A stretch of DNA of 55,022 bases. Origin: Chrysophaeum taylorii (lineage: Eukaryota > Sar > Pelagophyceae > Pelagomonadales > Pelagomonadaceae). Location: the NCBI GenBank assembly GCA_029834535.1, contig JAQMWT010000603.1, positions 1 through 55,022 of the forward strand. The letters are read 5' to 3'. How positions within the stretch are numbered: the stretch's first letter is position 1; each line of letters starts with the position of its first letter. Positions 1-55,022 of the stretch are shown here, in pieces. Made by a program: the position numbers and the translations under genes. The notes beneath the pieces were generated by a model. The model was given only the letters and a program-made list of their open reading frames with translations, searched no databases and had not been told where the DNA came from.

Positions 1-880
1 ACTTACTTGTCGCGTGCGACGGGCGATGACCTTCGCCCGCAAAAACGGGACGGACGCGCTCGAGCCAGGGGGACGCGACGTCGATCCTCGACCCGGCAAT
101 GGGCATGCCGGCGTTTTCTTTCGATGTTCTTTCGGTTCGGCGCGCGCAAAAAAATGCGCGGCGGCGCGTTTTCGACTTTATTCCGCGCGATAACAAACAT
201 CTTCGTGTACGGCGCGAATGGCTGCTGCCCGGCGTCTTCGTCGCCGCTGCGACCGCCACCGTCATCGAGAAATGGGTGTCTTGCCGCGCTCTGCGTCCTG
301 CGGTCCAAGCCCGCTTCCCACGGCTACGACTCGATTATCTTCCGACGGGGGGTACGTCCTCAGAACGAGCTCGCGAACCGAACGAGCTCGACCCTCGCCT
401 CGGTGATCGCCACCGTTTCACCTTCGATACGACGCATGCTTGCCGCCGCTTCGTCGCCGGCTGGCGAACACACCGCGTCGCGACCGGGGTCGCCTCGGAC
501 TCCCCCCCGCGGGCGACAAGGCTTCGGTAAAGTCGCGGCCTTCGTCGAGGCGTCGTCGACCTCGACGCGTCTGCGACTGCGATTTCGCTTTGGTCGAGGG
601 ACTGGCCGCGTTCTGCGCCACGCCCTCCTTCTCAGTACGCCCGCCGCCACCCCGGCGCCTACACCCAAATAATTGTCCTATGGGTTATGAGGAATTCTCC
701 ATTAAAAGAAATCGGGGCCATCCTCATCCACATATATCCCATCCTCACAACTCGCTAGCCGAAAATTCTAAACAGGCTAAAAAAAGAAACAAAACATATA
801 CGCTAACCCCCATATCAAATAAACGCTTCGCGCAACGGAAAGGAAGGAAAACGGTACCCACCCTAACCCAAGACCGGAAA
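1..880 (+). repeat. GC-rich interspersed repeat R1, copy A (truncated by window edge)
   Basis: Copy of a long, very GC-rich repeat also seen at 1066-2290, 17310-18710, 20316-21766 and, inverted, at 53089-54505. The start at about 10 matches the start of the copy at 20366. The body holds repeats of a block whose minus-strand reading is SGDEDAGTHR. A lower-GC tail (about 665-880) follows and contains ATTAAA near 702, where other copies have AATAAA. All frames are open for long stretches because stop codons are rare at this base composition, so I do not call protein genes here. The repeat may be transcribed in the + direction, judging by the polyadenylation-like signal. Its class is not known to me. 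Confidence 0.75.
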
Positions 881-1065
881 ATTACGCAGAATCTTCAAGA
901 ACCGAAAGACAGAATTTCCACGGCGTGCGAACGGCGTTTTTGGTCGGCTCCCGAGACGCGGCGGCCGTCGAGGCGGTGGGGGTCCGGGGTCCCCGGCGGG
1001 GTTTGGGGGCAGAGCTCCCCAATTGTCGGGGGGTTCGGGGGGCTTGCCCCCCGAGAAGCTACGCG
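881..1065 (+). repeat. GC-rich hairpin / G-run cassette
   Basis: A cassette of about 150 bp found at the tail of R1 copies. It contains runs of 4 to 7 G separated by short spacers, with matching C runs. The fuller copies at 2640-2760 and 17400-17520 show paired inverted runs such as GGGGGGCAGAGCCCCCC and GGGGGGCTTGCCCCCC. These could form stacked hairpins or G-quadruplexes. This copy is joined directly to the body of the next R1 unit at about 1066. Confidence 0.7.
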
Positions 1066-2290
1066 AGCCTCGACGCCGGCATGGCATGCCGGGGTTTTTC
1101 TTTCGATGTTCTTTCGGGGTTCTGGCGCGCGCAAAAATGCGACGCGATTTCGCCTTTTTTGCGCGCGAACTCTTCGGTACACGCGCGATGCGTGCCGGCG
1201 TCTTCGTCGCCGCTGCGACCGGCCACCGAAATCGAGAAGGGCTTGCCGCGCTCGCGTCTGCGGTCAAAGCCCGCTTCCACGGCTACGACTCGCTCTTCCG
1301 ACGGGACGTCCTCGAGAACGCGCGCGACCGAACGAGACTCGACCGTCGACTCGGTGGATCGAACATCGTTTCACCTTCGATACGATGCGTGCCGCCGGCT
1401 TCGTCGCCGCTGCGAGCGGCCACCGCCGTCGCGACCGCGGACTCGGACTCGCCCGCGGGTTGACGTCCAGTCGACCAACCCGAAAAAAAACTCCGCGGCG
1501 CCGATCGTCGGAGCTCGACGCGTCCGCCAGCGCTTCGATACGATGCGTGCCGGCGTCTTCGTCGCCGCTGCGAGCGGCCACCGCCGTCGCGACCGCGGCC
1601 TCGGACTCTCCCCCGCGGGCGACACATCGGCTCGCCGTAAAGTCGCGGCCTTCGTCGAGGCGTCGTCGACCTCGACGCGTCCGCGATTTCGCTTCGGTCG
1701 ACGGTGGTCGCGCCACGTCCTGGGACTGGCCGCGTTCTGGCCATCGCAAACCTCGCGTCCTGCTGCTGGAGCGCCTACGGATCGAAGACCAGGAACAACG
1801 CGCCGACGACCGCGACGAGACGCGCCGACGACCGGCCGCGCGCCCGCGCGCGTCCACGACGACCGCCCGTGGCCGCGCTCTGGCCATCGCCCACGGAGAC
1901 GAAGACCTCCCCGCTCGCGTCTACGGCGAAGCCCGCTTCCACGGCCACGCCTCGCTCTTCCCGCTGCGGCCGTCCTCGCCGCGAGAACCTCTGGACCGTC
2001 GACCGCGACGGCGCGTCCGCTATCCATGGATTATGCGCCACGCCCTCCTCCTCAGTACGCCCGCCGCCACCTCGGCGCCTACACCAAAATGTTGTCTATA
2101 AGGAAATACTCCAATAAAGAAAGCGACCATCCGCCATCACATAGTCCATCCGAAAAAAACGCAAAGCCGAAAATAAACACGCATAACGCTAACCCCCAGA
2201 ACGCTTCGCGCAACGGAAAGGAAGGAAAACGGTACCCACCCTAACCCAAGAACGAAAAATTACGCAGAAATCTTCAAGAACCGAAAACAC
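1066..2290 (+). repeat. GC-rich interspersed repeat R1, copy B with polyadenylation-like signal
   Basis: Second R1 unit in tandem with copy A. The body runs to about 2090. The block encoding minus-strand SGDEDAGTHR occurs about three times (near 1190, 1387 and 1545). A tail of about 190 bp follows, with AATAAA at 2113-2118. Long open frames here are overlapping and shared between both strands, as expected from over 65% GC with few stops. I see no domain in any of them. The AATAAA in the same place in copies B, C and E suggests a transcribed, polyadenylated repeat or a recruited 3' end. Confidence 0.75.
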
Positions 2291-2771
2291 AGAATTTCCA
2301 GGGCGTGCGACGGCGTTTTGGTCGGCTCCCGAGACGCGGCGGCCGTCGAGGCGGTGGGGGTCCGGGGTGTCCCCGGCGGGGGTTTGGGGCAGAGCCCCCA
2401 TTCCCGGGGTTCCGGGGGCTTGCCCCCCGAGAAAAAGGCCGAAAAAAACCCGTCTTGGCTTTACTAGTACCCCCATTACGCTTCGCGCAACGGAAAGGAA
2501 GCAACGGAAAGCAAGGAAAACGGTACACACCCTAACCCAAGAACGAAAAATTACGCAGAAATCTTCAACAACCGAACACTGAATTTCCACGGCGTGGCGA
2601 CGGCGTTTTTGGTCGGCTCCCGAGACGCGGCGGCCGTCGAGGCGGTGGGGGGTCCGGGGGTGTCCCCCGGCGGGGGGTTTGGGGGGCAGAGCCCCCCAAT
2701 TGTCGGGGGGTTCGGGGGGCTTGCCCCCCGAGAAAAAGGCCGGAAAAAACCCGACTTGGCTTTACTAGCCA
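2291..2771 (+). repeat. Two further hairpin/G-run cassettes with R1 tail sequence
   Basis: Two copies of the cassette (about 2300-2460 and 2590-2771), separated by a short stretch of R1 tail. The second is the cleanest in the window. G runs alternate with C runs in the order G6-TCC-G5-TGT-C5, then G6-TTT-G6-CAGAG-C6, then G6-TT-CG6-CTTG-C6. The cassette ends in GACTTGGCTTTACTAG, which also ends the copies at 21766 and 53089 (inverted). Confidence 0.75.
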
Positions 2772-3142
2772 CAATAATTAATTGGGAAACGTGTGTCAGT
2801 GAGTCACTCTATTTCAAAACGCTTCACCCGCGGCCTACTTTCTGTTCTTTTGCTTATGTATGTGCCCCAAGCGTTGCTATTTATAAAATGTTTTCTTCTT
2901 GGCATCAGTGAGAGCGTTGTAGTCTGGGAGAGAGCGAAGAAGTTTGAGCGAGAATCTGGGAAGGGTGCGGTACGTACGTCTCGAATTCGGATCCTGGTGG
3001 TCGATTTGTATGCTGAGAGTGTAGCCTGGGGAGTGTGGACGAAGACGATTTCCGGGTATGTGGTGCGCCTAGGTCCCTGGTATCGAGTTCGAATCCCGTT
3101 TTTACTCCATTTGTTTGACTCTGTAGAGTAAAGGGTCAACGC
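2772..3142 (+). repeat. Dispersed repeat with TATA-like and pol III B-box-like motifs
   Basis: About 175 bp (2836-3010) is nearly repeated at 18711-18885. Both copies contain ATTTATAAA, then about 100 bp later a B-box-like element (CTCGAATTCGGATCC here, CTCGAGTTCGGATCC in the other copy). This copy has a second B-box-like match, GTTCGAATCC at 3087-3096, followed by a run of five T. I could not fold a convincing tRNA from either. A tRNA-derived SINE or the 5' part of another element is possible. Confidence 0.4.
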
Positions 3143-3161
3143 TGATTTTTACTGTTCTCTA
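3143..3161 (+). repeat. LTR 3'-end remnant of retroelement A1
   Basis: The 19-base string tgatttttactgttctcta occurs here, at 12198-12216, and inverted at 15374-15392. At the other two sites it is the inner end of a long repeated block. Its position just before a primer-site-like motif and a leader suggests it is what remains of a 5' LTR. The sequence further left does not match the other copies beyond a few bases, so the rest of the LTR is missing. Confidence 0.5.
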
Positions 3162-3383
3162 GGTTAGAACCCAGTCCGGAACTGGTAGAGAAACGTCCTC
3201 CGAAAGACATCGATCTCGATCGACGTCTCGGACAAAGACCCAGGATTTCCAGGTAAGAGCAATCTCCTGAAGTTCCTGGAGTTTCCAAGACCGTAGTCAA
3301 GTCTCATCGCTTGCTACTGGTGAAAAAGTGTGAAAAAGTATGAAAGCAACCAACAACAGCGCGCAAAACGCAACCCCGACAAC
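3162..3383 (+). promoter_or_regulatory. Leader with possible half-tRNA primer site and splice-donor-like motif
   Basis: Immediately after the LTR-end motif comes GGTTAGAACCCAG (3162-3174). It resembles the element 1 primer site GGTTATGGGCCCAG in its first five and last five bases and in its position. It may pair with the anticodon arm of a tRNA half. At 3250-3257 the string CAGGTAAG matches a eukaryotic 5' splice-site consensus; no partner acceptor could be assigned. The first ATG in the downstream frame is at 3384 in a good context (A at -3, G at +4). Confidence 0.35.
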
Positions 3384-6300
3384 ATGGCGACTCACGACCC
3401 ACAAGTCCCGAGTCTGGAATCAGCGACGCAATTCGCTACACCACAAGAGCCCCAGGCTCTCTGGCAACAGCTCCTATATGATTTCTTTAATCGGATCGAC
3501 ACTGTTTTTGCTAATCTCAGAGCCAAACACGCTGCCGAACATGCTGCGCTCGCCGCAAGAATAGAAGCTCAAGACGAGCAACTCGACCAGGACGAGCAAC
3601 TTGAACAGGCTTCTCCACCAGCCGTTCATACGGCAACCCCCCTCAAGCAAACTTCTCACGAAGTCGCGACCCAAGACCCGATCATCTCGATGGTCACCCC
3701 CCCTCCTGCTGTTCGACACGTTCTCGAACATGGCCAACACCCACCTTCTGCCGTCCACCCCACAGGATGTCAAACACCCCACGGCAAAGCCTCAGACCCC
3801 ACTGCCTTCCCTCCGGACCCAGGCATAGCCAAGGTTACTCCACAACCTGGCACACCCCACATTCACGAGGACACTCCACCTTGTTCGAATATCGCACCAG
3901 CGATGTTGAACACTCCACCACCACCACCACTAAACATTACTCCCTTCACTCCACCAACCCCACCGGAGCCTCCACCTCCTTCACTGGAGCCTAACTCCCC
4001 ACTATCGGCGACTCCCCTTTCACCATCTATACAAGATCCCCACCATCCTCGTCATCCCCTTCGCCGTAACACTCATTCTCTTTCTGATGATCATGCCACC
4101 TACGGCCGTGACGGCCCCGGCACCGCCATCCCTGACCAAGCCCCCACCGCGGCTAAAGCTCCTGCCGCCCCACCGTCGGACCCTCCTGTCCGATATCCAT
4201 CATCTTCCGCAAGTCACTCTCCTCAAGACTTTCATCTCCACCCACAAGACCATGCCACCTACGGCCACGACGGCCCTGGCACTTCCATTACTACCCCAGC
4301 TCCTTCCGCGGCTCAAGCTACTGCCGCCCAACCATCGGACCCTCCTGACCGACCTTCATCACCTTTCGAAAGTCGCTGTCCCCCCGATTTTCATCTCCAC
4401 CCGCGTGATTACGCACTCCACGGCTACGACCATTCCCCCGTCTCCACCCAAGCAACACTCCACCTTCTTTCTCGAAGTTCCAATGCACCTCCGTCTGCGC
4501 TCCAACGCGAGTTGGCCACCACTCAGGCTGCATTCCACTCCCAAACCGCCGACTTGGCCGCAACCAAGGCCACGCTCACTCTCAAGGACGACGCTTTGTC
4601 CTCCACAGCCGCCAAACTCACCATAACCGACGCTGCCTTAGCCTTCGCCACTGCCCAGCTCGCCATCCAAGCTGACGAATTGGTCTCCACCCACGCGGAA
4701 CTCCATCTCACACACACCCAGTTCAAGGCACTCGAAACTGCCCACGCTGACATTCGCAACTCCCACTTCGAAACCAACGCCGTCCTCCACACCATTCTTA
4801 CCTCCTTGGATGCCACCCACCCCACCCAAGATGCTGCATCGCATCTTTCACCTCCTTTCCCCATTCACCACCTACCTTCATCCCCTTCCGAACAAACCTC
4901 CAATGCCTCTCTCCCGATTCTCCCCGAGTATCATCACCACCTCCACGGATGCCCCGGACCTGGTTCTCCTGGTTCACCACCCGCTCCGCCTATCTGTTCT
5001 CAACCCCCCGCCATCTCTGGCCCCTCCTCTGCCAAATCACTCTTCGCCTCTCTGGCACCCCCTGAACCCCTTTGCACCCGCTCGCCTTCTCAGCCACCTG
5101 GTTCATTCCAACTCGACCACATCCCCGCGTCCGAGTTGCGAGGGCGTACATCCAACACCGGCGACCGTACCCCTACCACCGGCGACGTTCTCCACGTGCA
5201 AAGTCACACCAAGAAACAAGACCACCAACATCAAGATTCGACAACTTCGGAATCAGCAACAGACAGCTCTATCTACGACCATCAAGCTGCCACAGCATGC
5301 ATCAAGACTTCCTCTCTCTTTGGGCACAACGGTCTCGACAGCAGTCCTGTCGACGTGCAAAGCGAAACCAAGAAGCACAACAACGTAGATCAAGAGTCGA
5401 CAAATTCCGAATTATCAACAGACAGCTCTCTCCCTGATGGTCATGATCACCATCATGCTGCCAAGACATGCACAAGGGCTTCTTCTCTCTTCGGGCACAA
5501 CGGCCCAGGAAGCAGTCTTGCCGAAAGAACACCAAGCTACCTCGCTCCCACTTTCAACAAGTCAAAGAACAAGACACTTCGAGATGTTCCCGAGTATTAC
5601 GCGTACATCGACTATGGCAAGCACACTCAAGGACCCATGGCTCCACCGTATTCAATGGCCCAGGCACAAGAGCCGCAGGCTACTGACAACAACCCCTCGG
5701 ATTCAGCCTCCTGGTATGATGCATACAGCGAAGAAGCAAGACCCACTTCACTAGCCTCGATGATGGTCTCCTCGACCATTCCAGATCAGCCGCCTGATCC
5801 AAGCACCATCAATGCCCCCGCAATGCCGTATCCACAAGGACAAGACACGCTGTCAACGGCCCCACCGTCAACATACTCGCAGGAACTCACCGCACCTGCA
5901 GGTATCATCTCAGATTCACAAGGCACTCCCGCCTTGTTCGATATCTCTCGATCAGCCGCTCCCGATCACTTCGAAGCTGGTTCCACCTCGCTGCCTTCTC
6001 TCCCCAACGACAGGCGCGCACTGCCGCTCACCGGCGCTCGCTGCTGCACCCACCATCCACCTTCTCGGCCGGATGCACTGGATGACACTGCTCAGCAGGT
6101 TGCATGGACCCGTCCGCAATCACCATTTCACGATTCGACGGATGTCTTCGCACGAGCATCAGTCGCAGCCCATGATCACCCGCTCTTCAACTCTCAGTCA
6201 GAGGACGCACTCCTTTCGGCTGCCGACCCTTATGTCTCACCGCGACCAAGCTTCTGGAAAGCCTTCCCCATGGCTGCAGTAACAGACAAAGATTTCGAGA

Positions 6301-9300
6301 GTTCTGAACGGCCCGATCAGCCGCAAACTATGCACGCTTCTATTGCGACCACTTCGGTCCTTTATGTCCCCTTGCATAGCTCTCTTCTGGACGCCACACG
6401 CTTGCGCTGCCTCCGGAAAATCGATGTTGCGCTCTCAGGAGACATTCTCCGCGCACAATGCACAGACTCGCTCCACCTGAACCGCTTCTGTCAGCATTTT
6501 CGCATAACTGGAATGTACAACAAATGTTCCACGCCAGCTGCCGGCTCCACCACAAACATGCACCCAAGTCACGCACGTTGCCTCCCTCAAAAGCGTCTTA
6601 TCGCTCGGCACGTCACTCCTCATTCGAGGACGCATGTCACATGCCCGCACCTTCGAATGCACTACACGCCTATGGGCAACCCTGGTCACTACGGCACTCA
6701 CTGCTCTGGTCCCCGCATCTCCGCCATTGAGGATGCACCCAGCATGACTGACCCTTCCATCGCCCTTGGTTCTACTGCACTCTCCTTCGGCGATCCCCCT
6801 TTTCGATTTCCCGCACTGGACCCCAAGCATTCCAGGCCGGATACTCTCCACCACGGGATCTCAACTCACGCGCCCATCTGCACTACCTTGCAGACAGGTC
6901 AGCCGCGAACAACACCCCTTTTGGCACTGACTTCGGACCACTCGCATCACGCGATTTTGCTCTTGGAGCATGACACGCTTCTCGATGCTCTCCGCGTCAC
7001 CGCCTTTAACACCAAGACACTCGTCATTTCCACCGACGCTCCGCGCCGCCACGTGTCTCACGACCTTCCGATCACCAACATAAGTCGATCGCGCCCGCAC
7101 AACGTCGCGCACGCCTTACGAGGGCGTATTTCAATTGGTGACCTCACAGGTCTTTCGATGCATTCTCCGACGTCCGACTTTGAACTTACGAGTCACTTTA
7201 TGGCAATCCCCAATGCCAAGACGTCTGACGCTGCGCAATCATGTCTCTGGAACTCCACAGCCACAGAAACTGCCAGACAAGAAAGCACTCAGCTCTCCAC
7301 AGCTGCTCAACAGCTACTTCTAGTCTCGCACATAGCAACGACTACTATCTCGCAGTCTCTATTGGATGACAAGACGAAAAATAAGACCACAAAAGCTAAC
7401 TACACCAATCAGCCCATTGATGTAGCAGACGAGACAATGCAAACCAACTGCACAGCACGGTTCCAGACTATGCAGACGATGCCCAGGTCCAACGCTCAAT
7501 TGCTCGACCACGCACACGTTCTGTCACCCGACCTTGCACTGCTACTGGCTCCTGTCTCATTCATAGCTGATGCACCCCATCCGATGGATCAGTCCTTCAG
7601 ATATGTCCCGCTCGCAGAAGCACCACCGCAGGACACACAGGTACATCATGAAGATACAGGTAAGCGCACCACGATCACGCGCACAAGCTCATTGCGCCTA
7701 TCTGATCACGACGAGATGAAGCTACAGCTTTGCTTGTTCCCTTCGCCTCTGGAAGACAAAGGCCGCCTTCCAGCCTCCCAGGCACCTGACCCGTCCCTGT
7801 CGCTGCAATCCGCATTAGCACAGACGATCTCGCCTCCCTGCACGACTGCAGATCAGGCACAAGCCAATGTCAGCATTCTCCAGAGTTATGCGCACCCGCT
7901 GGAATCTTACCAGCACGGCTACCTCAGCCAGGCAGGTCACTGCACCACCTCGGTCTCCCCTGACACCAGGTCGACGCATCGCTCATTCGCGATCACCTCA
8001 CGTCATCTATTGGACGACTATGATCTCGAGCATGAACTCATCGCAACGCTTGAGTCATACCCAAGAAGGAATCCTACTTTGGAGTCACCTCAGCCAATCC
8101 CACAGAAACTTTGGCCACCAGACGCCACCCATGTGCTCATGGTTTCTCCATTGGTTTCCTCCAGAGCTTTTGACTGCAGCAGAGACAAGATGCGACCATC
8201 CCATGCGACTATACCCGCATTCTCGTTTGGGACACAAGCATTTACTTCATGTCAGATGTTTACGCTCATAGTACCGCCACACACGGCAACCAAGATAGAA
8301 GTGGACTGCGTTCCACCCTCATCTCTGAGCGTTACCCCCGACATGCTGCTCCCGGCACTACTAGCCAGTCCCATCACGTCTGATTCAGCTCCCATCGCCT
8401 TGTATGACGTCATACGTCATATTCCGATTACAGCCCAGACACCGCACAGGCTCCTATGCACTCGCGACGGCACGCTCACCGCCCCTCTCGGTTTAGACTA
8501 CCAACATTGCGCCATCCTCATGGTACACTCACAGTCAACTGAGATGCACGCTCGCTTGTCGCACAGTACGATGCCCGAACACCTTTTGGTTCAGGATAAG
8601 CAGAACACTGTCGTCTCAGCCACCGCTGACGCGCCCCCTCCGACCGCCGCCCGGCTCTGCGCTCGTTCCGCAACCACGGTCTCTCCGCCTCACCGGCAAT
8701 TCGAAGATTTCACCCAGTTCGAATTACGAGGGCGCATTCGTTTTCCACCGCCGACAAGATTCGTTTCGATTCGTATCAGTCATGTCTCCTATGGCTACTC
8801 TGGCTACATCGGAACTCACTTCAAGGCACGTACCGAAGTCCCTCTTTCTAAGGACCTCTGTCACACGCCAAGACCTGATGAGCACTCGTCGTTCCTCCCC
8901 GCTTCAACGCGACTCCCGACGATCCAATCCCCGACGATTTGTGATGACACTAAGTTCCGTCATCAATGCAATTCCGAGCCTCCCACGCTCTTCCGTCAGT
9001 CTCTTGCAGGTCACACCTCTCAAGTTTCAGCTCGCTCGATTTTATCCTGCATGCTGCCATATGCAAACGAAGTTCTGTCACGCCAACGCCACATGTCGCA
9101 GTTATCGCCAGTCTCGCGCAACAAATGCCCGCCACTAAATGATAGCCGCACGCAGAGTCCTTTGCTCACCTCTTTTAACGTCCCTCCCAGCACTATGCTT
9201 GACGTTGAAGCTCTGCACCACTATGGTTCGGTTACAACACAACTTCACGCGACATCCTCGCCCAGTTCTGATCATGTTTCGCATCTGTCGACATTACTGT

Positions 9301-10519
9301 CAGAATTCTGCTTCGGACACAGCTCAGACTGCACTCGCGTATTACGCTCTTATGACGCACCCGGTTCGCTCCTCTCCGTTCACAATGCAGGTTCCATCTT
9401 GCAGAACTCTGAGCCCAACAGCCGCCATTGCGATTCGCACCCAGTCGACACTTTCCGTAGCACCCGCGAGGATAACCCCCAATCTCCACAGGTTGGACAC
9501 GCGCTCTGCTCTCAGCATTCTACCGGATGTCACTGCCGCACACCGCTAGCCCCACCCAGTTGTGTTACGAATCAAGGGAAGTCAACTGCCATGCCTATCT
9601 CTTCCTTCATTCCCGCACACTCGCTGCTAGCCACAGTCTCGCATGACCCCTTATCGGACAGTTCTCGCATTATGGACATTACCTCACATCATGTTCATTC
9701 TTCGGACATCCCCCGTCCACAGATTAATCCTCTCTTGAAACGTACGCTCCCTACGCGTTGTATACTGTACAGCTCTCGCATATCAACTACACCCTTCTGT
9801 CGAATGTCTCCCCTTTCAGTCACTGCACGATTCACCAGGGATGCACCACGCTCCCTAGCGCTTGTACATCAAGGGAAGTTTGATTCTGGTGAAAACGACT
9901 CCGGATATGAAATGAATACTGGATCAGTCGATTGTCACGACTCAGGATTGCTTTGCCGAATAGAACACGAAAGATGCGACTCCGACCATACCTTCGAAGT
10001 CAACTCTTCCCCAGGCAAGGACAATATCTTCGAACAGTCCATCGCCTTCAGGCATTTTCTTCTGTTGCCCAACTCTTCGGCATTTTATGCACAGGGCACC
10101 GACTCTTCTGCACAGGACACACGCCTGTATCCACCATCATACGCGATACACTCGCAAACCTCAGCCCCAGTGCAATCATCTTTCGATGATAGCAACTGGC
10201 GACTCCCATCAGATCACAACTCCAAGTCTACAGCAAATTTGGAGTTTTCATATTTATGGCCACCCCCAGACAACTTTATCCCGATATCATCATCGCGCTA
10301 CGATTATCCGCATATTACTTTAGACGCTCATAGTTTACTTCAGCTGCCCCACGTTACACTCCGGACGACAGCTTCGACACGTATGTGACAGGCAATTCTG
10401 GTTCTCTCATCTTCCAGGAACAACTCCGCCTTGCTCGCTATCACCACGACGATTACCTTGCCATGTCGAAACCGATTTGGTTCAATGGTCATATCTCTTC
10501 ATGGGATAACGCTGTCGCT
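3384..10519 (+). CDS. Giant Ser/Thr/Pro/His-rich retroelement ORF, frameshifted near its 3' end
   Basis: An open frame of about 7 kb runs from 3330 to 10388; the first ATG is at 3384. I recognise no reverse transcriptase, integrase, protease or other catalytic motif. Visible parts: a short N-terminal coiled coil (about residues 20-90 from the ATG), a long Pro-rich region, two internal tandem protein repeats (DNA 4090-4415 and 5190-5520), and an Ala/Leu/Thr heptad coiled coil encoded by about 4495-4800. The rest is low-complexity and rich in His, Ser, Thr and Pro. A second copy of the 3' end, inverted at 15374-16770, aligns well at protein level. It shows that an indel near 10345 has shifted the frame here; the ancestral C-terminus continues to a stop at 10518-10520 (ending HISSWDNAVA). 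The frame sits after a leader and before an LTR-like end, so it is probably a retroelement protein, perhaps structural. Function unknown. Confidence 0.6.
4090..4415 (+). repeat. In-frame tandem duplication inside the giant ORF
   Basis: Two copies of about 165 bp encode related segments, both with YG-DGPGT, AAPPSDPP-like and DFHLHP strings. The duplication keeps the reading frame. Confidence 0.7.
5190..5520 (+). repeat. Second in-frame tandem duplication inside the giant ORF
   Basis: Two copies of about 165-180 bp. Each encodes a STDSS or SATDSS string followed by a TSSLFGHNG- or ASSLFGHNG-type string. The frame is kept across both copies. Confidence 0.7.
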
Positions 10520-10543
10520 TAGTCACATCGTCACACCTTTACT

Positions 10544-11335
10544 CAGTGTTGGGAATTCACTGGGCTCACTTCACTAGGTTCACTGAATTTGGTTCACTTC
10601 ACTTCATTTCACCTCACTTCACTTCACCGAAATTTTGTGTCCGAAGTCCAGTGTTCACTTCATATTCAAGCACTTTGGCTGACGGCCTGACCCTGACCCG
10701 TCTGATGAGCGAAGTCGAGCCGCGCTACCGGATGTGGAGGATAATGTTGATGATGAGGAGGAAAACGCGGAACAGAAGGAGAAGCACAAGAAAAAGCCGA
10801 TGTCGATGCTGACGTCGAACACGCCCGGCGAATCTGCATGATAAAAACCAGAGAAACGTGTTGCTCGGCGCGGACGAAACGGACAAAGTTGCCCTACTGC
10901 ACATAAAGAAGAATTTCGTTGCGGCGGCCCGGATCAAGCATAGCGATCTCGCCGAGACCAAGTTCAAAAACGCCGGAAGCACCACCCCCGAAGACTCTGC
11001 GGAGATGGGGTCTGATGAGGAAGAACAAGACGAAGATACCGAGGTCGTTCACGTCGCCTAAGACAAGAAATACAGAACACCATCCACGGTCATTCCTCCT
11101 TCGGTCGTAAACGCGAATGAAACTAAGAGCACCCGACCTAGGCAATAGCGGGCGGGGGGGCACGGAACTGACGGGGCGTGCCCCCCCCTAAAAAAAAAAA
11201 AAAAAAGTGACGTTCACTTCACCAAGGTTCACTTTAGCCACGTGGGGTGACGTGTTCACTTCAAATCACTTCACCAGAATTGCGACCGTGGTGAAGTGGT
11301 TCACGTTCACTTGCTGAAGTGAATTCCCAACGCTG
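10544..11335 (+). mobile_element. hAT-like DNA transposon, probably non-autonomous
   Basis: Terminal inverted repeats of about 18 bp: the left end begins CAGTGTTGGGAATTCACT and the right end, inverted, begins CAGCGTTGGGAATTCACT. It is flanked by a perfect 8-bp duplication CCTTTACT (10536-10543 and 11336-11343). The inverted A2 copy of the same locus near 16085 lacks the element and serves as an empty site (its sequence there is TCTTTACT). Subterminal regions carry many TTCACTTCA-type repeats. Eight-base duplications and CAG-starting ends are typical of the hAT superfamily. At 792 bp it is too short for a full transposase. Confidence 0.85.
10858..11061 (+). pseudogene. Possible C-terminal remnant of a transposase within the hAT-like element
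   Basis: A short open frame with a Lys-rich start (LLHIKKNF), a HSDLAETKFKN segment and an acidic tail (SDEEEQDEDTE). It sits inside the hAT-like element. A hAT transposase C-terminal remnant is plausible by position, but the match is not diagnostic. The preceding stretch from about 10690 is also charged and may be a frameshifted part of the same gene. Confidence 0.3.
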
Positions 11336-11343
11336 CCTTTACT

Positions 11344-12216
11344 AGCCCAACTTTAGTCACAATAGAATCTCATCCCTACGGCCACTCTCACTATTCGCCT
11401 TTCGATCAATCATTGGTCTACTGCACAATTCACGACTGCCTGACCACGATCCCTACTGTTGCAATCAGTTAGACCACCTTTTCTACTACGAGGATCCCCC
11501 AGCCACTTAGGATTGATTTATCCACCCGCACGCACCGTCGTCATATGTCACGGAACACCCACGACTTCGTGCATGCGACTCTCGACTTTAACTATGGCAC
11601 TGTTACACTCGCTTATTCTTCACGATATTGTCGTTACATCCTTCTTTCATCAGTCACTGAACAAGATGATGATTTGATCTCTCGTACAGAATTCGCCATA
11701 CTTCGCCATTAGCCCACCTAGCATCTTCTTCCACGTTTCCTCTTCTTTACGATCGATGCCTTTTTCCTTTTCGATTATGCACATCTTCTTGCAATATCCT
11801 TTTCATTTTACTTCCCTTCTCAACCTATTCCACGTTCAACTTCGCGCTCTTTCTCCTTTCTCACTCACACTCGCCTGCTACTCCGCTCTACTCTATCTCT
11901 CCCATGCACTTCGCACACTTCTCGTTCCAAGCCTCTTCACAGCTCAACGTTTATTTGTCCCTGGCAGACATTTGTTTTGTTTGTTCCAGATTTCGCTCAT
12001 CACCGAGTTCAATCTGCGAGGGCGTAGAGATAGAAAGTTCCATTTAGGGTTAGGACCCCCCCCCCCTTTTTATCTCACACTCACACCTAAACACCAACAA
12101 ATCGCTGTGTCGAACACCGTGCCGCTCTTTGTGTCGTTAGAGACAGGACCAAGCAGAGTGGCACTACCACTGCCACCATTCTCTACCAAGGGCACAGTGA
12201 TTTTTACTGTTCTCTA
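11344..12216 (+). repeat. LTR-like 3' end of retroelement A1
   Basis: Continues from the giant ORF's 3' flank and matches the inverted block 15374-16100 for most of its length. It ends in the shared 19-base motif at 12198-12216. A poly-C tract lies at about 12057-12066. The exact 5' border of the LTR cannot be set because the 5' LTR is almost gone. An open frame across this stretch (11756-12667) is not conserved in the inverted copy and is not called. Confidence 0.5.
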
Positions 12217-12339
12217 CGATCACCTGCCGAAGCTGATTGCACGCATCACAGTCATCTCCACTTTCGAGCGCAACCATTGGGCTCATCTCAAACCCCACCC
12301 AAGCCTCAACTTCAAGCCTCTGCGCTTCGTCACTGACTT

Positions 12340-13163
12340 CGGTCGTCTGCCCACGAAAGACACCTCACCGAAGATGACGATGACGCTTCACCCCCCGAGG
12401 ATGAAATTCCTCCGGATGAAGATGAGGACTCTCCCGACGACGCCGACCTCGTCGACGCTTTCCTCACTGAAGCTCAGCTCGACCCAGACGAGGATCACCC
12501 CCTTATCCAACAACTCCACGCTTATCGCAAGAAACAACAATCCCGCCATGCGAAAAAGCCACATAAGCCACCAAATCCTCGTTCACCGTCATACTATGAC
12601 ATCAACGACAGTCCTAAGCTCAAGGCACCACCACTCACCCCTACCAAGCAAAAGCAACACCCCCTGAAGCCCAATTCCCGTGTTCCTAGTGTCACTCCTG
12701 ACAAACGACAACACCCGCACCTCCGCAAGGTCACTTCCCCCACACATACTCATCCTCCTAAGCAACACACTCCTGACCAGCGGTTCGAGGTCCCCCTTCG
12801 CGATGTCCGACGCAAGCTGCAGAACATCCGCAACCCCAGTGAAGCCGGACAGCGCTACACCAACAACCCGGACCGCATGGAACACGCACCAAAACCATAA
12901 CAACTATCTCCGACGAGATCCTCATCTCTGAGGCAGATCAAGACGCCGCCGACCTACTTCAGCTTCTCTCCGCCGATCCCTCGCCGGATGATTCAGCTGA
13001 AGGGGGCGCTATCGACGACGGTTCCATGTACGAAGACCCTGGTCAACTAGACCTCCACGATGATCTAGATCCCGAGGTCCAACCCGAAGATTCAATCGAG
13101 GACTATGTCCAACGTCACCAAGACTATATTCGTGCTCTTCACCAAAGCCAGCTTTTTCGGTAA
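12340..13163 (+). pseudogene. Acidic/basic gag-like segment of a retroelement, frameshifted
   Basis: Two successive coding segments in different frames. The first (about 12340-12900) is acidic (EDEIPPDEDEDSPDDAD), then Lys/His/Pro-rich, ending at TAA 12898-12900. The second (12906-13163) is acidic (LLSADPSPDDSAEGG) with a possible helix before TAA 13161-13163. The protease frame starts right after. By position this is the C-terminal part of gag or the gag-pol linker. No CCHC knuckle is visible. The shift between segments may be a mutation or, for the last step, programmed frameshifting. Confidence 0.45.
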
Positions 13164-13708
13164 CGGTTGCCGACGACGCCTGTGTCGCCAACCAACGCCT
13201 GATGAATCAGGCACCAAGTCTCCCGATGGACAAGTTCCCCACATCCTCGACTATTTCTTCCACAGTCGCGAGCTTTATCTCCACTGTCTTCACTCCACGT
13301 AAGTCTCACACGAAGACTCAGTCCCTACATGGATGCAATGGACCTGGCACCGAATCCTTGTTACTTGACGGAGGCGCTTCCTGTTGCTTTACCCGCACAA
13401 TGGCAAACTTTGTTCCCGACACTATACGTAGGATCTCCGAACATACTATGCGTATGGGACGCGGAACACTCACCAGAAATTTCATCGGCGTTAAGCCGTT
13501 GTATCTGCAGGCAGCAGATCTCTCATCAACTGACGCCAAAGGCTCCACTGCCTATGTACTATATCTGGTTTTCCTCGTTGTTCCAGATTTTCGAACAGGA
13601 TTGCAGGTTATAGCTACATCTCAGCTAAAGGCACTCAATGTTCAGGCAACAGACCCGCCGCTGACACACTCGCCATATCTTTATGAGCTTCTGATTCATC
13701 CCACTTGA
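13164..13708 (+). CDS. Retropepsin-like aspartic protease domain of a pol polyprotein
   Basis: The segment ESLLLDGGASCCFT has the hydrophobic-hydrophobic-D-x-G-A-S pattern of retroviral-type proteases, with the catalytic Asp at 13367-13369. A TGA at 13706-13708 stops the frame, but the same frame continues straight into the methyltransferase segment (DPHDYKSHIG and onward, then 13820). In this family the protease cuts the gag-pol polyprotein in the virus-like particle. The domain is about the usual size. The internal TGA means this copy is either broken or read through. Confidence 0.6.
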
Positions 13709-14923
13709 GATCCCCACGACTACAAATCCCATATAGGGACCACTGCTGTAGTTATCGCTCACAGGCAATCAAATGGACTCCTGTCTCTGCCATCTCATCC
13801 TGCAACTGCCTTCGACCGTGTGGTGAGCTTCCGCACTCGCCGTGACATGCCTCTTAAGGATGAACTCGAAAACATCACTCTAAAGGTCGCCAAAGCTCGC
13901 TCGCAGTTTCATTCGCTGGACTTCGCTAGGCTACAAGCTCACTCAGCCTTCTTGACAGAGTCCTACAGACTGCCCAGCCCCTACTTGGAGTATGCACTCA
14001 CTAGCAACGCGGACCTCCGCGTCTCAACGCAACCGCCTCCGCTGCGCGTCGTCATCATTGCCGGTGGACTCCACCAAGAGGGTTTCGCGTCTTTTCGCGA
14101 ACGATTCGACCAACGCATTATTGTCGTGGCCACCTGCGAAATCAACCCAATTATGCGTGCTCACGCGCAACGTCTGTTCCCAGACGCCCAGCATTTTGGA
14201 GATCTCCGGAAACTCAATGCTGATCTCCAAACCAGCAAAGTTCGCATGCCGCGATTCGACATGGCAGTATTCACTCTCCCATGCCAGCACCTTAGCGTCA
14301 TGAAAGACTATGATGGCCACTCGACTCCAGCCACCGCCGGCCTTTTCGTTCAAGAGCAAGCTCGCTTCATTCGCTGTATTCTCCCAACCTACGCTATAGT
14401 CGAGAATGCCCCACCGAACCCTAAGACCCACGAAAACACGCAGCTCGCAAAACACTACCAAAGCACGGGCTACTTCCGACACTCCCGTGTCTACAACGGC
14501 TCTTCCTTCGGCGACGCCATAAGCAAGCACCGATACTTAGCACTTTTCGCTCGGCGCCCTTTAGACGGCTACAACCTCGAGAAAAACGCCTCCCCTTGGC
14601 GCGCATCCCCTCCGAGTATGGTTCCTTTCTTGGACCCTGCCCACACCATTCCAGCAGACCTATGGGCCCCCGCCCTTCGCGGTACCGTCGCTCGTTCGAC
14701 CCTCGATTGTTATAGCCACAAAGCCCTTTTCCCGTACGAACCCGCCGAAGACGCTCAGCTCTCGATTTCCGCAAACGCTCGCTTATGTCGGATGCTCTCA
14801 CGTCTCAAGGCACCCTTTCTGGATCTCGGACTGGACGCCGCCGGCGTGGAATCCATCTCCAACCATCTGGTCTTCACCTTGCTGCGTAATCATTTGCTGT
14901 CGTTCCCCACCCTAGCTGTTTAG
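13709..14923 (+). CDS. C5-type DNA cytosine methyltransferase domain in a retroelement polyprotein
   Basis: Numbered from the Val encoded at 13820. A motif I-like strand-turn (VVIIAGGLHQEGFASF, about 77-92) is followed by an acidic residue in CEIN (E107) and FGDL (D128). Motif IV is LPCQHLSV with the catalytic Cys at 155. Motif VI is VENAPP (E195-N196). Motif VIII is SFGDAISKHRYLALFARR (about 229-246). Possible motifs IX and X lie near 287-355 (ISANARLCRML and ESISNHLVF). This order is that of C5-cytosine methyltransferases, which flip the target cytosine and attack C6 through the Pro-Cys cysteine. The glycine pattern of motif I is diverged. The domain lies in the same frame as the upstream protease and ends at TAG 14921-14923. 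The copy seems inactive as a whole element, since no integrase or reverse transcriptase follows. Confidence 0.75.
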   Translation, partial: DPHDYKSHIGTTAVVIAHRQSNGLLSLPSHPATAFDRVVSFRTRRDMPLKDELENITLKVAKARSQFHSLDFARLQAHSAFLTESYRLPSPYLEYALTSNADLRVSTQPPPLRVVIIAGGLHQEGFASFRERFDQRIIVVATCEINPIMRAHAQRLFPDAQHFGDLRKLNADLQTSKVRMPRFDMAVFTLPCQHLSVMKDYDGHSTPATAGLFVQEQARFIRCILPTYAIVENAPPNPKTHENTQLAKHYQSTGYFRHSRVYNGSSFGDAISKHRYLALFARRPLDGYNLEKNASPWRASPPSMVPFLDPAHTIPADLWAPALRGTVARSTLDCYSHKALFPYEPAEDAQLSISANARLCRMLSRLKAPFLDLGLDAAGVESISNHLVFTLLRNHLLSFPTLAV

Positions 14924-15373
14924 AACACACTTCGCTGCTATCACGTATCGGAGTCCGCGCACGCATACAAGTTGGATGACCCTCTCACAGGCACCGCTGC
15001 TGCCGCAATCGCATGCGGCTACTTTAAGCGTGCATCCATCACCATCCACTCGCAGGTCCCCCAGCTCATGGATTGCTCGCACCAGACCGCCACCTTTTCG
15101 CCGCTACACGCCTCTTCCATGTCTGTCCCCGCGGGTACCGCTTTTCCGGCCGTGGTCTTCACCACCTCCTTAGCTGCCGCACACAGCTGCTCGCGCCCCT
15201 CAACGTGGGTCCACTACATGAACCGTACGCGCCCAGGCTTTGCCGCAATCGATTCACAAGGGTGCATCACTGTCGATGACCCCACCGGGCTCATAATGTC
15301 CGAGGCACGTCCCACATACGCGGACTATGTCGGCCATGTAGGTGATACACTCCAGAAAAGCACCAAGTGCTAC
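14924..15373 (+). pseudogene. Polyprotein continuation after the methyltransferase, truncated
   Basis: The methyltransferase frame remains open after its TAG for another 450 bases, up to the inverted LTR end at 15374. It includes a Thr/Ser/His-rich stretch and a terminal GHVGD...KCY segment that could be the start of a copia-type His/Cys pre-integrase region; this is weak. The junction at 15373/15374 cuts it off. Confidence 0.4.
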
Positions 15374-16770
15374 TAGAGAACAGTAAAAATCACTGTGCCT
15401 CTGGTAGAGAACGATGGCAGTGGTAGTGCTGCCTTTCGTCCTGTCCTCTAACGACACAAAGAGCAGCACGGTGTGCGACACAGCGATTTAGTGGTTGTAG
15501 GTGTGAAGTGATGAGGTTAAGGGGGGGAAGGGGGGGGTTCCTAACCCTAAATGGAATTTTCTATCTCTACGCCCTCGCAGATTGAACTCGGGGATGAGCG
15601 AAATCTGGAACAAACAAAACAAATGTCTGGCCAAGGACAAACGGATGTCGAGTCGTGAGGAGGCGGTGAAGGAAAGTGTGCGATGTGCATGAAAGAGATA
15701 GAGGAAAACGAAATGCAGGTAATGTGTGAAGTGAGAAAGGAGAAAGAGCGGAAGATCAAAGAAAAGAAAAGGCATCGATAGTGAGTAAGAAGAAAAGTGG
15801 AGGAAGATGCTAAGTAGGCTAACGATTAAGTATGGCGAGTGTTGTGCGAGAGAGCAGATCGCCATCTTGCTCGGTGGCTAATGATATAGGGGACGGTGTG
15901 TGCCGGTGGATAAATCCGAAGTGTCTGGGGGAGCATTTGAGTAGAGCGGGGGGTCGAACGAATAATGACTGGAGGGATCATAGGTCAGGCAGTCGGGAAT
16001 TGTGCGGCAGACCAATGGTTGATCGGAAGGTGAATAATGAGAGTTGCCGTAGGGATGAGACTCTATTGTGGCTAATGGTGGGCTAGTAAAGATTTGACGA
16101 TGTGACGGAATGCTAGCGTGGTCCCACGAAGAGATATGACCATATAACCAAATCGGTTTCGACATGGTCAGGTAATCGTCAATGAGAGCGAGTAAGGCGG
16201 AGCTGTTTCAGGAAGATGAGGGAACCAGAAGTGCCTGTCACATACGTGTCAAAGCTGTCGTCCTGAGTGTAGCGTGGGACAGCTGAAGCTATGCTATGAG
16301 CGTCTAAAATGATGTGGGTGTAATCGTCGAGCGATGGTGATATCTTTATAAAGTTGTCTGGGGTTGGCCATAAATATGAAAACTCTAAATTCGTTGTAGC
16401 TTTGGGTTCGTACTCTAAATTTGCTGTAGGTTTGGGTTCGTAGTCTCGTGTAAGTAGCCAGTGGCTATCATCAAAAGATGATTGGGCGGAGACTGAGGTT
16501 TGCGAGTGTATCGCGTATGATGGTGGATACAGGCGTGTGTCCTGTGCTGACGAGTCGGTGCCCTGTGCAGAAAATGCAGAAGAGTTGGGCAACAGAAGAG
16601 AATGCCTGAAGGCGATGGACTGCTTGAAGATAGTGTCCGTGCCAGGGGGAGAGTTGACTTCGAAGGTATGGTCAAAGTCGCATCTTTCGTCTTCTATGTC
16701 GCTTACCCTGATCGCCGACTGCGGTTGCGATGGAGGACGGTGCCTCATGAATCCTGAGCCTTGCGAGGGC
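15374..16770 (-). mobile_element. Inverted 3'-end copy of retroelement A (A2), truncated
   Basis: On the minus strand this repeats the last roughly 500 bases of the giant ORF (encoded by 16772-16179, with shared strings DHTFEVNS, SIAFRH, QGTDSSAQDTRLYPPSYAIHSQTS) and then the LTR-like block to the 19-base end at 15374-15392. It lacks the hAT-like insert. Its reading frame passes the point where A1 is frameshifted, giving the sequence PRYTQDDSFDTYVTG. Homology stops at about 16770. Together with A1 it makes a large inverted repeat around the 12217-15373 protease-methyltransferase fragment. Confidence 0.75.
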
Positions 16771-17309
16771 ATCCGCCCTCCCGGCGTAGGTTGGCACCTA
16801 TTCGCCTCCCGGGCGGGCCGGTTGGCAGCCGGAACGTTCGCAGTGGGACGGGGTATGGCCGGGGGGCGCAGACGGAAGGTTATCGACGAGTTGGTTGTCA
16901 GTCACATCGCGGTCTCCTCGTCGCATGGCGACAAGCTTGATGGTCACTCTCCGCCGACCGACCTTTCGGCGCTCCTCGTCTACAGGCCCGTGATTCCGGA
17001 CTGGCTCCTGTCGGTCCGGCCTGGCTCCCATGCTCGGGAGAGGTCTGAAGTTAGTTAGTTACCCTATATTCCCAAGGCCTAACACTCCCCAATGGGGACT
17101 CCGCCTCCTCCAGCCCGAGCCTGTTGTCTCCCTGTTGTCTCCTCCCACAGGATCCCACGGCAAAGAAAGAGAATAAAACGGGCGTGTGGTCGGCGGCCAC
17201 GTCCACGGCCTCGCGGCACGCAAAGCCGAAAATAACACACGCATAAGCCTTAACCGCAGAAGCCACACGCTCTACCATAAACCCTCATAACGGATCTGAA
17301 CATCTTCAA
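16771..17309. other. Unassigned DNA
   Basis: About 540 bases between the A2 end and an R1 cassette. I see no supported gene, RNA or known repeat. A weak AATAAA occurs near 17172. Confidence 0.5.
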
Positions 17310-18710
17310 GAACCGAAAATGCCGAAAAAAAACCGTTTCCACGGCGTGCGACGGCGTTTTTGGTCGGCACCCGAGTCCGTGCGCGCCAGCAGAGGCCCGG
17401 GGGGCCCTGGGGGGGGCGTGGGGGGTCCGGGGGTGTCCCCCGGCGGGGGGTTTGGGGGGCAGAGCCCCCCAATTCTCGGGGGGTTCGGGGGGCTTGCCCC
17501 CCGAGAAAAAGGCCTAAAAAAACCCGACTTGGCCTTACTTCATTCGGGGTGTTCTGGCGCGCGCAAAAAAGCGACGCGATTTCGCCTTTTTTGCGCGCGA
17601 ACTCTTCGGTACGCGCGCGATGCGCGCCAGCGTCTTCGTCGCCGCTGAGACCGGCCACCGAAATCGACAACGGCTTGCCGCGCTCGCGTCTGCGGTCAAA
17701 GCCCGCTTCCACGGCTACGACTCGCTCTTCCGACGGGCCGTCCTCGAGAACGCGCGCGACCGAACGAGACGCGACCGTCGACTCGGTGGATCGACCACCG
17801 TTTAACCTTCGTTACGATGCGTGCCGGCGGCTTCGTCGCCGCGAGCGGCCACCGCCGTCGCGACCGCGGACTCGGACTCGCCCGCGGGTTGACGTCCAGT
17901 CGACCAACCCGAAAAAAAAACTCGGCGGCGCGGCGCGCCGCCGATCGTCGAGCTCGACGCGTCCGCCAGCGCTTCGATACGATGCGTGCCGGCGTCTTCG
18001 TCGCCGCTGCGAGCGGCCACCGCCGTCGCGACCGCGGCCTCGGACTCTCCCCCGCGGGCGACAACGGCTCGCCGTAAAGTCGCGGCCTTCGTCGAGGCGT
18101 CGTCGACCTCGACGCGTCTGCGACCGCGATTTCGCTTTGGTCGACGGTGGTCGCGCCACGTCCTGGGACTGGCCGCGTTCTGGCCATCGCAAACCTCGCG
18201 ACCTACTGCTGGAGCGCCTACGGATCGAAGACCAGGAACAACGCGGCGACGACCGCGACGAGCGCGCCGCGCGCCGACGCGCCGACGACCGGCCGCGCGC
18301 CCGCGCGCGTCCACGACGACCGCCCGTGGCCGCGCTCTGGCCATCGCCGACGGAGACGAAGACCTCCCCGCTCGCGTCTACGGCGAAGTCCGCTTCCGCG
18401 GCCACGCCTCGCTCTTCCCGCAGCGGCCGTCCTCGCCGCGAGAACCTCTGGACCGTCGACCGCGACGGCGCGTCCGCTATCTATGGATTATGCGCCACGC
18501 CCTCCTTCTCACTACGCCCGCCGCCACCCCGGCGCCTACACCAAAAATATTGTCTATAGGGAACTACTCCAATAAAGAAAGCGGTCATCCGCCATCTCAT
18601 AGTCCATCCGCAAAACACGCGAAGCCGAAAATAAACAGGCATAACGCTAACCCCCATAACACTTCGCGCAACGGAAAGGAAGGAAAACGGTACACACCCT
18701 ATACGTCTTT
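17310..18710 (+). repeat. GC-rich repeat R1, copy C, with leading G-run cassette and AATAAA
   Basis: The cassette (17390-17535) comes first, then the R1 body (about 17545-18540) and tail with AATAAA at 18571-18576. The order cassette-body-tail shows that R1 units were once in tandem, as at 1-2771. The copy passes directly into the short dispersed repeat at 18711. Open frames on both strands are compositional. Confidence 0.75.
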
Positions 18711-18931
18711 CTGTTCTTTTGCTAATGTATGTGCCCCAAGCGAAGCTATTTATAAATTCTTTTGTTCTTGGCGTCTATTAGAGCGTTGTGGTATGGGAGA
18801 GAGCGACGCATTGTGAGCGAGATTCTGGGGAGTTTGCGGTGCGTACGTCTCGAGTTCGGATCCTGGTGGTTGAAAGTATGTCGATTTCGATGCTGGCTCT
18901 ACCCTTACCTTCCTTTATTTCCGAAGACAGC
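18711..18931 (+). repeat. Second copy of the TATA/B-box-like dispersed repeat
   Basis: Matches 2836-3010 over about 175 bp, including ATTTATAAA and the CTCGAGTTCGGATCC string. Both copies lie downstream of an R1 unit, so the two repeats may have moved together. Confidence 0.5.
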
Positions 18932-20274
18932 AAGTGCAGGCCAGTAAGTTCACCTAGTCCCAATCTCTAACCCCAGTAAGTTCACCTGGTCCCAGTAAGT
19001 TTCATATAACTTATTATAAGTTCACCTGGTCAGTAAGTCCACCTAGCTCACACCAACTCCTTTGAGCTCGTCGCTCTCGCCTCCGCCAATCTAAGCTGCT
19101 TTGATCCGCACGCGCCGCCAACCTTCGAGTTTACTCTAAAAACCCTTTGCTCTGAAAACCCCAGTATGTTCACCTGGTCCCAGTTTCACCTGGTCACTCA
19201 GCTCACCTAGTCCCAATCTCCAACCCCAGTAAGTTCACCTGGTCCAAGTAAGTTCACCTACAGTGCGCGTGTAGACGCCGTGAGGGGGCTTATCGGTATT
19301 GCGCAGCACGTGTGGGGTAGGGTGGAGTCGTCGACCCAGATGAGTATATCCTCGGGGATGCCGATCGACAGAGAGCCACGTAGAGCTGGACGTGGCAGAA
19401 GACGGGCTTGGGAAAGAGGACGCCGACCTCGCGGGGCGTCTGGCCCTGGCTCTTGTTGATCGTTTGGCGTAGGCGGGCCTTAAGGGTCACAGGTTGGAGG
19501 AGCCTCGGTGACAACGACACGATCGATCATGTATCTGGTACCGTTACAGTGGCCGTGCGACGGGTCGAGGTTGCGAAGACTTTAAGCTCGCGATCAAAGT
19601 CAGCATGCCGTTGGTTGTCAGGGAGTTGAAAACTCTACTGTAAAGAGCGAGGCGTCGTCTTGCGACCCAGCCTAGTCAGCCGAAAAGAACTCCGACGCCT
19701 CGTCTCCGAGGAAAAAAGGCCGCGGTCATGCGCGCTTTGTCAGCATCGACAACATCGTTTCGACGGAGCGTGAGAATGGCGCGCTGAAAGAGCCGCCGCG
19801 GGTCGTGGAAATAGTCTGCGAGGTCGCCGTAGACGGCTTGGAGGATCACTGCCTGGCTCTCGCGCCTACCTGATCCTTACTCTCGCGCCTACCTGATCCT
19901 TACCCTAAATCGAGGGACAGACAAACAGACTCCCCACACGCCCCCCCCCCCACTTAGCAGTCGACATTTAAAGACAGACAAACAGACAGACAAACAAGGC
20001 CGCCCGATCCCAGCAGGACGTCACCCTTCGCCGCACATACGTCCGGCGGCAGCATGCGTACGACCTACGGGCGGGGCCCGTCCTCTCTTCGCCTGCCCCA
20101 CGCCTCGGCGATGACCCCGACTAGGTCCCGCGTACTTATCTCCGCCCGTCAGACACATCCCTCATACCCCACAAACCCACCCACATCCTTCATGCTCCCC
20201 ACACACACCCCCCCCTCTTAGCAGTCGACATTTAAAGACAAACAAACAGACAAACATCTGTCGATTAGTAGTTA
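18932..20274 (-). mobile_element. Helitron-like unit H1 with helicase C-terminal remnant
   Basis: Member of a family seen six times. Read on the minus strand: a 5' end with GTCT/GTTT tetranucleotide repeats, a remnant of a Pif1/Helitron helicase C-terminus, and a 3' array of cagtaagttcacctggtcc-type repeats ending near AAGTGCAGGCC (plus-strand view). The helicase motif TINKSQGQT and the string HVQLYVALCR are encoded in 19520-19290. This copy has an extra block (about 19925-20235) flanked by a direct repeat containing TTAGCAGTCGACATTTAAAG. Confidence 0.7.
19290..19900 (-). pseudogene. Helitron/Pif1 helicase C-terminal remnant (H1)
   Basis: On the minus strand, fragments in several frames line up with the last part of the Helitron helicase. 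A RAILTPRRNDVV-type strand, a region around NLDPSHGHCNGT (best read in copies H2 to H5), then RQTINKSQGQT and HVQLYVALCR follow each other. These are the conserved C-terminal helicase motifs. Walker A and the Rep nuclease are absent, and frameshifts and stops are present. It cannot encode a working helicase. Confidence 0.65.
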
Positions 20275-20315
20275 AAGATATCGAAAGCATGTTGAAGGAA
20301 AAAAACCTCACCCTT

Positions 20316-21766
20316 CCTTTTTTTTGCTATGCAACTCCTCGGCCGATCTTTTTCAAAGTAAGGTTGACGCGTGCGACGGCGATGGAGCCTTCGCCCGGCA
20401 AACGGGACGACACGCTCGAGCCAGGGACGCGAGCCTCGACGCCGGCATGGCATGCCGGGTCCTCATCTTTTCTTTCGGGGTTCTTTCGGGGTTCTGGCGC
20501 GCGCAAAAATGCGACGCGATTTCGCCTTTATTCCGCGCGAACTCTTCGGTACCGCGCGATGCGTGCCGGCGTCTTCGTCGCCGCTGCGACCGGCCACCGA
20601 AATCGAGAAGGGCTTGCCGCGCTCGCGTCTGCGGTCAAAGCCCGCTTCCACGGCCACGACTCGCTCTTCCGACGGGACGTCCTCGAGAATGCGCGGGACC
20701 GAGAACGCGCGCGACCGAACGAGACTCGCGAACGAGACTCGACCGTACGATGCGTGCCGGCGGCTTCGTCGCCGCTGCGAGCGGCCACCGCCCTCGCGAC
20801 CGCGGACTCGGACTCTCCCCCGCGGACTCGGACTCTCCCCCGTGGGCGAGAAGGGCTCGCTGTAAAGTAAAAGTCGCGGCCTTCGTCGACGCCGCCTCCT
20901 CGACGTCGACGCGCGCGACGAGTCTTCGAGCTCGACGCGTCTGCGACCGCGATTTCGGCTTGGTCGACGGTGGTCGCGCGACGTCCTGGGACTCGCCGCG
21001 CTCTGGCCATCGCAAACCTCGCGACCTACAGCACGAGCGCCGGCTACGGTTCGAAGACGCGTCAACGTCGACGAACCTGAAAAAAACTCCGCGGCGCGCC
21101 GCCGATCACCGAGGTCGACGCGTCTGCCAGCGCGATTTCGCCTTCGTCGCCGCTGCTCGCGCCCCGTCGTCCGAGTGGCCGCCCCGAGGACCTCCGCTTC
21201 GGCTTCTACGACAGACGCCCCGCCGCCGCGAGACGCGAACGCGGAAACGCGGAAAGACCGACGACGAACGCGAGCGCCCGCGGACTTCCGCGACGGGACC
21301 GCGACGCTCGCCTCGCGACCCATGCCACGGACCACCGCGAATCGCGCCAGCGCGCCGTCGAACGTGGGGACCGCGACGCCCGGCCCACAACCCACGCCCA
21401 GGAACAACGCGGCGACGACCGCAACGAGCGCGCCGCCGACGCGCCGACGAGCGGCCGCGCGCCCGCGCGCCCGCGCGCGTCCACGACGACCGCCCGTGGC
21501 CGCGCTCTGGCCATCGCCGACTGAGACGAAGACCTCCCCGCTCGCGTCAAGTTACCCAGAAATCTTCAACAACCGAAAACACTCAATTCCACGGCGTGAG
21601 ACGGCGTTTTTGCTCGGCTCCCGAGACACGGCGGCCCTCGAGGCCCTGGGGGGTCCGGGGGTGTCCCCCGGCGGGGGGTTTGGGGTCAGAGCCCCCCAAT
21701 TCTCGGGGGGTTGGGGGGGCTTGCCCCCCGAGAAAAAGGCCGGAAAAAAACGACTTGGCCTTACTA
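20316..21766 (+). repeat. GC-rich repeat R1, copy D, full length
   Basis: Starts near TTTTTTTTGCTATGCAA (shared with copy E) and ends with the G-run cassette and TTACTA at 21766. The body differs from copies B and C by an extra segment at about 21060-21540. A Helitron-like terminus follows at once. Confidence 0.7.
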
Positions 21767-21812
21767 GTCCTTACTACTAATCGACAGATGTTTGTCTGTC
21801 GGTTTGTCTGGC
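21767..21812 (+). mobile_element. Helitron-like 5' terminus, isolated, plus orientation
   Basis: GTCCTTACTACTAATCGACAG followed by a TGTTTGTCTGTC repeat is the inverse of the terminus at 53031-53068 and 35940-35983. A small hairpin GACAG/CTGTC is present. No helicase remnant or 3' array follows, so this is a solo end or the edge of an unrecognised element that includes the downstream recombinase gene. Confidence 0.5.
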
Positions 21813-22100
21813 TCGGCGGACGTTTCCGGACGGTCCGTTAAAAGTCTTTGCGAACGACGCGGAAGACCAGAGGGGAAGGACCGGGGGGAGAGTCGCGAAG
21901 CCCAACGTTCGCGCATTTTCAAACCAAAGGAGGGTGGGCATACATGCGACAAAGCCAAAGCCGAGCCTAACGTCCGACGACTTAAGTCGTAGGACACGAC
22001 AAAGTCGTGGAGTTCTCGAGGACGACCAAGTCGAGGAGGTCGCCAAGTCGAGCGCGGGGTGAGTCGACGGACGTAGTCTATATACGCGGATCGACAAAAC

Positions 22101-24524
22101 ATGAGCGGCGCCGCGGTTCCCAGCGGAACCATCGGGAGCGCAGGAATGTCTGGAGACCGCGACCGAGCTCGAACGAACGCGATTCGGCACTTGAATGCTT
22201 TCGCCAACGGTAAAGGCGACCGGCCCCGGGGCCCCTTCAGCGATGTGGTCGTTGCGGTCTTGGCGGCGCCCAGGGTTTGGGAGCGCTTCGCCTTCTATCT
22301 CGTCGAGGAAACGAGCCTCGGAACGACGAGCATCCTCGACATTTTGGGCATCGTCCTCCGGGCCGCCAAGACCAGGTTCGACGTTCGGGGAGCGGCGGCG
22401 GACGTCAAAGACTTCTTCGTGTGTCTCAACTCGGATTCGCGCTCGGAATGGGCCGTCTGGTATCGTGGTATACGCCACAACATCCAGCGGATCAAGTCTC
22501 AACGCTCGATGGCGGCGGGCGAAGATGAGGACCACACGGCTCCAGCTATATACCCGTGCCAAATTGACCGCATTGTCCGGGCCTACGCTCGGAAGGGCAG
22601 CCAGGAATCCGCCAAGCGCATCCACACGATCCACGGCCTCTGGATGGCAGGGGCTCGATCGAGCGAGCCCAGGTGGATGGCGCTAGGAAACGTGGGACGC
22701 TTCGACGTCCAGTTCAACGCGTGGTTCATCACGGTGCCGCAGTCCAAGGTCTCGAAGACCAAGCTCACTGCCTGGATTGCGGGGAACGGGTGGGAACGCT
22801 GCATTCTTACGTCCTTTGCCGACAACATGGTCCTCAATCGCCCCGAAGTCCAGGGGGACGACGGCACTCGCTGGCTCTTCCCCGACCTCGTCAACACGGA
22901 CAGCTCCGCGAAGAGGATCGGGCGATACGTCAAGGACCTGTTGCCGCGTTCCTCAACGGCGGCCCGAGGCTCGCGTGCTCGCAGCTTCGAAGCCGTCGAA
23001 ATTACTGGCGGCGACGACAAGCTTCCCGACAACGCCTCCGCGGCTAGCTTCCGCCACGGTGTCTGCGAGTATCTTGCCGGCTCGTTGGCCCTCGAGCACT
23101 GCGTAATGGTGACGGGACACGAGCTTCGCTCTGTCTCAGCATTCTTCGAATACTTCCGGAAGTTGAACTGCCAAGTCATGCCGGGCGCAATCATCCTCGC
23201 GGGCTGGCGCAAGCCGGCTTGGGGCCAAATACCCCGCGGTCCCGTGCCGGCGTCCATCGACGTCATCCTCGCCCTCGGCGTTGACCCCGACAAGCTCGTC
23301 GATGTCATAAAAGTCGTGCTTCAGATCGACACCCAGTACCCCGAAGAATATCAACGCGACGGGAAGCTGTGGAGCCTCATCACGGCGGCCTTCGCCAGCA
23401 TCGTCATGTACTACCCCGAGCGGCAGGACGGCAATTATTTCCTGTTCGTTAACCTTAAGCTTCGAGACGCCGTCAATCCTATCTTTGGTACGCAGTACGG
23501 CGCGCCCGACGCCGTCCTTCGCCAATGGAGCCGCAAAATTTGCTTTGCGTTCGACGAGGCCAACCTTCACCTCACAGGCCGCTGGATCTCAGGCGATGAG
23601 GATCGTGAGATGGCTCGCCAGCGCAACGAAAACCGCGAGCTCCACGGAAAGGTCGATCAACTCCACGGAAAGCAGCCAATCGAGCCACCGGAGCAGCCAC
23701 TCCTGCCGCCTCCACCGGCGCTGCCGCCTCCAGCAGCGCACAACCCCGTCGCTCCGCTTCCACCACCGCCGCCGCCTCCCGCGATGGCATCGGCGTCGGT
23801 CCCGGCCTTGGCCCCGGCCCCTGTCGTGCCTCAGCCCGAGCGGATCGTGAACGCACCAATCCCCGCACCGGCGCCCACAGCCGTTGTCGTGCCCCCGCCC
23901 ACGCCGGCGGCAGTCATGCCGCCTTTGGTCATGCAATCTCGAGGCCCTCTCCCACCCTCCGTCTTCCCGGCCTGCACTCACGCGACCGCTCCTCCAACAG
24001 TCAACAACATGCTCGTGCGTTCCAGCGCAGCACCCTCATTCGACCTCGACAAACTCAGTGGCGTCGCCGCCGTGGATGTCGTTGTCGGGTGGTTAGGACA
24101 TAAATTGCCTCCCACCATGACACGCCAGGACAAGAGACGCTGCGAGAATCTGCTCATTTGTGTCAGGTTTATGGGAACCGACGCCGAAATCAAGGTATTG
24201 GCATCGTCGAACATGGAAATTGGCAAAAAGCGCGCACTTGCCTCCAAACTCCTCGGCTTCGTACGCCGCTACCTTGCGATGTTGTACATGAAGCACAAGA
24301 ACCCATCGGATCCGATGCCCAAGGCCTTCGAAGCGAAGGGCGGCATGAAGGCCAACTACATCGACGACCGAGTCAGTCAGATCTCCAACCTCCCCGGAAT
24401 CTCCCGCCGGAATTTCCCAATCTCAAGAGCAAACTTCCACAATCTCCGAAAGGAGATCGACGACACGTTCGACCCCGATTTCGCCCCCGCTGCCAAACGA
24501 CCGCGCATCGCGAGCAGCAACTAA
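22101..24524 (+). CDS. Tyrosine recombinase, Crypton-like, 807 aa
   Basis: Intact frame from ATG 22101 to TAA. An N-terminal helical region (about 45-165) precedes a tyrosine-recombinase catalytic domain. GARSSEP carries the first catalytic Arg (R186), QSKVSKT the beta-strand Lys, ASFRHG the second Arg (R318), VTGHE the His (H340) and FFEYFRK the likely nucleophile Tyr (Y351). The residue three before R318, usually His, is Ala. A coiled-coil stretch, a long Pro/Ala-rich linker (about 550-670) and a basic helical C-terminal domain (about 680-807, ending near AAKRPRIA, a possible nuclear signal) follow. Cryptons are DNA transposons that use such an enzyme for integration and excision through circular DNA. 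DIRS-type recombinases are the alternative, but no reverse transcriptase is near. Its intactness among degenerate repeats suggests recent activity or selection. Confidence 0.65.
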   Translation: MSGAAVPSGTIGSAGMSGDRDRARTNAIRHLNAFANGKGDRPRGPFSDVVVAVLAAPRVWERFAFYLVEETSLGTTSILDILGIVLRAAKTRFDVRGAAADVKDFFVCLNSDSRSEWAVWYRGIRHNIQRIKSQRSMAAGEDEDHTAPAIYPCQIDRIVRAYARKGSQESAKRIHTIHGLWMAGARSSEPRWMALGNVGRFDVQFNAWFITVPQSKVSKTKLTAWIAGNGWERCILTSFADNMVLNRPEVQGDDGTRWLFPDLVNTDSSAKRIGRYVKDLLPRSSTAARGSRARSFEAVEITGGDDKLPDNASAASFRHGVCEYLAGSLALEHCVMVTGHELRSVSAFFEYFRKLNCQVMPGAIILAGWRKPAWGQIPRGPVPASIDVILALGVDPDKLVDVIKVVLQIDTQYPEEYQRDGKLWSLITAAFASIVMYYPERQDGNYFLFVNLKLRDAVNPIFGTQYGAPDAVLRQWSRKICFAFDEANLHLTGRWISGDEDREMARQRNENRELHGKVDQLHGKQPIEPPEQPLLPPPPALPPPAAHNPVAPLPPPPPPPAMASASVPALAPAPVVPQPERIVNAPIPAPAPTAVVVPPPTPAAVMPPLVMQSRGPLPPSVFPACTHATAPPTVNNMLVRSSAAPSFDLDKLSGVAAVDVVVGWLGHKLPPTMTRQDKRRCENLLICVRFMGTDAEIKVLASSNMEIGKKRALASKLLGFVRRYLAMLYMKHKNPSDPMPKAFEAKGGMKANYIDDRVSQISNLPGISRRNFPISRANFHNLRKEIDDTFDPDFAPAAKRPRIASSN

Positions 24525-25061
24525 TCCGAACACCGCGAGCACGCCCTGGAACCGCCCCTAAGCCGCCGGCCGTCCGCGACCGGGGGAACAAGCTGACATT
24601 AACAAGTAAGAAAAGCATCACCCATCGGTTTGCAACCTCGGGCCGACCCCGTAGCCTCGTGCCAGAAGGCCGCGAAAGGGTCCTTCTACGCGACGCGAGC
24701 CGCCGGTGTCGAAGAAGCGGCTTTAGCGGCGCCGAGGTGCCGAGACGCCGGAGGGCTCCACAAAAGCCGCCGGCGGCGCCGGAGGCGCCGCCGCGGCGCT
24801 GGAGGGCGCCACTAAAGCCTTCGGCGCCGCCAAAGCCGCCGGGGCCTCCGGCGGCGGCGTCACCGGCGCCGCCAAAGCCGCTGGCGCCTCCAGCGCCGGC
24901 CCCGAAGGCTTCGTCACCTACGGCGCCTTCGGCGCTTCGGCGGCTTCGGCGCCTCTGGCGCCGGCGCCTCCGGCGCCGGAACACTTTTTTCCGGCACGGG
25001 GTGTCCGGAAATCGTTGCGTTTTTTTGTGTGCCTTCTCCGTTTTCCGTATTTTCTTTTTAC
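24525..25061. other. GGC/GCC-rich low-complexity region downstream of the recombinase
   Basis: About 24690-24985 is built from degenerate GGCGCC and GCCGCC units, so all frames give Ala/Gly/Pro/Arg-rich peptides. It is not called as a gene. A short inverted GCCGGAA/TTCCGGC lies at about 24974-24995 and may be a hairpin. Confidence 0.6.
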
Positions 25062-25193
25062 GTGCTAGAAAGAGAAGTTACCTATAGGACGCAAGACTGC
25101 TTCCAAACCAGGAAAGAAAGAAGATAAAGAAAAAAGATAAGCCGTAAGTAGCTTGCTAGAAAGAGAAATTACCTATAGGACGCAAGACTGCTT
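25062..25193 (+). repeat. Direct repeat of about 40 bp, 91 bp apart
   Basis: The block beginning TGCTAGAAAGAGAA and ending GCAAGACTGCTT occurs at 25062-25102 and again at 25153-25193, with one base difference. It precedes the coiled-coil ORF. Confidence 0.8.
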
Positions 25194-25244
25194 AGGACGT
25201 CTTCCGGTTTTTCTCGCGGTAAACCGCGTCATCATCTTCTTGAT

Positions 25245-25815
25245 CATGGTGCGGGGAAGGCCGGATTTCGTGCATTCCGCGGAGAGATTCCCGCCGCCGG
25301 ATTTACGCGGGAAAACGAAAGAGGCGCAAGTTCCTTTGAAAAGGAACTGGTACTCGAGTGTCCTCGCCCAGGAGCGGAATGGCGAAGAGAAAGTGTACAA
25401 GCGCGCTGTTGATGCGTGGAAGCGCTTGTGGCGTCTTCGAGACGATCGCTTTCTCGAGCGCGAACGTGAGGTCCGTCGCGACAAGATGGGGCGATTGCGG
25501 GCCGCTCGTCGTGAAGCTCTTGCCGCCGGCGATGAGGATGCGGCGATGCTGCTTGAGCGTCAACGCGAGGCCAAGCGTATTGCCATTGCAGAGCGGCGTG
25601 ATGATCGTCTAGAGAAGCGCACGCCGGCGACGATGACGCGATGCGCGCGCTCGAGGACGAACGCGAGAGTGATCGTCTGCGCCACGCCGTATGCCGCGAG
25701 AGTCGCAGGGAAGCTAAACGAGCTGGAGACGAGGCTGCGATCTTGCAATGTCAGCGGGAACGAGAGCGCAGTCGTCGTAGTCACCAGCAGCGCTCCTCGC
25801 CCCCCCCCCCTTTCT
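25245..25815 (+). pseudogene. Charged coiled-coil protein, frameshifted; unknown function
   Basis: ATG at 25245 (MVRGRPDF). The frame encodes a helical protein dense in Arg, Glu and Ala, with repeats of the form RREALAAGDEDAAMLLERQR. Near 25610 the pattern leaves this frame and continues in another (DDDAMRALEDERES, then REAKRAGDEAAILQCQRERE). That points to a single-base indel in a gene of about 190 codons. Arg/Glu-rich repeats of this kind occur in the N-terminal part of some Helitron proteins, but no Rep motif is visible. Unassigned. Confidence 0.4.
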
Positions 25816-26176
25816 AAATACTAAACGGATCACAAGAAACGAGAAATTCAATGTGCGTCTCTCTGTACGTCTGTCTCTCTGTCTCTCTCTCTGTCCCCTT
25901 AACGTGTTCTTCCGTATTTTCTTGCGTCACGTAAAGCTCTTTTGGCCCTCCTCGCCCCCCCCCCTTTCTAACTTTCATTTGTTTTTTTCAACCAAAGCCC
26001 TGCCGCGCCGGCCCTAATTCATCCCGTGCTTCGGAAAAGGGCAGGTTTATACAACCTTACCCTCACCAGTAACACGTCACATACATACTAAACTTTTGGC
26101 GCGTAAGAAATACGCAGGTTTATTGTGCCTTACCCTCGCTCGTACCACGTCACCACACAGCATCTTAGATACATAC
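25816..26176. other. Low-complexity intergenic DNA with short direct repeats
   Basis: Contains a CT-rich stretch and a duplicated CTCCTCGCCCCCCCCCC block (about 25793 and 25947). It also has two imperfect copies of a block starting GCAGGTTTAT and containing CCTTACCCTC (about 26042 and 26113). No gene seen. Confidence 0.6.
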
Positions 26177-27213
26177 AAGTGCAGGCCAGTAAGTTCACCT
26201 AGTCCCAATCTCTAACCCCAGTAAGTTCACCGGGTCCCAGTAAGTTCACCTGGCCAGTAAGTTCACCTAGTCCAAATTTCTAACCTCAGTAAGTTCGGCG
26301 CAAACCCACTCGTGCTCACACCACTCCTTCGAGCTCGTCGCTGTCGCCTCCGCCAATCTAAGCTGCTTCGATCCGCACACCCCGCTAATCTGTGAGTTTA
26401 CTCTAAACCCCCCAGTAAGTTCACCTGGTCCCAGTAAGTTCACCTGGTCACTATATTCACCTAGTCCCAATCTCAAACCCCAGTAAGTTCACCTGGTCCC
26501 AGTAAGTTCACCTACAGTGCGCGTGTAGACGCCGGGAGGGGGCTTATCGGTATTGCGCAGCGCGTGTGGGGTAGGGTGGAGTCGTCGACTCAAAAGAGCA
26601 TATCCTCGGGGTTGCCGATCGACAGAGAGCCACGTAGAGCTGGACGTCACAGAAGACGGGCTTCGCCAAGAGGACGCCGACCTCGCGGGGCGTCTGGCCC
26701 TGGCTCTTGGTGATCGTTCGGCGTCGGCGGGCCTTAAGGGATACAGGTTGGAGGAGCCTCGGTGACAACGACACGATCGATCATGTATCTGGTACCGTTG
26801 CAGTGGCCGTGCGACGGGTCGAGGTTGCGAAGACTTTAAGCTCGCGATCAAAGTCAGCATGCCGTTGGTTGTCAGGGAGTTCAAAACTCGACTCTTGAGA
26901 GCGAGGCGTCGTCTTCCGACCCAACCTAGTCGGCCGAAAAGAACTCCGACGCCTCGTCTCCGGGAAAAAAAGGCCGCGGTCATGCGCGCGTTGTCAGCAT
27001 CGACAACATCGTTTCGACGGGGCGTGAGAATGGCGCGCTGAAAGAGCCGCCGCCGCGGGTCGTGGAAACAGTCTGCGAGGTCGCCGTAGACGGCTTGGAG
27101 GATCACTGCCTGCCTGGCTCGCGGGCCTACCTAATCCTTACCCTAAATCGAGGGACAGACACACATCCTTCATGCTCCCCACACACACCCCCCTCTTAGC
27201 AGTCGACATTTAA

Positions 27214-27246
<33 letters not shown>

Positions 27247-27271
27247 AACATCTGTCGATTAGTAGTTAGGA
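26177..27271 (-). mobile_element. Helitron-like unit H2 with helicase C-terminal remnant
   Basis: Same family as H1. Plus-strand left end AAGTGCAGGCC at 26177; right end ATTAGTAGTTAGGAC at 27271. The minus strand encodes DCFHDPRR and RAILTPRRNDVV (27106-26960), then, after shifts, NLDPSHGHCNGT, TITKSQGQT and DVQLYVALCR (26774-26544). A GACA/GACAAACA microsatellite is expanded at 27210-27255. Confidence 0.7.
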
Positions 27272-28440
27272 CTAAGCGCTAAACTGCTGCGTCGGTGGAC
27301 GATTTTTTCGGACACGTTGGTCAGAGCATTGGACTTCTCGGCCGGTGGCGGGCCGAGCTCGAGGCGGTCGCACCGCGTGTCAAAACGTTGGGCCTTCAAC
27401 GTGAGCTTGCTGCGGCCGTTGAAGTCGATCCGGGCGAGGTACGTGTACTGTTTTATGGTGGTGTGCTTGCGAGGCGAGTCGTAGGTGTGTTACTTCAGCT
27501 CTTCCATCGCGCCCGCGATCTCCTCCTTCTTCTGCTGCGCCTAGCCTACCTCGGTGGCGTCGTTCTTGGGTCTGCACTGGCGAGACGCTGCTCGAAGTTC
27601 TTGATGAAGCCCGGGACGCGCGCAAGCCCGACAGCAACCTTGTCGACGTGCACGTGCTCGTCGACCTCGCCTCTCTGAAAGGCGGCGATGACATTGGTGA
27701 TTTTTTTCACGTTGAAGGCATTAAAGGCGTCGAGCGTCGGTCGGAAGCTTTGTATGCGAGCGCGTTCCTGATGTTGGAGTATCTCGGGCATGCTGTGTTT
27801 GCGGTTGATGCCGAGGATCGATTGTACGAGAGTTCAGTGACGCCAGCAATCCAGCGTCGCTCGAGAGCCTTTTTCGTAAGGCTGTCGAACCAGGCGCGTC
27901 GGTTGGTGGTTGTTTCAAGGACTACAGCTACAACCGGGACATCCACGCGGAGACGAAACTTCGGTGGCATCGTTGAGCACACAGCGAAGAAAGAACGAGT
28001 CGGTATTAGGGATAGAGTTGCCTGGGGGCTCGGTGGTGTGTGCCGATGACTTGGTTAGCTGGATCCCTAATACAGGCCTCGGGGAGCGACGCCGCGCGCC
28101 AAAACGTGCCAGATGAGGGTTTCGTCGCAAAAAAATGAACAGCCGTGTCAACTCACTTCCACCTCGCCACGTCGCGTTTCTTGCTCAGGGAAGACTACGG
28201 TGAGTACGACCAAGGTGCTGGTACGCTGGGACCGACGGGACCTTCAAAGGATGCTCGTCGCCGAACGATTCAAGGGTTGGCCATCGGACGAAGATTTTGA
28301 GTTTTTTGTAAGTGGATGGGCGCATGACGTCACGAGGCCCTGGAGAGAGAGATTTTTTCTGATGCGTCAGATGTAATAGAGAGAGAAAGCACGTATATAA
28401 TAGAGGAAATAATGGCGTTTCCGTAAAGAATGACCCTTAG
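27272..28440. other. Unassigned region, possibly a decayed gene on the minus strand
   Basis: No frame is convincing. On the minus strand, segments such as NVIAAFQRGEVDEHVHVDKVAVG (27791-27546) and, in a shifted frame, KQYTYLARIDFNG look protein-like; the plus strand is also partly open (27295-28049). I recognise no domain. The last 100 bases before 28441 are AT-richer and flank an LTR. Confidence 0.35.
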
Positions 28441-28443
28441 GCC

Positions 28444-28837
28444 TGGAGAGATTTTACCCTCTCCGGGTACATGGTAGAGACTGCGTGCAGTCTTAGGCGT
28501 GTACAGACCATTCAGCTTGTCACATGCTACTACACAAGGTAGGGATTTGAGCCCTAGCTCCTTAAGGACATTAGGTCCCATATAATCGTTTACACTGACA
28601 ACGAGGAACGAAGCCTCTGTTAATTAAACAGAAAACCCCGTACCTGACGGTACGCACCTGGAGGCCTACTCCATGTTGGAAAAGAGCTTCAGACTAGGTT
28701 CTTCATAGTCATGAATAAGTAATTGCGGAAGGGTAAGGAAGGAACGAGGGAAAGCCGTATTACGGAGAGAAGACCCTCTTGTAGAGATAGGTGTGAAATG
28801 TTCCAGTGTCGCACACATAATAGTGTAGCTCACTGGA
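28444..28837 (-). repeat. 3' LTR of copia element 1
   Basis: About 394 bp, roughly 95% identical by eye to 42245-42640. In element sense it starts TCCAGTGAGC after a purine tract and ends TCTCTCCA. The ends are not the usual TG...CA at the 5' side, but the last two bases are CA. The flank does not show the 5-bp duplication expected with the right-hand flank (AGGCC here, AGTTT there). Confidence 0.85.
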
Positions 28838-28848
28838 CCCCCTCAGCG
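28838..28848 (-). promoter_or_regulatory. Polypurine tract of element 1
   Basis: In element sense CGCTGAGGGGG lies directly before the 3' LTR. A G-rich purine tract in this position primes plus-strand synthesis in LTR retrotransposons. Confidence 0.65.
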
Positions 28849-28954
28849 TGTGAAAACGGTTTATGCATTTCAGACGCTCTTGCGGCGGAACTTGTGCAAT
28901 ATACATGAGAACAGTGAACAATGGAACAAACAACAACAAAACAGTACAAATTAA

Positions 28955-30964
28955 TTATGATGTCGAGCGTGTTGTGATGCTGCGTAAAGAAGCGGTATCG
29001 GTATCCACAACATCAGATGTGTGGTCCAATTCATCCTCGCTATTATCGTCCAGTTCCTTTAACTCTGGAGAAGACGAATTATGATCATCGGAGGATAGGT
29101 CGTTAGCAGTGTTGGTGTTGTGCGTAGTCATTGCATCACTCAAGGTGACCAAGGGTGACATAACAGACGAAAGGAAGGACATAGCAGCATCTGGTGTAAG
29201 AGCGTGTAGATCCAATGCAGGAATAACACGATCATGTGCATCAGACAAAGCTGTGTGGAGGTTATGAGCTGCTGCGTCGATTAGAACTCGCTGTGCCTCA
29301 TTATACGTATCTGGAGGGAACTGTGCAATAGACGAGATAAGCGACCGAGAAATGATATGGACAAATACAGCAGAGGTCGGGATTATGGTGTTCTGATGCA
29401 TTTGAAGACTTGACAAGATGTTATCTAACAAAGAAACATGTTTGATGTTCTCGGTCACTTGAGTATTTAGAGTTTCGTAGGTTTCTTGCATCTGTGTGAG
29501 AGAACTTAGTGCAAGCGATAGTTGATGTTCTCATGCCATCAATTGCTGCTCGGTGTTAGTGAGACGTAAGGATAAAGCCCGAATCTCTTCTTTTAATTGG
29601 TGTAAAGATTCAGCCATATTGTCGTTAGCTTTATCTGGCGTGGGCTCAGCGGGTGGATTATCGATCGGCGCTGGTGACACATCTTCAGAAGAGGTATTAT
29701 CAGAGAAGGTATCAATTATGTGGGATGGGTAGCCAACTTGGACTAACACGTTTTTAAATGCTAATTGTTGATCAGGTGGAAGTTGGCGAAAGTAGTTAAG
29801 CATTGGCGGTACCGTCTCGGAAGAAGTTGCGTCAAGTTGATGAGAAACATCGTTAACAAAGCGTTCGATGAGCACATTAAGTAACTCCTCAGGATTGGTA
29901 ACTACACAGGTTTTATCTTCAACGGACTGTAACAAAGACCAAGCTGCTACAAGGATCTCAAGATTTACACTCGAAATGAAGGGCAGCTGAAGTAAAAGCG
30001 GGGCGTGAGCGTCAGGGTTGACGAGAATTTTAGAAGCATCAACGTTAAGGGATGTTGCAATCTGCATGAGCGCCTCTTTGAGCAGCTTGTTAATAGCAAT
30101 GGACTTTCCAAGGCGGAGGATTATAGCTCTTATGTGAGCAGCTGGATCATTATAACAAGAGAGTTGGAAGGGATGCTGATTATTGCGAATTAACGCTATC
30201 CCGTGATTCGACAAGTTGCACATCACACAAATCAACAGAAAGAAAGGGCGCGGTACATCGAAGCAGTGCGATGCATGTTGCTCAGACGCGAGATGATCCT
30301 CAATAATTTGTCGTATCCTGTCAGTTTTGAGCTCATCTTCAGTGCATATGATGAGCACAAGGGGTGTACCCGGCATATCGGTTTTATTATAACATTTTGT
30401 ACACGCCACATGTACTTTGACAACCCCTTTAATGGGTGGAAAGCGGTGAAAGCGAATACCTTCATTAGGTGATATAGCGGGGGCATTCCGAATGCGCTTT
30501 GCTTTGACGCACAGCAATGAACTAAGATATTGGACGTTATCCACAAACTCTGTCTGTTGTGCTTCGGTAAGCAGCTGCTGCAAAGACTTAAGCCAACACT
30601 GAGGATCCTTATGCTGAGGGATGAGAAAATTCGGCGGGGACGAACCAAGAGCAGTGATGTTCCCTGACATCATCGCAAGTGCGTCAAACTTGCAATGTTT
30701 GAGCAGGAAATACTCAGACTTTGATGTTTGCGATTTAGACTGTTGTTGGACAGTTGCCTTGGGCGCCTTAGGCGTAACGGGTGTAGGTTGATGTCCTTGA
30801 GCCACCGACAAATATGTTTGATGCTTCCGATTAGGGGAACTAGTCGGAGCAACGCTTGGAGTTAGAGCATTAAAGGTGGGGATAGTGACGATACACCACC
30901 ACGGCCACGGTTCAGGGCAGAATGGCGCCGGCTCGCAGCATCTTTGTTTTTTAGTGGGATTCAT
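28955..30964 (-). CDS. Extra 3' ORF of element 1 (X+Y), coiled-coil protein with an in-frame TGA
   Basis: Lies between RNase H and the 3' LTR. The first ATG is at 30964 (MNPTKKQRC). The frame runs to a TGA at 29533-29531 and continues in the same frame to 28955, for about 670 codons overall. A Cys pair (VHVACTKCYNK) might bind metal. The middle is helical and Leu-rich, without obvious signal peptide or transmembrane segment. Around the TGA a coiled coil (LKEEIRALSLRLTNTEQQL, then SLALSSLTQMQETYETL) runs on in register, so the stop probably broke, or is read through in, one longer protein. The C-terminus is Ser/Asp/Glu-rich. Extra ORFs in this position of copia-type elements are sometimes called env-like, but I see no envelope features. 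Function unknown. Confidence 0.6.
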
Positions 30965-31080
30965 CTTAAAAGGAATCTCCACATCACATCTTTCATTACA
31001 TTTCACATTTTAGCGAGCCAGTACTCCTTTACATATGAGGGTTAGTTTAAAGTCATTTCGGACATATTGAAGGGTAAGGA

Positions 31081-33069
31081 TTAACCATCTTGTTTAGCTA
31101 TGGGTTGTTGTAAGCCGAGTAACGCGCGAAATCTGCTGAAGAGCGGAGCTCCAAAGGGTTTAGTAAATCCATCGGCGATATTATGGGTGCCGGAAACATG
31201 ATGTAGACGTATACGTTTTAACTGTACGTAGTCGCGAATACTGAACCAGCGTGTGCTAATAGCTTTAGCCTTAGTCGCACTGTCGGGATTATTAGATACA
31301 TGAATAGCTGAGGCAGAGTCTCCAAGTATAGGACTGTTACGTATGAACGACATGTCCGATGGGAGGGGATTGCCGTGAGCATCATAATCTAGCAGCAAGT
31401 CTTTCCCTGAAGGTTGGCGGAGATCGAAGTGAGGATTTATAGCGAATGCCATTTCCGTTAACAATTTGCGTAACCAGACCACATCATCGGCACACATATT
31501 AAGGGCGATAAGTTCACTCTCATGCGTAGAAGTAGCCGTAATAGGCTGCAACTTAGACTTCCAAGTGATGAGAGAACCAAACAAAAAGATAGCGTAACCG
31601 GCTGTAGACTTGCGGTATTGTTCATAAGAGGGTGCATTGTCGGCATCAACGAACGCGACCAATGGATCAAAATTACCTGAATTAACTTGTTCTTTAGTGT
31701 AATCCAACATGGTGGCCATGTCAGTACGATTACCGATAAGAAGTCGAAGATGGTCCATTAGAGCGGAAGAGCCAGAGTAGTACCAGAGGCGAAGATTGCG
31801 ATTTTCGGGCTTGCGCAAGTAGCGGAGCGTTCCTGTTAGTACTTGAACATGTAGAAATGCTGGATTATGCATTCCTCGAGAGCAACAACTACGACTTTGT
31901 GGTAGATCGGGGCGACAGGCCCATTGGACAAACGTGAGCTTGCCGAGTAGAGTGGAGAAGGTATGAAGGATGAACTTGTCCATATCAGAAGATGGCTCTC
32001 CAGTTTTATACGTGGCTGATGGTGACATCGGTGTGGAGGTGGGACGTAACTGCATTAAAATGGGGTACTCTTCGAACAATGCATCAAGTTTAGCCTGACA
32101 GTCCAGTGATATAGAACCATCAGTTGTACGCGTTATGCGCATGCCTAAGAGAGTATGGACTTCCTCGAAGGTGTCGACTGAGTATTCCTTTTTTAGGGCT
32201 TGCTGGAATTCACGACGTAGAGTTTCCGAAGTACAAGTAATGACGACGTCGTCTACTGAGAGCGTGCAAATTATAAATGTGGCGTCAGCTTGGACTTTAG
32301 CGTAAATGCAGGTGTCTGTTCGAAATCGTGTATAGCCTAATGAATCAAAGAAGCCGTTTATGGTTTGATTCCAATGGGCAGGGCTCTGACGTAATCCATA
32401 GAGAGATTTAAGTAGCTTTGGGAGACGACGGCCTTGATATTTAGTATCGTCGGGATCGAGAAGGCAAATGCCTTGTGGCAGTTTGACATAGACATGAGAT
32501 TCGATGGGAGCTTGAACAAAAGCGTTAGGTACGTCGACATGGTAGACGGGAAGTCGCAGATGAGCTGCTAGCGCCAGAACGCAACGGATGCCAGTAAGCT
32601 GTGCCATAGGGCTGAATGTGTTGAAAAAATCGGTGCCCAAAGAGGCTAAGAAGCCTCGTAGGACCAAGCGTGCTTTATGCTTAATGTACTGACCAGCAGC
32701 GTTGGTTTTTATACGTAGGACGAGGCGGGTGTCAATGGGCTTTGAGTTGACCATTGGCAGTGCTAGTTTAAAACAGCCGAACTTAACAATATCAAAAATC
32801 TCCTTGGAGATGGCAGCAACATAAGCTTTGCGATCAGCGCCTGAGAGACCTTTGAGGCAGCTCAACTCATATTCATCAATTTTGATATCTTTGGCTTGAA
32901 TCTTGTATTCGTCCGAACCAACCGTGCTGGGGTCATGAGTCGTCGTAAGATGAGTAATTGCGTAAGCAGCGACATTATCGTGAGTGTGAGCGTGTTCGGG
33001 ATCTTCGACGAGTTGAACAAGTAGTAGAGGAGCATCACCAAGGTGGGCCTCAATGTAATGCGATTGCAC
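31081..33069 (-). CDS. Reverse transcriptase / RNase H of Ty1/copia element 1
   Basis: A 662-codon frame. The reverse transcriptase N-terminal part is KHKARLVLRGF. The first catalytic Asp is in YHVDVPNAFVQAP (D179). KSLYGLRQSPAHWN is a copia signature, and LSVDDVVI is the catalytic YVDD-type box (D273-D274, Ser replacing Tyr). RNase H follows with FVDADNAP (D475), STHESEL (E517), LGDSASAIH (D584) and HNIADGFTKP (D633). All catalytic acids are kept. The enzyme copies genomic RNA into cDNA inside the particle. The start codon is not defined because the region belongs to a pol polyprotein. The frame is intact although the integrase part is broken. Confidence 0.92.
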   Translation of the reverse strand: MQSHYIEAHLGDAPLLLVQLVEDPEHAHTHDNVAAYAITHLTTTHDPSTVGSDEYKIQAKDIKIDEYELSCLKGLSGADRKAYVAAISKEIFDIVKFGCFKLALPMVNSKPIDTRLVLRIKTNAAGQYIKHKARLVLRGFLASLGTDFFNTFSPMAQLTGIRCVLALAAHLRLPVYHVDVPNAFVQAPIESHVYVKLPQGICLLDPDDTKYQGRRLPKLLKSLYGLRQSPAHWNQTINGFFDSLGYTRFRTDTCIYAKVQADATFIICTLSVDDVVITCTSETLRREFQQALKKEYSVDTFEEVHTLLGMRITRTTDGSISLDCQAKLDALFEEYPILMQLRPTSTPMSPSATYKTGEPSSDMDKFILHTFSTLLGKLTFVQWACRPDLPQSRSCCSRGMHNPAFLHVQVLTGTLRYLRKPENRNLRLWYYSGSSALMDHLRLLIGNRTDMATMLDYTKEQVNSGNFDPLVAFVDADNAPSYEQYRKSTAGYAIFLFGSLITWKSKLQPITATSTHESELIALNMCADDVVWLRKLLTEMAFAINPHFDLRQPSGKDLLLDYDAHGNPLPSDMSFIRNSPILGDSASAIHVSNNPDSATKAKAISTRWFSIRDYVQLKRIRLHHVSGTHNIADGFTKPFGAPLFSRFRALLGLQQPIAKQDG

Positions 33070-33204
33070 GGTGATAAGTCTTCGATGGCGGAGAGGTGAG
33101 GCTCGGAGGCACCATAAGAAGCGTCATTATGATCCAAAATGGAGTGGGGTGTGAACAAAGCATAAACATATTGAGCGAGAGGAACTTGAGAGGCGTGAGC
33201 ATGT

Positions 33205-33970
33205 TCAGAAATTAGATGAACGAGGCTTGAGGAAGGTGATAGTCTGCAAGGTTGACGTCGTCGCAGAAGTGAACGTGAGGAGCATCAGGCGATGGGTGGC
33301 TATGGCTCCTATGGCACATAACTGAAGAGGACTGTGAAAGCGCTTGGTGCACATGGTGGCGAAGTGATGGTGTAAATTCCCCCTCTGGAGGTATAGCCGT
33401 CCAGTGGATGCCATGAGCAAGATGAAGGGAGTGGAGGGTGGGGTCGCAGAAAGTTATGTACTGCTTGGAGAGGTCATACTTGAAGTCGGCAAGCGTACCA
33501 CCGGCTTGTTTATAAGCGGCAACAGTAGGCGAGGCAATACGAGTAAGAACATCCTTGAGATTGGTTTTGCGACGAGGTTGAGGGTGATGAGGACCACGGG
33601 TGAGACGTAGGACATCCTGGGAATAGAGAGACCGATAAGATGGTAAAAGGGGCAAAGTGTTGGTGGACACGTCAGATGTAGGTGTGGTGGCGGAAGTAGC
33701 GGGTGCAGAAGCAGCTGGAGCATATGTGGGAACGGGAGAGGGGGCATGGAGAGGAGAAGAAGGAGTCCCCCTCTCGTGGTCAGTGTCGGTAGGCAGAGCA
33801 TCCCCCCTCTGCGCCGCATCATTGGGGGTGCTGTGAACAGAGAAGGGAATGTCGGGTGAAGGTGCTGGAGGTGGATGCTGTTCATAATCAGGAGGAGATT
33901 TAGAAATAAGATGAGGAAAAGTCAGTTTAGAGGAAACACGGACTTGACCGTTTTCAGGATTAAGGGCAAC
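33205..33970 (-). pseudogene. Integrase C-terminal end and Pro/His-rich linker of element 1
   Basis: In minus sense, right after the Helitron-like insert, ALNPENGQVRVSSKLTF fits the copia integrase C-terminal segment. It is followed by a Pro/Ser/Thr/His-rich linker with the string NDAAQRGDAL and then a block with FCDDVNLADYHLP. The join to the reverse transcriptase frame is not clean near 33070-33205. Confidence 0.6.
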
Positions 33971-34970
33971 AAGTGCAGGCCAGTAAGTTCACCTACTCCC
34001 AATCTCTAACCCCAGTAAGTTCACCTGGTCCCAGTAAGTTTCGTATAAGTTCACCTGGTCAGTAAGTTCACCTAGCTCACACCAACTCCTTTGAGCTCGT
34101 CGCTCTCGCCTCCGCCAATCTAAGCTGCTTTGATCCGCGCGCGCCGCCAACCTTTGAGTTTACTCTAAAAACCCTTTACTCTAAAAACCCCAGTATGCTC
34201 ACCTGGTCCCAGTTAAACCTGGTCACTCAGTTCACCTCGTCCCAATCTCAAACCCCAGTAAGTTCACCTGGTCCCAGTAAGTTAACCTATAGTGCGCGTG
34301 TAGACGCCGGGAGGGGGCTTATCGGTATTGCGCAGCACGTGTGGAGTAGGGTGGAGTCGTCGACCAAGAAGAGGATATCCTCGGGGTTGCCGATAGACAG
34401 AGAGCCACGTAGAGCTGGACGTGGCAGAAGACGGGCTTCGCCAAGAGGACGCCGACCTCGCGGGGCGTCTGGCCCTGGCTCTTGTTGATCGTTTGGCGTA
34501 GGCGGGCCTTAAGGGATACAGGTTGGAGGAGCCTCGGTGACAACGACACGATCGATCATGTATCTGGTACCGTTGCAGTGGCCGTGCGACGGGTCGAGGT
34601 TGCGAAGACTTTAAGCTCGCGATCAAAGTCAGCATGCAGTTGGTTGTCAGGGAGTTGGAAACTCGACTGTAAAGAGCGAGGCGTCGTCTTCCGACCCAAC
34701 CTAGTCGGCCGAAAAGAACTCCGACGCCTCGTCTCCGGGAAAAAAAGGCCGCGGTCATGCGCGCGGCGTTGTCAGCATCGACAACATCGTTTCGACGGGG
34801 CGTGAGAATGGCGCGCTGAAAGAGCCGCCGCGGGTCGTGGAAATAGTCTGCGAGGTCGCCGTAGACGGCTGGATCACTGTCTGGCTCTCGCGCCTATCTG
34901 ATCCTTACTCTCGCGCCTACCTGATCCTTACCCTAAATCGAGGGACAAACAGACAAACAGACAGACAAAC
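33971..34970 (-). mobile_element. Helitron-like unit H3 (first of a head-to-tail pair)
   Basis: Plus-strand left end AAGTGCAGGCC at 33971; at the right it passes through a short ACAGACAAAC tract directly into H4 at 34971. The minus strand encodes the helicase remnant (34758-34319), with RAIL-type, NLDPSHGHCNGT, TINKSQGQT and HVQLYVALC strings in shifted frames. The tandem arrangement fits rolling-circle transposition. Confidence 0.75.
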
Positions 34971-35983
34971 AAGTGCAGGCCAGTAAGTTCACCACAATCT
35001 CCAGTAAGTTCACCTGGTCCCCCCCAGTTCACCTAGTCCCAATCTCTCCCCAGTAATCTCGGCGTAAGCCCACTCCACTCTCACACCTCCCACTCTCCTT
35101 CGAGCCGTCGCTCTCACCCCCGCCAATCTAAGCTGCTTTGAGCACCGCCAACCTTTTTTACTCTAAAACCCCCCAGTAGTTCACACTTGGTCCCAGTAAG
35201 TTCACCTGGTCACTAAGTTCACCTAGTCCCAATCTCTAACCCCAGTAAGTTCACCTGGTCCCAGTAAGTTCACCTACAGTGCGCGTGTAGACGCGGGGGG
35301 CTTATCGGTATTGCGCAGCACGTGTGGGTAGGGTGGAGTCGTCGACCAGAAGAGGATATCCTCGGGGTTGCCGATCGACAGAGAGCCACGTAGAGCTGGA
35401 CGTGGCAGAAGACGGGCTTCGCCAAGAGGACGCCGACCTCGCGGGGCGTCTGGCCCTGGCTCTTGGTGATCGTTTGGCGTCGGCGGGCCTTAAGGGATAC
35501 AGGTTGGAGGAGCCTCGGTGACAACGACACGATCGATCATGTATCTGGTACCGTTGCAGTGGCCGTGCGACGGGTCGAGGTTGCGAAGACTTTAAGCTCG
35601 CGATCAAAGTCAGCATGCCGTTGGTTGTCAGGGAGTTCAAAACTCGACTGTAAAGAGCGAGGCGTCGTCTTCCGACCCAACCTAGTCGGCCGAAAAGAAC
35701 TCCGACGCCTCGTCTCCAGGGGAAAAAGGCCGCGGTCATGCGCGCGTTGTCAGCATCGACAACATCGTTTCGACGGGGCGTGAGAATGGCGCGCTGAAAG
35801 AGCCGCCGCGGGTCGTGGAAACAGTCTGCGAGGTCGCCGTAGACGGCTTGGAGGATCACTGTCTGGCTCTCGCGCCTACCTGATCCTTACTCTCGCGCCT
35901 ACCTGATCCTTACCCTAAATCGAGGGACAGACAGACAAACAAACAGACAAACAGACAAACATCTGTCGATTAGTAGTTAGGAC
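34971..35983 (-). mobile_element. Helitron-like unit H4 (second of the pair), inserted in element 1 integrase
   Basis: Plus-strand left end AAGTGCAGG at 34971, right end TAGTAGTTAGGAC at 35983. Helicase remnant on the minus strand at 35859-35302. Removing 33971-35983 joins ...HLADV to ALNPENG in one frame with no target duplication, so H3+H4 entered the integrase gene as one unit without duplicating the target. That is expected for Helitrons and not for hAT or LTR elements. Confidence 0.8.
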
Positions 35984-37140
35984 ATCGGCTAAATGATTAA
36001 CATGGGGTGTTATTAAAGGGTTTATAACATTACCACCACATAAGTAGATGTAAGGACGACATCGAGGCTCATATTTATGAAATTCGTTAGGTTCCAAATG
36101 CAGATAACAAACAGAACCAAAAGGTTTGAAGTAGTCCTGTTGGGGAACATTACATTGGTCTAACAAAACTTGTTGGGGGCTTAGAACTTTATTATAAATA
36201 CGTTCGAGGGGAACGTTGGGGATGAGATTATACGATTGGATGGCATGTATAACAGCCCACGGGTAGTGTGGTGCCGGATCTGTTAGGGGGTGACCTTTAT
36301 AGGAGACATTAAGCATATGCCGGAGTCGTGTAGACGCGGCAGTGGCTATGTGACCAACAGCGGCTTCTACTTCATGATTAAAGACATGTAAGTAAGGGGG
36401 GACCGCGGACATGTTAATACCATGTTCCACACGAAAGGGGGTTGTAACATGCTGAGATAAATAGGGTTTAAAGGAATCACACTAGATTTGTTTGAGTTGT
36501 ACATGAACATAAGTAGAACAGAAATTGCGGACAAACTCAAGGGCGTTACAAAATTCGCTGGAGTTAGTGCTACGACAAAAGTACACTAACAAAAATTTAG
36601 AAATGAGACACTTAAAAACAATGATATGTCGAAAGGATCCCCATTCCGAGAGAACAGATACGTAACCACCGTCACATGCCCAGGCTTCACCAGGTTGAAA
36701 AATTTTTCGAATGATGGTTGCTTGGTAAGGTGGTGTGGATGAGGAAAGCGTTTTTTATGAATCGTACAATCCACACAGAACTTACGGTAGGGTACGTCAG
36801 ATGGGTGGTGTCCAGGACTGGCAATAACCTGAACAGCTTTTATAGCTTGAGAATCACTAGAATGGTGGATGTTGTGAAAATTGGTAGCTCGTTGTTGCGC
36901 ATCTCGAAATGCGAGGGTGCCCCTGGCATGAACTTTCTTATCGAAGGGCGCATGCTTCTCATGGAGCTGTCTTGGCGTTATAAGAGGAATTTGTTTTTCT
37001 TTAGTAGGAGATGATATATCTGCGGATGAGGTGTTAGAGAGGAAGACATGAGCTACTGAATCGAGATGAAAAGATGGAAGTTCGTGGTTAGAAGCAAGAT
37101 TATCACAACATGAGAGTTTTTTATTGGAGATGTAGAACAT
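35984..37140 (-). pseudogene. Integrase of element 1, broken
   Basis: The zinc-binding pre-integrase region shows the H-H-C-C pattern: NFHNIHH... and FCVDCTIHKK (37140-36690). The catalytic core then continues in another frame from about 36690. EAWACDGGYVS holds the first Asp, a TAG stop at about 36486-36484 lies just before the second Asp (CDSF), and HEVEAAVGH holds the Glu (ORF 36430-35915). The C-terminal part has FGSVCYL and PYIYLCGG. So all D, D, E residues can be found, but one frameshift and one stop break the gene. Confidence 0.8.
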
Positions 37141-37220
37141 TGTAATGGAACTCTGGTGTAATATTAAGGATGTATCTGTTGGGAATATATTTGTGAAGAA
37201 GGTTGACCTATAGTTTTTGG

Positions 37221-39002
37221 TTAGAGAGCATGATCAGGGTCAAACGATGGTGATAGCGTTAATTTACGCAAGTCATAGACAAGCTGACACAAATGTTTAT
37301 AAATTACATGATATGTTCCAGCCGGAATAGCATTAGCGATTATATCACAGCATAGGTCCGGGGACAAAGACAAAAGAAAATTGATTTGGTACGCTGTGAA
37401 GTTATTGGCGCGTGCCAATTCGCGAGTTGAGTAGTGTCGAATGCGATCGAGTCGTGGATCGTACACGAGCATATTAGCAAATCCACGAATGGTAGGAGTG
37501 GGAGTGTATATGGAATGAACTTTGGCACCCATCTTCCTATCGCTTGATGTAATAAAGCCAAGGTATCTGCTTTGGGACAAATGCATGTCACTTAAAGCAA
37601 AAATTTTATCGATAAATTCAAGACGATTTTCCTGAGGGTAGAAGACAAAAGAATCGTGAAATACAGGAGAAGTATAGGGAACCAGTGCTTGTACTAGACG
37701 ACGCGTGTCTTGATTTTCATTATTATTATGGTATGCTTGGCAAAGCCAAAGAAAACCGGTAACTGGTTCGAGAGAAGCAGTCTTATCGATTCCGGCATCA
37801 TGTGTTAGGAAGGTGTAGGTTTCGCCAAAAGCATTTATATGTGCCTGGTATTTAGAAGAGGAGTTAGAAACTGTTATGTCTCCGCCTGTGTGTCTTCCAC
37901 CGGTGATGTAAATGATGGAGGAAGTAGAGGATTTATTTAAGAATAACCTGTGAGATGGTTGGTTAGATTCGATAGTTGTAATACGAAAGGACACAGGTAA
38001 TGTGATGGATTTAGGGAATAAACGTCCCATAATATTATAGAGGAGCACAAAAGCTTTGAGTTCAATAGGAGATCTCATGCAAGCAAGTGGTTTTCTTGAA
38101 TTAGTCAAGAATCCCAGGCGAAAGTTAGAAATGCCCTCCATTTCATCTTGACTGGGATGTTCGACTGTTTTGTTAGAGTGCAGACGAAGGAACAGCATGG
38201 TTAAGGTTTCAAGCTCAGTCACAGTTAAGCGCACGGATCCTGTACGACTGAAGATGTTGTAGGTTTTAGGTGTGGACACGAATGGTATGTCGGGAAAGAC
38301 CTGCGTCCAAGGTTCGTCGACTATTAACTTGCGACTGATGGAATTAGCGTGGTCTGCAATATCCAGAAAGGAAGTGACTCGTTTATTAGGCCATGAAAGC
38401 AGATCAAGAGGGCCGGTGTTATATTTGCGTGCAACGAGGATCCATCTTTCTCTGGCTTGATAATCTCCACATAGATAGCATGGAAATCGGTCACATATGT
38501 CCACCGTATAGTGCATCGTTGAGAAGATGAGATTAGCAACTCGTATATGATCTTCATACGATGCGGAGTGTGGTGGAGTCATTTCCATGAAGAGAACAAG
38601 CGGCTTTAAAAGCTCAAGTACACTTAGAGCACTTGGGAACAAAGAATCATCCATATCGCGCTCGAAGGTGGAAATGGATCTCCCATTGATTATGTTGCGA
38701 TTCGTGCATGGTGATGTCAATTCCACTTTGTCAGTGTAATTTTTTGCACGTTCGACGTCCGATGCCCGATGGAGATATGTGAGAAACTTGGGTAGGGATG
38801 GGAAAACTTCGATGGAATTACCAAAACGTCTTCGTAGCATGTGCGTGATATTGTCGTCGCTCTCAACAAGAACTTTAACGTTGATGTTGATTTGCAAGTC
38901 ATTAGAAGCGCAAGCCAAGAATGCAGGAGTGGACATCCCAGAGCAAAGTAGAGTTACAGTAGGTGTTCGTGAGCTAGGAGACGTAGTTACTGTGTGAAGC
39001 AA
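37221..39002 (-). CDS. C5-type DNA cytosine methyltransferase in copia element 1
   Basis: Frame of about 593 codons between protease and integrase. Motif I is VTLLCSGMSTPAFLACAS (about 16-33), then an acidic residue in VLVESDD (E47). Motif IV is LTSPCTNRNIING with the catalytic Cys at 99 (codon 38708-38706). Motif VI is LFMEMTPP (E140). Motif VIII is LCGDYQARERWILVARK (177-193), with the Q-x-R-x-R pattern. A long target-recognition region follows, then motif IX (STRELARANNF) and motif X (CDIIANAIPAGTYHVI) near the C-terminus. All key motifs are in the right order, so the fold should be complete. It shares its frame with the upstream protease, separated by one TGA at 39023-39021 with no ATG nearby, so expression by readthrough or as an ancestral polyprotein is likely. 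Substrate and specificity are unknown. Confidence 0.85.
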   Translation of the reverse strand: MLHTVTTSPSSRTPTVTLLCSGMSTPAFLACASNDLQININVKVLVESDDNITHMLRRRFGNSIEVFPSLPKFLTYLHRASDVERAKNYTDKVELTSPCTNRNIINGRSISTFERDMDDSLFPSALSVLELLKPLVLFMEMTPPHSASYEDHIRVANLIFSTMHYTVDICDRFPCYLCGDYQARERWILVARKYNTGPLDLLSWPNKRVTSFLDIADHANSISRKLIVDEPWTQVFPDIPFVSTPKTYNIFSRTGSVRLTVTELETLTMLFLRLHSNKTVEHPSQDEMEGISNFRLGFLTNSRKPLACMRSPIELKAFVLLYNIMGRLFPKSITLPVSFRITTIESNQPSHRLFLNKSSTSSIIYITGGRHTGGDITVSNSSSKYQAHINAFGETYTFLTHDAGIDKTASLEPVTGFLWLCQAYHNNNENQDTRRLVQALVPYTSPVFHDSFVFYPQENRLEFIDKIFALSDMHLSQSRYLGFITSSDRKMGAKVHSIYTPTPTIRGFANMLVYDPRLDRIRHYSTRELARANNFTAYQINFLLSLSPDLCCDIIANAIPAGTYHVIYKHLCQLVYDLRKLTLSPSFDPDHAL

Positions 39003-39020
39003 ACGTGTGGTAACCTTGCG

Positions 39021-39989
39021 TCATACGGGAGGTGGGAAATGCTTGCGTATGTAAGGCAGCTGCGAATGCATTGACTCCAAGATGGTTTTGAGCCATGGGA
39101 CGTAAATTACGCGTTCCATGAGGGTGGAATATAGTTTAAGCATTTCGCGTTGTTCATTAAAAGCACATAGTCTGAACTGTAGTGAGCGAAGTTCCATTTT
39201 ACGCGCTTTTGCTTGTTGTAGCGAATAAATTGGTAGAGTTGGCAACAGGTTACTGAGTCTAAACAAAGTAATCTTGACATTATCATCAATTTTACTCTGG
39301 ATAGATGATTGTCCTTTAAATTCAACTCCATAAAGATGTATACCAAGTTTATCTTCTCCCCATTGAGTCATACTGATGATGTGCAGATCGGGATCGTTAT
39401 GGTCGTTTTGCTTGGGTAGAAAAAGCGCAACGTCTAGCTTTACATATCCCACATTTGGATGCTTTGGGAGAGCGGGAATGACGGTCCTTATAATCATAGC
39501 ATGTGTGATTCTCTGCGTATCCGTAGCAGTCTGGATAGCAGGTGATAAGGACTCGGGTAGCTTTACGATGTGGATAGGATCAGCATAACGTTTAAAGTTA
39601 ATTACATGTTGAGAAGCACATGTGTCAGCATATCCTGGCGTAGTCATTAGCGGCAAATTGTACTCGTTGTACAGTTTAAGCATTGTTGCATAACAGGCAT
39701 GTGTTGAGCTTTGACCAAACACGTACTGTGTCATGAAACTTTGCGTTTGTTCGGAAGGCACAACGACGAGTGTAAAACCAGTGTTTAATTTTGGTAGCAA
39801 CACAGGGGGATCTGTGCCATCTTCATTATCTTCATTGGGTAGATTACTGGGGAGCTCAGAGTGCGAGGAAGTTTCCCGAGCTTGACGACGAACGATAGCA
39901 TTCTGAGCTTTAGCATTTATGTGCTGCAATAGCGGCTGAGGGATGTTATCGATTTCATCATCTTTAATGGACAGAAAAGTGTGGAACAT
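39021..39989 (-). CDS. Retropepsin-like protease of element 1
   Basis: GYADTCASQHVIN has the D-T/S-x-A-S pattern of copia-type proteases, with the catalytic Asp at about 39626-39624. The frame overlaps the end of gag in the -1 frame and is open upstream of its first ATG (39989), so it is probably expressed as a gag-pol fusion. The frame ends at TGA 39023-39021 and reopens in register into the methyltransferase. The domain following the active site is longer than a bare retropepsin (about 150 residues after the Asp). Confidence 0.75.
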   Translation of the reverse strand: MFHTFLSIKDDEIDNIPQPLLQHINAKAQNAIVRRQARETSSHSELPSNLPNEDNEDGTDPPVLLPKLNTGFTLVVVPSEQTQSFMTQYVFGQSSTHACYATMLKLYNEYNLPLMTTPGYADTCASQHVINFKRYADPIHIVKLPESLSPAIQTATDTQRITHAMIIRTVIPALPKHPNVGYVKLDVALFLPKQNDHNDPDLHIISMTQWGEDKLGIHLYGVEFKGQSSIQSKIDDNVKITLFRLSNLLPTLPIYSLQQAKARKMELRSLQFRLCAFNEQREMLKLYSTLMERVIYVPWLKTILESMHSQLPYIRKHFPPPV

Positions 39990-41761
39990 TTTCTCTGTAT
40001 CAGCAGTCCCCCTCTGCTCCGCATCACTGGGGACGCTTCAGGAGCAGATGTTTCAGTTTGATACTTTTCTTCTGAAACAAGAGATTCCTTATCGGCTTCT
40101 AAGAGGTTCGATATGGTATTGGACATAGTATCAACTCGAGATAAGTAGAGATGAACTTGGGTGGCTTCGTCAGGATCTAAGGACTGTGTCGAAGCTTGAG
40201 AAGCGGTTGTCCAGAGGGTACTCAATAAGCTTTTCATTTCCTCCTGTACCATTTTATAGTCGGTGGAAGGGTTGGGATTCGCTTCCTGTAATTTACCAAA
40301 CAGGTGGCGAAGACGATCAACTTGATAAGTAGCCCGGTCCATAAGAGACATATTAGAGCGTGCATTGCGGTTAGAGGAAGATGAGTAGACAGGACGATCG
40401 AAGCTGGTACCTTTGACGTTATAATTTGAGGGTGGACGATAGTACGACGTGTCACGGGGTGAAATTGTCGATGCTTTGTCTTTTGCATTACGAAGCTTAC
40501 GAGCGTTGAAGCCAGACTGTCCAGCTACAGTGGCTAACAACGAGTAAGCGTTGTTTAGAGAGTCGTGGGATTGATGAATAGTATCCATCAATAATACCTT
40601 AGGTGGCTTGGTAGCGGTAGTACCAGGGATGTAAGGGATCCAGGAAGCGGGTTTATCCAAGCGTCGGTTAGAAGAAAACTTTGTCTCATTGTATATCTTT
40701 AACAAGAATCCCAATAGCGGACGAACGTCGTTAGGATCAACTAGCTTTAACAATTCGGGATCGTGACTCGAGTTGTTACCAGAGCGTGTCTCGTAGAGTT
40801 TACACCATTCCAATAAAGATTGAGAATAGCGCTCGTGATCCGAGGGATTAGCATATAGACGGTAGATCTCCTCGTGAGCTTTAAGAGTGATTATGGAGTT
40901 ATTAAATTGGATTGATGCTTCATCATTATTTAATTGCTTTGCCTGAGATTGAAAGGCAAGGAGTTGTTCGACAAATACATGGGCATACCAATTAACATTT
41001 AAAGACATTCGATTAAACTGAGATTTAAGCTCAGTAACATCTGTACATGACACTGTCTCATAGTAATGGTAAGCTAAAAGCATTACTGCACGTAGTTTAT
41101 TAGGATGTGGAGTAATTGCATAAATCTTCTTTAATTGAGGCCACATGGCGAGTGCTGGTTTTTCTTGTGATTCCAAGTTAAAGAATGTGTACAAGAAACC
41201 AGCATAAGTTTCGCAGTGTTTGATCCAATCGGCATTAGAGAGACCTGTAAAGGATATGTTAGTTAAAGATGAATCATACACAATTGATTTAGGGAATCGG
41301 GTATCTAATAAAGTGAGGACACGTTTGACATCCTTATTTAATTCAGGACGAACAAGATTATACGACTCTTGGTAGTAAAGTCGTTCAAGATTATTACGGA
41401 CATCAACTGTTAGTTGATGGGAAGAGTTGACGTGCCAAGTCTTTAAATGTTCGGGCAGGGCATCTTCATCAGGTAAGTTTAAATCGTTAACTTGTTCAGC
41501 TTTCCATTGAGCGAAGATGATATCAACTTCTTGTTCAAGAAGTTGATTATATTCCGGAGCATTCCGGGTGTAAGCTTCATATGAATCGAAGCAGAATAAC
41601 GCGTCCACATATGGACTTGTCATATGCCTGCGAAGCACCTCAATTTGCAAGCTCACCTTGGTTGAGTTATCTTGGAAACGCAATCCTGCGTTAATCTTAT
41701 CAACGAGGATTTGTTCTTGTTTGTAGATATCCGTGGTGGATATTGGTTTTTGTTTTGACAT
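39917..41761 (-). CDS. Gag-like capsid protein of element 1
   Basis: 614 residues from ATG 41761. It is related over most of its length to the gag of element 2 (shared KVSLQI, DSYEAYTR, NLES, FNARRLRN, SNM-LLDR strings). It is predominantly helical, as expected for a capsid protein that forms the particle. I see no CCHC zinc knuckle. The C-terminus overlaps the protease frame by 73 bases, in the -1 relation. A run AGAGGGGGA in the overlap region (near 40015) is a candidate slip site but not a perfect heptamer. Confidence 0.75.
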   Translation of the reverse strand: MSKQKPISTTDIYKQEQILVDKINAGLRFQDNSTKVSLQIEVLRRHMTSPYVDALFCFDSYEAYTRNAPEYNQLLEQEVDIIFAQWKAEQVNDLNLPDEDALPEHLKTWHVNSSHQLTVDVRNNLERLYYQESYNLVRPELNKDVKRVLTLLDTRFPKSIVYDSSLTNISFTGLSNADWIKHCETYAGFLYTFFNLESQEKPALAMWPQLKKIYAITPHPNKLRAVMLLAYHYYETVSCTDVTELKSQFNRMSLNVNWYAHVFVEQLLAFQSQAKQLNNDEASIQFNNSIITLKAHEEIYRLYANPSDHERYSQSLLEWCKLYETRSGNNSSHDPELLKLVDPNDVRPLLGFLLKIYNETKFSSNRRLDKPASWIPYIPGTTATKPPKVLLMDTIHQSHDSLNNAYSLLATVAGQSGFNARKLRNAKDKASTISPRDTSYYRPPSNYNVKGTSFDRPVYSSSSNRNARSNMSLMDRATYQVDRLRHLFGKLQEANPNPSTDYKMVQEEMKSLLSTLWTTASQASTQSLDPDEATQVHLYLSRVDTMSNTISNLLEADKESLVSEEKYQTETSAPEASPVMRSRGGLLIQRKCSTLFCPLKMMKSITSLSRYCST

Positions 41762-42230
41762 GATTGTGACCTATTAAGAGATAGGTTATAGGATTGATAG
41801 ACATATTCAACACATAAGAATGAGGGGTTTCTCAAGTGCGGGTTCTATGTACAGTACGCTATTTTAAACGTGGGCTTATTGACAAGACCAAACAAATCAA
41901 CATGCTATTTAAAACAGGGTGACTTGAGACTGAAGAATGGATTAGTTCTCGAGCAGTCAGTCTTTTGTTGGGGAATGGAAGGAAAAACCCGTACAAGTTT
42001 CCGCGGCTTGTATAGGAAAATTTTAATTTTATTGGTTATGCGAGTGCATGTGACCAGTGACCGACCCAACTCGGTCACAAACCAAATTAACTGGTGGGCA
42101 CATACCGTCACACAACAAATATGTACAGTAGACCACCGCCAAACACATTGTCGCATTGTACTCGTGATCAGGCGTAAATTGATCACTCCATTTAGACGTA
42201 CAACACAGTTGGGCTGACACACCTACGCAT
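41762..42230 (-). promoter_or_regulatory. 5' leader of element 1
   Basis: About 470 bases between the primer site and the gag ATG. No ORF is supported. Packaging signals would be expected here but cannot be recognised from sequence alone. Confidence 0.6.
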
Positions 42231-42244
42231 CTGGGCCCATAACC
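42231..42244 (-). promoter_or_regulatory. Half-tRNA(iMet) primer-binding site of element 1
   Basis: In element sense GGTTATGGGCCCAG follows the 5' LTR directly. It is complementary to the anticodon stem-loop of initiator tRNA-Met (CUGGGCCCAUAACC, anticodon CAU). This is the known half-tRNA priming mode of Drosophila copia. Confidence 0.8.
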
Positions 42245-42640
42245 TGGAGAGATTTGACCCTCTCCGGGTACATGGTAGAGACTGCGTGCAGTCTTAGGCG
42301 TGTACAGACCATTCCGCTTGTCACATGCTACTACACAAGGTAGGGATTTAAGCCCTAACTCCTTAAGGACATTAGGTCCCATAGAAGCGTTTACACTGAC
42401 AACGAGGAACGAAGTCTCTGTTAATTAAACAGAAAACCCCGTACCTGACGGTACGCACCTGGAGGCCTACTCCATGTTGGAAAAGAGCTTCAGATTGGGT
42501 TCTTCATAATCTGAGATAAAAGGGCGGAAGGGTAAGGAAGGAAGGAGAGAGGGAAAGCCGTATTACGGAGAGAAAACCCTCGTGTAGAGATAGGTGTGAA
42601 ATGTCCCAGTGTCGCACACATAATAGTGTAGCTCTCTGGA
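42245..42640 (-). repeat. 5' LTR of copia element 1
   Basis: About 396 bp, matching the 3' LTR at 28444-28837. In element sense it runs from TCCAGAGAGC to TCTCTCCA, with an imperfect terminal inverted repeat (TCCAGAGAG against TGGAGAGAG). About 20 differences by eye argue against a very recent insertion. It interrupts the gag of element 2. Confidence 0.85.
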
Positions 42641-44371
42641 AGTTTAACGACTTTTCGGTCGAGGATAGATGAACATCTACATCATAAATGATGTCTTCTG
42701 CAAACATGAGTTGTTCGTTTAGACGAAGTAAATTACTGTTGTCCTCAGTATATGTCGTTGACAGAATGCCAGCTGATTGTAATAGAGTCTCAAATAACTT
42801 GTTGATATTCTGTTGTAGCTGAGCCGTGGTATCATTATCTGTCACATGCTTCGTAAGTTCACTACACTGTTCTCGCAGGGTGTTTAAGGTGTGAATTGTT
42901 CGATCTAATAATTTCATGTTAGATCGAGAGGACCTGTCAGATGTGCGGGGGTAAATTGGGCGATCATGGGACTGTCCTGTAGTTTTCTTGGTGACATAAG
43001 AATCACCAGAACGGTAGTATGACAAATCGATGCGAGAGAAAGGCTGGCGAGCATCATTAGAGTTACGCAAGCGCCTAGCATTAAACGTGGAAGATGTACC
43101 AGGTTGAGACGCAGTGATGAAGGCGAGTGTGTTAGCAGTTTGAGTCAGACTTTTGTCTGCTAAATCCAGCGTATTTGTAAGTAGTAACTTTGGCTTTGGT
43201 TGAGATGATAAACCTTCGACATAGGGTTGCCAAGAAACGGGGCGTTCTAAGCGTCTTTTGTTCGACCCATTTGATACTACATTATATAAGTCTAATGCGT
43301 ATTCTAAAATGTAGCTAGGGTTGGTAGGGTGACACAATCGTTCAGCTTCTGGCACAGGCCGAGATGAAGATCGGGTTTCATACATATAACACCAATCTAC
43401 CCAACCACGATCGTAACGATTGTTGCTGGTATTATCGGCATAATGCCGATGTATCTCTTCATAGATTTTCCTACAAAGAGTACCAAAGTCGAATTGAAGG
43501 TCAGTCTCTTCCTGGTTAAGTTGGTAAGAGATTTGCCTAAATGCTAGGACAGCTTCGATAAATACATGGACATACCAGTTAGGATTATAAACAACAGAGT
43601 TAAATTGCTGTTTCAAATAGGACACATCAGTAGTCGTAACAGACTCGTAGTGACTAAAGGCGATGAGCATATGGCTCGAGCCTTGTTGGGTAAATAACTT
43701 TTGTTATATACCTCATTGATGGCGGGCCAGGCCGCAAGTGCTTGTTTTCCAACACTTTCAAGATTGAAGTAAGTATGCAAGAATGTAGCATACGTGTTCT
43801 GATAAGTGTGCCAGTCAGCAGCAGTTAACGAAAACATAGTAACAGGGGCACGAACACGGGTGTCGAAAGCTAATGCCTTCGGGTGCGCGCGATTTAAGAT
43901 TCGTTCCTCTTCTAAGAAACGGGCATTGATTTCAGGACGTAATGCCTTGACTTCATAGTCGTAACAGACAGTAGCTAGCTGAGCTACTTCTGCATCAGGT
44001 AAGTTGGGGAAAGCTTCGTTGGTGAAATGCCATTCCTGATACTCAGGGGGCAATTCATCAACAGCTAAACGGAGATCAGCAGCCCTATCGGTCTTCCATT
44101 CCAGGAAAACGCGATCGAGAATTTGATTCCGGAGGATCTCGTAGTCCTTGCATGACCGAGTATATGCTTCGTACGAGTCGTACTCGAGGAAGGCATCGGC
44201 ATGACTGGACCGTAACAATTGCTTAATATGCTTGATTTGCAAGGATACCTTGCGAGTCTGAAGCTGAAATCGATTTCCATCGTTAAGAAACTCAACTACA
44301 GGAGCTTCGAGCTTCAATATATCCGCACCTGTGATCGCCTTGGGTGCGGCTCGTGCTGCGTGTTCTGCCAT
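42641..44371 (-). pseudogene. Gag-like protein of element 2, frameshifted and truncated
   Basis: ATG at 44371 (MAEHAARAAPK). The frame shifts near 43680 (KARA, then LIAFSHYESV in the next frame) and is cut at 42640 by the element 1 LTR. The two parts align with element 1 gag throughout, at about 35-40% identity by eye. Its continuation is not found left of 28444, so element 2 was rearranged or truncated. Confidence 0.75.
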
Positions 44372-44877
44372 AGCAGTTGACGGGGAACCTGTGGGTTCAG
44401 TCACGCAGTTGACACTGTCTAGACATTATAAGGGGGTCTGTCTATCGGTGTCTATGTACACTCATCGTTTTTGATGGAAAGATGTCTATTTGACGACTGT
44501 GCAAGCTGTGAGTCCAGAGTAGTGTCGCTAAGCGTAGTCACTCAGGCAGCTGGTTAGTTTTGGTGCTCTCAAGGAGCTTGTTAAGTGCATTGCCATGGAA
44601 TGTACGAGTGGACGTACCCAAAATATTCCATAACATGTGTGCAAGAGTACAGGTTAGCCAATTACACACACATCAACATTGACATGACAATACGATACTA
44701 TGAACAGGTGCACACAAGGTTTCACGATCACGTGTGCAAAATGTGTTATATACAACCCAATGGTAATGGCTTAATATTCACAAGCGTGTTTACGTGGCGA
44801 GGCTGGGCCGGCGCGGTAACTTCCCAATACCCATAGGTTACGTGCACGTTTTAACACGTGGCTTCTCAGGGACCCGC
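44372..44877 (-). promoter_or_regulatory. 5' leader of element 2
   Basis: About 500 bases between the primer site and gag, analogous to the leader of element 1. No gene seen. Confidence 0.5.
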
Positions 44878-44891
44878 CTGGGCCCATAACC
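44878..44891 (-). promoter_or_regulatory. Half-tRNA(iMet) primer-binding site of element 2
   Basis: In element sense GGTTATGGGCCCAG again, identical to element 1 over 14 bases although the surrounding sequence differs. It marks the inner end of the element 2 5' LTR. Confidence 0.75.
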
Positions 44892-45150
44892 TGCAGAGCA
44901 TTTAGCAAGCAGTGGTAAGTCACCTGGGAAACCATCCCGTCTCATCATGAACGTCTGGAAGTATTTAATTCGGGGAATGAAAAGGTATGTTCCCTATATC
45001 CTCAGAACACGACAGGCGGTATCTAGAACTACACGAAAAGGTAAAGTGTATGGTGCTACATACCTCGGGACGCGCTAGACCATGATGATGAGCTTAAGCA
45101 CAAATCAGAGGACTATTTGATTGTGTAGAAAGGAAGAAGAAGGGTAAGGA
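44892..45150 (-). repeat. 5' LTR remnant of element 2
   Basis: Begins next to the primer site with TGCAGAGCATTTAG (plus strand), matching in position and partly in sequence the element 1 LTR edge. A GAAGGGTAAGGAAG string near 45134 is also in the element 1 LTR. The outer border is not identifiable; it probably ends near 45150. Confidence 0.5.
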
Positions 45151-45159
45151 AGAGATCAC

Positions 45160-46110
45160 GTTCTCAACGGACGGATAAGGGTAAGAGGCAGCAGATTTCT
45201 GTGCAGAGGTGAAGAAGCAAGTCGTCGATATTGCCATCGAGGAGTTCCCACCGGAGCTCCAAGACCAGTCTGGTGATCTCGTGGGCGTCTTTATTATGGG
45301 GCGGAGCTGCCGATGAGCTGTGTCGGGTCGAGCTCGACGCTCTCGAGGCCTTCGGCCGGAAGCGCGTGTACCACCACCCCTCGTCCCGACAAGGCAACGA
45401 GCTTGAGGTCAAGCGGGCCAAGGCCGTGAGACAGCCGCCGAGCCATCAGGATGTGTTTCATGCATGGCACATGGATGCGACCCCTCCAAGTCGACCCCAC
45501 AGAGCTCGAGGCAGCCCAGTGGTTCGGCCGCGACGCAGTCCAAAAGGCCGCGCGCGTCACCGACGCTGCGGTCATGGATCCCTGAGTCTCCGACTCGACT
45601 CGACACTAACATCCCGATCTCCGATACATCATACTCCCACAATGCGTCATCGCCCGCACCATCATCGATGCCTGGCTCCACCGCAGTCGATAGTTGCGTT
45701 TATACAAGTTTATGTCAGTGTTGACTCCGGCGCGCCGAGAGGGCTCGGTCGTCGTGTGGGGCGCAACTCAAGGCGACACCGGAAGAGGAAGCGAAGAGAA
45801 TCTTGCCCAGGTCTGGCGGCGCCAGCCTGCGACAAGCGGTGCTCGAGCCGGAAATGCGAATACGGCGGGACCATGCTGGCGAGGAGCTTCGAGCCCATGT
45901 CCGCAAAGACACGCATACACGACGTTGCCACGTACAGGGACGCGGAGGCGAGCTTGGCAGCATGCTTGTAAATCATCAGCGCTGCATCGTCACAATCGAT
46001 GCCGAGTACCGCTACGACGCGCGGGTCAGCGTTCACAAAGCCAAGAGTCGCCCCGCCAGCGGCACAGTAAAGGTCAACGACCAGAACTTTCGTCGCGTCC
46101 GGCGTACGAA
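45160..46110 (-). pseudogene. Third C5-methyltransferase-like gene, decayed
   Basis: On the minus strand from about 46104 the translation reads KVLVVDLYCAAGGATLGF, then VVAVLGIDCDDAALMIYKHA. The first is a clear motif I of C5-cytosine methyltransferases (D-L-x-C-x-x-G-G) and the second fits the following acidic strand with D-x-D-x-A-A. Further on the frame loses recognisable motif IV. Downstream segments in shifted frames (RIHVPCMKHILMARRL; EITRLVLELRWELLDGN) look coding but are unassigned. The start of the gene, if it extends beyond 46110, is not clear. Not obviously part of element 2. Confidence 0.55.
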
Positions 46111-46194
46111 ACGAGCCGAGCGGAACCTATTCGTCAGCGCGTCATCTCTTAGCGAGCGTGAGGACAGAAGACGGGGCACAAGCTGCAACATCGT

Positions 46195-46340
46195 GTAATA
46201 TTATCGCATGATGCGGACATAAAACATAATAATACATATTATTTCAGCATTCGTTATATTATCGCATGACATGGTAATAATATTACATGTGGTGACAATA
46301 AAATTTTAAGGAAAAAATAATATTACATATTATAACCGCA
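46195..46340. repeat. AT-rich block with repeated ATATTATCGCATGA
   Basis: ATATTATCGCATGA occurs twice (about 46198 and 46256) among several TAATATTACAT strings. It contrasts with the GC-rich flanks. Function unknown. Confidence 0.6.
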
Positions 46341-47319
46341 CATGACACACGATGGCAGTGGATGAGGGGGGGGGGCAACAGAGGCGAAAACACACGAACT
46401 ACACTCCACGAACAACAGCACGCAGACGGTAGCAGTGGAAACCACACATGACGACAGCCATGCCAGATCTGAGCTCACGAACAAGACGAAAAATTGAAAA
46501 AAAAAAGTCTGGAAACCTCCCTCGAAATCACAACAAATCTTTAGTCCGAACAAACGACGGTAACGCACCACCGAGAGGCAAAAGACGGTGGGATGGCGAC
46601 GTCGATCAGGCAGCGTGTCCTCTACCGTGCGCCGGCGGCCGCGATCCAGAGCGCCACGAACAGCTCAACCAAGGCCTCTTCGAAGCACTTCAGGCGGGCC
46701 GCTTCTTCGACGTTGCACGGACGCACCGTCAGTAGCGAGCCCCGCTTCTTTCGGCAGAGGACGTAGGGTAGCACGCGAGAACACACGGCCGGAGAAGACC
46801 GCGTAGGTCGCACAGAGCCCTGCAGCACCGCCATCTTCAGGTTCCTCGTGCCGACCGCGTCGCTTGCGAGTGCCGGGGCAGGCGCGTGGCCCTTGTGACG
46901 AGGCCGCGCGTCGAAAGAACGGCTGCCGCACAGAGCACGAACACGACTGTTGCGGCTCGTCACCAGACGATTCAGCACGCCCATCCTGTGTAGGCTGACG
47001 CGGATGAAGGGGCAGTGGTTGACCTGCAGCATCTGAGGACGTCAGCGGGCTCGACACAGTTTTTGAAGCGCCTTCCGCGACGGGGCGCGGCGTCTCCAGT
47101 ACCGCAGATGTACCTTCACGAGCCGCTGCCGCATCTGCGCGTTCCATCGGCGGCAGCATCGGAGAAAGCGGTCGTGGTCGAAGGACGACGCCGCGTGCTC
47201 AACAACGACTGGCATCGCTTGAACATCGAAGGATCGCTAAACGCACAGGAAAGACGTTTTGGTAAGTAGAGGCAAGACAAAAGGGTAACTGTCACGTAAA
47301 CAGGCTGATAAGGGTAAAC
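46341..47319. other. Unassigned region with a possible minus-strand coding segment
   Basis: A minus-strand frame (47032-46622) has protein-like segments (VGTRNLKMAVLQGSV, VEEAARLKCFEEALVELFVALW), but I recognise no domain and other frames are open too. It lies upstream, in minus sense, of the third methyltransferase remnant and could belong to the same lost gene. Confidence 0.3.
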
Positions 47320-48322
47320 AAGTGCAGGCCAGTAAGTTCACCTAGTCCCAATCTCTAACCCTAGTAAGTTCAGGTCTGGTCCCAGTAAGTTCACCTGGTC
47401 AGTTAGTTCACTTAGTCCCAATCTCTATCCCGGCGTAAACCCACTCGTGCTCACACCCACTCACCCCCACTCTCCTTCGAGCTCGTCGCTCTCACCTCCG
47501 CCAATCTAAGCTGCTTTGATCCGCACGCGCCGCCAACCTTTGAGTTTGAGTTGTCAAAAAACTCCAGTAAGCTCACCTGGTCCCAGTAAGTTCACCTGGT
47601 CACTCAGTTCACCTAGTCCCAATGTCTAGACCCAGTAAGTTCACCTGGTCCCAGTAAGTTCACCTACAGTGCGCGTGTAGACGCCGGGAGGGGGCTTATC
47701 GGTATTGCGCAGCACGTGTGGGGTAGGGTGGAGTCGTCGACTCAGAAGAACATATCCTCGGGGTTGCCGATCGACAGAGATCCACGTAGAGCTGGACGTG
47801 ACAGAAGACGGGCTTGGGCGAGAGGAAGCCGACCTCGCGGGGCGTCTGGCCCTGGCTCTTGTTGATCGTTTGGCGTAGGCGGGCCTTAAGGGATACAGGT
47901 TGGAGGAGCCTCGGCGACACAACACGATCGATCATGTATCTGGTACCGTTGCAGTGGCCGTGCGACGGGTCGAGGTTGCGAAGACTTTAAGCTCGCGATC
48001 AAAGTCAGCATGCCGTTGGTTGTCAGGGAGTTGAAAACTCGACTGTTAAGAGCGAGGCGTCGTCTTCCGACCCAACCTAGTCGGCCGAAAAGAACTCCGA
48101 CGCCTCGTCTCCGGGAAAAAAAGGCCGCGGTCACGCGCGCGTTGTCAGCATCGACAACATCGTTTCGACGGGGCGTGAGAATGGCGCGCTGAAAGAGCCG
48201 CCGCGGGTCGTGGAAACAGTCTGCGAGGTCGCCTTAGACGGCTTGGAGGATCACTGTCTGGCTCGCGCGCCTACCTGATCCTTACCCTAAATCGGGGGAC
48301 AGACAAACAAACAGACAGACAG
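47320..48322 (-). mobile_element. Helitron-like unit H5, larger part
   Basis: Plus-strand left end AAGTGCAGGCC at 47320 and the 3' array to about 47670. The helicase remnant (48134-47696) carries RQTINKSQGQT and HVQLYVDLCR, and NLDPSHGHCNGT in another frame. At 48322 it is interrupted, inside its GACA microsatellite, by element 3; the rest is at 53031-53068. Confidence 0.75.
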
Positions 48323-48397
48323 TGTGAGAACTGAAATGCGGATGAGAGAACTATAACGGGGACGTGGTGCAGGGGTAAGTGTCATTGCTTCCTCACA
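48323..48397 (-). repeat. 3' LTR of element 3
   Basis: 75 bp, starting TGTGAG and ending CTCACA (inverted 6-bp ends). It matches 52956-53030 with about two base differences. Confidence 0.8.
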
Positions 48398-48493
48398 CAG
48401 GTGCTGGAAAAGAAAGAGAAGGAAAAAGGGGTAAGTGAGGTCCTCACACAGGTGCTGGAAAAGATAGAAAAGAAAAAAAGGGGTAAGTGAGAC
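48391..48493 (+). repeat. 51-bp tandem duplication
   Basis: CCTCACACAGGTGCTGG recurs 51 bases apart (48391 and 48442), each followed by a purine-rich stretch and GGGGTAAGTGAG. Confidence 0.8.
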
Positions 48494-48559
48494 GCTCACA
48501 GAGGAGAAGCTTGAAGGAAGACGTCAGGAGAGGCAGTGTGGCAGAAAGAGACAGGAGAT

Positions 48560-50032
48560 ATCAGGGCGAAGTCACGAGGTGAGGTAACGAGCACGAAGCC
48601 GGAGGAAGGAAGGAGCTTCCGTACTGCGGGTGAAGATATCGCTATGTTGGAGGTCAATGATGTGGTTGCGATGATATTCGGCGGTGCAGTAAAAACGAAT
48701 ATCAATATGGCGGGTGCGCCGCGTGAGACATTGGAGACGGACTTGGGTGACGGTGGTTCTGTTATCGACATACATTGGTACCTTTTGACGAGGGAGAGCA
48801 AAGTCATCAAAAAGTTTGAGAAGCCAAGAGAGCTTGGCAGTAGCGGCGTAATGAGCGAGCAATTCAGCTTCAAAAGAGGAGCGGGCGAGGAGGTACTGCA
48901 AGCGTGAGCAGTAGGCTATCATAGAGCCAGCAAGGAGAAAACAAAAGCCAGTAGTGGAGTGGCGGTCATCAGGGTCGTCGGCCCAGCTGGAGTCGGAATA
49001 ACCACAGAGACGAAGGGTAGAAGCGCGACCAAGAATAAGGGCAAGATCCTGAGAACCATTGAGGTAACGAAGAGTGTGGGATAAAGCGTGCCAGTGGGGT
49101 TTACCAGGATTGTGTGAAAAACGCGCACACTGATTGACGTACCAAGTGATATCAGGGCGAGGGATAACAGAAGGAAACAAGACACAACGGAGAATACGAC
49201 GAAAAGGGATGCGTGCCATGAAGACGTGAGCAGGGGAGCCAGGTGCAGGAGAAGCAGCCGCAGAAAGAGGAAGAGCCATTGGGAGCGGGAGTAAATTCTG
49301 GTTTACTGTTGATGAAGCGATGTTCGGTGAGGATTTCACGGATAGCATGGGATTGGTAGATAGCGAGCTTGCGACGTGCGCGAGCACGCGTAAGGCGGAG
49401 ACCAACGGAAGTGGGAAGACTTTGAAAAACGCAAAAAAAGAAGCTTGGTAATGGCCAATGCAAGAACGGGGGTGCGCCACAAGAAGATCATCAACGACGA
49501 GAACAAGGCGCTGAACGACAGTAGACTTAAGCATGAGTGTGTAGCTGCAAGTGTCACCAGATCCGCGGACGAAGCCACAGTCATTGACGAGAAAGCGTGC
49601 CAAATAAAGCCACCAATGGCGACAAGCTTGTTTGCAACCATACCAAGAGCGGCGGAGCGTGTAAATGATTTTGAAACCATCGGTGGGTTGGCGAGGAGCA
49701 TAACCTTCGGGTGGCCAGACATAGATGTCTTCGTCAATGGGAGCTTACCTTCGGGTGGCCAGACATAGATGTCTTCGTCAATGGGAGCTTGGATAAAAGC
49801 GGAGCTGACATCCAACTTATGCGAATCCCAGTCGCGAACAGCAACGCCAGACAGGGGCTTGTATGAAAGCAGAGATGACATCTACAGGACGGTACGTGTC
49901 GTGGTAAGCAATGCCGTGAACCTGGGTGTAACCGCGGACAACGAGATGAGCAGTGTACGATTTGAAGCGGCCAGATTCATACTTCGCGCGGTGGACCCAC
50001 TTCAAAGAGTCATCAAGTAAGCTTCGACGCAT
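48560..50032 (-). pseudogene. Reverse transcriptase / RNase H of element 3, frameshifted
   Basis: Copia-type segments in three frames. KYESGRFKSYTAHLVVRGYTQ and YHDTYRPV are encoded near 50000-49880. HKLDVSSAFIQAPIDEDIYVWPPEG follows near 49820. Then LVLVVDDLLVAH, the catalytic DD box, near 49500. RNase H reads GYSDSSWADDPDDRHSTTGF and SSFEAEL (48980-48850). It is clearly a different family from element 1. A 44-bp tandem duplication (49704 and 49748) lies in the reverse transcriptase part. Confidence 0.85.
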
Positions 50033-52099
50033 GGGGGATCAACAAGGGTGTTAGCTAAACAAAGGGGAAGGAAGACATAATGAACTAACAAACGAAAGCT
50101 AACATAAGAGACATACAAAGAGTTACAGGAGGAAACAGAAGCGACAGAGGAAACAGAATCGACATTGTGACATGATGAAACAGAATCGACATTGCGTTGT
50201 TGACAAACGCCAGTATGAAAGTTTGTTGGTTGTTGTAATGCGCTTTGGTCGACTTTGCGCGGTCGGCTCCGTTTGGCTCGACTTTGTTTTGCACTTTCTG
50301 TTGTTTTCTCTCTTTTGCATTTTCTGTTGTTTTCTCTCTTTGGTGCGTCGGAGTTCATGAGCTCGTAGAATGGTCGGTTCACGTGATGGGGTGATCAGTC
50401 CCAGTGAAACCGGCGCATTCTCATCAAACACAGGGGGCAAGGGGGCAACAGCGGACAAGGGGGCAACAGCGGAAGAACAGCGGAAGAACAGGTGACAATC
50501 GGGCAACAGCAGGAACAGGTGACAATGGGGCAACAATAGACGAGAGCTTGGAAGCGTGATTCGAGAAAGTCAGAACAACGTTGAAGTGCCTTCGGTGGTT
50601 GACATTGCAGGAAATCGGGTAAGTGAAACTGTCAGCAAAATCGAGGTCTGAAGAACAATAGCGACAAAAGTGCTGGGGAGACTTGCGTTAAGCGATTGTT
50701 GCCACTGAGGATCGCAGCGGGGTAAAGATAGCGGGAACACAGGCTGGTATATATGATGGCAGTGTACCAGACGTCTGATGAGAACGTGGCCTTTGGGTAG
50801 ATATGTTGCATGGTGCATGGTGACCAGGTTACGTTGCATGGTGCATGTTGACCAGGTTATGACGATGGTCGGAGTCGACAGAAACAAAAACAGGCGTAAA
50901 CAGGTTTGATGCGAACGTGGGTGTTTGGTTGTTGTGGTGCGAGCAAGTTGCCATGGGCACGACCGCGTCCTGTACGCGAAAATGGAATACTTCGGACGCG
51001 CCGGCGGTGTAAGGAACGAACACGGGTAGACCAGGCTGCTGTATGCCAGCCTGCTGTGGCAGATAAGGAAGTGGCCCGTTTTCGCATTCGCAAGAACGAA
51101 GTTGCCATATGGGCCAACGTTGGAGGAGCAAGCGGCGAGCTTCGCTCGTCATACTCGAATAGACTGCGGTAGAAGTTGGCGACACTTAGCGTCGCAGTGG
51201 CACGTAAGAACATTGCAGATAGCGTCGCGGGTGCTGAGCACGGAATTCACTGCGATAGCAAAACCGGATTTTAAAGGTCAGAAAAGCGGCGAAAAGGCGA
51301 TAGTGCGCGAAGGAGAACCACAAATCACACAGCAAAGAAGCGTCTGTCCAGAATCCCGAAGATGAGCAATCCAACCACATAGGAAGCACGCTGCGCACGC
51401 GAAAAATTGACATGCACAGCTTAGTTGTGGCGGGCGAAATGCGCGATGGAACGTGATTCGCTGGTTTGACCAAAACCGACAAGCACAACGAGGAGTGGAT
51501 CAACGAATAGGTGAAAATGCACAACAGAGAGTGGATCAACGAATAGCTGAAAATGCAGAACGGGGAGTGGATCAACGAATAGGTGAAAATGCACAACGGG
51601 GAGTGGATCAACGAACAGCGGAAAGTACAGAACGAAGGGCGCCTGTGCAATGGGAGCTAAAAACAAAAACAAGGGGCTTCCACAAAAACACTTTTCCTTC
51701 ACAAAAACGAGGGGCTTCCATGGGATGGGGTTGTTGATGTGCTTGCGGCAGAAAATCGGCGGTACACACGCTAACTTGGAATTATCTTGATTGGCAGAAA
51801 GGTGCAAAGATGATAAGATAGAGTATCGGTAGGTGGATGTGAGACGTTGGGTGCGGCCGTTTAAGGCGGTGAAGGGGGTGTAATAGGTGGTGGTATTAAG
51901 AAAAGCGGCGGAGTGGAACTAGAATCAGTCAAGGTTGGAGTAGGCATAGGAGCAGAAAAGGTAGTGTTACTGGTGGTTTTGGTGGGTTGGTGTTTTAACA
52001 GTTGTTGGGTGTTGTTGGGTGTTGTTGGAGTCATTGGAAGTGTTGCGCTGTTGAGAAGAACGGCGATGGTGGGTAGGGCGTTGTCGTGGAATAGCTAGG
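50033..52099 (-). pseudogene. Degenerate middle part of element 3 pol
   Basis: By position this should hold protease, integrase and linker. I cannot identify their motifs with confidence. The stretch is full of short tandem duplications (near 50150, 50300, 50450, 50820 and 51495), which have destroyed the frames. Confidence 0.45.
51495..51638 (+). repeat. 36-bp minisatellite, four units
   Basis: Units begin GTGGATCAACGAA at 51495, 51531, 51567 and 51603. On the plus strand they encode a 12-residue repeat (VDQRIGENAQRG type), but this lies inside a minus-strand element and is probably not translated. Confidence 0.85.
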
Positions 52100-52680
52100 A
52101 ACTTTGAAACTTGCGGCAGTCCCCCTTAAAGTGATCCTTGCAGCCGCCAAAATGACATTGGGTAGTGCGTCGGAATCGAGTAGAGCCAGGTTGTTGGGAA
52201 AGGGGAGCGTCCAGGGTAGGTCAGTTGGAAGAGTCGGAAATCGTGGCTGACGACGAGGCGGATAGCGCGGCGGAAGTGGTTGTGCATGCCATCTAAATTG
52301 ATTGGTGTTGAACTTGTCAAGGGTACAACCACAGTTGTCGGTACGAAACGCGAGATGATAAAAAAAAGCCAGTAAGGCTTGAAGCACGATGCACGTAGTC
52401 AAATGCGAAGACACACTCGAGGGTGCGTCGGATCAGGTACAATGCCGAGCAACTTGAACTCCGGTGATAGGTAAAATGCCGAGCAACTTGAACGCCGGTG
52501 ATAGGTACAATGCGGAGCAACTTGTATACTCCGATGATGAACTTGTTGAGGAAGTTCGCTACGCGATCCCCACGGCCCATGTAGACATCGGTAATGCGCT
52601 TGTAAAGTCGCGTGAAGTTCATGTCGCGGTTTTAATGGATATCAACGTTGTTGCTTGACGCGAAATTCGCCTTCAGAGCA
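52100..52680 (-). pseudogene. Gag remnant of element 3 with zinc-knuckle-like motif
   Basis: On the minus strand near 52160-52115 the reading QCHFGGCKDHFKGDCRKF resembles a CCHC knuckle, spaced C-x4-C-x2-H-x4-C rather than C-x2-C-x4-H-x4-C. Upstream frames are disrupted by a 34-bp tandem duplication (three units near 52438-52540). This is the expected place for the gag nucleocapsid part. Confidence 0.5.
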
Positions 52681-52943
52681 GCGAGATGCTGAGATGCTAG
52701 TCCAAGGATCGTTGGTCGAGATAATGTGATCGCCGGTGGAGATGATCATGTTCTCAAGACGACGTGCCATTGGTGGGGAAAAAAAATGTCGCTCACCGCT
52801 GACGGCATCAAGTTTGTGCGAAAGCTTGCTAGCTTGAATTTCGATCGAAGACATGATAGACGACAACGAACCGAACACGTAGCAATGAACTGAAGCCGAG
52901 GAGGTGTCGCCACGAAGTCAAGCAGAGGCTCAACCGTGGAGAA

Positions 52944-52955
52944 CACCTGCTGCCA
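52944..52955 (-). promoter_or_regulatory. Primer-binding site of element 3
   Basis: In element sense TGGCAGCAGGTG follows the 5' LTR at once. It starts with TGG, as expected for the CCA end of a tRNA, and is close to the usual initiator-Met site TGGTAGCAGAG. Element 3 thus primes from a tRNA 3' end, unlike element 1. Confidence 0.6.
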
Positions 52956-53030
52956 TGTGAGAACTGAAATGGGGATGAGAGAACTATAACGGGAACGTGG
53001 TGCAGGGGTAAGTGTCATTGCTTCCTCACA
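52956..53030 (-). repeat. 5' LTR of element 3
   Basis: 75-bp partner of 48323-48397; ends TGTGAG...CTCACA. Confidence 0.8.
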
Positions 53031-53088
53031 GACAGACAGACAAACATCTGTCGATTAGTAGTAAGGACAAGTGCAGGCCAGTAAGTTC
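53031..53088 (-). mobile_element. Remaining end of H5, followed by a 20-bp Helitron-like 3' end
   Basis: 53031-53068 is the GACAGACAAACATCTGTC hairpin and TAGTAGTAAGGAC terminus of H5, cut off by element 3. 53069-53088 is AAGTGCAGGCCAGTAAGTTC, the opposite terminus of another unit, fused directly to the R1 copy that follows. Confidence 0.7.
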
Positions 53089-54505
53089 TAGTAAAGCCAA
53101 GTCGGGTTTTTCCCGGCCTTTTTCTCGGGGGGCAAGCCCCCCGAACCCCCCGACAATTGGGGGGCTCTGCCCCCCAAACCCCCCGCCGGGGGACACCCCC
53201 GGACCCCCCACCGCCTCGACGGCCGCCGCGTCTCGGGAGCCGACCAAAAACGCCGTCGCACGCCCTGGAAATTGAGTCTTTTCGGTTGTTGAAGATTTCT
53301 GCGTAATTTTTCGTTCTTGGGTTAGGGTGTGTACCGTTTTCCTTCCTTTCCGTTGCGCGAAGCGTTCTGGGGGTTAGCGTTATGCCTGTTTATTTTCGGC
53401 TTTGCGTTTTTTGCGGATGGACTATGTGATGGCGGATGGCCGCTTTCTTTATTGGAGTATTTCCTTATAGACAATATTTTTGGTGTAGGCGCCGGGGTGG
53501 CGGCGGGCGTAGTGAGAAGGAGGGCGTGGCGCATAATCCATAGACAGCGGACGCGCCGTCGCGGTCGACGGTCAAGAGGTTATCGCGGCGAGGACGGCCG
53601 CTGCGTGAAGAGCGAGGCGTGGCCGCGGAAGCGGACTTCGCCGTAGACGCGAGCGGGGAGGTCTTCGTCTTCTTCTTCTCCGTCGGCGATGGCCAGAGCG
53701 CGGGCACGGGCGGTCGTCGTGGACGCGCGCGAGTCCCAGGACGTGGCGCGACCACCGTCGACCAAAGCGAAATCGCGGACGCGTCGAGGTCGACGACGCC
53801 TCGACGAAGGCCGCGACTTTACGGCGAGCCGTTGTCGCCCGCGGGGGAGAATCCGAGGCCGCGGTCGGGACGGCGGTGGCCGCTCGCAGCGGCGACGAAG
53901 ACGCCGGCACGCATCGTATCGGAGCGCTGGCGGACGCGTCGAGCTCCGACGATCGGCGCCGCGGAGTTTTTTTTCGGATTGGTCGACTGGACGTCAACCC
54001 GCGGGCGAGTCCGAGTCCGCGGTCGCGACGGCGGTGGCCGCTCGCAGCGGCGACGAAGCCGCCGGCACGCATCGTATCGAAGGTGAAACGGTCTTGGATC
54101 CACCGTGTCGACAGTCTCGTTCGGTCGCGCGCGTTCTCGAGGACGTCCCGTCGGAAGAGCGAGTCGTGGCCGTGGAAGCGGGCTTTGACCGCAGACGCGC
54201 GCGCGGCAAGCCGTTCTCGATTTCGGTGGCCGGTCGCAGCGGCGACGAAGACGCCGGCACGCATCGCGCGCGTACCGAAGAGTTCGCGCGCAAAAAAGGC
54301 GAAATCGCGTCGCATTTTTGCGCGCGCCAGAACCCCGAAAGATCATCGAAAGAAAAACCCCGGCATGCGATGCCGGCGTCGAGGCTCGCGTAGCGTCCCT
54401 GGCTCGAGCGCGTCGTCCCGTTTGCCGGGCGAAGGCTCCATCGCCGTCGCACGCGTCAACCTTACTTCAAAAAAGATCGGCCGAGGGTTTGCATAGCAAA
54501 AAAAA
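53089..54505 (-). repeat. GC-rich repeat R1, copy E, inverted
   Basis: Mirror of copy D, with cassette at 53095-53245, tail with the complement of AATAAA at 53448-53453, body to about 54460, and the start motif near 54500. Its cassette end is joined to a Helitron-like 3' end, so this R1 copy may be cargo of a Helitron-like unit. Confidence 0.75.
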
Positions 54506-54541
54506 GAGGATGAAGTGTAAGGATTTTCTTTTTAGAAATAG

Positions 54542-55022
54542 AAGTGCAGGCAGGCCAGTAAGTTCACCTAGTCCCAATCTCTAACCCCAGTAAGTTCACC
54601 TGGTCCCAGTAAGTTCACCTAGTCCCAATTTCTAACCCCAGTAAGTTCGGCGTAAGCCCACTCGTGCTCACACCCACTCACCCCACTCTCCTTCGAGTTC
54701 GTCGCTCTCACCTCCGCCAATCTAAGCTGCTTTGATCCGTACACGCCGCTAGCCTTTGCGTTCGCTCTAGAAACCCCAGTAAGTTCAACTGGTCACTAAG
54801 TTCACCTAGTCCCAATCTCAAACCCCAGTAAGTTCACCTGGTCCCAGTCAGTTCACCTACAGTGCGCGTGTAGACGCCGGGAGGGGGCTTATCGGTATTG
54901 CGCAGCACGTGTGGGGTAGGGTGGAGTCGTCGACCCAGATGAGCATATCCTCGGGGTTGCCGATCGACAGAGAGCCACGTAGAGCTGGACGTGGCAGAAG
55001 ACGGGCTTGGGAAAGAGGACGC
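54542..55022 (-). mobile_element. Helitron-like unit H6, cut by the window end
   Basis: Left end AAGTGCAGGCAGGCC at 54542, then the cagtaagttcacctggtcc-type array to about 54860 and the first part of the helicase remnant's 3' flank. The window ends before the helicase motifs. Confidence 0.7.

Follow-up and report, generated by a model that had tools for sequence, protein, structure and literature searches.

A probable C5 cytosine methyltransferase domain between the protease and integrase of Ty1/copia retrotransposons in the alga Chrysophaeum taylorii

Introduction

Cytosine methylation is a main weapon of hosts against retrotransposons, and a retrotransposon that seems to encode a cytosine methyltransferase (MTase) of its own raises the question of what such an element does with the enzyme. 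A case of this kind appears in the alga Chrysophaeum taylorii, whose genome, as examined here, comprises 70.8 Mb in 697 contigs. The window, by which we mean the whole stretch of 55,022 nucleotides that was analyzed (contig JAQMWT010000603.1, C603 in our numbering), had been read in an initial annotation as containing a complete C5 MTase between the protease and the integrase of a Ty1/copia element. We ask whether this reading holds, whether the enzyme belongs to pol, and what role it might have.

DNA methyltransferases (DNMTs) in retrotransposons have precedents, as the initial annotation had noted: the accessible text of PMC5890265 describes them in LINE and DIRS elements of Symbiodinium and in Gypsy elements of Klebsormidium, reports that SymbioDIRS enzymes methylate CG in yeast and that CpG depletion was seen for SymbioLINE only, and presents the Copia elements of Symbiodinium as being without any DNMT domain. 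A paper of 2025, in the part accessible, speaks of “DNMT3 in LTR Copia and DIRS” in streptophytes and dinoflagellates and cites PMC5890265, published in 2018 (PMC12344493); “LTR Copia” may be a slip for Gypsy, as the cited source describes Gypsy. In searches of an open-licence library, we found no further report of a DNMT in a Copia element.

Results

Structure of the element

A single LTR retrotransposon lies, in its entirety, on the minus strand of the window (Table 1). The stretches resembling a primer-binding site and a polypurine tract stand at the expected places beside the LTRs, as judged by look, and the former may resemble the initiator-tRNA-Met site of Drosophila copia. By eye, the sequences outside the two LTRs of the window copy, which is an old one, show no matching short repeat that would mark a target-site duplication.

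The Ty1/copia order of protease, integrase, and reverse transcriptase is present, with RVT_2 downstream of the integrase and the protease recognized by eye. An integrase follows the MTase and is broken, both as initially annotated; a nested insertion (~33972-35981) is among the causes, and copies L033 and L038 are uninterrupted at its site, with a 3-bp overlap. The SH3_retrovirus match of the integrase piece at 35915-36481 reaches 24.7 bits, under the cut-off of 27, and the HHCC and DDE residues of the integrase were recognized by eye in L038, a copy in which a single open frame of 1464 codons runs through the MTase and the integrase into the beginning of the RVT_2 region.

Several features of the window were recorded in their own right. 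The nested insertion has CAGTAAGTTCACCTGGTCCC-type repeats, with related translations near 26-28 kb (by eye). Positions 3324-10388 of the plus strand hold a stop-free frame of 2354 codons on a C-rich strand, without Pfam match, part of whose C-terminal sequence is repeated at 16179-16901 on the minus strand (by eye). Also on the minus strand are a second gag-like region at 42504-44425, beside the 5' LTR and related by eye to the gag of the element, which is perhaps another, truncated element; a short frame at 45710-46126 with DLYCAAGGATLGF, resembling DNMT motif I, whose matches to PF00145 (10.7 bits, E 0.35) and Methyltransf_15 (E 0.013) are both under cut-off; and another RVT_2 reverse transcriptase fragment at 48572-49744 (E 4.5e-5, under cut-off).

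Table 1. Coordinates of the methyltransferase-bearing element and of a related decayed copy in the window
Feature	Position	Strand	Basis or remark
5' LTR	42243..42640	-	94% identity with 28442-28837 (401 columns)
Putative primer-binding site, TTATGGGCCCAGATGCG	42226..42242	-	Directly after 5' LTR; read from sequence
gag-like ORF, 617 codons	39917..41770	-	Named by position; without Pfam match
Protease-containing ORF	39021..40037	-	DTCASQ by eye; without Pfam match; terminal TGA 39021-39023
In-frame TGA followed by C, between protease and MTase	39021..39023	-	In 29 of 31 readable distinct family A copies
C5 cytosine methyltransferase-like domain, 599 codons	37224..39020	-	Stop-free frame 37221-39020; motifs and profile comparison
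Motif I, TLLCSGMSTPAF region, residues 20-36	38913..38963	-	By eye and hhalign
Motif IV, TSPCTN, Cys105 codon	38706..38708	-	C in 32 of 32 copies
Motif VI, FMEMTPP, Glu146 codon	38583..38585	-	E in 31 of 32 copies, stop in one
Motif VIII, YQARERWILVAR, residues 187-198	38427..38462	-	hhalign and copy comparison
Middle region between motifs VIII and IX, ~320 residues	37446..38402	-	DNMT profile has ~150 columns there
Motif IX, RIRHYSTRELARANNF, residues 526-541	37398..37445	-	hhalign
Motif X, IANAIPAG, residues 561-568	37317..37340	-	hhalign and copy comparison
Integrase pieces, broken frames	35915..37233	-	Piece 35915-36481 matches SH3_retrovirus, E 2.3e-5
Nested insertion in integrase region	33972..35981		~980-bp unit twice in tandem, about 2 kb in total
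Copia reverse transcriptase and following region	31081..33123	-	RVT_2 E 3.6e-42
Extra ORF, 492 codons, between reverse transcriptase and 3' LTR	29531..31009	-	Without Pfam match
Polypurine stretch GAGGGGG	28838..28844	-	Adjoins 3' LTR; read from sequence
3' LTR	28442..28837	-	Partner of the 94% identical LTR pair
Decayed family B copy: protease, then MTase	13064..15376	+	PF00145 E 1.8e-7 in 13709-14923

The methyltransferase frame and its motifs

The MTase frame has stayed open despite the broken integrase, and the 593 codons initially assigned to it are the same 599-codon frame begun 6 codons later, which makes the former Cys99 and Glu140 the present Cys105 and Glu146. Compared with the canonical forms of the C5-MTase motifs, the domain of the family to which this element belongs (family A) has motifs I, IV (PC), VI (E), VIII (QxRxR), IX, and X in the correct sequence, an order that had been read from the window before and that is borne out both by eye and by collinear hhalign segments. 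The usual form of motif I is DxFxGxGG; as read by eye, motif VIII is GDYQARERWILVARK and motif IX is RHYSTRELARANNF.

The region between motifs VIII and IX is enlarged and has no Pfam match. Patterns of the HxD and GGD type, seen by eye, prompted us to consider a 2OG oxygenase (TET/JBP- or PKHD-like) there, a candidate rejected upon Pfam searches and profile comparison, both of which were unsupportive: against 2OG oxygenases, the middle region scores 14.3 and 16.2, the shuffle means being 14.4 and 13.1 and the maxima 22.5 and 20.6 (PKHD-type reference, n=7). Tet_JBP and 2OG-FeII_Oxy_6 had no match in the genome, in a search whose controls likewise matched nowhere. Single-sequence AF2 models gave a pLDDT of 34.0 for the family A domain and of 32.5 for the family B piece in the window, both too low for the models to be of use.

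Three Copia families with the domain

The genome contains three Copia families with such a domain, whose merged loci are somewhat inflated in number by what are likely alternate contig versions (e.g., C10 and C297, with near-identical match coordinates), as follows.

(i) Family A, that of the window element, has at least 73 merged loci. Intact copies, which the initial annotation had proposed to look for, are frequent among them, with 32 of the 73 matching without a stop over at least 594 of the 599 residues.

(ii) Family B has at least 70 merged loci. Searched with PF00145, the genome gave a list of 57 places scoring over cut-off, and of the 13 retrieved (L041, L042, and 11 others), those 11 represent, by their translations, this one Copia family. 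Pfam, run within the family on L043 and L044 only, identifies DNA_methylase at E 2.6e-8 (34.1 bits, against a cut-off of 22), and family B keeps PCQ and ENV. A protease lies upstream of the MTase where frames extend that far, and in L044 a single stretch of 1335 codons places PF00145 (349-476) ahead of rve (1016-1110; E 0.0042, under cut-off). The gag (3-908) and pol (830-4000) of copy L043 overlap in different registers, which suggests that this family uses frameshifting where family A has a TGA (see below). A decayed member in the window, with internal stops, shows 65% identity with L044 across 411 columns; together with the enlargement between motifs VIII and IX and the TGA in most copies, this MTase-bearing copy at 13064-15376 on the plus strand is an addition to what was initially annotated.

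(iii) Family C, found from the stretch upstream of an abundant Copia reverse transcriptase type, has at least 129 merged loci, counted via its C-terminal half. Across 219 residues, this half shows 44% identity with the domain of the window element (E 1e-64), and the N-terminal piece contains CSGLSTPAF, TPPCTN, and AEMTPP. The copy is frameshifted, with the motif X region ahead of an HHCC stretch (by eye).

The MTase occupies the same position in families A and B and apparently in family C as well. Of the best 150 of 1670 RVT_2 candidates, 73 are preceded on their own strand, within 8 kb, by an MTase of family A, B, or C; the other 77 of these 150 have none upstream among the MTases scored, which we count against the interpretation preferred below. 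Two of the retrieved places are host genes: L042 (on C621) is a DNMT5-like gene with SNF2, and L041 (on C634) is a DNMT2-like gene, overlapped on the opposite strand by a light-harvesting protein frame. The genome has 84 matches to light-harvesting proteins, some of them pieces of one gene. Along with the DNMT2-like and DNMT5-like genes, these are signs of a photosynthetic eukaryote and, with the size of the genome, suggest a stramenopile like the pelagophytes.

In a tree of 209 columns with very long branches, families A and C together join family B with a support of 0.958, apart from the host DNMT2. This grouping suits one acquisition, with the reservation that the branches are so long and that DNMT1, 3, 4, and 6 are absent from the reference set.

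Homology to C5 methyltransferases

The motifs might have been selected by eye from an unrelated open frame, and the Pfam and PDB searches leave room for such a chance likeness. The initial annotation had proposed a search with the Pfam DNA_methylase profile and had named the lack of a significant match as a refutation of the enzyme; such a match is indeed lacking, as Pfam returns no family at E ≤ 1 for the whole family A domain and, for its pieces at E ≤ 10, no DNA_methylase and only YecM, by chance. A PDB sequence search with family A likewise gave chance matches and no methyltransferase, and no relatives of family A were found among viral contigs, genome contigs, or phages.

Other comparisons point to the MTases. 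In PHROGs, the whole family A domain matches phrog_116, “DNA methyltransferase,” at E 0.0044 as the sole family listed (two pieces of the domain, searched separately, match no family). For profile comparison by hhalign, we used a DNMT reference profile of 15 sequences, consisting of E. coli Dcm, 12 phage DNMTs, and the DNMT2-like and DNMT5-like genes of this genome, and containing no DNMT1, 3, 4, or 6 sequence. Seven family A copies align to these 15 DNMTs at a probability of 56.7% (E 1.1e-4) and to the 15 DNMTs plus nine family B copies at 87.9% (E 3.2e-6); with the pieces of family C added to A, the joint reference is matched at 92.7% (local) and 96.9% (global), and single family A sequences reach 35.9-79.1%. 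The alignment forms two collinear segments, residues 20-206, which yield the 87.9% (E 3.2e-6), and residues 525-589 (motifs IX and X), which by themselves are weak (12.6%, E 0.0023). It pairs motif I, SPC, MEM, QARER, STRELAR, and IANAIPA, in order, with their DNMT counterparts, the probability for motifs I to VIII ranging from 36 to 93% with the rows used.

The probability never exceeded 4.1% when the columns of A were shuffled (n=120) or 0.8% when those of A and C were shuffled and compared with the joint reference (n=107), and all seven control ORFs (gag, protease, integrase, reverse transcriptase, ORF3, gag2, and a large ORF) stayed at or below 0.7%. Two further results count against the homology: with the 15 DNMTs as reference and family B left out, adding the C pieces to A lowers the probability to 46.9%, and A and C against B alone reach 3.2%, which is at shuffle level (shuffle maximum of 4.0%, itself a doubtful figure).

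Family B itself is readily placed, at 98.2% against the 15 DNMTs, at E 8.3e-12 to phrog_116, and at E 0.12 to a cytosine methyltransferase in the PDB sequence search; it has no relatives among viral contigs and matches 17 phage records, of which those annotated at the matching place are labeled as DNA or cytosine methyltransferases or methylases. Direct comparison of A with B, by BLASTP or hhalign, is not significant. Because family B passes Pfam alone, and because A and B have no direct match, a joint reference that includes B is not circular.

We overrule the Pfam miss because of the profile-profile result, the PHROGs match, and the sister families, and regard the family A domain as almost certainly a C5-MTase homologue. 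An unrelated frame, which the lack of Pfam and PDB matches would favor, is barely credible in view of the shuffles, the control ORFs, the PHROG match, families B and C, and the purifying selection described next. The initial placement of a C5 MTase between a Copia protease and integrase is thus upheld by motifs, profile comparison, and sister families alike.

Conservation and selection

At 32 family A loci, the Cys of motif IV, a Gly of motif I, both Arg residues of motif VIII, the Arg and Glu of motif IX, and the Asn and Pro of motif X are present without exception, and the Pro of motif IV, the Glu of motif VI, and the Gln of motif VIII are each present at 31. Pooled, uncorrected pN/pS ratios, a check on selection that had been advised at the outset, are 0.098 for motifs I to VIII, 0.159 for the middle region, and 0.113 for motifs IX and X, compared with 0.076 for the protease, 0.042 for the integrase, and 0.115 for the reverse transcriptase. 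These values, 0.10-0.16 for the MTase, are based on 28, 27, and 31 of the 32 rows for its three parts and on 7 of 11, 7 of 11, and 5 of 11 rows for protease, integrase, and reverse transcriptase, leaving out duplicates and any row that has a stop or matches over a short length only.

The ratios show purifying selection on the domain. Its constraint is about that of the reverse transcriptase and weaker than that of protease and integrase, and we count this weaker constraint against the interpretation preferred below. The pS of the most distant copies is 0.64-0.72; a value so close to saturation means that selection on the domain is of long standing. Together with the frame that it shares with the integrase and RVT_2 region in L038, this selection argues, in agreement with the initial annotation, that the MTase is very probably a functional part of pol, and an intact, selected MTase in many copies suggests that the element needs the enzyme for its own life cycle.

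A conserved TGA between protease and methyltransferase

The MTase had been described as in register with the protease, and the two do share a register; an in-frame TGA at 39021-39023, which the initial annotation did not mention, separates them. Among the 31 distinct family A copies readable at this point, a set that leaves out L021, 29 have this TGA, a single copy has TAA instead, and another lacks a stop altogether; the TGA is present even in a family A copy with 76% protein identity. A C directly after TGA makes termination leaky. Because the host DNMT2-like gene ends in TGA, this triplet is not a general sense codon here, and its conservation suggests that readthrough joins protease and MTase. 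An RNA structure 3' of the TGA that might aid readthrough was looked for in the window copy and dismissed (z 0.59).

Discussion

The analysis shows the motifs, their position, the conservation of catalytic residues, purifying selection, and three families with many copies. Taking the whole chain of claims together, with more weight on homology and on membership of pol than on the substrate, we consider it moderately probable that a Ty1/copia lineage in a photosynthetic alga carries a C5 MTase as a lasting Pol domain between protease and integrase and that the enzyme acts on the element's own DNA. The closest known system is KnitGypsy-Dnmt3 of Klebsormidium nitens, which, in the accessible text of PMC5890265, is alike in having a DNMT in the Pol polyprotein of an LTR element, in multiple copies, under purifying selection; it differs in being a Gypsy element with a DNMT3-type enzyme, found in a PF00145 survey, whereas family A is Copia, escapes Pfam, and has its motifs VIII and IX ~320 residues apart. 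SymbioDIRS-Dnmt3 and SymbioLINE-Dnmt, from the same source, resemble the present case in that hundreds of element-borne DNMTs with catalytic residues kept occur in one algal genome, but they belong to DIRS and LINE elements rather than Copia. What is shared with the elements of that paper, so far as its accessible text describes them, is a DNMT in the coding frame of the element, multiple copies, and purifying selection. Sola1-1_Ec32 of Ectocarpus, as described in the accessible part of PMC12477816, is likewise a transposon of a stramenopile alga with a DNA methyltransferase, but of another class, namely, a DNA transposon with a ParB-like and an N4/N6 methyltransferase. The phage DNA methyltransferases of phrog_116, the best PHROG match of both A and B, stand outside any Pol. 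Novelty seems to lie in the Copia element, in the divergent enzyme with its enlarged and unassigned region, in the number of copies, and in the alga as host.

As the most likely role of the MTase we infer that it methylates the DNA of its own element, inside the particle or during integration, ahead of any decision by the host on what becomes of that DNA. The initial annotation had likewise proposed element cDNA or target DNA as possible substrates. Under such a scheme, Gag-protease would be made first, and occasional readthrough of the conserved TGA would give Gag-protease-MTase-integrase-reverse transcriptase; the protease would release the MTase within the particle, where it could methylate the element DNA after reverse transcription, or it could act on DNA at the integration complex. 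A copy methylated in advance might resemble resident DNA or might fall at once under host DNMT5-type methylation, and such pre-methylation would limit damage and favor coexistence. That the MTase acts on the element's own DNA is, in our estimate, slightly short of an even chance.

CpG content bears on this proposal and on its alternatives. The observed/expected CpG ratio is 0.89-0.96 in seven stretches from family A; two parts of the window copy have ratios of 0.99 and 1.08, and six stretches from family B have 1.01-1.04. In three other regions of the window, which also differ in GC, it is 1.13-1.32. CpG depletion in the A and B stretches relative to these three regions is not clear and is weak at best, with GC as a confounder. 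The result speaks against heavy, lasting CG methylation followed by deamination and is compatible with non-CG methylation or efficient repair.

The absence of a clear depletion would equally suit an enzyme that methylates RNA, the element's own or its tRNA primer, in a DNMT2-like use of the DNMT fold. The apparent likeness of the primer-binding site to an initiator-tRNA site would fit as well, and RNA methylation has been raised for SymbioLINE-Dnmt in the accessible text of PMC5890265. This explanation is unlikely nonetheless, given that families A and C group with B rather than with the host DNMT2 (in the tree of 209 columns and very long branches) and that a position beside integrase and reverse transcriptase suits a DNA substrate equally. 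A further suggestion, one of the options offered in the accessible part of the same paper, is that the MTase helps to silence new copies, thereby sparing the host and with it the element lineage; purifying selection in the presence of many copies accords with such restraint, but the lack of clear CpG depletion does not, and we hold it to be quite unlikely.

It may also be asked whether the enzyme is active at all or is an MTase fold that is dead, or merely binds DNA, and is retained in Pol for a structural or targeting function. Motif I is indeed far from the usual form, and a large region without assignment sits where target recognition would be expected, but the Cys of motif IV and both Arg residues of motif VIII in 32 of 32 copies, the Glu of motif VI in 31 of 32, and the PCQ and ENV kept by family B make such a fold decidedly improbable. 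Methylation of the element's own DNA remains the reading that we prefer.

A bolder extension, which we put forward tentatively and think rather doubtful, is that the MTase is an old core module of a whole Copia clade and not late cargo: families A, B, and C would all carry the module with an enlarged target-recognition region, family A would dose it by TGA readthrough, and the particle would normally both make and methylate its own DNA.

An LTR element would here retain an MTase under selection even though methylation is a weapon of the host, and MTase-bearing and apparently MTase-free Copia elements may coexist in one genome. Counts of DNMT genes based on Pfam can overlook element-borne enzymes of this kind. 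If the finding is borne out, Copia joins the classes of elements that have acquired DNMTs, in an algal host outside both the dinoflagellates and the charophytes, and with so many copies in a genome of 71 Mb, the question of what retrotransposons gain from methylating DNA becomes testable.
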